From: Anaerobaca lacustris
GTDB taxonomy: Bacteria; Planctomycetota; Phycisphaerae; Sedimentisphaerales; Anaerobacaceae
Direction of reading: 5' to 3'
DNA length: 38,147 nt
Assembly: GCF_030012215.1 (NCBI RefSeq)
Contig: NZ_JASCXX010000036.1
Location: forward strand, 1 to 38,147
How positions within the stretch are numbered: the stretch's first letter is position 1; each line of letters opens with the position of its first letter. The position numbers were made by a program, and so were the translations under genes. Below are positions 1-38,147 of this stretch, one piece after another. The notes under the pieces were generated by a model that saw only the letters and a list, made by a program, of their open reading frames with translations, searched no databases and was not told where the DNA came from.

Positions 1-1443
1 AATGAACATCTGCATGGCCCGGGCGGTCTCGTGGACCATGACATGCGGAAAACACTTCCATCGGTCGATCAGGGCGGGTTCCATGGGATGATGATAATAG
101 ACCCAGAGGAACATGGGCGCCTCCGACTTCTCCTGCCACTGCCTGTAGAAGCGCAGGTCGTTCTCCTTCATCTCCGCATGGACCGGATAGTAGCAGGTGT
201 GAAGGCACGGTGCGACCGAGACGTTCGGCTCCAGATCGAAGTCCGGTGCGAAGGCATAGCTCCAGTACGCCAGTGTGGCGATGTACTTGTCGGGATGGGT
301 TTTGCGCACCTGGCGTGCGACGGCATTGACAAACGAGAACCAGTACTCGCTCATCTCACCGCTGCTGAAAAAGCCCGTCTTGCGATCTTTCCCTTTGTCG
401 AGAAGCTCCCGGCACGCCTCGCACGTGCACAAATTGATGTTGTCGTCGGGGACAATGGCAAAGTAGTCTCCCATGGCTTTCCAGCCCTCAGGCAGTTCGC
501 CCTTGCCGTCGAAATAGTCGCGTGCCATCTGCGCTACCTGGTCAACCAGCTTGGAATTCGTATAGCACAGTTGCGAGCCGAGGCCCCGCGGGTTCTGGCA
601 TTGGTACTCAGGGTCATTCAGGACGGTTTTGATGGTATTGCGGTGGAACGTGTGGTTGCCTGCCCAACGCTCACCGCCCTGGCGAATCCGCCTCCAGTAC
701 AGATAGACCTGCTCCTGGGTGTAATCGCCCCACTGCCCGCGTAGGAACGGCCAGGAGCCGCCGACAAGAGCGCTGCGGTGCTTCAGAGCCGGGGATCGCC
801 GAACATCGTCACCTGCAACAGTCAGGGTGGTGCGCGCGGGGATGACAATGTTGAGGCGCGAAGGCCCATACCATCGCACGCCGCAGAAGCGTTCGAGGAA
901 GTCGTAGGCCGCCAGGCAGGTGCCCTGGTCGTCAAAGATACCCGGAAGCTCCATCTCGCCCGCACTCCTGTCGGGATAGCCCACCGCCTTCCAGTAGTCA
1001 ACTCGGTGGCGCAACTGCTGGAGCGTCTGATCGGTCGTGGACCGCCCCTGTGCTTTTCGGTTCGCCTCAGTGTCCTGCCAATCGCGCCCCATCAGAATGA
1101 CCGTATCCTGTCGAAACGCGATGAGATACTCCTGCGGCTGGAAGTCTGCGCCTCGAAGGCCCAACTGCCGGGTGGCGGGACTTTCCCCGACGAGGATCCG
1201 ACGGCCCTCGATGTGGTCACCATCAGAACGAATGGGGATTTCCGCCCCCGTGATCTTCATGATGTGGCATTGCAGTTCCAGGGCCGCCAATCGCGCCGCG
1301 GGTGTGGGTTCTTCCGCGATGATGATCGAGCATGTGGGCATGCCCTGTTGCACGAGGTCGAACGCCGCCAGCGCACGTCCCTCCAGGCCACAGGCGAACT
1401 GGATCGTGGCTGACACCATGAGCGTAACGAGGACTTGTTTCAT
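1..1443 (-). CDS. DUF4838 / glycoside-hydrolase-like secreted protein (partial, 3' end outside window)
   Basis: The minus strand is open from an ATG at 1443 to the left edge without a stop, so the C-terminus is missing. The first ~26 residues (MKQVLVTLMVSATIQF then a small-residue stretch) form a plausible signal peptide. Next comes an alpha-glucuronidase-N-like region (…ARLAALELQCHIMKITGAEIP…ILVGES), then a TIM-barrel-like part with NHTFHR, DYFAIVPDDN and the Cys pair CTCEAC, ending at the edge in MFLWVYYHHP. This layout is typical of DUF4838 proteins, which are common in Planctomycetota, Lentisphaerota and Bacteroidota polysaccharide loci and are thought to be carbohydrate-active; the substrate is unknown. 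The downstream minus-strand neighbour is a second secreted carbohydrate-type protein. Family assignment is fairly sure; enzymatic function is inference. Confidence 0.8.
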   Translation of the reverse strand, partial: MKQVLVTLMVSATIQFACGLEGRALAAFDLVQQGMPTCSIIIAEEPTPAARLAALELQCHIMKITGAEIPIRSDGDHIEGRRILVGESPATRQLGLRGADFQPQEYLIAFRQDTVILMGRDWQDTEANRKAQGRSTTDQTLQQLRHRVDYWKAVGYPDRSAGEMELPGIFDDQGTCLAAYDFLERFCGVRWYGPSRLNIVIPARTTLTVAGDDVRRSPALKHRSALVGGSWPFLRGQWGDYTQEQVYLYWRRIRQGGERWAGNHTFHRNTIKTVLNDPEYQCQNPRGLGSQLCYTNSKLVDQVAQMARDYFDGKGELPEGWKAMGDYFAIVPDDNINLCTCEACRELLDKGKDRKTGFFSSGEMSEYWFSFVNAVARQVRKTHPDKYIATLAYWSYAFAPDFDLEPNVSVAPCLHTCYYPVHAEMKENDLRFYRQWQEKSEAPMFLWVYYHHPMEPALIDRWKCFPHVMVHETARAMQMFI

Positions 1444-1634
1444 GGTCTGTGGTCCCTGGATTCAACTCTTCTGCTGTCAGAATCTGCCGTCTACACGGCA
1501 CATTCCGTTCGGATCGAGACAACTGCGTGCGATTGTAGGCACAGCGGCGCGATTCGACAAGGAGTCCTCCCGCCATTTGTGCGGAGATGCCGACATTGCC
1601 AGCGGCAGGGCCGCTCGACCGAAAGCCAGGACCG

Positions 1635-3797
1635 TCAAAGCTCGCCCCCAAGCGACGGCGGGACGACGTGGTCAAGATCGACCGCGCAGCGAAACCCGAT
1701 CGTGGCACAGCGGTCCAGTCCCGGCCACATCAGGAGGAATTTCGCGGCAAAGCCGCACGGCTGAGGCCCGCCGTCGGCGTACCAGTGCGATCCGTGGGCT
1801 TTGTAGTACGAACCGCCCTTGACAACGCAGAACCGCGTTCGGCCATCGCTTCGCTCGCTTTCGGTCCACTCCCAGGCATTGCCGCACATGTCGTAGCATC
1901 CGAACGGCGACCGGCCTTGCGGGAATGCCGTCACGGCAGCAGTCCCGCCGCTGCGTCCATCGTTACAGCGGCCGTCTTCCCACGCATTACCCCAGGGATA
2001 CACACGTCCGTCCGGGCCTTGTGCGGCGTATTGCCACTCGTGCTCCGTGGGCAGCCGCTTGCCCGCCCAGCGGGCGTAGGCTCGTGCATCCTCCAGGTCC
2101 ACATACACGACCGGATGCTCCTCCAGGCCCGGGGGTACTCGGCCGTTGTGCCAGTGTCTCAGAAAATTCTCTGCGCTGACCGGTCTGTAGCCCGTCTGCC
2201 GGAGAAACTCCGCGTATTGGCGGTTGGTCACCGGCGTCAGGTCGATCGCATAGGGCCTCAGCCGGACCTCCCGCTCGAAACGGACGATCGCGTGCAGGTC
2301 GCGACTTGGATGGGCCGACTGATCCTGCCCCGCCACTCGATAGAAGCCACACTCGCGATTTCGATACTCGGTCTTCATGCGAACATGCGCGGACCCAATA
2401 GCAACCATGCCTTCGGGGATCTCATCCGGTCCATATCCTCTTGTCCGCTCGGCAGGCCGAAGCGTCTCCTCGAAATCCTCTGAAGCCGCGTTCCAGTCGG
2501 CAGCGCCGTAGACGGCCGCCTGGCTCGCCAGGAACGCGGCAAAGTCCGCTCCCAACGGCTTGCCGGCTCCCATAGCGAATGCGCCGATGCCACGAGGTGG
2601 AATCCGGCCGTCAAGCAGCAACTCGCCATCGCGCACCCGTGTCACCTCACAGCCGGCGATCAGATCGAAGCAGCCGTCACCCTCACGATGCGGCACTCGC
2701 AACAGGGTGCCCTCGATCTGTTGCGCGGAACGGTTGACGAGCGTCCACAGCCGCAGGCCGTCTGACTCCCACAAGCTGGCATAGACGTCTGGGTTCTCCG
2801 TCGGCACCAGCGGCGTCCACTCCTGGCCCGAGAATAGCCCGACATACCGCCTCTGAATCGGCAGCATCGACCGGAGGATCGAGCGATCTCGCTGGCTCCA
2901 GCCCACCAGCGTGCCGAAGACGTTTTCCCACACGAGCATGCCGCTGCCGTTCATCCATGCGATGTGCAACTCGCCCGTGTGGTCGCGGTCCCAGCGTCGA
3001 ATCTGGTGCATCATGTGCCGCCGCTCGAACCACTTGTTCCAGAGCACGCCCGGAGCCTCACTGTCGGCAAACCACTGGGCCCAGGACATGTGGTGATCGG
3101 CGACGCGCTCGACAGGCAGTGTCAGTTCCGATTCCAGGACCACGCCCGGACGCACGGCGTCCAGCCGGTCGCGCAATTCCCGCATTCCTTCGTGAAGCGT
3201 ATCGAGGAATATGCCATCGGCCTCGATGGCCGACACGAATTCCGCCAGCATCTCAACGTCAGACCTGGCCTCCCGGCGGGTTCCAGTATCCCAGGGATTG
3301 TAGTTGATGAAGACCTTGACGTCTCGCTCGCGCAGCGTGCGGCTGAGCTGCCGCAGGCCGGCCAGGCCGCCGGGCATATCGCGGTAGAAATCGAACTGGT
3401 TGCGGTCATCAAAGCCGATCCTCGGGTATGCATGCCACAGGACCACGGCATCATAGCCGCCGAACTCGGCTCGCCCTTCATCCAGGTACTCCTCGATCGT
3501 GTACCGGCGGCTGACGGGATCGTAAAACCGCTGATCGCACATCATCACGAAACAGCACGAGTAGCATGACGGCACCCACGCAAATTCCTCTCGCCGATAG
3601 AGGTCACCGTCGTAGTTCAGACGCTGCCGCATCCGCTGCCGCGCGGCTGTAAGCTCGGCGCGCCAGGAGTCCCACTGCGATCGATCCGACGGCGCCGCCA
3701 CCAGAGGCTTGATCTCAATACGATAGACATCGGGACTGCCGGGATCAGCGCCGTTGACGGACACGGCAATGATCCCCCAAAGCAAGACAGACAGCAT
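1635..3797 (-). CDS. Secreted TIM-barrel glycosidase-like protein with C-terminal FGE-sulfatase (formylglycine-generating-enzyme-type) domain
   Basis: About 720 residues. I place the start at the ATG at 3797 because a GGAG motif precedes it and the protein then opens with a signal peptide (MLSVLLWGIIAVSVNGA); the frame is open to 3830. Residues ~30-420 look like a glycosidase-type TIM barrel (…VVLWHAYPRIGFDDRN, GIFLDTLHEGM, HMSWAQWF). Residues ~440-715 match the FGE-sulfatase/SUMF1-like fold: FYRVAG, PVTNRQYAEFLRQTGY, HPVVYVDLEDARAYARWAGK, RLPTEHEWQYAAQG, PWGN, MCGNAWEWTES and the terminal GFRCA. Such domains are often not true formylglycine synthases, and I did not identify the catalytic Cys pair with certainty. 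It lies 191 bp upstream of the DUF4838 gene on the same strand and was probably expressed with it. Joint action on a complex glycan is inference. Confidence 0.8.
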   Translation of the reverse strand: MLSVLLWGIIAVSVNGADPGSPDVYRIEIKPLVAAPSDRSQWDSWRAELTAARQRMRQRLNYDGDLYRREEFAWVPSCYSCCFVMMCDQRFYDPVSRRYTIEEYLDEGRAEFGGYDAVVLWHAYPRIGFDDRNQFDFYRDMPGGLAGLRQLSRTLRERDVKVFINYNPWDTGTRREARSDVEMLAEFVSAIEADGIFLDTLHEGMRELRDRLDAVRPGVVLESELTLPVERVADHHMSWAQWFADSEAPGVLWNKWFERRHMMHQIRRWDRDHTGELHIAWMNGSGMLVWENVFGTLVGWSQRDRSILRSMLPIQRRYVGLFSGQEWTPLVPTENPDVYASLWESDGLRLWTLVNRSAQQIEGTLLRVPHREGDGCFDLIAGCEVTRVRDGELLLDGRIPPRGIGAFAMGAGKPLGADFAAFLASQAAVYGAADWNAASEDFEETLRPAERTRGYGPDEIPEGMVAIGSAHVRMKTEYRNRECGFYRVAGQDQSAHPSRDLHAIVRFEREVRLRPYAIDLTPVTNRQYAEFLRQTGYRPVSAENFLRHWHNGRVPPGLEEHPVVYVDLEDARAYARWAGKRLPTEHEWQYAAQGPDGRVYPWGNAWEDGRCNDGRSGGTAAVTAFPQGRSPFGCYDMCGNAWEWTESERSDGRTRFCVVKGGSYYKAHGSHWYADGGPQPCGFAAKFLLMWPGLDRCATIGFRCAVDLDHVVPPSLGGEL

Positions 3798-4084
3798 GGC
3801 TGATTCTCCACCCCATTCCACAGAGCGCACTTGCGGTGTTCTTCACATCACAAAGCCGACACACACGCCGACTATCGCAATCGGGATCCACCGCGTGACC
3901 GAGTCCGGTTATGCCGCCGAGCGACTTGAAGCGCATGATACTGCCGGCCCCGCATGCGCCAAGGAGTTTCCACGCTGGATAGGGGCCCGGGCAGGTGCCC
4001 CTCGCGTGCCAATCACAATTCTCATGGTTGGGCGCCCATCTTGCCGATATCGGTATCAAAGCCGAAGAAATCAAGGAGTTCAAA

Positions 4085-5332
4085 ATGAACGGCATGTCCA
4101 TCAACGTTCGAGTCCGTCTGAGCGCCATGATGTTCCTCCAGTATATGATGTTCGCCGTCTGGTGGGTGCAGTTGGCGGCCTACCTCGACAATATCGGGGT
4201 CACGGGCACGCTGAAGGCCCTGATCCTTAGCAGCATGCCCCTGGGCTGTCTGGTGGCGCCGATCTTCTGCATGATCGCGGACCGCCACTTCGCCAGTCAG
4301 AAGGTGCTGATGGCCTTGAACTTCAGTTGTGCGGCCCTGTTCTTACTGGCGGCCCTGCAGTCCAATCCAGTGGCCCTGTTCGTGTTTCTGCTGTTGGGGA
4401 TGTTCTGCTATATGCCCACGTGGAGCCTGACCAACGCGGTCGCCATGGCCAATGCCCCCTCGGAGAAATTCCCCCAGATTCGTGTGTTCGGCTCGATCGG
4501 CTGGGTCGCGTCGGCGGTGTTCAGTCTCGCCGCCGTGAGACTCTTCGGGACGGCGTCTCTCGACGGCACAGCGATTCCGCTTTACTGCGGAGCCGGAACC
4601 GCCCTCGTAGCGGCCTTGCTCAACATGACGCTGCCCAACACCCCCCCGCCCGCCAAGGGCCAACCCGCCTCGATCATCGACGTGCTCGGCCTGCGGGCCA
4701 TGACGCTCCTGAAAGACCGCAACTTCGCGGTGTTCATCCTGCTGTCCATGCTCGTGATGCTCCCGTTCACCATGTACTTCTCGCTCGGTTCGCAGTTCTT
4801 CGCCAGTCAGGGCTTCGAGCAGGTGACCGCGACGATGAACCTGGGCCAATTCGTGGAGATGTTCGTCATGCTCCTGGTGCCGATGGCGCTGGCACGCTAC
4901 GGGTCCAAGTGGGCCCTGCTCGTGGGTCTGGGGGCCCTGCTGGTGCGCTACGTCGCTTTCTGGGGCGGGGGCGTATTCCACCTACCGTCACTGTACTATG
5001 TCGCGATCCTCGTGCACGGCGTGATCTTCGGCTTCTTCTTCGTCGGCGGCCAGGTCTACGTGGATAAGAAGGCCCCCGCCGAGATCCGGGCCCAGGCCCA
5101 GGGCCTGATCGTGCTGATCTGCTTCGGCCTCGGTATGCTCATCGGGACCTTCTTCAATGTGAGGCTCATCGACATGTATACCATCCAGTCCACCGTTGAC
5201 GAGGCCGTCACTATCACCAACTGGAACGCCATCTGGGCCATCATCTCGGCCATGACGGCGGTGCTGCTCGGCGCGTTCTGGCTGTTCTTCCGCGATGACC
5301 TGGCAAAGAACGTCGCACCGATCGTCGAATAG
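4085..5332 (+). CDS. MFS permease, nucleoside:H+ symporter (NupG-like) family
   Basis: 415 residues. The start is the ATG at 4085, preceded by AAGGAG seven bases upstream; the frame is open to 3995 but that extension is not hydrophobic. The protein has about twelve predicted membrane segments (for example VALFVFLLLGMFCYM, FAVFILLSMLVMLPF, GLIVLICFGLGMLIGTFF). It shows the Nuc_H_symport pattern: a WVQLAAYL start, ADRHFASQKVL in the first cytoplasmic loop, FPQIRVFGSIGWV near segment four and a late KKAPAEIRAQAQGL loop. This family imports nucleosides or related sugars using the proton gradient in the inner membrane. It is divergent from the secreted glycosidase-like genes to its left and probably imports their product; that link is inference from position. 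Confidence 0.85.
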   Translation: MNGMSINVRVRLSAMMFLQYMMFAVWWVQLAAYLDNIGVTGTLKALILSSMPLGCLVAPIFCMIADRHFASQKVLMALNFSCAALFLLAALQSNPVALFVFLLLGMFCYMPTWSLTNAVAMANAPSEKFPQIRVFGSIGWVASAVFSLAAVRLFGTASLDGTAIPLYCGAGTALVAALLNMTLPNTPPPAKGQPASIIDVLGLRAMTLLKDRNFAVFILLSMLVMLPFTMYFSLGSQFFASQGFEQVTATMNLGQFVEMFVMLLVPMALARYGSKWALLVGLGALLVRYVAFWGGGVFHLPSLYYVAILVHGVIFGFFFVGGQVYVDKKAPAEIRAQAQGLIVLICFGLGMLIGTFFNVRLIDMYTIQSTVDEAVTITNWNAIWAIISAMTAVLLGAFWLFFRDDLAKNVAPIVE

Positions 5333-5477
5333 GTGGACCAGGGCACGGCGGAGATCGCGTAGGTGCACCTTCCGTGCCCCACAACACGGGCTATGTCACA
5401 CACATCGACATCCAGCTCGCTTTGAGCGGATGGCATGCACGGTACATCGGACCGGTTCTTCATGGGTTGCCCGGCGA

Positions 5478-5502
5478 CGGGACGGGATGGGATGGGATGG
5501 GG
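5478..5502 (+). repeat. GGGAT 5-bp tandem G-tract (possible G-quadruplex)
   Basis: Within the 256-bp gap after the permease gene, five G-runs of three or four bases repeat every 5 bp (GGGAC GGGAT GGGAT GGGAT GGGG). Four or more G3 runs with 2-nt loops fit a parallel G-quadruplex on the plus strand. I see no convincing gene in 5333-5588. The lack of a T-run makes an intrinsic terminator here unlikely. Confidence 0.6.
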
Positions 5503-5588
5503 CAGAGTCCGTCGCCATTGCTTCTTCAGGGGGTATCGTCCAGAAGTAGACCGTGTGCCCACAACTCAAACCGACGCCCGCTGTCTTT

Positions 5589-5711
5589 TCAGGTTCGCCT
5601 CGGAACTCTGCTGTTAACCACTTCGAATTCCCAATTGCCAAGCCAGAAGCTGTCGCCAACCCCAAAGTCATCCTCTTTCAGCGCACGTTCAGATTCTTCG
5701 ATCGTCGTCAT
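5589..5711 (-). CDS. Small hypothetical protein (40 aa)
   Basis: A short minus-strand frame encoding MTTIEESERALKEDDFGVG followed by DSFWLGNWEFEVVNSRVPRRT. A strong SD (AAGGGGGTGG) sits 8 nt upstream of this ATG. An alternative ATG two codons earlier (5717) is too close to the SD. The leader before it is nearly identical to one inside the next upstream gene, which supports real translation. The GDSFWLGNWEFEV segment resembles a small beta-rich domain; function unknown. It could be a truncated remnant, because it ends soon after the conserved part. Confidence 0.5.
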   Translation of the reverse strand: MTTIEESERALKEDDFGVGDSFWLGNWEFEVVNSRVPRRT

Positions 5712-5748
5712 CTTCATCCACCCCCTTACAGTTGTTTGAATACGAAGG
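5709..5748 (-). promoter_or_regulatory. Duplicated promoter/leader unit, copy A
   Basis: Read on the minus strand this 40-nt unit contains CTTCGTATTCAAACAACTG then TAAGGGGGTGGATGAAGATG. It aligns with 6113-6154 (copy B) at most positions. Both end in a very strong SD and an ATG. The A/T-rich TATTCAAA part could act as a TATA-like element, but that is uncertain. Confidence 0.5.
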
Positions 5749-5830
5749 CGGCGGTGAGACATCCGCCCCGTCGCTCCCACACAGCGCCGCCAAGGTCACC
5801 AGGGGCGGGTGAGCCTGCCCCGTTTCGCAC

Positions 5831-6490
5831 TCACTCGCCGTTCTTGGCCAGTTCCTCGTCGATCAGTGCCGAGGCCTCGTGCTTGGTCACATTCGCCGGG
5901 AACCGGATGTTGAGCTTCTTCATGAACTGCTTCTGCTTTTCTGTCGCCGGCCCGGTGCCCTGTGTCGCTCGTTCTGTACGTATCTCGCCGGACCGCCGGT
6001 CCTTGGAGACCTCCTGCAGGATCGCAATCGCTACGGCGTCACTGTTGACCTTCTCTGAGATCCCTTCAAAAAGCGCGATATAGGCATCCACCCTTTGCCG
6101 TGTATCGGTTTCCATTTTCTCATTCACCCCCTTACAAGTATTTGAGTATGAAGGTGACGGCCGGCAGTCGCTGCCCGGCTCGCCGCCCTGTTGTTCATCT
6201 GGCCCATCTGTCACTTCAACCAGCGGGCAGACCGCCCAGTCCTGCTTATTCACCTTCCAGACCCGTGGACCCAGACTCTTGAGTTCGCCCTCGCAAAAAT
6301 AACCCCACTCGGCACACTCCGGGCAGGCTGACAGCCGAACGTAGCCGAAAAGGATCTGATCATCCGTGTAGACCTTACCGCCGATGATGCTGTCCTGCTT
6401 CCAGGCCTTCTCAGTCACAAACCAGTAGCTGCCGTCAAAACTCTCGTAGATTTCGATGACGCGCCGGCCTTTGATCGTTATCGTTTCCAT
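5831..6490 (-). CDS. Hypothetical two-part protein (archaeal-type small protein + 'TEKQKQF' C-terminal domain); possibly two genes in one frame
   Basis: 219 residues if read as one frame. Residues 1-~100 (RVIEIYESFDGSYWFVTE, KQDSIIGGKV, QILFGYVRLS, EWGYFCEGEL, RVWKVNKQDW) form a compact conserved-looking domain of a kind I associate with small archaeal proteins. Residues ~126-219 contain a helical region and a C-terminal GPATEKQKQFMKKLNIRFP, VTKHEASALIDEEL motif seen in viral and archaeal proteins. The linker (PSPSYSNTCKGVNEK) is encoded by a sequence that matches a promoter/leader unit, with a GGGGGTG SD 8 nt before the ATG at 6115. The C-terminal half may therefore also, or only, be made from 6115. 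The ATG at 6490 has a TATA-like box centred 25.5 nt upstream and no SD, so it looks leaderless. Function unknown. Confidence 0.6.
   Translation of the reverse strand: METITIKGRRVIEIYESFDGSYWFVTEKAWKQDSIIGGKVYTDDQILFGYVRLSACPECAEWGYFCEGELKSLGPRVWKVNKQDWAVCPLVEVTDGPDEQQGGEPGSDCRPSPSYSNTCKGVNEKMETDTRQRVDAYIALFEGISEKVNSDAVAIAILQEVSKDRRSGEIRTERATQGTGPATEKQKQFMKKLNIRFPANVTKHEASALIDEELAKNGE
6113..6154 (-). promoter_or_regulatory. Duplicated promoter/leader unit, copy B (internal to the 219-aa frame)
   Basis: On the minus strand it reads CTTCATACTCAAATACTTG then TAAGGGGGTGAATGAG and an ATG at 6115. It is the counterpart of 5709-5748. Its position inside an open frame suggests an internal translation start or an ancient fusion of two neighbouring genes. 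Confidence 0.45.
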
Positions 6491-6511
6491 ACTATATACA
6501 AGACATACATG

Positions 6512-6519
6512 TATATAAA
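6512..6519 (-). promoter_or_regulatory. Archaeal-type TATA box for the 219-aa gene
   Basis: On the minus strand the box is TTTATATA, preceded by AATA and followed by CATGTATG. Its centre (6515.5) is 25.5 nt upstream of the start codon at 6490, the spacing expected for a leaderless archaeal transcript. No SD is present. The surrounding TATACATGTATG is palindromic and could bind a regulator. Confidence 0.65.
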
Positions 6520-6560
6520 TATTATGGTACTGGAATATATATGTTCTGTCGCAACAATGC

Positions 6561-6568
6561 TTATATAG
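6561..6568 (+). promoter_or_regulatory. Archaeal-type TATA box for the 66-aa gene
   Basis: TTATATAG is centred 25.5 nt upstream of the ATG at 6590. It is divergent from the box at 6512-6519; the two promoters share a ~100-bp A/T-rich intergenic region. Confidence 0.65.
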
Positions 6569-6589
6569 TCATGTCACGATGTAAGTTCT

Positions 6590-6790
6590 ATGCCAACAAT
6601 AACGATCTATCTGACAAACGACCTGTACGACAAAGTGCGGGACGCACCCAGTAAGACAGTCAGAGCCGCACTCGAGCACTACTTCAAGGATGACGACGAA
6701 CCTGTCAAGAATCCCGAACAGCGCCGGCACCCTGGCAATGAACCACACAAGAACTCGAACGCCACCGATACCGGCGGCGGCACTGAATAG
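6590..6790 (+). CDS. Small putative ribbon-helix-helix-like protein (66 aa)
   Basis: The first ~37 residues (MPTITIYLTNDLYDKV, SKTVRAALEHYFKDD) have the strand-helix-helix pattern of ribbon-helix-helix DNA-binding proteins: an ITIYL strand, then two short helices. The tail is hydrophilic and likely disordered. The ATG at 6590 has no SD but sits at leaderless distance from a TATA box. It is divergent from the 219-aa gene, and autoregulation of the shared region is plausible. RHH membership is an inference from the pattern only. Confidence 0.5.
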   Translation: MPTITIYLTNDLYDKVRDAPSKTVRAALEHYFKDDDEPVKNPEQRRHPGNEPHKNSNATDTGGGTE

Positions 6791-7103
6791 TCCCCGGTAT
6801 ATCGGCCGCCGCCGTTGATCTCGCCGCCCCCGCCTCTGCTTCTCGCTTCACCTCGTTTTGCTGTCGTTGAACGTCGCACCCAGATTCCCTTGTGGTGTTC
6901 ATAGATCCTCTCCCCGTTCCGCAGGGAAAGCGACCCCGGAGCGGCTGTGGAACCCTCGTTCTGCGTCACGGCTGTAACTGATGGCTCCGTTGGTCCCTCC
7001 AGGAGCCACCGATCAAGCCGAATCCACCGGCACCCACCGAACATACCTAGCCAGGCCAATCATTTCATGCACCATTGCCGAAAGCACACGATCTGTGCGG
7101 GGG

Positions 7104-7137
7104 CCCCGGGTAACCGGGGTCCCTACGGGGTCCCTAC
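7104..7137. repeat. GNRA-type hairpin followed by an 11-bp tandem repeat
   Basis: CCCCGG-GTAA-CCGGGG forms a perfect 6-bp stem with a GTAA loop (7104-7119). The sequence GGGGTCCCTAC then occurs twice in tandem (7116-7137). It lies in a ~400-bp stretch (6791-7193) in which I see no supported gene. The stretch may be debris at an element boundary. Confidence 0.45.
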
Positions 7138-7193
7138 CGCGACCTACAGAGCTGTTGACACCAAGGAGGCCGTTACGCAGAGCCGATTCGCTG

Positions 7194-7493
7194 TTACCCG
7201 GTCGTAGGGCGAATTCCAACGACGGCCGGGACAATACGGACTTCGCCGTCTTTGTCTCGCAGTGCCTTACACAAAGCAGGGATTGCTTGGGCCGAGCCTA
7301 TTCTTCCTAAATTCCAAGCGGCCGTCCCACGCACATACGTACTCCTGTCTTTAAGGCCCTTAATAAGAGCCTTGATGACTTGTGTCGAGCCTATGTCTCT
7401 ACGTAATGCCACACTTGCCGATATGCGTGTGCCTTTATCTCCACTACTCAGTAGCTTCAGAAGAGAAAGAACTGCTGTATCACAGCCACAATC
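7194..7493 (-). pseudogene. HEAT-repeat protein fragment
   Basis: The minus-strand frame from ~7493 down to a stop at 7194 encodes about two and a half HEAT repeats: AVLSLLKLLSSGDKGTRISA, QVIKALIKGLKDRSTYVRGT, AAWNLGRIGSAQAIPALCKA. There is no proper start; the frame emerges from the truncated integrase gene with a frame change. The last residues (EVRIVPAVVGIRPTTG) lose the repeat pattern, so both ends are broken. HEAT/PBS-lyase repeats are protein-binding scaffolds. It is best read as an insertion or recombination remnant. Confidence 0.6.
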
Positions 7494-8205
7494 CTTCTTC
7501 CCGGCGAAGACCGGCGTAGATGAACGTCGCGACCATGGCTTTGAGGGTGGGCGAGTCGTCGAAGACGCGGAGTTGCTCTGCGATCTGACTCACACTCAGG
7601 TACTTTATGTTGTGAGCAGGCTCGCGCCGGCGTTCCACTGAGGCGGCCGGATTTGGATTCCGTCGATCGGTCGGGACAAAACCCCCGTTCTTGGTCGCGT
7701 AGCCAAACATGCGATGCAAGACCTCCCGGTATCGGTTAGCTGTCTTTGGGGCGATCCTGTCCTCCCGGATGCGACGCGAGATGAAGCCCTCCATGACAGA
7801 AGCGGTGATTTCCTCCAGGAAGCTCGCTCTTATGTGAAGGTGTGCCTTTTGGTCCTCCACAGGCTTGGAGTTTCCTGCCCTCCACCGCGTGTTGACACAA
7901 CTGCCGTGGACAAGTGAGGGGCACACCGGGCCGAAGAAGATTCGAAGGACTGACAGGTCTGCCGAATAGGACTTCTTCGTTCTGATCGTTGACAGGAATT
8001 TGCAGAAGTCCTCCAGAAACGCCGGCAAAGGCGTCTTGGACGGAGCAAGAAGCTCTCCTTTGGCGTCCTCACCATCAATCTGTCGCTTGACCCGCTTGGC
8101 TACCCGGGCGTCTTTGGTCCCGAGGGAATAGTACACTTGGCGACCGTTTGCGTAATACTTGATCCACCAAGCTCCACCCTTCTTTCGCTGAAAAATCGAT
8201 GCCAT
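7480..8205 (-). pseudogene. Tyrosine-type site-specific integrase, C-terminally truncated
   Basis: 241 residues. The N-terminal arm-binding region (MASIFQRKKGGAWWIKYYA, YYSLGTKDARVAKRVKRQI) and SAM-like core-binding region (…MEGFISRRIREDRIAPKTA, NRYREVLHRMFGYATKNG) are intact. The catalytic domain stops just after the first catalytic Arg (FIYAGLRREEG), so the H-x-x-R box and Tyr nucleophile are absent; family members are usually about 350-420 residues. After that point the DNA changes to a HEAT-repeat frame. The start at 8205 has a GAGGTG SD. The tRNA fragment and repeat arms directly upstream match the usual int/att layout. The enzyme is inactive as it stands. Confidence 0.8.
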
Positions 8206-8272
8206 GGCAACACCTCATACGGCGCCCCCGATCCACCATAGCCTGCCCCATCCCGGGGGCGATTCGGTCAGA

Positions 8273-8293
8273 TTTAGTTGCATTTTAGTTGCA
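8273..8293. repeat. Tandem 10-bp repeat (TTTAGTTGCA x2), putative integrase arm sites
   Basis: TTTAGTTGCA occurs at 8273-8282 and 8284-8293, between the integrase start and the tRNA fragment. The unit resembles TTTTGCTACA repeated on the other side of the tRNA fragment. Paired direct repeats flanking a tRNA-derived core are typical arm sites of tyrosine integrases. Confidence 0.55.
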
Positions 8294-8310
8294 CGCCAAT
8301 CTGGCCAAAT

Positions 8311-8338
8311 AAAAAAGGACAGGCGTAAGTGCCTGTCC
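8311..8338 (-). terminator. Hairpin + T6 intrinsic terminator
   Basis: On the minus strand GGACAGGC and GCCTGTCC form a perfect 8-bp stem with a 6-nt loop, followed directly by TTTTTT. It lies just downstream of the tRNA fragment in the tRNA sense and is the expected terminator for that tRNA. The hairpin favours a bacterial-style signal; an archaeal polymerase could also stop at the T-run. Confidence 0.8.
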
Positions 8339-8356
8339 CTAAAGGTGTTGCCTCAA

Positions 8357-8404
8357 TAGCGGGGGAAGGATTCGAACCTCCGACCTCCGGGTTATGGGCC
8401 CGAC
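8357..8404 (-). tRNA. Partial initiator tRNA-Met (CAT), 3' fragment; likely integration (att) core
   Basis: The minus strand reads an anticodon arm with three G:C pairs and anticodon CAT (TCGGG CCCATAA CCCGG), a variable region, a T-arm with TTCGAAT, and an acceptor 3' strand CCCCGCT followed by A. The D-arm and 5' acceptor strand are absent, so this is a fragment rather than a gene. The three consecutive G:C pairs mark an initiator tRNA. T at position 72 implies an A1:U72 pair, a feature of archaeal and eukaryotic initiators; bacterial initiators have the C1/A72 mismatch. The base before the anticodon (position 33) is C rather than U. Its location next to an integrase gene fits an attachment site. 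Confidence 0.8.
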
Positions 8405-8489
8405 AACCCAGGTTTTTGTAACATTCTTCAAATCAACGATTTACGCGTTTGTCTTCGTCGCACAAGGACTTAACGAAATCGTCATGATG

Positions 8490-8535
8490 ACCATGGTGAT
8501 CATGATGATCACAGATTTTGCTACATTTTGCTACA
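8490..8535. repeat. Nested palindromes and tandem 10-bp repeat (TTTTGCTACA x2) beside the tRNA fragment
   Basis: ACCATGGT (8490-8497) is a perfect palindrome. GTGATCAT-G-ATGATCAC (8496-8512) is a perfect 8-bp inverted repeat with a 1-nt centre. TTTTGCTACA follows twice without a gap (8516-8525, 8526-8535). Together they look like binding sites for integrase arms and a directionality factor on the far side of the att core. Confidence 0.55.
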
Positions 8536-8575
8536 GTCGCCAGTGACACGCAAGGAGGAAAAATGCCTGCTGCCA

Positions 8576-8914
8576 TCAGCCTTCTCCGTCGTTCATCAGC
8601 TTGCACAGGACTCGGTGAATACGCCGGATCCGTTCGTCATCCGACATGAGCAGCATGATACCGCGGTTGAATACTGTGATCTCGACCGTGTCGTCAGTGA
8701 GTATCAGTTTGAGGTAATCGTACTCAATCGGATCACCAGCCCCCTCGTCTCCATAGACACCGCCAAGGTTGAGCAGGTTCTCCTCGATGACCGCTTTCCT
8801 CACGTCCACCGGAATTTTCTCGCCGGGCCACGTTTTGACCTGCAGGTCGTCCGGTTGTATACCGGCTTCGAGCATCCCACAACGGTAATCGATCTGTTCA
8901 AGGTCTTGGATCAC
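8576..8914 (-). CDS. Hypothetical protein, 112 aa, at the end of the defence island
   Basis: I place the start at GTG 8914 because AAAGGAG lies ~7 nt upstream; the frame is open to an ATG at 8980 without an SD. The protein is small, acidic and of mixed alpha/beta pattern (VDVRKAVIEENLLNLGGVYG, EYDYLKLILTDDTVEITVFN, GIMLLMSDDERIRRIHRVL). I do not recognise the family. It sits between the att site and the restriction operon on the same strand, 340 bp downstream of the Res gene. An accessory or anti-restriction role is possible but unsupported. Confidence 0.6.
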   Translation of the reverse strand: MIQDLEQIDYRCGMLEAGIQPDDLQVKTWPGEKIPVDVRKAVIEENLLNLGGVYGDEGAGDPIEYDYLKLILTDDTVEITVFNRGIMLLMSDDERIRRIHRVLCKLMNDGEG

Positions 8915-9252
8915 GGTGCGTCTCCTTTCGCTGGCCGGCCTCTCAGCATGAGCATACCATTGATTGAACAATAAGACCAACTCAAGCCAGAATTGCGCAA
9001 CAAGTGCGGCTTCAAGGTAAGTCCCTCTTGCATGCCGATTTCCGGCCCCCTATTGGGCACCTTTCACCATCACCCCATCAATCGAGACGACCATACTCAA
9101 TCCAACCCCCGAATGCAAGCTCAACGCGGGCTCCTGAAATCGCCCCTTCAAGCCCCCTGCAACAGCCATCTACAGAACATCTATTGTGGAAACGATGCAT
9201 CGGAACTGGTCTCATCTGACAAGTACAATGACAAAGTTTCGAACTCCAACTA

Positions 9253-11949
9253 TCAGTCCTTGGCATACACCTCACATCGAGCCGCAAACGTGGCAAGGGT
9301 CATCTGGTCTTGTATTTGGTCATGGGGGATCAGCAGGTACCGCCACGGTTTACCACCATTCTCGTTGGCGTGAGCCGTCGCATGCTTGCACCAGGTCGCT
9401 GCCGCATCCGCCTTGGCAAGGACAACCTCGTCTGTCACTTCGTTTGCCCGTTTCGGCTCGCAGAGGAGCTTCTCCGTCTTGGTCTCGACGACGAAGTCTG
9501 GCTCGTAGGAATCCTCATGGCTGTAGTGAATCTGAAGATCGCCCTTGGCGGGCTTGAACCACTTCAGCACGTCATCCTCGTTCTCGACCAGCACGGCGAA
9601 CCGACGCTCAGGGTCTGAATCGAACTTCTGAGCCGGATAGAGGCACTTGTGGAAGCCTCCAAACACCATCGAACTGATTCGGTTCCGCTGGCCTTCGGGC
9701 ACGGTGACGCGGAAGTCGCGCACATCCTCGTTGGCCGCAGCCGAGTAGTTGTTGGCACGCAGAGTGTGGAACCCGCGTGTCACGTGTGCCTCATAGGCGC
9801 TGGCAGACTCGACAAAGTGTTGCTGCATCTGGGAATGGATCAGGTTCACCAGGGTCTGCTGGTGGTACTGCAGCACATTGATCACGTCGTCTTCGTCGGT
9901 CAGATATTCCCGCAGCCGGGCCACGACCTGCCCAGCCAGCTTGTACAGCAGTCCGGCGTGTTCGTCATAGCTGACATCGTCGAAGTCGATCAGCCCGCGA
10001 ACGAGGTAATCCTCGGGCCGCTTCTCCTTGATGATGCCCGAACCGTCCTGCAGCCGATACCGCTGGTCCTCGTGCAGATGTTGGATGAGGATTCTATCCT
10101 CGACCGGAGGATAGTTGATGTTCCGCACATCGAGGTCGAAATCCTCGTACCGGCACGTCACCTCGCCCTTGGGTACCACAACGATCTTTGGCACGTCGAT
10201 AGACAGCTCGCAGTACAGCTCGGTTGTCTTCTGCACCACCTCGGCCACGTTCACCGCCTCAACGATACCCTCAAGCACGCCCTGGGCTGGCCGAACAATC
10301 TCCTGAACTTTCTGCACGATTTCCCGCTGGATCTCAGCATCCTGCAGTTGATCGCTTCCCTTGAGCCGCTCGTACTGCTTGATAATCTGGTATGTCGCCT
10401 TGGCGACTTCTTGCTCTTCAGGCTTCTCGAAGAGCTTCCTTTGTTCCGGGACAGCCCGACCTGTCGCCGGGAATGGAGCCACATCTCCTGAGATGGCCTG
10501 CTCGAACGCACTCTTGATCTCCAGAGCCTTCCGACCTTCTCCCAGTATGTCCCGCCCGATCACCACGCCAGTTCGGATGATTGAGTTCGGGTCGTTTGCG
10601 TGGTCCACGATCTCCTGAAACTTGTCGTGCGACACAATCGTCAGGCGATCCACCGCCGGTACGCCCACGCGCTTCCCATAGGGCAGGCGCAGGCCGCGAC
10701 CGATCGACTGCTCCACGAGCGTCCGCGAGTTCGCCGCCCGCAGCGGGACGATCGTGTAAAGGTTCGTCACGTCCCAGCCTTCTTTCAGCATGTTGACGTG
10801 AATGACGATCTCCACCGGATTGTCCGGGGCTTCGACGGTCAGTAACTGCTGGACGACATCGTCCTTTTCCTCACCTCGGATATTCGAGTGGACCTGAATG
10901 ACCCTGCCTTTGTACCTGCCCTCGAAGAACGTCTCGCCCTCGATGACTTGCTGCAGGGCGTTGGCGTGCGTCGTATCCGTCGCCACGACCAGCATGAACG
11001 GTTTGACGATGGGCTTGTCGTTATTGCGGGCGTACACCTCCAATTCGACCTTCGTGTTCTCATGAATCCGCACGCCGTCCTCAAGCTTGACCTTCTCCAG
11101 TCCCTCGGCCGAGTAAGCATTGGGGTCGAAGTTCTCGCGCGTCGCCACGGCCGGTTCCTTCACAAATCCGTCATCCATCGCCGACGCCAGCGGATAACTG
11201 TAGATCACGTTCTTGAACGGCACGCTACGGCCACCGGTTTCGACCTGCGGCGTCGCGGTCAGTTCCAGGCCGAGAATCGGCTTGAGCTCATTGATCGCCC
11301 GCACGCCTGCCGTCGCCCGGTAGCGATGGCTTTCGTCCATCAGCATCACCAGATCGTCGAGGCCTGCCAGATAATCGAAATAGCTCTGGCCGATGTACTC
11401 ACTCAACCGCTTGATGCGGGGACTCTTGCCTCCGCGCACCTCGCTGTTGATTTTGGAGATGTTGAAGATGTTGATATGGCAATCATCGGGAATATCGAAC
11501 AAGTGTCCACGCGCCGAGGTCACCGATTCATACGTCTCGCCAGTAATGATCACCGGCGGGTTCGTGGTGAACTCACCGATACCTTTGAAGACGTACTTCG
11601 GCGTATTGGGCGTGAAGTCCGCGATCAGCTTATTGTAGATTGTCAGGTTCGGCGCCAGCACAAAGAAGTTGCGGATGCCCTCGGCCTGGTAGAGGTATGC
11701 GATAGACGCACCCATCAGCCGTGTCTTGCCCACGCCCGTGGCTAGGGCAAAACACAAGGACGGGAACTCCCGCTCGAAGTCTTCCACCGTTGGGAACTCG
11801 CTTCGGATCGCCTGCAATGCCACCATCGGGTCGGCATCCTTGACCAGCGAAACACTCTCACACACCCGAGCCAGAATCTCCAATGATTCCCGCTGTGGTG
11901 GACGAAGGCTCAGCCGATTACTGACCGCGTTGACGTGTTGAATCGCCAT
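9253..11949 (-). CDS. res: Type III restriction enzyme, Res (helicase-endonuclease) subunit
   Basis: 898 residues. The SF2 helicase core has Walker A ATGVGKTR at ~71-77 and Walker B/DEAH-type DESH at ~205-208. Further motifs include LELTATP, then the second RecA domain (VIVIHVNMLKEGWDVTN with VEQSIGRGLRLPYG). The C-terminal ~90 residues carry a PD-(D/E)xK nuclease: PDF at ~817-819 and E-P-K at ~831-833. In type III systems Res acts with Mod: ATP-dependent translocation or sliding from an asymmetric site, and cleavage 25-27 bp away when two sites are oppositely oriented. It starts 3 bp after the RhuM stop, three genes downstream of the HerA gene. All catalytic motifs look intact. Confidence 0.9.
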   Translation of the reverse strand: MAIQHVNAVSNRLSLRPPQRESLEILARVCESVSLVKDADPMVALQAIRSEFPTVEDFEREFPSLCFALATGVGKTRLMGASIAYLYQAEGIRNFFVLAPNLTIYNKLIADFTPNTPKYVFKGIGEFTTNPPVIITGETYESVTSARGHLFDIPDDCHINIFNISKINSEVRGGKSPRIKRLSEYIGQSYFDYLAGLDDLVMLMDESHRYRATAGVRAINELKPILGLELTATPQVETGGRSVPFKNVIYSYPLASAMDDGFVKEPAVATRENFDPNAYSAEGLEKVKLEDGVRIHENTKVELEVYARNNDKPIVKPFMLVVATDTTHANALQQVIEGETFFEGRYKGRVIQVHSNIRGEEKDDVVQQLLTVEAPDNPVEIVIHVNMLKEGWDVTNLYTIVPLRAANSRTLVEQSIGRGLRLPYGKRVGVPAVDRLTIVSHDKFQEIVDHANDPNSIIRTGVVIGRDILGEGRKALEIKSAFEQAISGDVAPFPATGRAVPEQRKLFEKPEEQEVAKATYQIIKQYERLKGSDQLQDAEIQREIVQKVQEIVRPAQGVLEGIVEAVNVAEVVQKTTELYCELSIDVPKIVVVPKGEVTCRYEDFDLDVRNINYPPVEDRILIQHLHEDQRYRLQDGSGIIKEKRPEDYLVRGLIDFDDVSYDEHAGLLYKLAGQVVARLREYLTDEDDVINVLQYHQQTLVNLIHSQMQQHFVESASAYEAHVTRGFHTLRANNYSAAANEDVRDFRVTVPEGQRNRISSMVFGGFHKCLYPAQKFDSDPERRFAVLVENEDDVLKWFKPAKGDLQIHYSHEDSYEPDFVVETKTEKLLCEPKRANEVTDEVVLAKADAAATWCKHATAHANENGGKPWRYLLIPHDQIQDQMTLATFAARCEVYAKD

Positions 11950-11952
11950 GGA

Positions 11953-13005
11953 TCACTTGCCTCCCTTTTCGTCCAACCGCTTCCGCCGGTCTTCAAGCTG
12001 CTTGACCTCTTCGACCGCTTCGATGAAGTGCCTTTCGACGGGCGATGGTTCAGTCAACATTCGCTGCTGATATCTTTCGTATTCCTGCCGGGCCTTCTCC
12101 AGCGCCTGCTGGTGACTGACCGTTCCGGCATGCGTCAGGATCTCCCGACCGGTCATCGTCAAGAAATCGTCGAGCCGCGCCACCCAGTCTTTCATGTACA
12201 TCGGCTGGCGATTCAACGCCTGCAATTCCGCCAGTTCCAGGTACGCCGTCACCATGCGATTCAGGACCTCAAGCTCTTGCGGCTGAAGGTAGTTCTTCGC
12301 GATCCCCACATCGGCCCTGCGAATCGAATCGCCGGGCCAATTGGTCATGCCCATATGCGGCTGGTTCGCATCGGCCCGGCCGGCGATAATTTCTGCCGCC
12401 GTGTGCCCGTGCGACGCCCAGTGCATCTTGTTCTGCACCACCTTGAAGAACTCCTGCGAGACCTCCGCTTTCGGGTCGTAATCGATGCTCGTGGCGTAGA
12501 TGTCCAGCACCTTCCGCCAGAAGACCTTCTCCGACGAGCGAATATCCCGAATCCGGGCCAGCAACTCGTCGAAATAGTTCCCGCCCCCAGCGGCCTTGAG
12601 CCGTTCATCGTCAAGGGCGAAACCCTTGACCAGGTACTCACGCAACCGCTGGGTCGCCCAGATCCGGAATTGGGTCCCCCGCAGGCTGTTGACCCGGTAG
12701 CCGACCGATATAATCGCATCCAGGTTGTAATGCTCAAGCTCGCGTGTAACCTGACGCTCGCCTTCCTGGCGAACTGTTGCGTAAAACGCAACAGTTGCCT
12801 CCGCAGACAACTCTCCCTCCTCGTAAATGTTTTTCAGGTGGCGACTTATGCGCGACTTATCCACCTGAAACAGCTCGGCCATCTGCTGCTGCGTCAGCCA
12901 GATCGTCTCGCCTGCAAAGCGGCATTGGATGCGTGTCCGGCCGTCCTGCGTCTGATACAGCAGAAACTCGCCACCCGGGTTGGTGGGAATGATCTCAGCC
13001 GTCAT
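11953..13005 (-). CDS. RhuM-family protein
   Basis: 350 residues. The N-terminal winged-helix-like part (IWLTQQQMAELFQVDKSRIS, RHLKNIYEEGEL) and the hallmark RELEHYNLDAIISVGYRVNS, GTQFRIWATQRLREYLVKGF segment define the RhuM ('virulence protein RhuM') family. A helical C-terminus follows (…FSVKVVQNKMHWASHGHTAA-like region, then MYMKDWVARLDDFLTM). Biochemical activity is unknown. RhuM-type genes are often found inside restriction and other defence operons. Here it overlaps the Mod stop by 4 bp (ATGA) and is followed by res after 3 bp, so it is translationally coupled with the type III system. A regulatory or accessory role in restriction is inference. Confidence 0.85.
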   Translation of the reverse strand: MTAEIIPTNPGGEFLLYQTQDGRTRIQCRFAGETIWLTQQQMAELFQVDKSRISRHLKNIYEEGELSAEATVAFYATVRQEGERQVTRELEHYNLDAIISVGYRVNSLRGTQFRIWATQRLREYLVKGFALDDERLKAAGGGNYFDELLARIRDIRSSEKVFWRKVLDIYATSIDYDPKAEVSQEFFKVVQNKMHWASHGHTAAEIIAGRADANQPHMGMTNWPGDSIRRADVGIAKNYLQPQELEVLNRMVTAYLELAELQALNRQPMYMKDWVARLDDFLTMTGREILTHAGTVSHQQALEKARQEYERYQQRMLTEPSPVERHFIEAVEEVKQLEDRRKRLDEKGGK

Positions 13006-14723
13006 TTCTCGCCTCCTTTCGAGTCGTCCTGGGCCATATCAAACAGCGTCGGGCCCGCCTCCTTGCCCTTGCCGAACCTCCTTACGGGCTTGCCGTCGCC
13101 GGCCCGCTGGGCTTCGTGCTGCTCGACCACTTCCGGCGGAGCATCGGGCAAGTTCTCGATCTCCAGCGAGTAATCGTCGTGACCCCATTCGCACTTCTTC
13201 AGCACCGCCTTGGGAATCTTCTTCACCGTCAGGTTCTCGAACTGACTCACGTCACAGCGGAACGCGCTGCAGCAGATCAGCAGACTGCGGTTGGGGCCAA
13301 CCTCGTCGCTGAGCTTGGCCAGCATGTCCTTGCTCATGAACTGCGTGGTCACGTAGATGAAGTCCGTCTCGGAGCTTCGTCCCTGCTGCCAGTAGACATC
13401 GGGGTTGGGATCAAACGTGAACCCTTCCAGCTTACACATCGCCTCGGCCAGCATCGCCGCGTTGAACTCAGGGTTAATGACCGGATTGCCCCATTCATCC
13501 TCGACGATTAGGGATGGTCCGAGCCGGTAGTAGCGAAAGCCGCCGCCTCCCTTCCAGTCGACGGCCTTGCTGATCCCACCCTGGTCCTCGCCGTCGATCA
13601 CCTTCTTCATGCGTGGGATGATGTGGGTATGGCAATGATCGCCAAGCTCGACCATGATCCAGCGGCGTCCCATTTTCTGGGCGGTCGTGCCCGTCGTGCC
13701 CGTCCCGGCGAATGAATCAAGGACCCAGTCGCCAAGGTTTGAGGCAATCGTAAGAATTCGTTCAATCAGACCTTCCGGTTTAGGCGTGACGAATAGCTCT
13801 TCCACATCAGGAAGAAGCTTCTTCAAATGCTGTTTTGCAGCTTGGTTGTGACCAACTTCATCATAGGTCCAGATTGTCTCGGGCACGATCCCATCGATGA
13901 CTTCCGACAGAAACCGCTTGATCGCAGGCACATTATTGCCGTCCTTGCCCCACCAAATACGGCCCTCACGGTCCATTTCCTCCAGCCTCTCTTTCGCCAC
14001 ACGCCAATACATGCCTTGCGGCGGACCAGTTATCACCCTACCGGAGGGGCATTTGATAGGATACCGGCCTACGCTGTAGTAGTTGCGTGCAGACAAATCG
14101 CTTGGTTTCCAAGGCCCTCGGGGATCATTGTCAGGATTCTTGTATGCGCGATCCTGCTTCTCTGTACGTGGCAGCAGATTTCTCTTCCACGATGATACAT
14201 CGCGTGCATAGCAGACAACGTAGTCGTGGTTTTCGGAAAGGAATTTGGCGGAACTCTTTGGAGAATATACCTTCTCCCAAATGCACTGCGCAATGAAGTT
14301 GGCTCGCCCGAACACCTCGTCGAGCAGAATGCGCAGGTAGGGCATCTCATTGTCGTCGATGCTGATCCAGATCGAACCATTTTCGGCAAGTAGCCGTCGC
14401 AGAATCTCCAGACGGTCGCGCATCAGGGACAACCAGAGTGAATGCTCAATACCATCGTGGTAGTGCGTGAAGGCCGAGCCGGTGTTGTACGGCGGATCGA
14501 TGTAGATGCACTTGATCCTGCCGGTGAACTCCTGCTCCAGCGCCCTGAGGGCCAGCAGGTTGTCACCGAAGATCAGCCGGTTATCGAAGAAGTCGTTCTC
14601 GCTGACCCGACGGGCCGCATGGTACGACTTGCCCGCGTCCTCAATCAGCACGCGCGGCTCCAACTTCGGCCGGTTCTCCTTGCCGATCCAGGTCAGTTCG
14701 AGACGTGTATTGCTCTTGGCCAT
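13002..14723 (-). CDS. mod: Type III DNA methyltransferase, Mod subunit (beta-class m6A-type)
   Basis: 573 residues from ATG 14723 (AAGGTG SD 8 nt upstream); a GTG at 14732 is an alternative. Motif IV DPPY is at ~76-79 (CIYIDPPYNTGSAF) and motif I FAGTGTTG at ~338, the order IV before I that marks beta-class N6-adenine or N4-cytosine methyltransferases such as type III Mod. The region between them holds the variable target-recognition part. Mod recognises the asymmetric site and methylates one strand with S-adenosylmethionine, protecting it from Mod-Res. Its N-terminus (NTRLELTWIGKENRPKLEPR) is almost repeated by the fragment at 19327-19611. It overlaps RhuM by 4 bp and follows the KTSC gene by 5 bp. 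Confidence 0.9.
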   Translation of the reverse strand: MAKSNTRLELTWIGKENRPKLEPRVLIEDAGKSYHAARRVSENDFFDNRLIFGDNLLALRALEQEFTGRIKCIYIDPPYNTGSAFTHYHDGIEHSLWLSLMRDRLEILRRLLAENGSIWISIDDNEMPYLRILLDEVFGRANFIAQCIWEKVYSPKSSAKFLSENHDYVVCYARDVSSWKRNLLPRTEKQDRAYKNPDNDPRGPWKPSDLSARNYYSVGRYPIKCPSGRVITGPPQGMYWRVAKERLEEMDREGRIWWGKDGNNVPAIKRFLSEVIDGIVPETIWTYDEVGHNQAAKQHLKKLLPDVEELFVTPKPEGLIERILTIASNLGDWVLDSFAGTGTTGTTAQKMGRRWIMVELGDHCHTHIIPRMKKVIDGEDQGGISKAVDWKGGGGFRYYRLGPSLIVEDEWGNPVINPEFNAAMLAEAMCKLEGFTFDPNPDVYWQQGRSSETDFIYVTTQFMSKDMLAKLSDEVGPNRSLLICCSAFRCDVSQFENLTVKKIPKAVLKKCEWGHDDYSLEIENLPDAPPEVVEQHEAQRAGDGKPVRRFGKGKEAGPTLFDMAQDDSKGGEK

Positions 14724-14728
14724 GCTAT

Positions 14729-14938
14729 TCACACCTTCGCGTACCGATAGTTGTTCCTGATGTTGGCGTGCATGAACTGTCCAATCGAGCGTGCGCGCAT
14801 TAACTCCTGGTAAACGACCTCAGGCACATCGAAGTACTGGTACACTGAGTTGCCCTTGAATTCGACTTCAAGAGTCAAGGTGCTCGGGTCATAACCTATC
14901 GACACGACGTTTGATGAAGTCACCGGTGTTCTGTTCAT
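14729..14938 (-). CDS. KTSC-domain protein
   Basis: 69 residues from ATG 14938, preceded by GGAGG. The sequence VSIGYDPSTLTLEVEFKGN, VYQYFDVPEVVYQELMRA, SIGQFMHANIRNNYRY is the KTSC pattern. That domain is named after the KTSC motif of lysyl-tRNA synthetase-associated proteins and is found alone in many prokaryotes and phages. Its start overlaps the HerA stop (ATGA) and it ends 5 bp before mod, so it couples the SIR2-HerA pair to the type III genes. A nucleic-acid-binding role is suspected in the family, not shown. Confidence 0.85.
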   Translation of the reverse strand: MNRTPVTSSNVVSIGYDPSTLTLEVEFKGNSVYQYFDVPEVVYQELMRARSIGQFMHANIRNNYRYAKV

Positions 14939-16803
14939 GGGTTGCCTCCAGGATTGTCTGTGCAACGGGGATTCTCGCTTCGCCACTTCTCAAGAACGCG
15001 AGCGTAATTTTCAACTTGCTTCCGGCGGTTCCAGCCACCATCGGTATCCGGGTCGTATATCTTCGGATCGTGGCTATCCGGTCGACGGTTCTTGGCTGGC
15101 GCATCAATCAGGGCCCGCAGGGGCAGGTGGACCGCCTCGCCAACGATTATGGCTTCGCCGGTACGCAGGGTGGGCAGCATGTTGAAAAGGCCCTCAAGAT
15201 TGTCGCTCACCGTGCCGGTCACATGGGAACGGTCAGTGGTGTTGGCCAGCCGCATGGCGAACATCGTGCCGCATTGAGAGAGGATGGTTGGATCAATCTC
15301 GGCTGGCCGTTGGCTAACGATCATTGCGCCAAGGCCGTACTTCCGGCCTTCTTTGACAATCCTGCGAGCTGCAGTGGAAGCCGCACCTTCGTTCCCGGCA
15401 TTGAGATAGGCGTGTGCTTCTTCCAGGACGAAGAGTAATGGCCGTGTTCGTCCGCCTTCGGGGAGGTAGCGTGCCCAGAAGAGCGCCTCGAAAAGGAGGC
15501 GGATGAGGACGCCAATAAGGTCCATCAGAATGGACACTGGAACGCCGGACAGATCGAGAATGGTTATGGGCTTGTCCCCGCCTACCCACGATCTGATCAG
15601 TGCATCGAGATCCTGTGCGGGTTGAGCATCGAGATTCTGAAGAGTCGGGTTAGGACACCAAGGGCCAGGACGAAACATGAAGTCATACCGTGTATCCCGC
15701 AGAAGTGATTCAGTGGCCAAAATCTGGCGGCGGACATTGAGCGGAGCACCGCTGAGATAGACGCGGTTGGGGCCACCCGATGTAATCGGGCGGTATCGTG
15801 GCGGATTAACGCCCATAATGTCGCCGAGCACCGGCTGTCCATCTGGTCCGGGTTCAATGGCCTCTGTTGCATCGCTTTGATTGGCTCCTTGAGCAGTATG
15901 GGTGGAACAGACGCAGCGGTGCAGTTCATACCATAGACGGTGGATGCTGAACGGAATCGGCGTATCCACGGTCATCGTGTCGGCCGTGACGCCGTTGCGT
16001 GCCTGTGCGCCAATCGAGGCCAGCTTCAACTGTTTGATCTTCTCAACCAGAGCAGCACGGTCGGCATCATTTAATCCCCGAAACGGTGTAACACGAAGAA
16101 GCTCGTCAAGACTCAACGCCCAGTAGGGAATGAAGAGTGGCTGCTCACCTCGTGCCTCATCGGCGTTGACTCGAAAGATCGTTGCCCGATCACTCAACGC
16201 GGCGTGGTACTCGCCGTGGATGTCGAGAACGATGATACGCGACGATGGATACCGGACGGGATCAGAGAGTGAGGCAAGAAGATTGGCAACGGTGGTGGAT
16301 TTGCCCGCGCCTGTCGTGCCCACGACAGCGCTGTGGCGGGTGATTAGCCGATCAATGTCCACCAGTGCCGGGATGGACTCCGCACTTGCGAGGTTACCTA
16401 TCCGGACGAAGTTCGGTGCGTCTGGCCTGCCATAAATACGGGTCAAGTCCTGCTCGGTTACAAGGTGGGCTTCATCTCCGATGGTTGGGTACTGCGATAT
16501 TCCGCGTTTGAACTCACCTGATCGCCACCCCTCGCCAATGAGCTGAACCTTCAACCAACGATAGCCGTACGGTTCGACCTTGGCCAAGGCTTCAGGAACA
16601 GCCCCAGCGCCGACTTGCGACACGATTCCGAAGAGGTCGACAAATCCAATCCCGATGCGAACGAAGCTGCCAATCTGGCCGATGCGGTAGCCGTGCCCAT
16701 CGATGAAGGCCAGTCCAGACACCGTGTCCTTGTCGAGGGCGATGCTGATCGTCGCTCCCTGGACGTCTTGCACGGTTCCCAGATAAGTTGGGCTACTTGC
16801 CAC
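14935..16803 (-). CDS. HerA-like ATPase (DUF87/FtsK-HerA superfamily), partner of SIR2
   Basis: 622 residues. I choose GTG 16803, with GGAGGTG 5 nt upstream, over the upstream ATG 16878, which would overlap the SIR2 gene by 86 bp. An N-terminal HAS-barrel-like region (GTVQDVQGATISIALDKD) precedes the RecA-like ATPase. Walker A GTTGAGKST is at ~162-170. The Walker B region is LLFVLEEAHAYLN, followed by the VSQRPAEIDPTILSQCG and RLANTTDRSHVTGTV motifs typical of HerA/DUF87. It overlaps SIR2 by 11 bp. SIR2-HerA pairs are known anti-phage systems in which HerA assembles with the SIR2 NADase and phage infection triggers NAD+ depletion. The motifs look intact. Confidence 0.9.
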   Translation of the reverse strand: MASSPTYLGTVQDVQGATISIALDKDTVSGLAFIDGHGYRIGQIGSFVRIGIGFVDLFGIVSQVGAGAVPEALAKVEPYGYRWLKVQLIGEGWRSGEFKRGISQYPTIGDEAHLVTEQDLTRIYGRPDAPNFVRIGNLASAESIPALVDIDRLITRHSAVVGTTGAGKSTTVANLLASLSDPVRYPSSRIIVLDIHGEYHAALSDRATIFRVNADEARGEQPLFIPYWALSLDELLRVTPFRGLNDADRAALVEKIKQLKLASIGAQARNGVTADTMTVDTPIPFSIHRLWYELHRCVCSTHTAQGANQSDATEAIEPGPDGQPVLGDIMGVNPPRYRPITSGGPNRVYLSGAPLNVRRQILATESLLRDTRYDFMFRPGPWCPNPTLQNLDAQPAQDLDALIRSWVGGDKPITILDLSGVPVSILMDLIGVLIRLLFEALFWARYLPEGGRTRPLLFVLEEAHAYLNAGNEGAASTAARRIVKEGRKYGLGAMIVSQRPAEIDPTILSQCGTMFAMRLANTTDRSHVTGTVSDNLEGLFNMLPTLRTGEAIIVGEAVHLPLRALIDAPAKNRRPDSHDPKIYDPDTDGGWNRRKQVENYARVLEKWRSENPRCTDNPGGNP

Positions 16804-18013
16804 TGGGCACCTCCAGTGGTTGTCGGACCGCGCCAACCAACTCTTGAAGGAACTGCCCGAAGACAGCGAAGTCCCCAAGTGCGAACTCGGCTCTGCGTTT
16901 GGCCTTGTCGTTCGTCGGGTCTACGGGGATCCACGTTACCCACCGCCCCGCATCGGAAGACACCGACTCAGCGTCCTTCTCCGGCCAGGCCGATTCCTGG
17001 CCTCCGATTACTCCACCGTCCCGCGCAAGAACGTTTAGATTGGGACGATTCGCTGCCAGTGGCATCGCGTGTAAACACTTGGAGGCTTTGTCGAACATGA
17101 GCGCAAAGGCGACGGCGGTCTGCGTGCATTGCAGCCCCTGAACGATGACCTCATTGATATGTTCATCCCGGAAGGAATAGCCGCAGAGAATCAGAGTGGC
17201 GGTGGGCTTCTTCAAGAATGCACGCAGCCGGTCGATCATGGCGAGATACGGCATCCGTCTGCTTTCCTGATACTTCAGGTGTGACGGATGGATCACTCGC
17301 TTCAGATCGCCATCGTTTGAAGCCGTTCCGCGAAACACGCCCTTGTTGGCGACCTGATACCAGTTGACGGACCCATGCAGCTTCCATAGCCGTGCCCAAC
17401 GAGGAGGAAGCATGTCCTCTTCCATCGCTCGAAGATCAAAGAACGGTTTCCGCACTCCAGCAAAGCCGTCAAAATAGGGCACGCAGCAATCCTCGAAGGC
17501 CTGCTCCATGAGCAGGTCATAGTTGGTGGTAAATACCTCGATAGGATTCTCACGGCGTACAGCATCGACCCACGCGGCGATCCGGTGGTATGGCGTCTCA
17601 GTATCAGGAAGTGCCTTGTCGACAATCTGGTGGATAAGTGTACATACTCGTTTGTCCAACTGATCAAGCTTGTCGGCGCACAACCCTCGCACCTGGTCTT
17701 TCCCCGCGACGGCACGGAGGGCACGGATGTGAGTAAGCATATCTTCAACGGTGGGATTGTCACGCCCATCATTCGTGAAATGCCCCTGCACGGTAGTAAG
17801 AAGAGGACCACAGTCCTTGCACTTCGACAACTCGTCACAGACTATCTTGGTGATTCCGGCAATGTCCGGGATGAGGGGCTGCTTTCCATCAGTACCCGTT
17901 TTCACCGCCATTGGGCAGCCCGCCCCAAGAAAGAGACCGATAGGCTTTTTGTCACTGGACAGGCATTGCTGGAGGTAACCGACCTGCCTATTGGGATCTT
18001 CGATATGAGCCAT
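16793..18013 (-). CDS. SIR2-family NAD+-consuming defence protein (partner of HerA)
   Basis: 406 residues from ATG 18013; a GTG at 18037 is an alternative start. SIR2 motifs: GLFLGAGCP at ~26-34 (nucleotide binding), FTTNYDLLMEQAFE at ~161-174, LHGSVNW at ~212-218 (catalytic-type His ~213) and LILCGYSFRDEHINEVIV at ~274-291. This is the SIR2_2 type used in SIR2-HerA, Thoeris-like and DSR systems, usually an NADase rather than a deacetylase. The stop overlaps the HerA start, as in known two-gene systems. The whole pair sits inside a longer restriction-type operon, which is less usual. Confidence 0.9.
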   Translation of the reverse strand: MAHIEDPNRQVGYLQQCLSSDKKPIGLFLGAGCPMAVKTGTDGKQPLIPDIAGITKIVCDELSKCKDCGPLLTTVQGHFTNDGRDNPTVEDMLTHIRALRAVAGKDQVRGLCADKLDQLDKRVCTLIHQIVDKALPDTETPYHRIAAWVDAVRRENPIEVFTTNYDLLMEQAFEDCCVPYFDGFAGVRKPFFDLRAMEEDMLPPRWARLWKLHGSVNWYQVANKGVFRGTASNDGDLKRVIHPSHLKYQESRRMPYLAMIDRLRAFLKKPTATLILCGYSFRDEHINEVIVQGLQCTQTAVAFALMFDKASKCLHAMPLAANRPNLNVLARDGGVIGGQESAWPEKDAESVSSDAGRWVTWIPVDPTNDKAKRRAEFALGDFAVFGQFLQELVGAVRQPLEVPSGK

Positions 18014-18043
18014 AGTTTTCTCGCCTACAAGCGTCACCCGTTG

Positions 18044-19336
18044 TCATTCCGAGAGCGGAACCTCGTCCACCGTTGGTCCTTCCAACGCCTTCAGACTAAG
18101 CCCCTCAATCTCTTGCAAGGACCTGCCCGCAATGCCCTGCAAGTCTCCATACATACCCACCGTGGCCTGTATAACCCGGTCGATCTGCTCTTCTCGTTTG
18201 GCCCACTGCTTCATGATGGCCTTCTTTTCTTTGTCCAGATCCTCCCTCATGGTCGAAAACGCCTCCACGATGGCCTGGACACGTAGCCGAAAACGCGGAC
18301 CGGTTAGGTACTCATAGACCATCTCCATCTTGGTTTGCTGGCCTTCGCCTGCCTGGCGTGCCGCAGAGACTTCGATCAAGGTGTGACGCAACGTGACGGC
18401 CACCGGTATTGCTGCTCGGGGATGGGTGACCCATACTCCGTCTACAACATCGAAGGTCTCCACCTCCTTAGGTAATACCTGGCTGACGATGACCGCTATC
18501 TCCGCTTTGGCCGCCCGTTGATCCTCCCGAAGCTTGGCCAGCCAACCGTCACTCCAGTTTTTGGTCCTCTTGGACTCCCACAGGATCGTTCCGCACGTCT
18601 GGCCCAGGGGTCCCAGGACGCGATGTACGACATCACCACCAAACTCACCCTTGGGCACCGGTTCGATGGTGTCTCTGGGGAATTTGGCCCGGAGTAAGGC
18701 CTCCAGCTCCAATTCCTGGACCTCGCCCTGGAGTTGCTGTGAACCCTGCTCGGCCTTGCGTTTGAGGTCTTCGATCTGCCTCTGCATGGAGCTGATCTGC
18801 TGTTCTTTCTCCGCTACCTTGAGCCGCATCTGCTCCTCTGTCTCCTTGCGGGCCTGCTGGCGAGTAGCGTCCAGTCCTGCCTGAACCCTCTTTTCAACAG
18901 TTAGATCAAGCTCTCGTTTGGCATCGTCCAATTCGCGTTGCTTGCGTATCAGATCGGCCTGGGCCTTCTGAGCCTCGACCAGCTTGTCGTCCCGCTGCTT
19001 GATCAGGACCTGCAGGTCGGCTATTTCTCGGGTCTTCTGTTCAAGATCAGTACCCAAGGCCAACTTGGCTTTTCGTGCCTCATCTGCAACAATCTTCGCA
19101 CGTTCCTGAACAAGTTTCTCGGCGACTTGGTCGTCAATAGCTTCCTTGGCCCTGGCTACGGCCTGTTCTCGTTCACGCAGCAACTTCTCACGCGCGGTGA
19201 CGTCCGTGTCTTTCTGGGCGAGCCGTTTCTCGTATTCTTGCCGGGTCGATTCGATCAACGGCGCGGCAAGCGACTCGGTGAGACGTATCTCAGCCTTACA
19301 GTTCGGACAAGTGATGGTTGGCTCCGTCACCGACAT
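18044..19336 (-). CDS. DUF2130 protein (coiled coil + C-terminal nuclease-like domain)
   Basis: 430 residues. It begins with a short zinc-ribbon-like ITCPNCKAEIRL, continues with a long coiled coil (~30-215, heptad-rich, K/E/Q/R), and ends in the DUF2130 core: LRAKFPRDTIEPVPKGEFGG, GTILWESKRTKNWSDGWLAK, LREDQRAAKAEIAVIVSQVL. The WESK-type motif with an upstream acidic residue resembles a PD-(D/E)xK nuclease, which some authors propose for DUF2130. The start is ATG 19336 or, with better SD spacing (GGGAG 6 nt away), GTG 19330. It lies between the Mod remnant and SIR2 in the same operon. Nuclease function is inference. Confidence 0.85.
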   Translation of the reverse strand: MSVTEPTITCPNCKAEIRLTESLAAPLIESTRQEYEKRLAQKDTDVTAREKLLREREQAVARAKEAIDDQVAEKLVQERAKIVADEARKAKLALGTDLEQKTREIADLQVLIKQRDDKLVEAQKAQADLIRKQRELDDAKRELDLTVEKRVQAGLDATRQQARKETEEQMRLKVAEKEQQISSMQRQIEDLKRKAEQGSQQLQGEVQELELEALLRAKFPRDTIEPVPKGEFGGDVVHRVLGPLGQTCGTILWESKRTKNWSDGWLAKLREDQRAAKAEIAVIVSQVLPKEVETFDVVDGVWVTHPRAAIPVAVTLRHTLIEVSAARQAGEGQQTKMEMVYEYLTGPRFRLRVQAIVEAFSTMREDLDKEKKAIMKQWAKREEQIDRVIQATVGMYGDLQGIAGRSLQEIEGLSLKALEGPTVDEVPLSE

Positions 19337-19611
19337 CTCCCGATATTCGCGGTCACCTGGGTTTCTTGAGCATCCATCTCATTTGGACCATCCGTTGCCA
19401 CGAATGTCTTTGCGTCAGTTGCTTCTGGTGAATCAACGCGTGCTGAGATGACTGTATCAGGACGTTTGTCGTCGAAGGTGTTGTCCCCTCTGATCCGGCA
19501 AGCGGCGTCATACGATTTGGACAGGGCTTCGACGAGAACGCGCGGCTCCAACTTCGGACGGTTTCGCTTGTCGGCCCAGATCAGTTCCAAACGTGTATTG
19601 CCCTTAGGCAC
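19327..19611 (-). pseudogene. N-terminal fragment of a second type III Mod methyltransferase
   Basis: 94 codons. Residues 1-~48 (NTRLELIWADKRNRPKLEPR, VLVEALSKSYDAACRIRGDN) align closely with the N-terminus of the intact Mod at 14723. After TFDDK the match ends and an unrelated tail (RPDTVISARVDSPEATDAK) runs to a stop that overlaps the DUF2130 start. It starts 2 bp after the DUF4276 stop. No catalytic motif is present, so it cannot methylate. It is either scar tissue from an earlier mod gene replaced by the SIR2/DUF2130 block, or a short translated peptide kept for coupling. Confidence 0.75.
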
Positions 19612-19613
19612 GA

Positions 19614-20183
19614 TCAGTTTCCTCCGGCAGCGGCCACGAGTCGTCGGATGCCCGCAACAAAGACCGAAAAGCTCCGGGACCGCGTGTTGCCGAGATCGAG
19701 GTGTGGGCCAATCGCCCGTGAACCACCCACCTTCTGATAGCGTTGCCCGGTCAGCTTCGACAACTCCTGTGCCGGATTGACCAGTGCGTCAGGTGTGCGG
19801 TACTTGCTCTTGTCCTGCTTCCCTGCAAGCCCGTTGATTTCAAGCGCCCGCTCGACAGCTGCCAGATCGGCTAGATACCAACTTTCCAGTTCGTGGCAGG
19901 CGATTCGGACAAGGGCATTGTGGCGTCTGGCCTGCTGGCATTTCTCGACGAGTCCGCCTTTGATCTGGCGGCAATCGGCGACATCCTTGTCGCGAAGAAT
20001 TACGAACCGGGCATTAGGAACGCGATAATACCGGAGACGTCGGACAAGCTGCGCTTCGAGATCGCTCTTGCCTTCAAATACGATATAGCGAACGGGTAGA
20101 CCTTGAGGCAGCAATCGCGGCAACAGCCCTTCGAGCATGGCCTGTGCGGAGGGTTCTTCCAGGAGAAAGACAAGTTCGCTCAT
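19614..20183 (-). CDS. DUF4276 family protein
   Basis: 189 residues. Conserved DUF4276 features: an N-terminal LVFLLEEPSAQAMLEGLLPR, the acidic FVILRDKDVADCRQIK, and ACHELESWYLADLAAVERAL, then DALVNPAQELSKLTGQRYQK. The spaced acidic residues suggest a TOPRIM-like nuclease core. Its start overlaps the stop of the upstream AAA ATPase gene by 4 bp (ATGA), which indicates coupled expression and probably a complex. AAA ATPase plus DUF4276 pairs resemble OLD-type and PARIS-type defence pairs, where the ATPase senses infection and the partner is the effector. Family call firm; effector role is inference. Confidence 0.85.
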   Translation of the reverse strand: MSELVFLLEEPSAQAMLEGLLPRLLPQGLPVRYIVFEGKSDLEAQLVRRLRYYRVPNARFVILRDKDVADCRQIKGGLVEKCQQARRHNALVRIACHELESWYLADLAAVERALEINGLAGKQDKSKYRTPDALVNPAQELSKLTGQRYQKVGGSRAIGPHLDLGNTRSRSFSVFVAGIRRLVAAAGGN

Positions 20184-21367
20184 TGTGGGTCCACCCCCCC
20201 GAAGAAACCTTGCTTCCAGAGGTAGCCCAACTGGTCGCCATTCTTCATGTAGTCGCAGACTTGATTGTCCTCAGAAGCGCGTTTGACAAGGGTGTATCCG
20301 CGTTCCTTGACGAGCCAGAACACCTCGTCGAGCTCGCAGGCGTTGAGGAAATCCGGTGAATGCGTTGAGATGAAAACCTGTCCGCCGCGTTGGGCATAGA
20401 ACCGGAACTCCTCGGCTAGTTCGGTAAGCAGTTTGGGGTAGAGTTGGTTTTCGGGTTCCTCGATGCAAAGCAGCGGGTGCGGGCTGGGATCGTAAAGGAG
20501 GGTGAGGTAGGCGAACATTTTGATCGTGCCGTCGGAAACATGGCGTGCGAGGAATGGATCGGTGAATGAGCCATCCTGAAAGCGGAGCAGTACGCGGCCC
20601 TCTTCGGTGGTTTTGGCTTCGACATTCGTGATGCCGGGCACACGGTGCTTGAGCCGGTCGATGATCTGGTCGAAGACATCCCGGTGCCGTTTGTAAAGAA
20701 ACTCGGTAACCAGCGCGAGGTTCTCGCCTTCTTTGGAAAGGTGTTCGGCGTGGCCAGCCTCCTGTTCTGGGCGGGCGCGCTGGATGTGAAAATCTGAGAT
20801 ATGCCAGTTGGAGATCAGTTCGCCCAGCGCCATGGCGGCCGGGAACTTTTTGAACTGAGCCAATCCTTTGACTGCCAGTGTATCGCGTGACTTGAGGACC
20901 TGATCCTCACGCTGCAAGTCCTGCTCATCCTTGACTTGGTCAGGCTCATTGGTGACGGCCTTGCCTTCGCCCTTGCTGAAGTCGAGGAAATGCCAGGGCT
21001 GGCCCCGGCTGCCACGGCGGTACTTGAGCAGTTCGCGTTCGATGAACGGGCCGCTGTCGTCTTCGTTGATCGCAAGGAAATAGGTAATGAGGGGTGATTT
21101 ATCTTGTTCTCGGAACTTCAGTTCGATTTCGATTGGGCCTTGTGTATCGCGGCTGCGAGCCTCCTGAAAGCCGCGACTGCCTCCGAGTTTGGTCAGTGCG
21201 ATCTGGACATCTTCGGTCAAAGCATCCTTGAGAAACCCAAACACACTGAAGAGTGTAGACTTACCCGTGCCGTTCGCGCCGACCAACACGCACATTCGCG
21301 GGATATTCTTGAGTTCAGCGTTTTTGAACGCCTTGAAGTTCTTGAGTTTGATCGATTCGAGTTTCAT
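20180..21367 (-). CDS. AAA ATPase (ABC/SMC-like AAA_21, OLD/PARIS-type sensor)
   Basis: 395 residues from ATG 21367 (MKLESIKLKNFKAFKNAEL, the usual N-terminus of this family); the open frame extends upstream to 21412. Walker A GANGTGKST is at ~30-38. A central helical insertion with charged residues follows, then Walker B with catalytic Glu pair LLCIEEPENQLYPKLL and the D-loop/switch HSPDFLNACELDEVF. An RHVSDGTIKMFAYLTLLY signature-like segment precedes Walker B. Such ATPases are cytosolic and act with small nuclease partners. It lies 29 bp after the SNF2 helicase gene and overlaps the DUF4276 gene. Confidence 0.88.
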   Translation of the reverse strand: MKLESIKLKNFKAFKNAELKNIPRMCVLVGANGTGKSTLFSVFGFLKDALTEDVQIALTKLGGSRGFQEARSRDTQGPIEIELKFREQDKSPLITYFLAINEDDSGPFIERELLKYRRGSRGQPWHFLDFSKGEGKAVTNEPDQVKDEQDLQREDQVLKSRDTLAVKGLAQFKKFPAAMALGELISNWHISDFHIQRARPEQEAGHAEHLSKEGENLALVTEFLYKRHRDVFDQIIDRLKHRVPGITNVEAKTTEEGRVLLRFQDGSFTDPFLARHVSDGTIKMFAYLTLLYDPSPHPLLCIEEPENQLYPKLLTELAEEFRFYAQRGGQVFISTHSPDFLNACELDEVFWLVKERGYTLVKRASEDNQVCDYMKNGDQLGYLWKQGFFGGVDPQ

Positions 21368-21396
21368 GGCCTTCGTATCCTTCCGATGCAAACACG

Positions 21397-24249
21397 TTAC
21401 ACGATTGTCCACTGGATGGTGAACAGGGTTTGGACGGTGCTGGTATGTTTCAACTGCCTCTCGATCTTGCCGATCAGTTCTTCGCGCTGCTGATCGATGG
21501 CATCCTGGGCGTCAAACAGTTCCCGACGCTTTGAGTTCCGGCGTCGTTCGAGATCGCGAAGCTGCTTCTGGTAGTCGAGCTTCTCCTGAAGGCTTTGGGC
21601 CAACGCCGATGTTCGGCGAAGCTCGCGAATCTGCTTGTCGAGTTCCTTAATCTCGTGTTCAAGCGACAGTTTGAGGTCTTCGCTCCAACGGTCGAGTTTG
21701 AGGACTTCCTCATCGAAGAGTTGGGCATTGCGGGTGTCGATTTCACCAAGGCGGGCTGCGACCTCGGCCTTTCGCCGGTCAGCCAGGTCGGGCACTTCGG
21801 TGATCTCGGGGCCGATCGTTGCCGGGAGGGAAAGGAGCTTGCGGCAGATTTCCTCGTCGAGAACCTGCTTGTGGTCGGTTATGGCGGCAAAGACGAGGAA
21901 CTCGTCGACCTCCACGGCAGCTACGGTGAGCTTGGATACTTCCAACCAGCCCGACTGGCCGACCAGAGGCTCGATCACACTGATCTTTGAGGGATGATTC
22001 GTGTAGTCGAACGCGACCTCGGCGACAGGCAGCTTGCGGCAAATGGCACGCTCGATGAGGCGCAGGGCCAGGGGATGGTCCAGGCGGTAGAAATGCTCGT
22101 CGGAGGTCTCGGCGGCCTTCCAGTCGAGGTTGTACCAGCCTTGGCGAGCGTCTGCGCCGCTGTAGAGGAAACGCGGCAACTGTGGGTCGAACTGGGCCTG
22201 ACCGTCGAGTTCGACCCGCGTCAAATCGAGCAGCCATCGTTCTCGTTGGGAAAGACACTCGACGGTCTTCTCACGGCTGACTTTGAGCCGGGCACGCACG
22301 TCTTCATCGAAGTTCTCCATGAGGGCCTGACGAGTCGCAGCCAGGCGTGCCTGGATTTTGGCGTCCAGTTCCGCCTGGAGGGCGTCGAATGCCGCCTGGA
22401 TCTCGGCATTAGTGCGACAGGTCTGATAGACCTCGGCGATACGCCGCTCAATGTCCACGCCGGATTCCAGAGCCCCAAGAACCTCATCAGATGCGCCGAA
22501 GACACCGTCGAAGAGCTTGAACTTTTGGCTCAGCAATTCATAGACCCGTTTGTCGGCCTCGTTGCGAAGATTCAGGAAGTTCACCACGACGACATCGTGC
22601 TTCTGGCCGTAACGATGGCATCGGCCGATGCGCTGTTCGATGCGCTGAGGGTTCCACGGCAGGTCGAAATTGGCCACCAGAGAGCAGAACTGAAGGTTGA
22701 CGCCCTCGGCAGCGGCTTCGGTGGCCACGAGGATGGTAGCCTCGTCGCGGAAGCACTCGACGATGGCCGCCTTCATGTCGATCGCGCGCGATCCAGTGAT
22801 GCGGTCCGTCCCCGCGTGCTTGGTCAGCCATTGCTCATAGATAGTGGCGTGGTGCGGTTGGTTATTCGATCCGTTGATCGTGACGACCCGGCCTTCATAT
22901 CCGTTGGCATTCAGCAAGTCGTAGAGGTAAAGCTGCGTTTCGCGGGACTCGGTGAAGATGACCGCCTTGCGTGCCGCACCGAGTTCCTGGGCCTTGGCAA
23001 AGGCAATCTGAAGCGCTGGCAAGAGCTTGTCGCCCTTGGCGTTGTGACCAATCCGAGCGGCAAGTTCGGCGTAGCGACGCAGGTCCGAGAGTTCGTCCTC
23101 CAGCTTCTCCGGATCAATTTCACCTTCGGTGTCCGCTTCGGCGTCCTCCTCGTACTCATCCGCCAGTTCGTCGACGCCATCGATGTCTTCATCGTCCAGG
23201 AGGTCCAGTTCGCCACGCAGGTTCTCCAGCCTGTCTGCCAGGCGTCGAAGCGTGCGGGCGATGGCGACCGTAGATGAAGCCAGCAGCTTGCGCAGCACCA
23301 TCGTAATGAGCTGCCGCTGGCTCGCCGGGAGGGCGTAGAGGACCTCACGCTGAAGGTATGTCGTAATCTCGTCATACAGGGACTGCTCCTCCTCGGTGGG
23401 CAGGAATTCCTGAGTGATGGGAACACGATTCGTGAAGGGAATATACTCGGTCACCTGTTTGCGTAACGCTCGCGTGCAGACAGGAGCGATTCGCTGCTTC
23501 AGCTGCAAGTTCCGACTGACTTCATCGGGATTGTTGATGAATTGCTCACGGAACGATGCGATGTCGCCGAATACGTGAGGATCGATCACGCTAACCAGGC
23601 TGAACAATTCAAGCAGCGAGTTCTGCAAGGGCGTGGCTGTGAGCAGAAGCTTCGGGGCCTTCCCGACAGAGTCGGTGATGCGATGGGCCATGGTCTTACG
23701 GGCAGCGGGGTTATTCTGAAGCCGCGTGCGAGAACGATACACGTTACGGAGCCGATGCGCTTCGTCGATGACAACCGCATCCCACGGAACCTTTGAAACC
23801 TCCGCCGTCTTGGCAGCCGCGAAATTGTATGAGCAAATGACCGCCTTGTCTTTCATGTCAAATGGGTTCGCTAGCCCATTCTTCCTCAGCCCGTTGAAGA
23901 CTCGTGAATCCAGGACCTCTGATGGCAGGAAGAATTTCTCACTCAACTCCTGCTGCCACTGCTTCCGCAGCATGGCAGGCACAACGATGAGGATGCGCCG
24001 ACGACGTTCCGCCCATCGCTGGGACAGCACGATTCCGGCTTCGACGGTTTTTCCCAATCCGACCTCATCAGCCAGGACGGCACCGTTTGTGAATGGCGAG
24101 CGAAGGGCGAAGAGGGCGGCATCTATCTGGTGAGGATTGAGGTCGACCCGTGCGTTGGCGATGGACCGCGACAGCGCAGCAATGTCGCTCCCGGACCCAC
24201 GAAGGGTCAGAGCATGCGCCCAGTACTGACTGTGGTATGGCGTGCTCAT
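21397..24249 (-). CDS. SNF2-type DEAD/H helicase (defence-associated)
   Basis: 950 residues. Helicase N-terminal part: QIDAALFALRSPFTNGAVLA then DEVGLGKTVEAG (motif I at ~61-72), IVVPAMLRKQW (Ia), VVIDEAHRLRN (II) and LLLTATPLQN (III). Helicase C: AVIFTESRETQLYLYDLL, ATEAAAEGVNLQFCSLVANF (V) and DLPWNPQRIEQRIGRCHRYG (VI). An acidic insertion (…DELADEYEEDAEADTEG) and a C-terminal coiled coil follow. This RapA/SNF2-like class occurs in DISARM, BREX type III and many restriction-like islands as a DNA translocase. The ATG overlaps the stop of the HsdM remnant, so translation is coupled. No paired DISARM methylase, DUF1998 or PLD gene is visible here. Confidence 0.9.
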   Translation of the reverse strand: MSTPYHSQYWAHALTLRGSGSDIAALSRSIANARVDLNPHQIDAALFALRSPFTNGAVLADEVGLGKTVEAGIVLSQRWAERRRRILIVVPAMLRKQWQQELSEKFFLPSEVLDSRVFNGLRKNGLANPFDMKDKAVICSYNFAAAKTAEVSKVPWDAVVIDEAHRLRNVYRSRTRLQNNPAARKTMAHRITDSVGKAPKLLLTATPLQNSLLELFSLVSVIDPHVFGDIASFREQFINNPDEVSRNLQLKQRIAPVCTRALRKQVTEYIPFTNRVPITQEFLPTEEEQSLYDEITTYLQREVLYALPASQRQLITMVLRKLLASSTVAIARTLRRLADRLENLRGELDLLDDEDIDGVDELADEYEEDAEADTEGEIDPEKLEDELSDLRRYAELAARIGHNAKGDKLLPALQIAFAKAQELGAARKAVIFTESRETQLYLYDLLNANGYEGRVVTINGSNNQPHHATIYEQWLTKHAGTDRITGSRAIDMKAAIVECFRDEATILVATEAAAEGVNLQFCSLVANFDLPWNPQRIEQRIGRCHRYGQKHDVVVVNFLNLRNEADKRVYELLSQKFKLFDGVFGASDEVLGALESGVDIERRIAEVYQTCRTNAEIQAAFDALQAELDAKIQARLAATRQALMENFDEDVRARLKVSREKTVECLSQRERWLLDLTRVELDGQAQFDPQLPRFLYSGADARQGWYNLDWKAAETSDEHFYRLDHPLALRLIERAICRKLPVAEVAFDYTNHPSKISVIEPLVGQSGWLEVSKLTVAAVEVDEFLVFAAITDHKQVLDEEICRKLLSLPATIGPEITEVPDLADRRKAEVAARLGEIDTRNAQLFDEEVLKLDRWSEDLKLSLEHEIKELDKQIRELRRTSALAQSLQEKLDYQKQLRDLERRRNSKRRELFDAQDAIDQQREELIGKIERQLKHTSTVQTLFTIQWTIV

Positions 24250-24461
24250 CAGTTCTTTTCACGTCCGTTTCGAATCGGCGATTCGGCCTGCAAGGCGGTG
24301 GACTTTCCCATGAAGGCGTCGGAGATGTACTTCAGGAAGATCAGGCCGAGCACGACATGCTTGTACTCGGCGGCGTCCATATTGGAGCGGAGCGCGTCGG
24401 TAGCCCGCCAGAGTTCGTTCTCAAAACCAATGTTCGCCCCGCTACTGTTGTTTGCAGCCAT
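24249..24461 (-). pseudogene. Type I restriction methyltransferase HsdM, N-terminal remnant
   Basis: 70 codons. [20 protein letters not shown] and [20 protein letters not shown] are the hallmark N-terminal helices of HsdM, where the family normally continues for ~500 residues. After ISDAF the match stops and the frame ends with [20 protein letters not shown]. The methyltransferase domain, HsdS and HsdR are absent. The ATG at 24461 has an AAGGTGG SD and its stop overlaps the SNF2 start, so the fragment is still translated and may serve only as a leader that couples translation. Confidence 0.75.
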
Positions 24462-24611
24462 GCACTACCACCTTCTCGATACCAACGCGCTCGCTTGAGG
24501 ACCTGCCGGGCGCACAACGATAGCCGTGCCCCCCAGGATTGCCAATGCCGACCGGCCATTTCTCCGCCATATCGCCCTCTCGAAGAACATCACGACACCT
24601 GACATGGCCCA

Positions 24612-24640
24612 ATAATACCATCGTCCAATCGGTGCCTCAA
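24612..24640 (-). promoter_or_regulatory. Sigma-70-like promoter upstream of the defence operon
   Basis: On the minus strand TTGAGG (24640-24635) is followed after exactly 17 nt by TATTAT (24617-24612), close to the bacterial -35/-10 consensus. It lies ~150 bp upstream of the HsdM-remnant start at 24461, with no gene in between. No archaeal TATA box is evident before this operon. I see no gene in 24462-24844 apart from this signal. Confidence 0.5.
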
Positions 24641-24844
24641 CTTGATTCTCCTTGGCGAAAAGGCATGAGGGCATGACAGCGTTCCTTTGCCCTGACACTA
24701 TCACGTCTGAAAGCATGTTGACGCTCTGCACGGACGAATACCATGATTTGGTCACCCTTTTACTCACGTTTCTTATCAAGCTGCCCGGAGCAACAGCCGA
24801 TCTCCACAGTACCAGGATGATATCTCGGAGACTGGAGAGCCAAA

Positions 24845-25213
24845 ATGAGCATCCAGAAGTGGTCCGACAGGATGATCTTCGTGGAACTGTCGGCCGAACC
24901 CGAGGCAAGCGACGAACTCGAAAACCTCTTTCGCTGTGTTCGTGATCGCCGTGACTGCGCTGTGGTGGTCGATCTAAGCAAGGTGACGGTCCTGACCTCC
25001 ACATCACTGGCCATGTTGCTGCGTCTCAAGAAACTGTTGGATGGCTGGGAACAGCCCCTTTTGCTCTGCTCGGTAGGCTACACCACCCAAGGAATCATCT
25101 CTGCGATCGGCTTGGATGGATTATTTGAGGTTGTCCCCAACCAGTTCGACGCGTTCGCAAGAGTTCAGGCGACACCCGATGTCGCCATGACAGGGGCCCC
25201 AGAAGCTATTTGA
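24845..25213 (+). CDS. STAS-domain protein (anti-sigma-factor-antagonist type)
   Basis: 122 residues from ATG 24845 with GGAG upstream. The fold pattern is strand (MIFVELSAEP), helix, then the diagnostic CAVVVDLSKVTVLTSTSLAM LLRLKKL segment. In this, the serine/threonine after VTVL occupies the phosphorylation site used by SpoIIAA/RsbV-type proteins. PLLLCSVGYTTQGIISAIGL and DGLFEVVPNQFDAFA follow. Such proteins sequester anti-sigma kinases or form part of partner-switch modules. No kinase or phosphatase partner lies next to it. It is convergent with the recombinase gene and divergent from the defence operon. A bacterial-type gene. Confidence 0.85.
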   Translation: MSIQKWSDRMIFVELSAEPEASDELENLFRCVRDRRDCAVVVDLSKVTVLTSTSLAMLLRLKKLLDGWEQPLLLCSVGYTTQGIISAIGLDGLFEVVPNQFDAFARVQATPDVAMTGAPEAI

Positions 25214-25465
25214 GCAACCCAAGGCGTTCCAGCATCTCCCAACGCTCGGTTTGAATAGGACCGCCCAGTCGAGCTATACCAACCCAACAGTCCCTACACT
25301 ACGCTCACAGCCTGAAGAGAATCATACCCCCCACTCGCATTGAGCCAGCAGCCCCCTCTTCAAGCGCCGGCACGTGAGAGCCCGAGCCATTGCCATAACA
25401 GATATGGCCGAGTCAAGACGCGGCAGCGCACCCTACTGAGGAGTCCGATAACCCGTTTTAGCGTA

Positions 25466-25550
25466 TTTCTTCACATTTGACGCCTTGCCCCGTTTTTCAG
25501 ACACACCTACACATAGAACCAGAGCCATATTATCCGCTTTCTTCACATTT
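25466..25550. repeat. 13-bp direct repeat pair (TTTCTTCACATTT) downstream of the recombinase
   Basis: TTTCTTCACATTT occurs at 25466-25478 and 25538-25550, 72 bp apart. Its reverse complement begins AAATGTGAA, the same 9-mer that lies at 26371-26379 in the recombinase promoter. These are candidate binding sites for the recombinase or its regulator. The rest of 25214-25624 holds a C-run (25584-25592) and no gene I can support. Confidence 0.5.
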
Positions 25551-25624
25551 CCTCCGAAATGAACAATCCGGACCCCTCAAAAGCCCCCCCCCGTGAACTG
25601 GAAAAGTGAGAGTTGGCCGGTGAC

Positions 25625-26368
25625 CTATGCGTAGGCAGCCTGTGGGCGGCGACCATCATCGGACTTACGGGCCTCGCTATAGGCCTGAGCCATCTTTTCA
25701 GTGGAGGGCGCCAGGTAGACCGAGGTCGTCTTGAGGCTTCGATGTCCCACCTGTTTCTGCACGACCGGAAGGGGCACGCCCCGGTCCACCACGTAGTGCA
25801 TCAGATGGCTGTGCCTCAATGAGTGCACGGTGAACATCTTCAGATCCCTGCCGTGCCGGTCTTTGCCATAAACCTGCTGCAAGCCGGCCTTGGTGACATA
25901 GTGCTGGAAGATCTGGCGGATGCGGTTTTCGGTATAGGGGGTATTCCAGCGTTTTCCAGGGTGAAATAGGTAGGCATCGGCTTTGAGGACCTTTTCATCC
26001 CGCTTGTTCATCAGGCCCTTGTACCTCAGGAGGCTCTTGAGTTCATTGGTCAGGCCTCTGGGCAGATAGCTGACGCGTGGGTGTCTGGTCTTGGTATTCT
26101 CGGCCGGGAAGAAGACCGTACTGCGGCTGAAGTGCACGTGCTTGATCTGAATGCGAACGAACTCCCCGACCCGGCAGCCCAGTTCGTAGATCACCTGGAA
26201 CATCAGTTTGTGATGGTACTGATCGACACTGTCGAAGAACTGCTGCAATTCATCCTGGGTCAGATAGCGGATGATCTCGCCGAAACGCTCGTATCGCTTG
26301 GCTCGTCTCGATTGTCTGCGTGCGTTGTGCCGCACGGCGGCGGGTTCATTGGGGCGGATGGTCTCCAT
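25625..26368 (-). CDS. Tyrosine recombinase/integrase (short, XerA-like)
   Basis: 247 residues. The catalytic set is complete: Arg ~66 in YELGCRVGEFVRIQIKHV, Lys in the NTKTRHPR beta-turn, HSLRHSH (His ~182, Arg ~185), His ~209 in QVGHRS and nucleophile Tyr ~218 in TTSVYLAPS. It lacks a long N-terminal arm-binding domain and has only ~40 residues before the catalytic core, so it is short for an integrase and closer to XerA-type or compact archaeal recombinases. The ATG 26368 has no SD but a TATA-like box at leaderless distance and a palindrome over the start region, so self-regulation is likely. It may promote integration, excision or multimer resolution of the element to its right. Confidence 0.88.
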   Translation of the reverse strand: METIRPNEPAAVRHNARRQSRRAKRYERFGEIIRYLTQDELQQFFDSVDQYHHKLMFQVIYELGCRVGEFVRIQIKHVHFSRSTVFFPAENTKTRHPRVSYLPRGLTNELKSLLRYKGLMNKRDEKVLKADAYLFHPGKRWNTPYTENRIRQIFQHYVTKAGLQQVYGKDRHGRDLKMFTVHSLRHSHLMHYVVDRGVPLPVVQKQVGHRSLKTTSVYLAPSTEKMAQAYSEARKSDDGRRPQAAYA

Positions 26369-26886
26369 GCAAATGTGAAATCACATCGGTATAAAAACCT
26401 TGTGTCGGTCACCCCATTCACAGACACAGGAGAACCGAAAAGCTTAAATACTTCAGAGTCTTCACAGTCATAAGGCTCAGAAAGACCCACGGGCATCACA
26501 CCTGTCGCGACCTTGCGGACGCTCACGTCACAAGAAGCCGATGCAGGAGATGATAGGACCGCGTGCTCCGGCCATCTCGATAGCCCCGCCACTTCGGCGT
26601 ATTCCGGCCCGCAAGACCTGGAATACCATGCAATCGCCAGACCCCCATCGCTGGCCTTCATAGCCACAGCTTTCTCCATCCCTCTCACATCCAGCGTTTC
26701 GGCCTCGAATGTCACATCCACTTCTGCCCCGCCCTTCTCCTTTGAGTTCACCCTCTTCCAGCCCGTAAAACCCGGAATACCCTGAAATACCCCCCTACCG
26801 GCAGATGCCGTCATGCCAACTGCCACCACGTGGGGCGTCTCGTTGTCCTGTTCTATATGCCACCTGCCAGGACCATCTGTGCCCAC
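26260..26886 (-). CDS. Doubtful hypothetical frame (208 aa)
   Basis: An open minus-strand frame with some coding-like composition (GAEVDVTFEAETLDVRGMEK, ASDGGLAIAWYSRSCGPEYA). It has no clear SD, reads through the recombinase promoter and ends inside the recombinase gene in another frame. A plus-strand TATA-like sequence (GCTTAAATAC near 26440) also lies inside it. I recognise no domain. Only the upstream part (~26480-26886) could be a real or decayed gene. Otherwise 26.4-27.07 kb has no supported gene. Confidence 0.2.
   Translation of the reverse strand: MGTDGPGRWHIEQDNETPHVVAVGMTASAGRGVFQGIPGFTGWKRVNSKEKGGAEVDVTFEAETLDVRGMEKAVAMKASDGGLAIAWYSRSCGPEYAEVAGLSRWPEHAVLSSPASASCDVSVRKVATGVMPVGLSEPYDCEDSEVFKLFGSPVSVNGVTDTRFLYRCDFTFAWRPSAPMNPPPCGTTHADNRDEPSDTSVSARSSAI
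26373..26397 (-). promoter_or_regulatory. Leaderless archaeal-type promoter with palindromic operator for the recombinase
   Basis: On the minus strand TTTTTATA (26397-26390) is centred 25.5 nt upstream of the ATG at 26368. Between box and start lies ATGTGA-TT-TCACAT (26386-26373), a perfect 6-bp inverted repeat at the expected transcription start. Binding there would block initiation. Confidence 0.65.
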
Positions 26887-27011
26887 ACCATGGCTCGTGC
26901 CCGTTGGCTGCCCGCCGCACGACTGCGCACCTGCACCGTCGGCGTTTCGCTGCTGATGCTGATGGTCACACCGCGGCCTTCGAGCCGGTCTGCCTGGCTG
27001 ATCGCTCCCGC

Positions 27012-27035
27012 AAAAAGGTCGCTCCGTGGGCGACC
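27012..27035 (-). terminator. Hairpin + T5 on the minus strand
   Basis: On the minus strand GGTCGC-CCACGGA-GCGACC is followed by TTTTT. It lies ~40 bp downstream, in the minus sense, of the palindromic TATA box at 27071-27082. A transcript started there would end after only a few tens of nucleotides. Confidence 0.5.
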
Positions 27036-27070
27036 TCTCTCGGCCTTCGATATCTCAGCATCAGCCAAAA

Positions 27071-27123
27071 GGTATAAATACCCCATCATCCTGTACGATC
27101 GTACGGATTGGTATCATCCAATC
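27071..27123 (+). promoter_or_regulatory. Palindromic TATA box with two operator-like inverted repeats
   Basis: GGTATAAATACC (27071-27082) is a symmetric TATA-like box. It is followed by the perfect palindrome GTACGATCGTAC (27093-27104) at the expected transcription start, and by GATTGG-TATCAT-CCAATC (27106-27123). The gene start at 27143 lies 66 nt from the box centre, so the transcript would have a ~40-nt leader containing the second repeat. The symmetry allows transcription in both directions. Confidence 0.6.
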
Positions 27124-27142
27124 GATCAGGAATAACCGGAAC

Positions 27143-27412
27143 ATGGCAAAACCCGAAACTGTTTTCAAAGTGGGCGCCGTCCGGGCCTCGATATTCAGAA
27201 ATACCGTTGAGCGAAACGGCCAGAGTATCCCGTTGCCCAAGGTGGTCATCGAAGTCCGCTACAAGGACAAGACAGGCCAATGGAACGGAACCAACAGCCT
27301 CAGTCTCAACGACATCCCCAAGGCGATCCTGGCCCTCCAGAAGGCATTTGAGTATCTGACCGGGCACAAAGAGCCCGAATCACCCGAAAGCCTCTCCACA
27401 GGCCCCCAATAG
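27143..27412 (+). CDS. Small conserved hypothetical protein (89 aa)
   Basis: The sequence FKVGAVRASIFRNTVERNGQ, LPKVVIEVRYKDKTGQWNGT, NSLSLNDIPKAILALQKAFE has a beta-hairpin, strand, helix layout. It resembles a family of small proteins found on bacterial and archaeal plasmids and phages (K-x-G-x-V-x-A-S/T-I/V-W/F followed by a Y-K-D-K-x-G-x-W hairpin and a final helix). I cannot name its function; a nucleic-acid-binding fold is possible. It has its own operator-rich promoter and is the first plus-strand gene before the Ubl cassette. Confidence 0.7.
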   Translation: MAKPETVFKVGAVRASIFRNTVERNGQSIPLPKVVIEVRYKDKTGQWNGTNSLSLNDIPKAILALQKAFEYLTGHKEPESPESLSTGPQ

Positions 27413-27549
27413 GCCCAGAAGCCCACTTCCCACAAAGCATCGAGAGCTGAATTCTCATCCTGCTACCTGGAGGGCCGCAGGCACTTTTTCCATTCCCACC
27501 TCATCAACGCTCGGCCATATGGCCCGAGCTTCTATTCATACCCACAGAG

Positions 27550-27574
27550 CCTCTGGTCGTTCCAGGGGCCTTTT
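27550..27574 (+). terminator. Hairpin followed by CCTTTT between the small gene and the GHKL gene
   Basis: CCTCTGG-TCGTT-CCAGGGG forms a 7-bp stem (one G:T pair) followed by CC and TTTT. It could end the upstream transcript or act as a leader structure for the GHKL gene, which starts 68 nt later. Confidence 0.45.
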
Positions 27575-27641
27575 CGTGCGCGAACCTGATGGCGCGCTCG
27601 TTCAAACCAGCATGCCATCGCCATTCATGGAGGTATTGCCC

Positions 27642-29273
27642 ATGCAGATCATAAGAGCACAAGTCAGCGAACGCTTGCTGTCCAAGGCCACAAGGCTCTT
27701 CACCGGCGCCGTGGACGGTCGGATCATCGAGATCCTGCAGAACGCCAGAAGAGCGGGTGCCACAGAGGTGCACATCATCAACAGCAGCGGCCAGGTCACG
27801 GTTAGTGACAACGGTCGTGGCATCGAGGACTTTGCCGCACTATTGGACCTGGGCCGATCCGGCTGGGATGACCGCACCGAGTATGCCGAGGACCCGGCCG
27901 GCGTAGGTGTGTTCTGCCTGGCGCCGCGCGAAGTGTGCATCAAATCCGGCGGCAAACAGGCGGTCATTAAGGGCAAGGGCTGGACCGGCGAGCCGGTCGA
28001 GGTGTTGACGGCAGAGCGGTCCTGCAAGGGCACAGAGATTGTCTTCGACGATCAGCCCTGGCTGTTCGAGACGGTCCAGAAGCACGCGGTCTTCAGCGGC
28101 TTGACCGTGACTGTAGACGGCGAGCTGTGCGCACGTGAACCGTTCGTATCGGATACGGCATCGCCGCATCCGGAACTCGGCTGTCGGGTCGAGGTGCGCG
28201 AACGAAATACCCTGAGTCAGTGGCACACTCAATGGAAGCGCAGCTACTACGCCGACGACGTCCTGGTCAACTTTCACGGCCAGGTGGTGGCGTTTACCTA
28301 CATGCCCCTGAGCGAGCATTTGCAGTTCCTTGTCGACCTGACGGGCGAACCGACAGGGATTCGGCTGATGCTGCCGGCGAGAGTCCAACTCATCGAGAAC
28401 GATGCCCTGAACGAACTCAAGGCAGCGATCGAACGTGAGGCCTACCTGTACATCCAGAAGCGAGGCTCTCACAAGCTCAAATTCAGCGAATACCGCCGAG
28501 CCAAGGAGCTCGGCATCGCATTGCCGGAGGCCGACCCCGCGTTCCAGGTGGGTCTGCTGACCGGTGAACCTGTCGAACCGGTTGAGGTCACAAAGCCAAA
28601 GGACTTTCCACTGGCGCAGTGTTATCGCCTGGGTAAGACGTGCATGGATGCCGATGACGCGAACGAGGCGAACGTCCATCTTCTCTCGGCCCTGGGCACA
28701 TTCGAATCGCCCTTTGTCGTAGTGGACATCTCGCCGGACTACGACGGCTACACCTGGGCCCGATTGCCGACTGTCGAACAGGTCGAAGTCAAGGCCGGCA
28801 AGGAGATCCAGTCGCAGTACCTCTGGTGTGAGAGGCTGGTTGCCGTCGAAAGCATTCAGATTTCGGCCCATACCAGTGACGGCCGAACGTTCACATCGGT
28901 CGTGCCAATGGCCATCCGTGAACACACCCGGCCGGAAGGTGCAGGCACCTGGGTCGCGACCCATGTACTGGTGACACCGATGGCGAGAGACCAACTGAGC
29001 CCTGCCGACATCTGGTTTCACTGTGGGGGCTTCTCCGAAGACGGTGACACGTACGATACGCAACTGGAGGATTTCGAAGGACAGTTGAATCGGTTCTGGG
29101 CCGAGCTCATCGGACCGGGAGAATACCTTCGGCAGAGGCTCCTGGACTGCGTTCGAGATTTCGACCTCCAGTGGAAGCACATCAGTATCGAATCCAGCGG
29201 CAAGGTCTGGATCACCTACGAGGACGGCACCGCCCGGATGCTGCAACCGCCTGAGATCTCGGCTGCTTCGTGA
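27642..29273 (+). CDS. GHKL-superfamily ATPase (HSP90/MutL/MORC-type ATP-binding protein)
   Basis: 543 residues from ATG 27642 (GGAGGT SD 7 nt upstream; in-frame ATGs at 27519 and 27612 lack one). The Bergerat fold is clear: N-box GRIIEILQNARRAGATEVHI (Glu ~30, Asn ~34), G1 box VSDNGRGI (~54-61) and G2 box DPAGVGVFCLA (~84-94), with a GTEIVFDD strand further on. A central region (residues ~150-290) and a C-terminal half with no recognised domain follow (…YDGYTWARLPTVEQVEVKA, LVTPMARDQLSPADIWFHCG). There is no His-kinase dimerisation domain, so this is an HSP90/MORC-like ATP-driven clamp rather than a sensor kinase. It is the first large gene of the cassette. The association with Ubl genes suggests chaperone-like or remodelling work, which is inference. 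Confidence 0.85.
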   Translation: MQIIRAQVSERLLSKATRLFTGAVDGRIIEILQNARRAGATEVHIINSSGQVTVSDNGRGIEDFAALLDLGRSGWDDRTEYAEDPAGVGVFCLAPREVCIKSGGKQAVIKGKGWTGEPVEVLTAERSCKGTEIVFDDQPWLFETVQKHAVFSGLTVTVDGELCAREPFVSDTASPHPELGCRVEVRERNTLSQWHTQWKRSYYADDVLVNFHGQVVAFTYMPLSEHLQFLVDLTGEPTGIRLMLPARVQLIENDALNELKAAIEREAYLYIQKRGSHKLKFSEYRRAKELGIALPEADPAFQVGLLTGEPVEPVEVTKPKDFPLAQCYRLGKTCMDADDANEANVHLLSALGTFESPFVVVDISPDYDGYTWARLPTVEQVEVKAGKEIQSQYLWCERLVAVESIQISAHTSDGRTFTSVVPMAIREHTRPEGAGTWVATHVLVTPMARDQLSPADIWFHCGGFSEDGDTYDTQLEDFEGQLNRFWAELIGPGEYLRQRLLDCVRDFDLQWKHISIESSGKVWITYEDGTARMLQPPEISAAS

Positions 29274-29309
29274 GGCAGGCAGGACAATCCCAATCATCAT
29301 CAACCCAGC

Positions 29310-29339
29310 ATGGCACGCCATCCAATCGAGGCGTGCCAT
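29310..29339 (+). promoter_or_regulatory. Perfect 10-bp intercistronic hairpin
   Basis: ATGGCACGCC-(10 nt)-GGCGTGCCAT lies between the GHKL stop and the next start, and TTTT follows 7 nt later, just before the GGAGGT SD of the next gene. It could stabilise 3' ends, attenuate, or mark an RNA processing site. Confidence 0.6.
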
Positions 29340-29362
29340 CGCACGTTTTGGAGGTAAAGAAT

Positions 29363-30274
29363 ATGGCATGGAGACCAACACAGTATCTGGTAGAAGGCGA
29401 GCTCGACAACACCCATTTGGGCAAAGTCACCGGATGGATGCGGTTCGCCGGAATGAACGACAAGGTGACGCTTGATTTGGAAGGGGATTTCCACAGGGAC
29501 ATCCGCGGCGCGAAGATTCGCTTCACAGGCGATGCATCTGAGACAGACCCACCGGCCGATGCCAAAGAGTACATGGCGGGTTTTGCCCTGCATCACACCG
29601 GCAAGGTCGGCGACATGACGGCGGGCCTGCCACCAGCAGACTATGTGGCCGGCTATTGCTATCTGGAATGGTACGGTGAAGAGAACGGCCGCGTGGTCAT
29701 CGAGCTGGAACCGACACAGGTCGAGGTGATTGGGACACCGATCCCGGCGCGGGAGTCCTATCCTGTCTCACGGGACACCCAGAAACGCAACATGGCCGAG
29801 TTCCTCGGCGAGATTGCCGCCGAGACGAACCTGCCGGCAGAACGCGTGGTCTGTATCGGTGGCGATACGACGGTTACAGCCGACAGACGGACGGCCAACG
29901 ACAGGGTTCGCGGCATGAAGCTCCTGCCGCAGGAGATCCGTAAGATACTGCCGCCGCTCTATGCCCAGGATGGCAAGGGCGCAAAGGCCATTGCGTATCT
30001 GAAGTACTTCACTCCTTCAAGTTCATGGACTTGGTACATCACGGAAGGATCGCCCATCAAGGACGAGAGCGGCAAGGAGGTGGATTTTCACTTCTTCGGC
30101 CTGGTGGACGGCCAGGACAAAGAGCTGGGCTACGTAGCCTTGTCGGAGCTGGAAAGCGTTCGGGGTCCCATGGGCTTGCCCATCGAGCGCGATCTCTGGT
30201 GGAAGCCAAAGACCCTGGAAGAGATCGCGCCGGAGATGTTTCCGTCCGAGGAAAGAACGGAGGGACAGGGATGA
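29363..30274 (+). CDS. DUF2958-domain protein with an additional N-terminal domain
   Basis: 303 residues from ATG 29363 (GGAGGT SD). The N-terminal ~130 residues (QYLVEGELDNTHLGKVTGWM, KVTLDLEGDFHRDIRGAKIR, NGRVVIELEPTQVEVIG) form a beta-rich domain I cannot name. The C-terminal ~105 residues are DUF2958: MKLLPQEIRKILPPLYAQDG, AIAYLKYFTPSSSWTWYITE, VDFHFFGLVDGQDKELGYVA, LSELESVRGP and a closing WWKPKTLEEI. DUF2958 proteins are common on plasmids and integrative elements, often near PRTRC-type genes; their function is unknown. The stop overlaps the next start by 4 bp (ATGA). Confidence 0.85.
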   Translation: MAWRPTQYLVEGELDNTHLGKVTGWMRFAGMNDKVTLDLEGDFHRDIRGAKIRFTGDASETDPPADAKEYMAGFALHHTGKVGDMTAGLPPADYVAGYCYLEWYGEENGRVVIELEPTQVEVIGTPIPARESYPVSRDTQKRNMAEFLGEIAAETNLPAERVVCIGGDTTVTADRRTANDRVRGMKLLPQEIRKILPPLYAQDGKGAKAIAYLKYFTPSSSWTWYITEGSPIKDESGKEVDFHFFGLVDGQDKELGYVALSELESVRGPMGLPIERDLWWKPKTLEEIAPEMFPSEERTEGQG

Positions 30275-30711
30275 CGAGGAGATGCCAGAGTTCACGAGGT
30301 AACAATAGTGGTGCGAAGGCCAACGGCAAAGCTCTCAGTAGCACGGGCCGGGGCCAAAGACTCCTGCCGTATGCGATCCGCGAGAATCTGCCCATCCTGG
30401 GCTCGCAGCGCAGGCTCGGCGGCAGAGCAAAGGCCCTGGTGCGATGGTCTACCCTCGATGGCTCACGCGAATGGTACGTCACCGAAGGTTCGGCTCGAAG
30501 GACTCCGGACGGCAACGCCGTGGACTATCTGCTCTATGGCCTGGTCGTAGGGCAAGGCCGGAAGTTCGATTACTTCTGGCTGTCGGATGTGATGATGCAC
30601 CACAGTCCGGGGGGCATGCGTGTGGAGCGAGATTCTCGCTGGCGGCCGAAGAGGCTCGATGAGATCGCCCCGCAGATGTTCAGGTCCCAAGACAAAGAAC
30701 AGGAGGACTGA
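30271..30711 (+). CDS. Second DUF2958-domain protein
   Basis: 146 residues. After a basic, low-complexity N-terminus (~30 residues), the DUF2958 pattern is complete: RLLPYAIRENLPILGSQRRL, AKALVRWSTLDGSREWYVTE, VDYLLYGLVVGQGRKFDYFW, LSDVMMHHSPGGMRVERDSR, WRPKRLDEIAPQMF. It is a paralogue of the C-terminal half of its upstream neighbour, with which it overlaps by 4 bp. Tandem DUF2958 genes suggest that the two form a heteromer, or that one is a specialised copy. Confidence 0.8.
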   Translation: MTRRCQSSRGNNSGAKANGKALSSTGRGQRLLPYAIRENLPILGSQRRLGGRAKALVRWSTLDGSREWYVTEGSARRTPDGNAVDYLLYGLVVGQGRKFDYFWLSDVMMHHSPGGMRVERDSRWRPKRLDEIAPQMFRSQDKEQED

Positions 30712-30713
30712 TT

Positions 30714-31643
30714 ATGGAACAATACTGCCAGAATCCACTCTGTAACAACGAGGCCACCAAGGTCGTGGCGGTCTCTGTAGACAAGCCATCCGATCAGCGG
30801 CGATCGCTCTGTGCGGTCTGCGACGAGGCTTACTCCTGGGGCGTACAGCATGGTTGCATGAGGGCCACGCCCAAGAAGCTCTGGATTGCAGCTGTGACCC
30901 ACCGTGGCGATGTCGTTCATGCCAAGGCCGTTGCCGGGAAGGTCAAGGCGGTCAAGGCCCTGGCCGAGTACCTCAAGACCGAGGAAGGCTATGTGGGCCC
31001 GGCCGAGTTGCCCGGCATCTGCGCCTGGCTGGCCGAACACGATGAACGGTTGGGCATCGAGCTCTTCGCAGCATCGGTAGATGCCGCCGGCGAGGACTCG
31101 TGTTCCTGCGATGCACCGGACGATGCGAACGCTCGGAGATGCCTGATCATTGACCCTCCACCGCAGGAAGAGGGCCCGGAGCTGCTCTATCGCGCGGTCT
31201 ATGCCATCGACGTCAACGCACACAACGCCCATCAGGCCGCTGAACGGGCGTACGACATCATGACCGATCCAGAGTCCATGCGGCCGGTGCTCTATGTATT
31301 GGACGGCGATGGCTCCCAGAGCATTGTGGACCTGGCGGCCGAATCGTCACAGGCATCGGACAGATCTGAAGCCAGCGAATCGCAGGCAAAGGTGCGCAAA
31401 TTCATCCAGACGAACGGGACCCGCTGCCCGCAGTGCAGTAGCAAAGAGATCGACTTCGGTGGCGTCGAGCTGGATGCCCGCTGCGCCTATCAGGAAGGCT
31501 ACTGTCGGAGTTGTCAGGCGAGGTTCTGTGCCGTGTACCGGCTGGCGGGGTACGGATTGCACGTCGGCGGCTCGTTTGAGGTCCGTACCCTCTCAGACGA
31601 CCACGCCGCAGCCGGAGAGGATGGCCGACGAACTGAGAGCTGA
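30714..31643 (+). CDS. Zinc-finger protein with N-terminal and C-terminal Cys4 clusters
   Basis: 309 residues with an AGGAGG SD and only a 2-bp gap to the previous gene. The N-terminal finger has C5 and C10 (YCQNPLCNNEA) paired with C33 and C36 (CAVCDEAY). The middle (residues ~55-200) is mixed and holds a lone Cys pair (SCSCDAP). The C-terminal zinc ribbon is CPQCSSKEIDFGG…YCRSCQARFC. I know no family name for this arrangement. Two treble-clef/ribbon fingers imply nucleic-acid or protein binding, and in this cassette a substrate adaptor role is conceivable but unproven. Confidence 0.7.
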   Translation: MEQYCQNPLCNNEATKVVAVSVDKPSDQRRSLCAVCDEAYSWGVQHGCMRATPKKLWIAAVTHRGDVVHAKAVAGKVKAVKALAEYLKTEEGYVGPAELPGICAWLAEHDERLGIELFAASVDAAGEDSCSCDAPDDANARRCLIIDPPPQEEGPELLYRAVYAIDVNAHNAHQAAERAYDIMTDPESMRPVLYVLDGDGSQSIVDLAAESSQASDRSEASESQAKVRKFIQTNGTRCPQCSSKEIDFGGVELDARCAYQEGYCRSCQARFCAVYRLAGYGLHVGGSFEVRTLSDDHAAAGEDGRRTES

Positions 31644-31659
31644 CGAACGAACGTCGGCT
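31638..31659 (+). promoter_or_regulatory. 8-bp hairpin spanning the zinc-finger gene stop
   Basis: AGCTGACG-AACGAA-CGTCGGCT forms an 8-bp stem (one G:T pair) that includes the stop codon at 31641. It is one of several hairpins in the gaps of this cassette. Confidence 0.45.
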
Positions 31660-31697
31660 GTACCCACAATACAGAGAACCCATTGAAGGAGATTGCC

Positions 31698-32051
31698 ATG
31701 CTCAACGAAGTCTACGACACCATCGAGGCAGTCCTCGAAGGCCTCGATACCGGGGGCGAACCATCCCGTGCCTACGCCGAGGAGATCAAGATGCTCAAGG
31801 ATGTACTGGGCTATCCGGATCCTGCGGCCGATGCGCACGATGAGGCCATGAGGCGGTATCACATCGCCCGAAAGCTCGAACGATTGGGCATCGAAGCACA
31901 GGATGTGACCGTTGCGCTGCCGGTTGTGCCCGTCACACACTGGCTGGCCGGCACTTGCACGAACACTGCACCAGGCGCCCCCACAGAGCCGTGCGACCTG
32001 GCTCGACTGCTCCAGGTCCTCTGCGACACGATCCGCGCCGAGCTGAACTGA
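31698..32051 (+). CDS. Hypothetical small, largely helical protein (117 aa)
   Basis: The start is ATG 31698 with AAGGAG seven bases upstream. The sequence is acidic and helical at the start (MLNEVYDTIEAVLEGLDTGG, AYAEEIKMLKDVLGYPDPAA, DEAMRRYHIARKLERLGIEA), with a less ordered middle (TVALPVVPVTHWLAGTCTN) and a final helix. I do not recognise it. It is located directly before the Ubl gene, with a 208-bp gap. Confidence 0.6.
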   Translation: MLNEVYDTIEAVLEGLDTGGEPSRAYAEEIKMLKDVLGYPDPAADAHDEAMRRYHIARKLERLGIEAQDVTVALPVVPVTHWLAGTCTNTAPGAPTEPCDLARLLQVLCDTIRAELN

Positions 32052-32150
32052 GCATCCACACCGCATCGCATACACCCCCCCCCACAACGACACTTCACCT
32101 CTCTAACTGACCTACCCTCAGTAACCCGAACCCAGATGAAAGGATACACC

Positions 32151-32192
32151 ATGAACCCCAAGGGACACTCTGCGCGCAGTCCGCCTCTGTGA
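32151..32192 (+). CDS. Possible 13-aa leader peptide upstream of the Ubl gene
   Basis: ATG 32151 follows a GAAAGGA SD by 6 nt and encodes MNPKGHSARSPPL before TGA. A CTGCGCGCAG palindrome lies inside it. It sits in the 208-bp gap before the Ubl gene. It may be a translated leader that regulates the Ubl, or chance. Confidence 0.25.
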   Translation: MNPKGHSARSPPL

Positions 32193-32259
32193 CACGAGCA
32201 CAGCATCACACTCCATAGCAAACACGCTCACTGTATACACATACCGAAAGGAACAAACT

Positions 32260-32481
32260 ATGAAGATCCTGTTCATCAATAATTCAGGTGGCGGCTTCGC
32301 CGATTATCTGGACGTCAACGATCAAACGACTGTGTCGCAGTTCTTCAAGGACAAGATGCCTCATGAGCGGCCTGAAGACTATCTGATCCGCGTCAATCGC
32401 CAGCCGGTGCCGCGCGATTACGTGCTGCAAGCCAACGACCGCGTGACCGTCACGCCCACGAAGATCGAGGGGGCGGCATAG
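32260..32481 (+). CDS. Ubiquitin-like beta-grasp protein (ThiS/MoaD-like Ubl)
   Basis: 73 residues with an AAAGGAA SD. The beta-grasp order is visible: strand MKILFINNSG, strand YLDVNDQTTV, helix SQFFKDKMPHE, strands DYLIRVNRQPVPRDYVLQAN and DRVTVTPTKI. The C-terminus is IEGAA, not the usual GG, although the protein is the right size and lies three genes before an E1. In the cassette it is the probable modifier, activated by the ThiF-like protein and transferred by the E2-like protein. With -GAA, either the JAMM protease trims it to the Gly, or conjugation uses Ala, or it is not conjugated. ThiS/MoaD sulfur-carrier function is less likely because no thiamin or molybdopterin genes are near. 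Confidence 0.85.
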   Translation: MKILFINNSGGGFADYLDVNDQTTVSQFFKDKMPHERPEDYLIRVNRQPVPRDYVLQANDRVTVTPTKIEGAA

Positions 32482-32505
32482 CCGTTCCACGTGATGAACA
32501 TCACC

Positions 32506-32542
32506 AAGGGCATCTGTCTGCTTCTGGCGGGCAGGTGCCCTT
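32506..32542 (+). promoter_or_regulatory. Strong hairpin in the leader of the E2-RING gene
   Basis: AAGGGCA-T-CTG pairs with CAG-G-TGCCCTT around a 15-nt loop: ten pairs with one internal mismatch. It lies between the Ubl stop (32481) and the SD (GAAAGGA) of the next gene, so it could tune the ratio of modifier to E2. Confidence 0.5.
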
Positions 32543-32563
32543 TGCCATTTGAAAGGAACCATC

Positions 32564-33691
32564 ATGAATGACAAGGAACTGGTACGCGTCGCGGCGGCCA
32601 TCGAGAACGCTTTGTGGCAGTTGCGCAAGAGCCGCTACGCGAGGTGTGCAGCGCAGTTGAGCCTGTTCGCCGGCACGATACGGAACCTGATCGGCGATTC
32701 CCGAAAGCTTGCCGTGGCTGTGTCCCGCGACTGGATTGCAGCGGCCGAACACTCCTGTAAGACGATTAGCCGGCAGTTGGGTGAGATCCCATTCCTGGCT
32801 TCCAATATCCAGTCGCTTCTGGACAGGCGACACAGAGAGATGCCAGCTCTCTCTGCGATCGCAGCAGACCTGTGGGCGTTGCAGCAGGAGTTCGATGACG
32901 TCGCATTCAACGGCGAGGAAAATGCCCTCTGCGTGGTCACGGAAGCGATTACCCTGGAAGATATCTACCTGGGGCGGTTTCGGATTGCATTGTATCTGGA
33001 CAGTCTGAGTGAGCTGTATCAGAAGGTGCCGTACTATGTGGTGGCCATCGATCCTCACCCGGCGGCAACCGACAACGCCATAACGCATCCGCATGTGAGC
33101 CACGATGTGGTCTGCGAAGGCGACGGCGCAGCGGCTATCAAAGCAGCGCTCGAAACAGGGCGACTGGTGGACTTCTTCACTATGGTCCGCAGCATCCTGA
33201 CGACCTACAACCCCGACAGCCCCTATGTACCACTGACGGACTGGCATGGGGTGTCATGCTACGAGTGCGGCTACATCGTGGACAGCGAGCAATCCTATTA
33301 TTGCACCTGTTGTGACAACGCGGTGTGTGATGACTGCTCGGCCGTCTGCGCCGGTTGCAGCGAGATCATCTGCAAGAGTTGCGCCGGTACATGCGAGATC
33401 TGCGAGCGTTCGTTGTGTCCGAGGTGTGCGAAGAAGAAGTGCAGTGAATGTGAATCGGTGTGCTGTGAATCGTGTCTTGATGAGGGGCTGTGCCCCGAGT
33501 GCAGAGAAGAAAGGCAAAGCAATGAAGAACAGGAAACAGAAGACGAGCAAGAAGCCCCAACCGGTCAAGAAGCAGCGGTTATGGGAGGACGACTGGCCGA
33601 TGGAGGACAGCGAGCCGGTACAGCCTACGCTGCGGTTCAGCCCGACGGCGTGGGCCAAGCTCCTGTACTTCCGGGACCAATCGGACAATGA
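32564..33691 (+). CDS. E2-like (UBC-fold) protein fused to a Cys-rich RING/treble-clef-type zinc-finger region
   Basis: 375 residues from ATG 32564 (SD AAAGGA). Residues ~1-115 are helical. Residues ~133-227 fit the E2 core: [14 protein letters not shown] (strands), [14 protein letters not shown] (E2 flap), then [14 protein letters not shown], where HPH replaces the E2 HPN and Cys ~184 is the predicted thioester Cys. A C-terminal part [31 protein letters not shown] matches the E2 'siLl.pnp.sPl' end. Residues ~232-313 hold about 20 Cys in pairs (CYEC, CTCC, CDDC, CAGC, CKSC, CEIC, CPRC, CSEC, CCESC, CPEC), a chain of RING/B-box-like fingers. The final ~60 residues are acidic, then Ala/Gly-rich. 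It probably combines conjugation and ligase functions in one chain. E2 assignment rests on motif spacing only. Confidence 0.75.
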
Positions 33692-34310
33692 GGTGGGCGG
33701 CTTTGGCATCACCGATCCGGACGACCTGCTGTTCGTACAGGACGTCGTCGCCGTCAAACAGGAAGTTACCTCCATCAGTGTCAAGTTCGATGACGAGGCG
33801 GTCAGTAAGTTCTTCGACGAGCAGGTGGACCTGGGCCGAAGGCCCGAACAGTTCGCGCGGCTTTGGCTGCATACCCATCCTGGAGACTCGCCGGAACCCA
33901 GCGACAAGGATGAGGAGACCTTCAAACGCGTGTTCGGCGCGTGCCAGTGGGCGGCGATGGTGATCGTGGCCCAGGATGACAGCACGTACGCCCGCCTGAG
34001 CTTTAACGTCGGTCCGGGCAGTCAGGTGTTGATTCCTGTAGGGATCGATTATTCACAGGCGTTTGGCCCCAGCGACCATGACGCTTGGGACACCGAGTAT
34101 GCGGCCAACGTCAGGGCCGTGGACTGGCTGTGTGAGACGGCTCAGCATGAGAAGCCATCGGCCGATAGGCAATTGTACAGCGATGTCATGCCGTACGATT
34201 TCCTGGCGGAATTCGAGGGCATGGAACCGGCCCAACGCCAGGCGCTCCTCGATGAGCTGGCGGACCGGCCGGAACTGTGGGACCGGGAAAGTGAGGTGCT
34301 GTTCTTATGA
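33522..34310 (+). CDS. JAMM/JAB (MPN) metalloprotease, deubiquitinase-like
   Basis: 262 residues from ATG 33522 (AAAGG SD 9 nt upstream); 33600 is an alternative start. A basic N-terminal tail ([17 protein letters not shown]) precedes the JAB fold from ~37. The JAMM motif is complete: Glu ~57 (NEVGGFGI), then [14 protein letters not shown] with His ~117, His ~119, Ser ~127 and Asp ~130, i.e. HxH-x7-S-x2-D. Zn2+-dependent removal or maturation of the Ubl is the expected activity. It overlaps the E2-RING frame by 170 bp in a different frame and its stop overlaps the ThiF start (ATGA). The C-terminal ~60 residues (…[18 protein letters not shown]) are helical and of unknown role. Confidence 0.88.
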
Positions 34311-34972
34311 GAGATGACGAAAGGTACAGCCGCCAGCGCGACATCGTGCCGCCGGAACGGATCGTGGTCTGTCGAGCCACAGTGATCGGCGTCGGCGCCA
34401 TTGGGCGCCAGGTCGCCCTGCAGCTTGCGGCGATGGGAGTCCCGTGGCTCGAACTCGTGGACTTCGATCTGGTCGAGACGAGCAATCTGGCCAGTCAGGG
34501 CTACCTGGAAGACGATCTGGGCCAACTCAAGGTCGAGGCCACGGCCATGCAGTGTGAACGCATCAACGCCGGAATCGAGATCGTCTCTGTGCCCCAGCGG
34601 TTTCGTCGCAGTATGGAGATCGGCAACGCCGTCTTCTGCTGTGTGGACAAGATCGATGTCCGCCGGCTGATCTGGCAGGCGGTAGGGGACCAGGTGGGCT
34701 TCTTCTGCGATAGCCGGATGAGTGCCGAGGTCCTGCGGGTCCTGACGGCCTGTGATGCGCCATCGCGGTCGCACTATCCCAGTACGCTCTTCCGCACGGA
34801 GGAGGCCTTTGTCGGCCCCTGCACGGCCAAGACCACGATCTACTGCGCCAACATCGCTGCCGGCCTGATGATCGCCCAGTTCACCAAACACCTGCGGCAC
34901 CTGCCCGTCGACCCGGACATCCAACTGAATCTGCTGGCCTCGGAGCTGAATGTCACTGATGCCTGCCGGTGA
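34307..34972 (+). CDS. ThiF/E1-like Ubl-activating enzyme
   Basis: 221 residues. RYSRQ starts the family pattern. The nucleotide-binding GVGAIG is at ~28-33, [16 protein letters not shown] at ~51-66 supplies the Asp and Asn of the adenylation site, Lys ~75 follows in LGQLKVEAT, and a [10 protein letters not shown] strand carries Asp ~114. Cys ~172 in [20 protein letters not shown] is the best catalytic-Cys candidate, in the place where JAB-linked bacterial E1s carry it. The CxxC zinc pairs of ThiF/MoeB are absent, and NLxxQ has Ser where Arg is usual. It activates the Ubl C-terminus with ATP. It is the last gene before a strong hairpin and overlaps the JAMM gene by 4 bp. Confidence 0.88.
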
Positions 34973-34991
34973 GTGTGGCAGGCGGGTTTTG

Positions 34992-35017
34992 GGGAGGGCC
35001 GACGACAAGGCCCTCCC
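34992..35017 (+). terminator. Strong hairpin after the Ubl cassette
   Basis: GGGAGGGCC-GACGACAA-GGCCCTCCC is a perfect 9-bp G:C-rich stem 20 bp after the E1 stop, followed by a pyrimidine-rich stretch but no T-run. It is a probable 3' end or transcript-stability element for the cassette. An A/T-rich AATATATAG near 35039 may be a further TATA-like site. Confidence 0.65.
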
Positions 35018-35080
35018 TCTGCTCGCTCCTGACAGCACAATATATAGATCTGTATTCACTATTTCCGATCACCGCAATCC

Positions 35081-35088
35081 TTAAATAC
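35081..35088 (+). promoter_or_regulatory. Archaeal-type TATA box for the 68-aa gene
   Basis: TTAAATAC (with CC upstream) is centred 27.5 nt before ATG 35112. No SD precedes that ATG, so the transcript would be leaderless or nearly so. Confidence 0.6.
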
Positions 35089-35111
35089 TCCTTCTGCGTT
35101 GTCATTATCAA

Positions 35112-35318
35112 ATGACATCGAAAACACATACACCACAAGACAAAGACGACAAGGCCGTTCGTACCCTCGAAGAGATCTGTGAGAACACCCGCGCCATCCG
35201 CCGGGTGGTCAACCGCATTCTGGACCACCTGCACGAGACCCAGGACACAGACGACGACTACGACCCCTATACCCTCGACTGGGCCGATCTGGACAACTAC
35301 GACGACATGTATTACTGA
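35112..35318 (+). CDS. Small acidic protein (68 aa)
   Basis: Helical first half (KAVRTLEEICENTRAIRRVV, NRILDHLHETQ) and a highly acidic, Tyr-rich tail (DTDDDYDPYTLDWADLDNYD, DMYY). It reads like a short coiled-coil segment with an acidic C-terminal peptide. I do not recognise the family. It is leaderless with its own TATA box, upstream of the other small genes and Orc1/Cdc6. Confidence 0.6.
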   Translation: MTSKTHTPQDKDDKAVRTLEEICENTRAIRRVVNRILDHLHETQDTDDDYDPYTLDWADLDNYDDMYY

Positions 35319-35363
35319 GCCGGCGTCCCGGACGCCGGCCGGTGGTCGCGTGGCAACCAAAGG

Positions 35364-35371
35364 TTTATATA
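35364..35371 (+). promoter_or_regulatory. Archaeal-type TATA box for the 110-aa gene
   Basis: TTTATATA (AGGTTTATATAGC) is centred exactly 25.5 nt before ATG 35393. No SD is present. It has the same geometry as 6512-6519, 6561-6568 and 26390-26397. Confidence 0.7.
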
Positions 35372-35392
35372 GCCCGGTCGCCTATTGCTTCC

Positions 35393-35725
35393 ATGGTAGA
35401 ACCGGACCTGCAAGACAGACTCCAGCGCCTCCAGGAGAGCCTCCGCCGCATCAGGGCCCTGCTCGCCTGGGAGCGGCTCAAACGCCGGGAGGACCAATCC
35501 AACGGGATACCGGCGTTTCGAATACACGATTCCACCGCAGAGGACCTTCGCAGTGAGTACTCCATTCTGCTGACCGGTCTGCTGCAGATGTACTGTCTTC
35601 TCCATCACCGCTCGTCCATCGTCGCACAGTCCATCCGCGAGGACATCTTCCAGCGCCTCGCCGAGATCGAGTGGCAGCTCTATCGCCTGCAACTGCACCG
35701 AAGGTTCGGAGGGCCTGGCACGTGA
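35393..35725 (+). CDS. Small helical/coiled-coil protein (110 aa)
   Basis: I place the start at ATG 35393 by the TATA spacing. The sequence is strongly helical: MVEPDLQDRLQRLQESLRRI, RALLAWERLKRREDQ, then AEDLRSEYSILLTGLLQMYC and EDIFQRLAEIEWQLYRLQLH. A coiled-coil adaptor, perhaps for the next gene, is likely. Its stop overlaps the next start (GTGA at 35722). Function unknown. Confidence 0.6.
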   Translation: MVEPDLQDRLQRLQESLRRIRALLAWERLKRREDQSNGIPAFRIHDSTAEDLRSEYSILLTGLLQMYCLLHHRSSIVAQSIREDIFQRLAEIEWQLYRLQLHRRFGGPGT

Positions 35726-36429
35726 AAATGGGTTTGTTCGATCTGTTCAGGTCAAAACGCACGAAGGCAAGCGTCTCCCAGGAGGAACACCGCCGCCTGG
35801 CCGCAGCATTCTACGATCTCCGGACGCAGGTCTCAAACCTGGACGCCCAGATCGCCACCGTCCATATGGCGCTTCGCCGGCACGAGAACGATATCGCCGC
35901 CTGCAAGGACCTCACCGGCCGCCACGAAAAGGCTCTGACACTGCTGGAGCAGATCGTCAACACACCATCCGCCCTGTCAACCGGGTATGCCGACCGATTC
36001 CCACAGCACTCAGTCCCCGCCGTGAAAGAAACGTCGAACCCGCCAACCATCGAATCAGCGTCTTATCCACCGGCGCGCCGACTCGACCTCGACCGATTCA
36101 CCGAGCAGCAGAAACGACTGCTGGCCGCGTTCGTTCAAAACCGGGACCGGACGATGTCTTACGCCGACCTTGCCGCCGTGCTCGGCAAGTCCGCCTATAC
36201 GATCAAGAACCAGATGAACCAGATCCGGCACAAGGCCGACCTGTTCGACTGCACCGTAGGACCCGAAAGCCGCAATTATTTCAAACTCAAGGACGACCTG
36301 AAGGTCGAGAAGCAGCTCAAGACCGGCCGACCCGCAGGGCGCCCGGTGTCGATGGCTGAACCCGACCGGACGATGTCCGGGCCCGAAACGACCCCATCGG
36401 AACTGACCTTCTCACATTCATTGTTCTAA
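35722..36429 (+). CDS. Coiled-coil + winged-helix protein, next to Orc1/Cdc6
   Basis: 235 residues from GTG 35722 (overlaps the previous stop); ATG 35728 is an alternative start. Residues ~1-90 are a coiled coil (LFDLFRSKRTKASVSQEEHR, LAAAFYDLRTQVSNLDAQIA). Residues ~130-200 have a winged-helix pattern (FTEQQKRLLAAFVQNRDRTM, SYADLAAVLGKSAYTIKNQM, NQIRHKADLFDCTVGPES) with a helix-turn-helix at SYADLAAVLGKSAYTIKNQM. The N-terminal KMGLFDLFRSK start resembles a small group of archaeal proteins, which is a weak impression. It is likely a DNA-binding regulator or replication accessory of the element. Confidence 0.65.
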   Translation: MKMGLFDLFRSKRTKASVSQEEHRRLAAAFYDLRTQVSNLDAQIATVHMALRRHENDIAACKDLTGRHEKALTLLEQIVNTPSALSTGYADRFPQHSVPAVKETSNPPTIESASYPPARRLDLDRFTEQQKRLLAAFVQNRDRTMSYADLAAVLGKSAYTIKNQMNQIRHKADLFDCTVGPESRNYFKLKDDLKVEKQLKTGRPAGRPVSMAEPDRTMSGPETTPSELTFSHSLF

Positions 36430-36600
36430 CCCCGGACGGCACGATACCCTGTATCGCCCCATGCAAGCCGGCACGCTGGCAAGATTTTCGTTCCTGGCGG
36501 CAAAGTGAGAGTTGCGGCCGGCTCCGTCTGCAGGCGATCCCGAAATGGCCTGGTGACCTTGCACTATCACAATGATGGTTCGAGTCGTTTGGCTGCCCAC

Positions 36601-36618
36601 TATTCGGATAACCGAATA
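36601..36618. promoter_or_regulatory. Inverted repeat, candidate origin-binding or operator site upstream of Orc1/Cdc6
   Basis: TATTCGG-ATAA-CCGAATA is a perfect 7-bp inverted repeat in the 311-bp gap before the initiator gene. It does not match the classical ORB consensus. Orc1/Cdc6 origins usually lie next to the gene, so this gap (36430-36741), which holds no gene, is the best place for one. Confidence 0.45.
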
Positions 36619-36692
36619 ACTTCGCCCGACAGTCAATCGCACCCTCTGTGGGTCCATCTCAACGGACTCTACATCCGGTCCGCAACGGCAGG

Positions 36693-36700
36693 TTTATAAA
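36693..36700 (+). promoter_or_regulatory. Archaeal-type TATA box upstream of Orc1/Cdc6
   Basis: TTTATAAA (AGGTTTATAAACC) is a symmetric TATA box centred 45.5 nt before ATG 36742, so the predicted transcript has a ~20-nt leader. No strong SD lies in it. Confidence 0.6.
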
Positions 36701-36741
36701 CCCCCTCGACTTTACGCGTCCAGCGAGGTTTATGCGTCATC

Positions 36742-37830
36742 ATGGATATCGATCAGTATCTCTCAGAGAAACAGGCGGCCCTGGACAAGGGCGCCGACAG
36801 GATTCGCAACTTCGAGGTCTTTGACTTCAATTACGTTCCCGAAAAGCCCCTCATGCGCGAGGAGGTCAAACCGGTCATCGACGCCCTGCTGCGCTATCAG
36901 CAGACCGGGATCGCCAACAACGTCCTGGTCCTGGGCTCGCGCGGATCGGGCAAGAGCGTTCTGGCCAGGTGCTTGATGAATCTCATGTCCCAGCAGGGTC
37001 AGGCCGCCTTCGCCTATGCCAACTGCCGCCAGCACAATACCAGCGTCAAGATCCTGGCCGCCCTGCTCGGCCTGCGGCCACGAGGGTCGAGTCTCGACGA
37101 ATTGTGGCAGCGGTTTGAGAATGCCCACGAGGGTCGGGTCGTCTTCGTGCTCGATGAGGTCGACCTGATCAGCGAGAAGGACCGACACAAGGACATCCTT
37201 TATCTTCTCAGTCGCTCGACCAGGAATTATATGGCGGTCCTTTTGAGCAATAACCCCAAGTTCCTCAACCTGCTCGATGAGAGCATCAAGAGCACGCTGC
37301 AACCGGAGATCGTGCACTTTCGCAACTATGACGCCACCGAGATCGAGCGCATTCTCCTGGATCGCGCGCGAATCGGCCTGAAGACAACACCGGCGGGCAC
37401 ACCCAGTGAGATCGCCGCCATGACCGCCAGGAACACCAATTCCGACGTGCGCGTGGCCATCAAGACGCTCTACCTATGGGCCCTGGAGCCGCAGACGGCC
37501 ATTGCCGAACACTTCGAGAAGGCCAGACGCGACATCATGTTCGATGTGATCCGGGACCTCAACGACCGCAACCTCCTGATCCTCCGGGCCGTCCTCGATG
37601 AGTCCGACGGCTTTGCCAAAGACGTCTACGAGACCTATCGCCGCAGAAGCGCCCAAGTCCACGAAGAGCCCTTCAGCTACATGCACTTCTATTCGAATCT
37701 CTCCTATCTTCAGAGCCTTGGCCTGCTCGTTCTGATCTCGACCAAGGTCAACCGCACGTATACCAACCGGATCCAGTTGACCTTCGATCCAAGTATCCTC
37801 GATGCCGTCTGGACGATGCGGTTCGCCTGA
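36742..37830 (+). CDS. cdc6: Orc1/Cdc6-type replication initiator (AAA+)
   Basis: 362 residues. Walker A GSRGSGKS is at ~65-72 and Walker B VVFVLDEVDL at ~133-142. Sensor I is the MAVLLSNNPKFL region (Asn ~170). STLQPEIVHFRNYDATEIER is the post-sensor 'P-x-I-x-F' segment before the AAA lid. The C-terminal winged helix spans ~290-355 (…FSYMHFYSNLSYLQSLGLLV, LISTKVNRTYTNRIQLTF). The N-terminal FDFNYVPEKPLMREEVKPVI is typical of archaeal Cdc6, where Y-x-P-x-x-P-x-R-E-x-E precedes the ATPase. Archaea use it to bind origins and load MCM; here it most likely initiates replication of an extrachromosomal or integrated element. Length and motifs are complete. Such a gene is unexpected beside the bacterial-looking left part. 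Confidence 0.9.
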   Translation: MDIDQYLSEKQAALDKGADRIRNFEVFDFNYVPEKPLMREEVKPVIDALLRYQQTGIANNVLVLGSRGSGKSVLARCLMNLMSQQGQAAFAYANCRQHNTSVKILAALLGLRPRGSSLDELWQRFENAHEGRVVFVLDEVDLISEKDRHKDILYLLSRSTRNYMAVLLSNNPKFLNLLDESIKSTLQPEIVHFRNYDATEIERILLDRARIGLKTTPAGTPSEIAAMTARNTNSDVRVAIKTLYLWALEPQTAIAEHFEKARRDIMFDVIRDLNDRNLLILRAVLDESDGFAKDVYETYRRRSAQVHEEPFSYMHFYSNLSYLQSLGLLVLISTKVNRTYTNRIQLTFDPSILDAVWTMRFA

Positions 37831-37893
37831 AGCACCGGCTTGGTGCGGGCTCATGGTCGCAGATGAGGCGACCGGAGACGGCCGAGTGCCCGA

Positions 37894-37911
37894 CCCAGTG
37901 GATCCATTGGG
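37894..37911. repeat. Imperfect palindrome downstream of Orc1/Cdc6
   Basis: CCCAGTGGATCCATTGGG is an 18-bp near-palindrome (one mismatched pair) in the 159-bp gap after the initiator gene. It could be a second initiator-binding site or a transcript-end hairpin. The remainder of the gap shows nothing else I can name. Confidence 0.35.
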
Positions 37912-37989
37912 CGACTGGGTGATCGAGTCCCCCCTGCCAGTCATCGGCCGTCTGTCTGCCGGTCGATGCCCATGAAAGGAGTCGCAACA

Positions 37990-38147
37990 TGGTGGACAGG
38001 ACGATACGGCGGAGACAAGAAGTATACCGCCCTCACACGGACACGAAAAGATGGTATACCACAAATGGACGGCTGAAACATCCGTATCCAGAAACAGGCT
38101 GCGGTCCGGATCGCAGGACGAATCGACGGCAAAGAAGGGCAAGAGGA
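37990..38147 (+). CDS. Possible start of a gene (partial, runs off the right edge)
   Basis: ATG 37990 follows an AAAGGAG SD by 7 nt and the frame stays open to the window end (MVDRTIRRRQEVYRPHTDTK, then RWYTTNGRLKHPYPETGCGP). The product is strongly basic. No domain can be recognised from 52 residues. An overlapping frame from 37972 (MKGVATWWTGRYGGDKKYTA) ends after 34 codons and is the less likely choice. Confidence 0.35.

What the first reader, a model, noticed from the sequence alone, without database searches (positions are those of the whole stretch)
32260..34972. Compact ubiquitin-like conjugation operon: Ubl, E2-RING fusion, JAMM protease, E1
Seen: four co-directional genes carrying a beta-grasp Ubl, an E2-like protein with HPHV…C184 and a Cys-rich tail, a complete JAMM motif (HxH-x7-S-x2-D) and a ThiF/E1 with GVGAIG and Cys ~172, the last two overlapping by ATGA. 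Known: Caldiarchaeum has Ub/E1/E2/RING/Rpn11, and bacteria have PRTRC, Bil and other 'type 6' Ubl systems. Inference: this is a full activation, conjugation and removal pathway on a mobile element, with E2 and E3-like parts in one chain, which I do not know as a described architecture.
Basis: partly seen in the sequence, partly recalled or inferred. Interest (0 to 1): 0.95.

Follow-up and report, generated by a model that had tools for sequence, protein, structure and literature searches.

The report
Phage-shared ubiquitin-like tagging operon
A planctomycete mobile element carries a compact set of genes that looks complete for attaching and removing a ubiquitin-like protein tag, and the same gene set, in the same order, turns up in many bacterial-virus sequences, which suggests that viruses and mobile elements trade a ubiquitin-like weapon or takeover tool.

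Summary
In detail: four co-directional genes (Ubl, E2-like, JAMM, E1) lie at 32260-34972. The same order recurs in 26 of 33 loci; of the other seven, six are cut by contig ends and one is a remnant. Catalytic residues are nearly invariant: E1 C172 73/73, JAMM motif 73/75 frames, E2 HPH 74/77 frames. The E2 model looks like a UBC fold: 49 of the 50 Foldseek rows shown are E2 entries, though best E is only 0.03. "RING" is not established: the tail is a zinc-pair array of 4-21 CxxC. All 73 closed Ubl frames have a conserved Gly followed by at least one residue, 71 without GG, suggesting maturation by the JAMM. Main new finding: of 34 IMG/VR contigs brought in by the queries, 28 carry all four genes, all 28 in the same order, some 160-191 kb; viral and bacterial E1s interleave on a tree. 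Gene order resembles plasmid PRTRC, but PRTRC sequence models are not met. Most likely a mobile Ubl-conjugation pathway used in phage/host conflict; biochemistry and targets are untested.

The parts
32260..32481 (+). Ubl, weakly ThiS-like, 73 aa, ends ...TPTKIEGAA; conserved G71 inferred to be the mature C terminus
   Evidence: ThiS E 0.006, below cut-off; 73 of 73 closed frames have the motif ending in G plus at least one more residue
32564..33691 (+). E2-like protein, 375 aa: helical hairpin 3-87, UBC domain about 93-230 with HPHV 175-178 and C184, zinc-pair array C232-C313 (ten CxxC), low-confidence tail from about 334
33522..34310 (+). JAMM/JAB metalloprotease, 262 aa, E57, H117, H119, S127, D130
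   Evidence: Prok-JAB E 5e-5, 23.7 bits against a cut-off of 25; 33 of 33 aligned rows; L049 dropped as too short; best PDB relatives Rpn11 and N11-like, E 0.0012
34307..34972 (+). E1/ThiF-type adenylating enzyme, 221 aa, GVGAIG, C172
   Evidence: ThiF E 3e-21; 73 of 73
27519..29273 (+). GHKL-type ATPase, weakly sacsin/Hsp90-like; associated gene of the Phycisphaerae-type cassette
   Evidence: sacsin N-terminal domain E 0.002, 18.6 bits against a cut-off of 50; HATPase_c_3 E 0.006, below cut-off
29270..30274 (+). DUF2958 protein, associated gene
   Evidence: (E 2e-10)
30025..30711 (+). second DUF2958-like ORF (start uncertain; overlaps the previous gene)
30714..31643 (+). Cys-rich, zinc-ribbon-like protein, associated gene
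31683..32051 (+). small conserved protein, associated gene
27543..34948 (+). block shared at about 89% DNA identity with a second copy on contig C51 of the same genome; the shared block ends within the E1 gene
25625..26368 (-). tyrosine integrase near the cassette
   Evidence: Phage_integrase E 1e-24
36742..37830 (+). ORC1/Cdc6-type protein, also near the cassette in some relatives
   Evidence: (TIGR02928 E 3.5e-38, 131 bits against a cut-off of 181)

Best explanation
A complete ubiquitin-like conjugation pathway traded between bacterial mobile elements and phages. Proposed course: the JAMM trims the pro-Ubl after the conserved Gly (KIEG|A...); E1 adenylates that Gly and holds the Ubl as a thioester on C172; the Ubl passes to C184 of the UBC domain, where the second His of HPH stands in for the oxyanion Asn of HPN; the fused helical hairpin and zinc array choose the substrate in place of a separate E3; the JAMM also removes the tag. 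Gene content, residue conservation, predicted UBC fold, gene order and spread are shown by computation; every chemical step and the targets are inferred. The likeliest use is conflict between phages, elements and host proteins (compare Bil, which I recall as tagging phage tail proteins), with no direct evidence here for which side gains.
For: Order Ubl-E2-JAMM-E1 in 26 of 33 loci, the other seven being six contig-end cuts and one remnant, and in 28 of 34 viral contigs, 28 of 28 in order. E1 C172 and eleven further positions 73/73. JAMM motif 73/75 frames. E2: HPH 74, HPN 1, HPA 1, and one 35-residue fragment without motif, of 77 frames. UBC fold: domain model pLDDT 90.7; 49 of 50 Foldseek rows shown are E2 entries by title; of 50 VIA rows 47 are E2 entries and 3 are KNL1 chains (RWD, a UBC-like fold, recalled), Z 6.2-7.3. 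Pro-Ubl: 73 of 73 have residues beyond the conserved Gly; maturation of a pro-ubiquitin by an Rpn11/JAMM is shown for Caldiarchaeum (PMC5654768, passages) and reported for BilA/BilC (PMC11354881, passages). Purifying selection, dN/dS 0.08-0.19. Five diverged copies at five sites of one single-contig genome. Viral and bacterial E1 rows interleave: 6 changes of the virus label, at least 3 forced by well-supported branches.
Against: No biochemistry. Foldseek E values for the E2 are not significant on their own (best 0.03) and VIA Z is under 8, which the tool warns may be only a common arrangement. Pfam has no E2 match in any of 33 members. The Ubl fold has only sub-threshold support. A single Gly instead of GG is unusual for a conjugated modifier. 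No substrate or phenotype is known, so the conflict role is a guess; the AAA ATPase that often sits nearby also has relatives in 124 phage records of a collection in which neither E2 query matched.
Confidence: 0.78

Rival explanations
1. It is a lineage of the PRTRC (type 6d) plasmid system: same genes, same order, a maintenance function for the element rather than warfare.
For: The Polaromonas JS666 plasmid shows C(Ubl)-hypothetical-B(E2)-A(JAB)-ThiF; Marinobacter shows the same order without an annotated JAB. PRTRC Ubls of Marinobacter and Thiodictyon also end in a single Gly. E1 profiles match (hhalign 97.6%), as two E1-superfamily profiles would.
Against: Thiodictyon has ThiF ahead of C and no annotated JAB. 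No PRTRC model matches Ubl, E2 or JAMM, and the E1 scores 27.8 bits against a cut-off of 144.75. Profile comparisons: E2 vs PRTRC_B 1.9% (E 0.025, though the aligned stretch includes the catalytic Cys), Ubl vs PRTRC_C 0.1%. PRTRC ThiF is a separate 100/100 group on a long branch. No ParB among the 9 window proteins scanned with NCBIfam or the 30 scanned with Pfam.
Confidence: 0.15
2. A sulfur-carrier (ThiS/MoaD-like) relay: E1 and Ubl make a thiocarboxylate for a cofactor or RNA modification, and the JAMM processes the carrier.
For: The Ubl resembles ThiS weakly, and the E1 matches ThiF/MoeB models best in NCBIfam; ThiF and MoeB are among its best PDB matches.
Against: A UBC-type E2 with HP[HN]...C accompanies the other genes in the loci that are not cut; no rhodanese domain among the 30 window proteins scanned with Pfam.
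Confidence: 0.07
3. Same biochemistry, but the module is specifically a phage takeover or anti-defence tool, and bacterial copies are domesticated or satellite-borne phage modules.
For: 28 viral contigs with all four genes, with phage replication and recombination genes beside those sampled; an AAA plus coiled-coil pair beside the operon both in viruses (AAA in 14 of 28) and in planctomycete elements (AAA in 16 of 21); serine recombinases or integrases near some copies.
Against: Terminase_6N found in 10 of 30 viral records and tail sheath in none of 30, so the virus nature of several records rests on IMG/VR alone; the window copy sits near defence-like genes, which fits defence equally well; the root, hence the direction of transfer, is unknown.
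Confidence: 0.4
4. The E2-like protein acts mainly as a zinc-array nucleic-acid or scaffold protein; the Ubl goes to lipid, RNA or a small molecule.
For: The zinc tail is long and variable, 4-21 CxxC; no E3 relation proven.
Against: H175, P176, H177 and C184 are invariant in 33 aligned proteins, and the UBC section has the lowest dN/dS of four sections of the protein, 0.087.
Confidence: 0.1

Closest known systems
PRTRC / type 6d operons on plasmids (Iyer et al. 2006, PMC1779556, section 14 read)
   Same: Separate Ubl, E2, JAB and E1 genes; same order in Polaromonas and, without an annotated JAB, in Marinobacter; on mobile DNA; two of three Ubls end in a single Gly
   Different: Ubl, E2 and JAMM match no PRTRC model and the E1 is far below cut-off; the E2 here has an upstream His (HPH) that 6d E2s are described as lacking, plus a helical hairpin and zinc array
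Bil (BilA-D)
   Same: Ubl, E2, JAMM, E1; pro-Ubl processed by the JAMM (PMC11354881, passages)
   Different: BilA has two Ubl domains, BilB a CEHH motif, BilD two adenylation domains and a Cys domain (same source); here one 73-aa Ubl, HPH...C, a zinc array and a 221-aa E1
Caldiarchaeum ubiquitin operon (PMC5654768, passages)
   Same: Ub, E1, E2, a zinc protein as E3, and Rpn11 for maturation and removal; Rpn11-type proteins are the best PDB match of the JAMM
   Different: There a separate small RING protein and a GG ubiquitin; here the zinc part is fused to the E2 and 71 of 73 Ubls lack GG
Bub operons
   Same: Bacterial Ubl-pathway operons; Citrobacter BubCD is among the E1's PDB matches (E 3e-11)
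   Different: The match covers only the nucleotide-binding part. Bub is called a putative immune pathway, not yet shown to protect against phage, with many operons linked to Cap regulators (PMC13373217, passages); its defining papers were not read
Ube2w-family E2s
   Same: HPH in place of HPN; UbcA1 (3we5), a Ube2w member, is the first Foldseek row of the full-length model
   Different: That row has E 0.13; other E2s rank first for the domain model; targets here unknown
crAss-like phage metalloprotease-ThiF pair
   Same: Adjacent JAMM-like and ThiF genes in phages
   Different: These E1s are about 26-31% identical to the viral E1 used as query (L120); no HPH-type E2 or zinc array in the genes checked of L156 and L158, five each

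Membership tests
UBC-fold E2 enzymes | UBC fold | tested here: met
   Models pLDDT 84 and 90.7 with the UBC element order; 49 of 50 Foldseek rows shown are E2 entries. Limits: best E 0.03, Z 6.2-7.3; a prediction, not a structure
UBC-fold E2 enzymes | HP[N/H] motif followed by the catalytic Cys | tested here: met
   HPH 74, HPN 1, HPA 1 of 77 frames; the one without motif is a 35-residue fragment
UBC-fold E2 enzymes | Thioester with the Ubl | not testable with these tools
   needs purified proteins
JAMM (JAB1/MPN/Mov34) metalloproteases | Upstream E and HxHx7SxxD | tested here: met
   33 of 33 aligned rows; HxHx7SxxD in 73 of 75 frames, the misses being short frames (81 and 107 residues), one of which, L058, shows the motif
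E1/ThiF adenylating enzymes | ThiF domain, nucleotide-site residues, catalytic Cys | tested here: met
   Pfam ThiF 76.1 bits against 28.1; 73 of 73 at 12 positions including C172
RING finger E3 | RING or other E3 domain; cross-brace zinc sites | tested here: inconclusive
   No RING model among 33 members in Pfam; weak PDB profile hits to Midline-1 and TFIIH p44; 4-21 CxxC; zinc geometry not examined, coordinates not available to me
PRTRC (type 6d) | PRTRC models A, B, C, ThiF over cut-off | tested here: not met
   ThiF 27.8 of 144.75 bits; none of the others for Ubl, E2, JAMM at E up to 1
PRTRC (type 6d) | Gene order Ubl-E2-JAB-E1 | tested here: met
   Polaromonas and, without an annotated JAB, Marinobacter compared; Thiodictyon differs
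Bil | BilA with two Ubl domains and BilB CEHH motif | tested here: not met
   Ubl is 73 aa; E2 has HPH...C; PADLOC gives only a partial BilD match for the E1 (E 2e-7). Bil features taken from PMC11354881 passages
CBASS Cap2/Cap3 | E2-E1 fusion and a CD-NTase neighbour | tested here: not met
   E1 and E2 are separate genes; no CD-NTase reported for the window proteins scanned. Weak relatives noted: JAMM vs Cap3 model E 0.002 (18.3 of 200 bits), E1 vs PADLOC E1-E2 models E 7e-13
Bub | Bub gene set | not tested
   Defining papers not read; only passages of PMC13373217
beta-grasp Ubl | beta-grasp fold | tested here: inconclusive
   ThiS E 0.006, below cut-off; no beta-grasp PDB hit by profile; not modelled

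The most novel reading that the evidence does not exclude
Large phages carry, and trade with bacterial mobile elements, a full ubiquitin-like pathway whose one-chain E2/zinc-array enzyme tags proteins through a single-Gly Ubl, perhaps on N-terminal amino groups (HPH as in Ube2w), and in one branch hands the tagged proteins to a Cdc48-like ATPase: a viral counterpart, in bacteria, of the ubiquitin-segregase pathway.
Probability: 0.2. Interest if true: 0.95.

Novelty: new variant of a known kind. Interest (0 to 1): 0.8.

Why it matters
A four-gene pathway of about 2.7 kb that covers what eukaryotes do with E1, E2, E3 and DUB families would be a tractable minimal system, and its presence in 28 viral contigs makes the question whether phages use ubiquitin-like conjugation against hosts or rivals directly testable. 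The fused zinc array gives a one-chain E2/E3-like candidate, and the always-extended, mostly single-Gly Ubl sets it apart from GG modifiers.

Tried and rejected
Unproductive or rejected: Prok-E2_A in the own genome (no control rang either, so no information). Single-sequence searches with the window E2 found nothing in viral contigs, PLSDB or INPHARED; profile scans then found viral relatives, so at least the first negative reflects sensitivity. Full-length E2 in VIA: the list is filled by the helical hairpin, so the domain was modelled alone. Ubl and JAMM against plasmids at E up to 10 gave no clear relative. The three plasmid E1 hits inspected first were ThiF genes in other contexts. PRTRC_B in 392 planctomycete-phylum genomes: 2 matches, none over cut-off. 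No tRNA in the window; no Rfam match in 24200-38147. A DNA stretch conserved near 27.0-27.5 kb holds a short open frame in one reading, which I take to be coding. The GHKL alignment found no PDB match. The BFVD search of the E2 domain is topped mainly by uncharacterised or Cys-rich-looking proteins; named viral E2s (African swine fever virus, giant viruses) appear from rank 40. The AAA as a specific partner is weakened by its wide occurrence in phages.

Literature: searches. None of their listings (titles, abstract starts) announced a phage-borne Ubl-E2-JAMM-E1 operon or an E2-zinc-array fusion. Burroughs et al. 2011 on prokaryotic RING fingers, the paper most likely to bear on the fusion, is not held, nor did I see the defining Bub papers; PMC5654768 mentions complete operons in some bacteria (passage). 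I therefore claim no priority.
Full report
1. What is there. The window is the whole of contig C36 of a 5.73 Mb genome in 117 contigs. That it is a planctomycete is inferred: its relatives' loci carry planctomycete titles, 30 of the 31 genome-contig loci brought in by the E2 alignment, the other (L062, a 3.8-kb contig) being titled SAR324. The E2 frame runs 170 nt into the JAMM gene; JAMM and E1 overlap by ATGA.

2. More than chance. The E2 query matched in 13 of 99 genomes, own genome included. In a sample of 392 genomes of the phylum 34 had a match at E <= 0.001; 14 of these (own included) have E < 1e-70, and 20 have only weak, mostly tail-only matches. In 33 loci (window, 31 genome-contig loci, one viral locus) all four genes are present, on one strand and in one order, in 26; of the other seven, six are cut by contig ends (L054, L062, L070, L071, L073, L074) and L065 is a remnant with part of the E2 only. 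The own genome has a second copy on C51 (E2 93% identical); the shared block, 27543-34948, stops within E1. dN/dS between these copies: Ubl 0.08, E2 0.16, JAMM 0.19, E1 0.13; within the E2 it is lowest in the UBC section, 0.087.

3. Anatomy. Ubl: in 73 of 73 closed frames a motif ending K/R/N-x-x-G is followed by at least one residue (A 64, E 3, S 2, G 2, P 1, D 1), with tails of 1 to 83 residues; the longest may be misjudged frames. The Gly is constant and what follows is not, so I infer maturation at Gly71. E2: the model shows a helical hairpin (3-87), helix 96-109, strands 112-161, HPHV 175-178, C184, helices 186-197 and 201-213. Residues 93-318 alone model at pLDDT 90.7. Of the 50 Foldseek rows shown 49 are E2 entries by title, best E 0.03, probability up to 0.94; of 50 VIA rows 47 are E2 entries and 3 KNL1 chains, Z 6.2-7.3. 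By the tool's note Z under 8 may be only a common arrangement; the uniformity of both lists together with the HPH...C and later NP spacing convinces me. That spacing resembles human Ubc13 as I recall it. HPH in place of HPN is described as a Ube2w-family property, with the second His able to serve the oxyanion hole (PMC4630614, passages). The zinc array has 7-11 CxxC in bacterial copies, mostly ten, and 4-21 in viral ones, so it is not one fixed RING. JAMM: E57, H117, H119, S127, D130 in 33 of 33 rows; best PDB profile match Rpn11-type, E 0.0012. E1: among its PDB matches are PaaA, ThiF, UBA7, MoeB, UBA5 and BubCD; C172 in 73 of 73.

4. Two bacterial types. In the Phycisphaerae type (window) the operon often follows a GHKL ATPase with weak sacsin-type matches, DUF2958 and small zinc-ribbon-like proteins. 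In a second type (L063-L072 and genomes such as G331) it follows an AAA ATPase whose best solved relatives are Cdc48/p97 (E 2e-36; NCBIfam CDC48 6e-21 and antiphage IteA 1e-18, both far below cut-off) and a 346-aa protein; the AAA is present in 16 of 21 such loci, five of the 21 being from one genome. That single-contig genome, G331, has five diverged copies at five sites. Integrases or serine recombinases lie near some copies.

5. Viruses. Scans of IMG/VR with E2, E1, JAMM and Ubl alignments brought in 34 distinct records. 28 hold all four genes, 28 of 28 in the same order and strand; 14 of the 28 also hold the AAA, and 13 the coiled-coil partner, in the fetched flanks. Three pairs of the 28 have identical E1s, so independent cases are nearer 25, and two (L146, L148) match the E1 at only 27%. 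Record lengths reach 191 kb. The other six: L074, L122 and L149 are cut by contig ends; L136-L138 have E1 matches of 29-33% and at most scraps of the rest. All 27 viral E2 frames listed show HP[HN]...C. Virus nature: IMG/VR's classing; Terminase_6N in 10 of 30 records, tail sheath in 0 of 30; sampled neighbours include DnaB-like helicase, primase, endonuclease, exonuclease and a NinB-type protein on L074, and DNA polymerase, helicase, RNA ligase, NAMPT and 2-aminoadenylosuccinate synthetase on others. In PHROGs the Ubl, E2 and JAMM of L118 and the E2s of L119 and L133 have no match, the JAMM of L133 matches a 'tail protein' family weakly (E 0.002), and the E1s match families of unknown function. 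In INPHARED neither E2 query matches, while distant E1-like genes occur in 82 records, crAss-like phages among them, beside a JAMM-like protease in the two cases looked at.

6. History. An E1 tree of 73 family rows and 4 PRTRC rows sets PRTRC apart (100/100) and mixes viruses among bacteria: 6 changes of the virus label, at least 3 forced by well-supported branches. L119, L133 and L134 fall with the second bacterial type (89/86), L074 and L114 with the Phycisphaerae type (85/89), 21 form a virus-only group of moderate support (88/85), and L115 and L152 are unplaced. Long branches (L132, L134, L151, L133) make single placements unsure, and the root is for drawing only, so the direction of exchange is open.

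7. How it works, and what it is for. Computed: gene set, order, conserved residues, predicted UBC fold, spread. Inferred: maturation, activation, thioester relay, conjugation, removal. I give 0.78 to a working conjugation pathway used by mobile elements and phages. For purpose I argue only from company: mobile units, phages, and, in the window, defence-like genes (ResIII helicase, RhuM, methylase, HerA-type, SIR2-like, SNF2). Conflict is likelier than housekeeping; defence and phage takeover are about equally open.

8. Against what is known. Gene set and order are shared with PRTRC and, as I recall, with Bil; the maturation step with Caldiarchaeum and Bil; the HPH with Ube2w. By curated models and profile comparison it is not shown to be PRTRC, and by anatomy not Bil. 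I file it as a new variant of prokaryotic Ubl conjugation systems. What I did not find, in the listings and passages seen, is an E2 fused to a long zinc array, or this operon in phages; the paper most likely to bear on the former is not held.

Noticed in passing
L106 48-3024 and L107 86-2920: Two genomes of the phylum carry a reverse-transcriptase gene (YADD) followed by a PRTRC_B-like E2 (E 3e-5 and 4e-4, below cut-off), a small gene and a JAMM gene: an RT beside Ubl-system enzymes.
   Followed up: no
window 36742-37830: ORC1/Cdc6-type protein in a bacterial genome (TIGR02928 E 3.5e-38, below cut-off), also near the cassette in some relatives.
   Followed up: no
window 9253-24249: Minus-strand block of defence-like genes: ResIII helicase, RhuM, N6/N4 methylase, HerA-type ATPase, SIR2-like, DUF2130, DUF4276, AAA_21, SNF2 helicase.
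   Followed up: no
L158 3778-5666, L156 3613-5669: A crAss-like phage and a further tailed phage have a JAMM-like metalloprotease (HxHx7SxxD) directly before a ThiF/E1-like gene.
   Followed up: partly
L157 2250-4928: In a 228-kb Xanthomonas phage an 892-aa protein with ten CxxC precedes an E1-like gene.
   Followed up: no
L134 17614-18990: 2-aminoadenylosuccinate synthetase-like gene (phrog_1211, E 3e-70) within about 8 kb of the viral E1, a hint of a modified-base phage.
   Followed up: no
L149 10279-10380 and L074 from 44: Two records of one metagenome share 34 identical residues at the E2 start, each at its contig end; L149 may supply the Ubl missing from L074.
   Followed up: partly
L065 10001-10444 (CP070675, a 6.2-Mb chromosome): Remnant of the E2 (residues 146-291) without recognisable partner genes in the fetched flanks, a sign of decay.
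   Followed up: no
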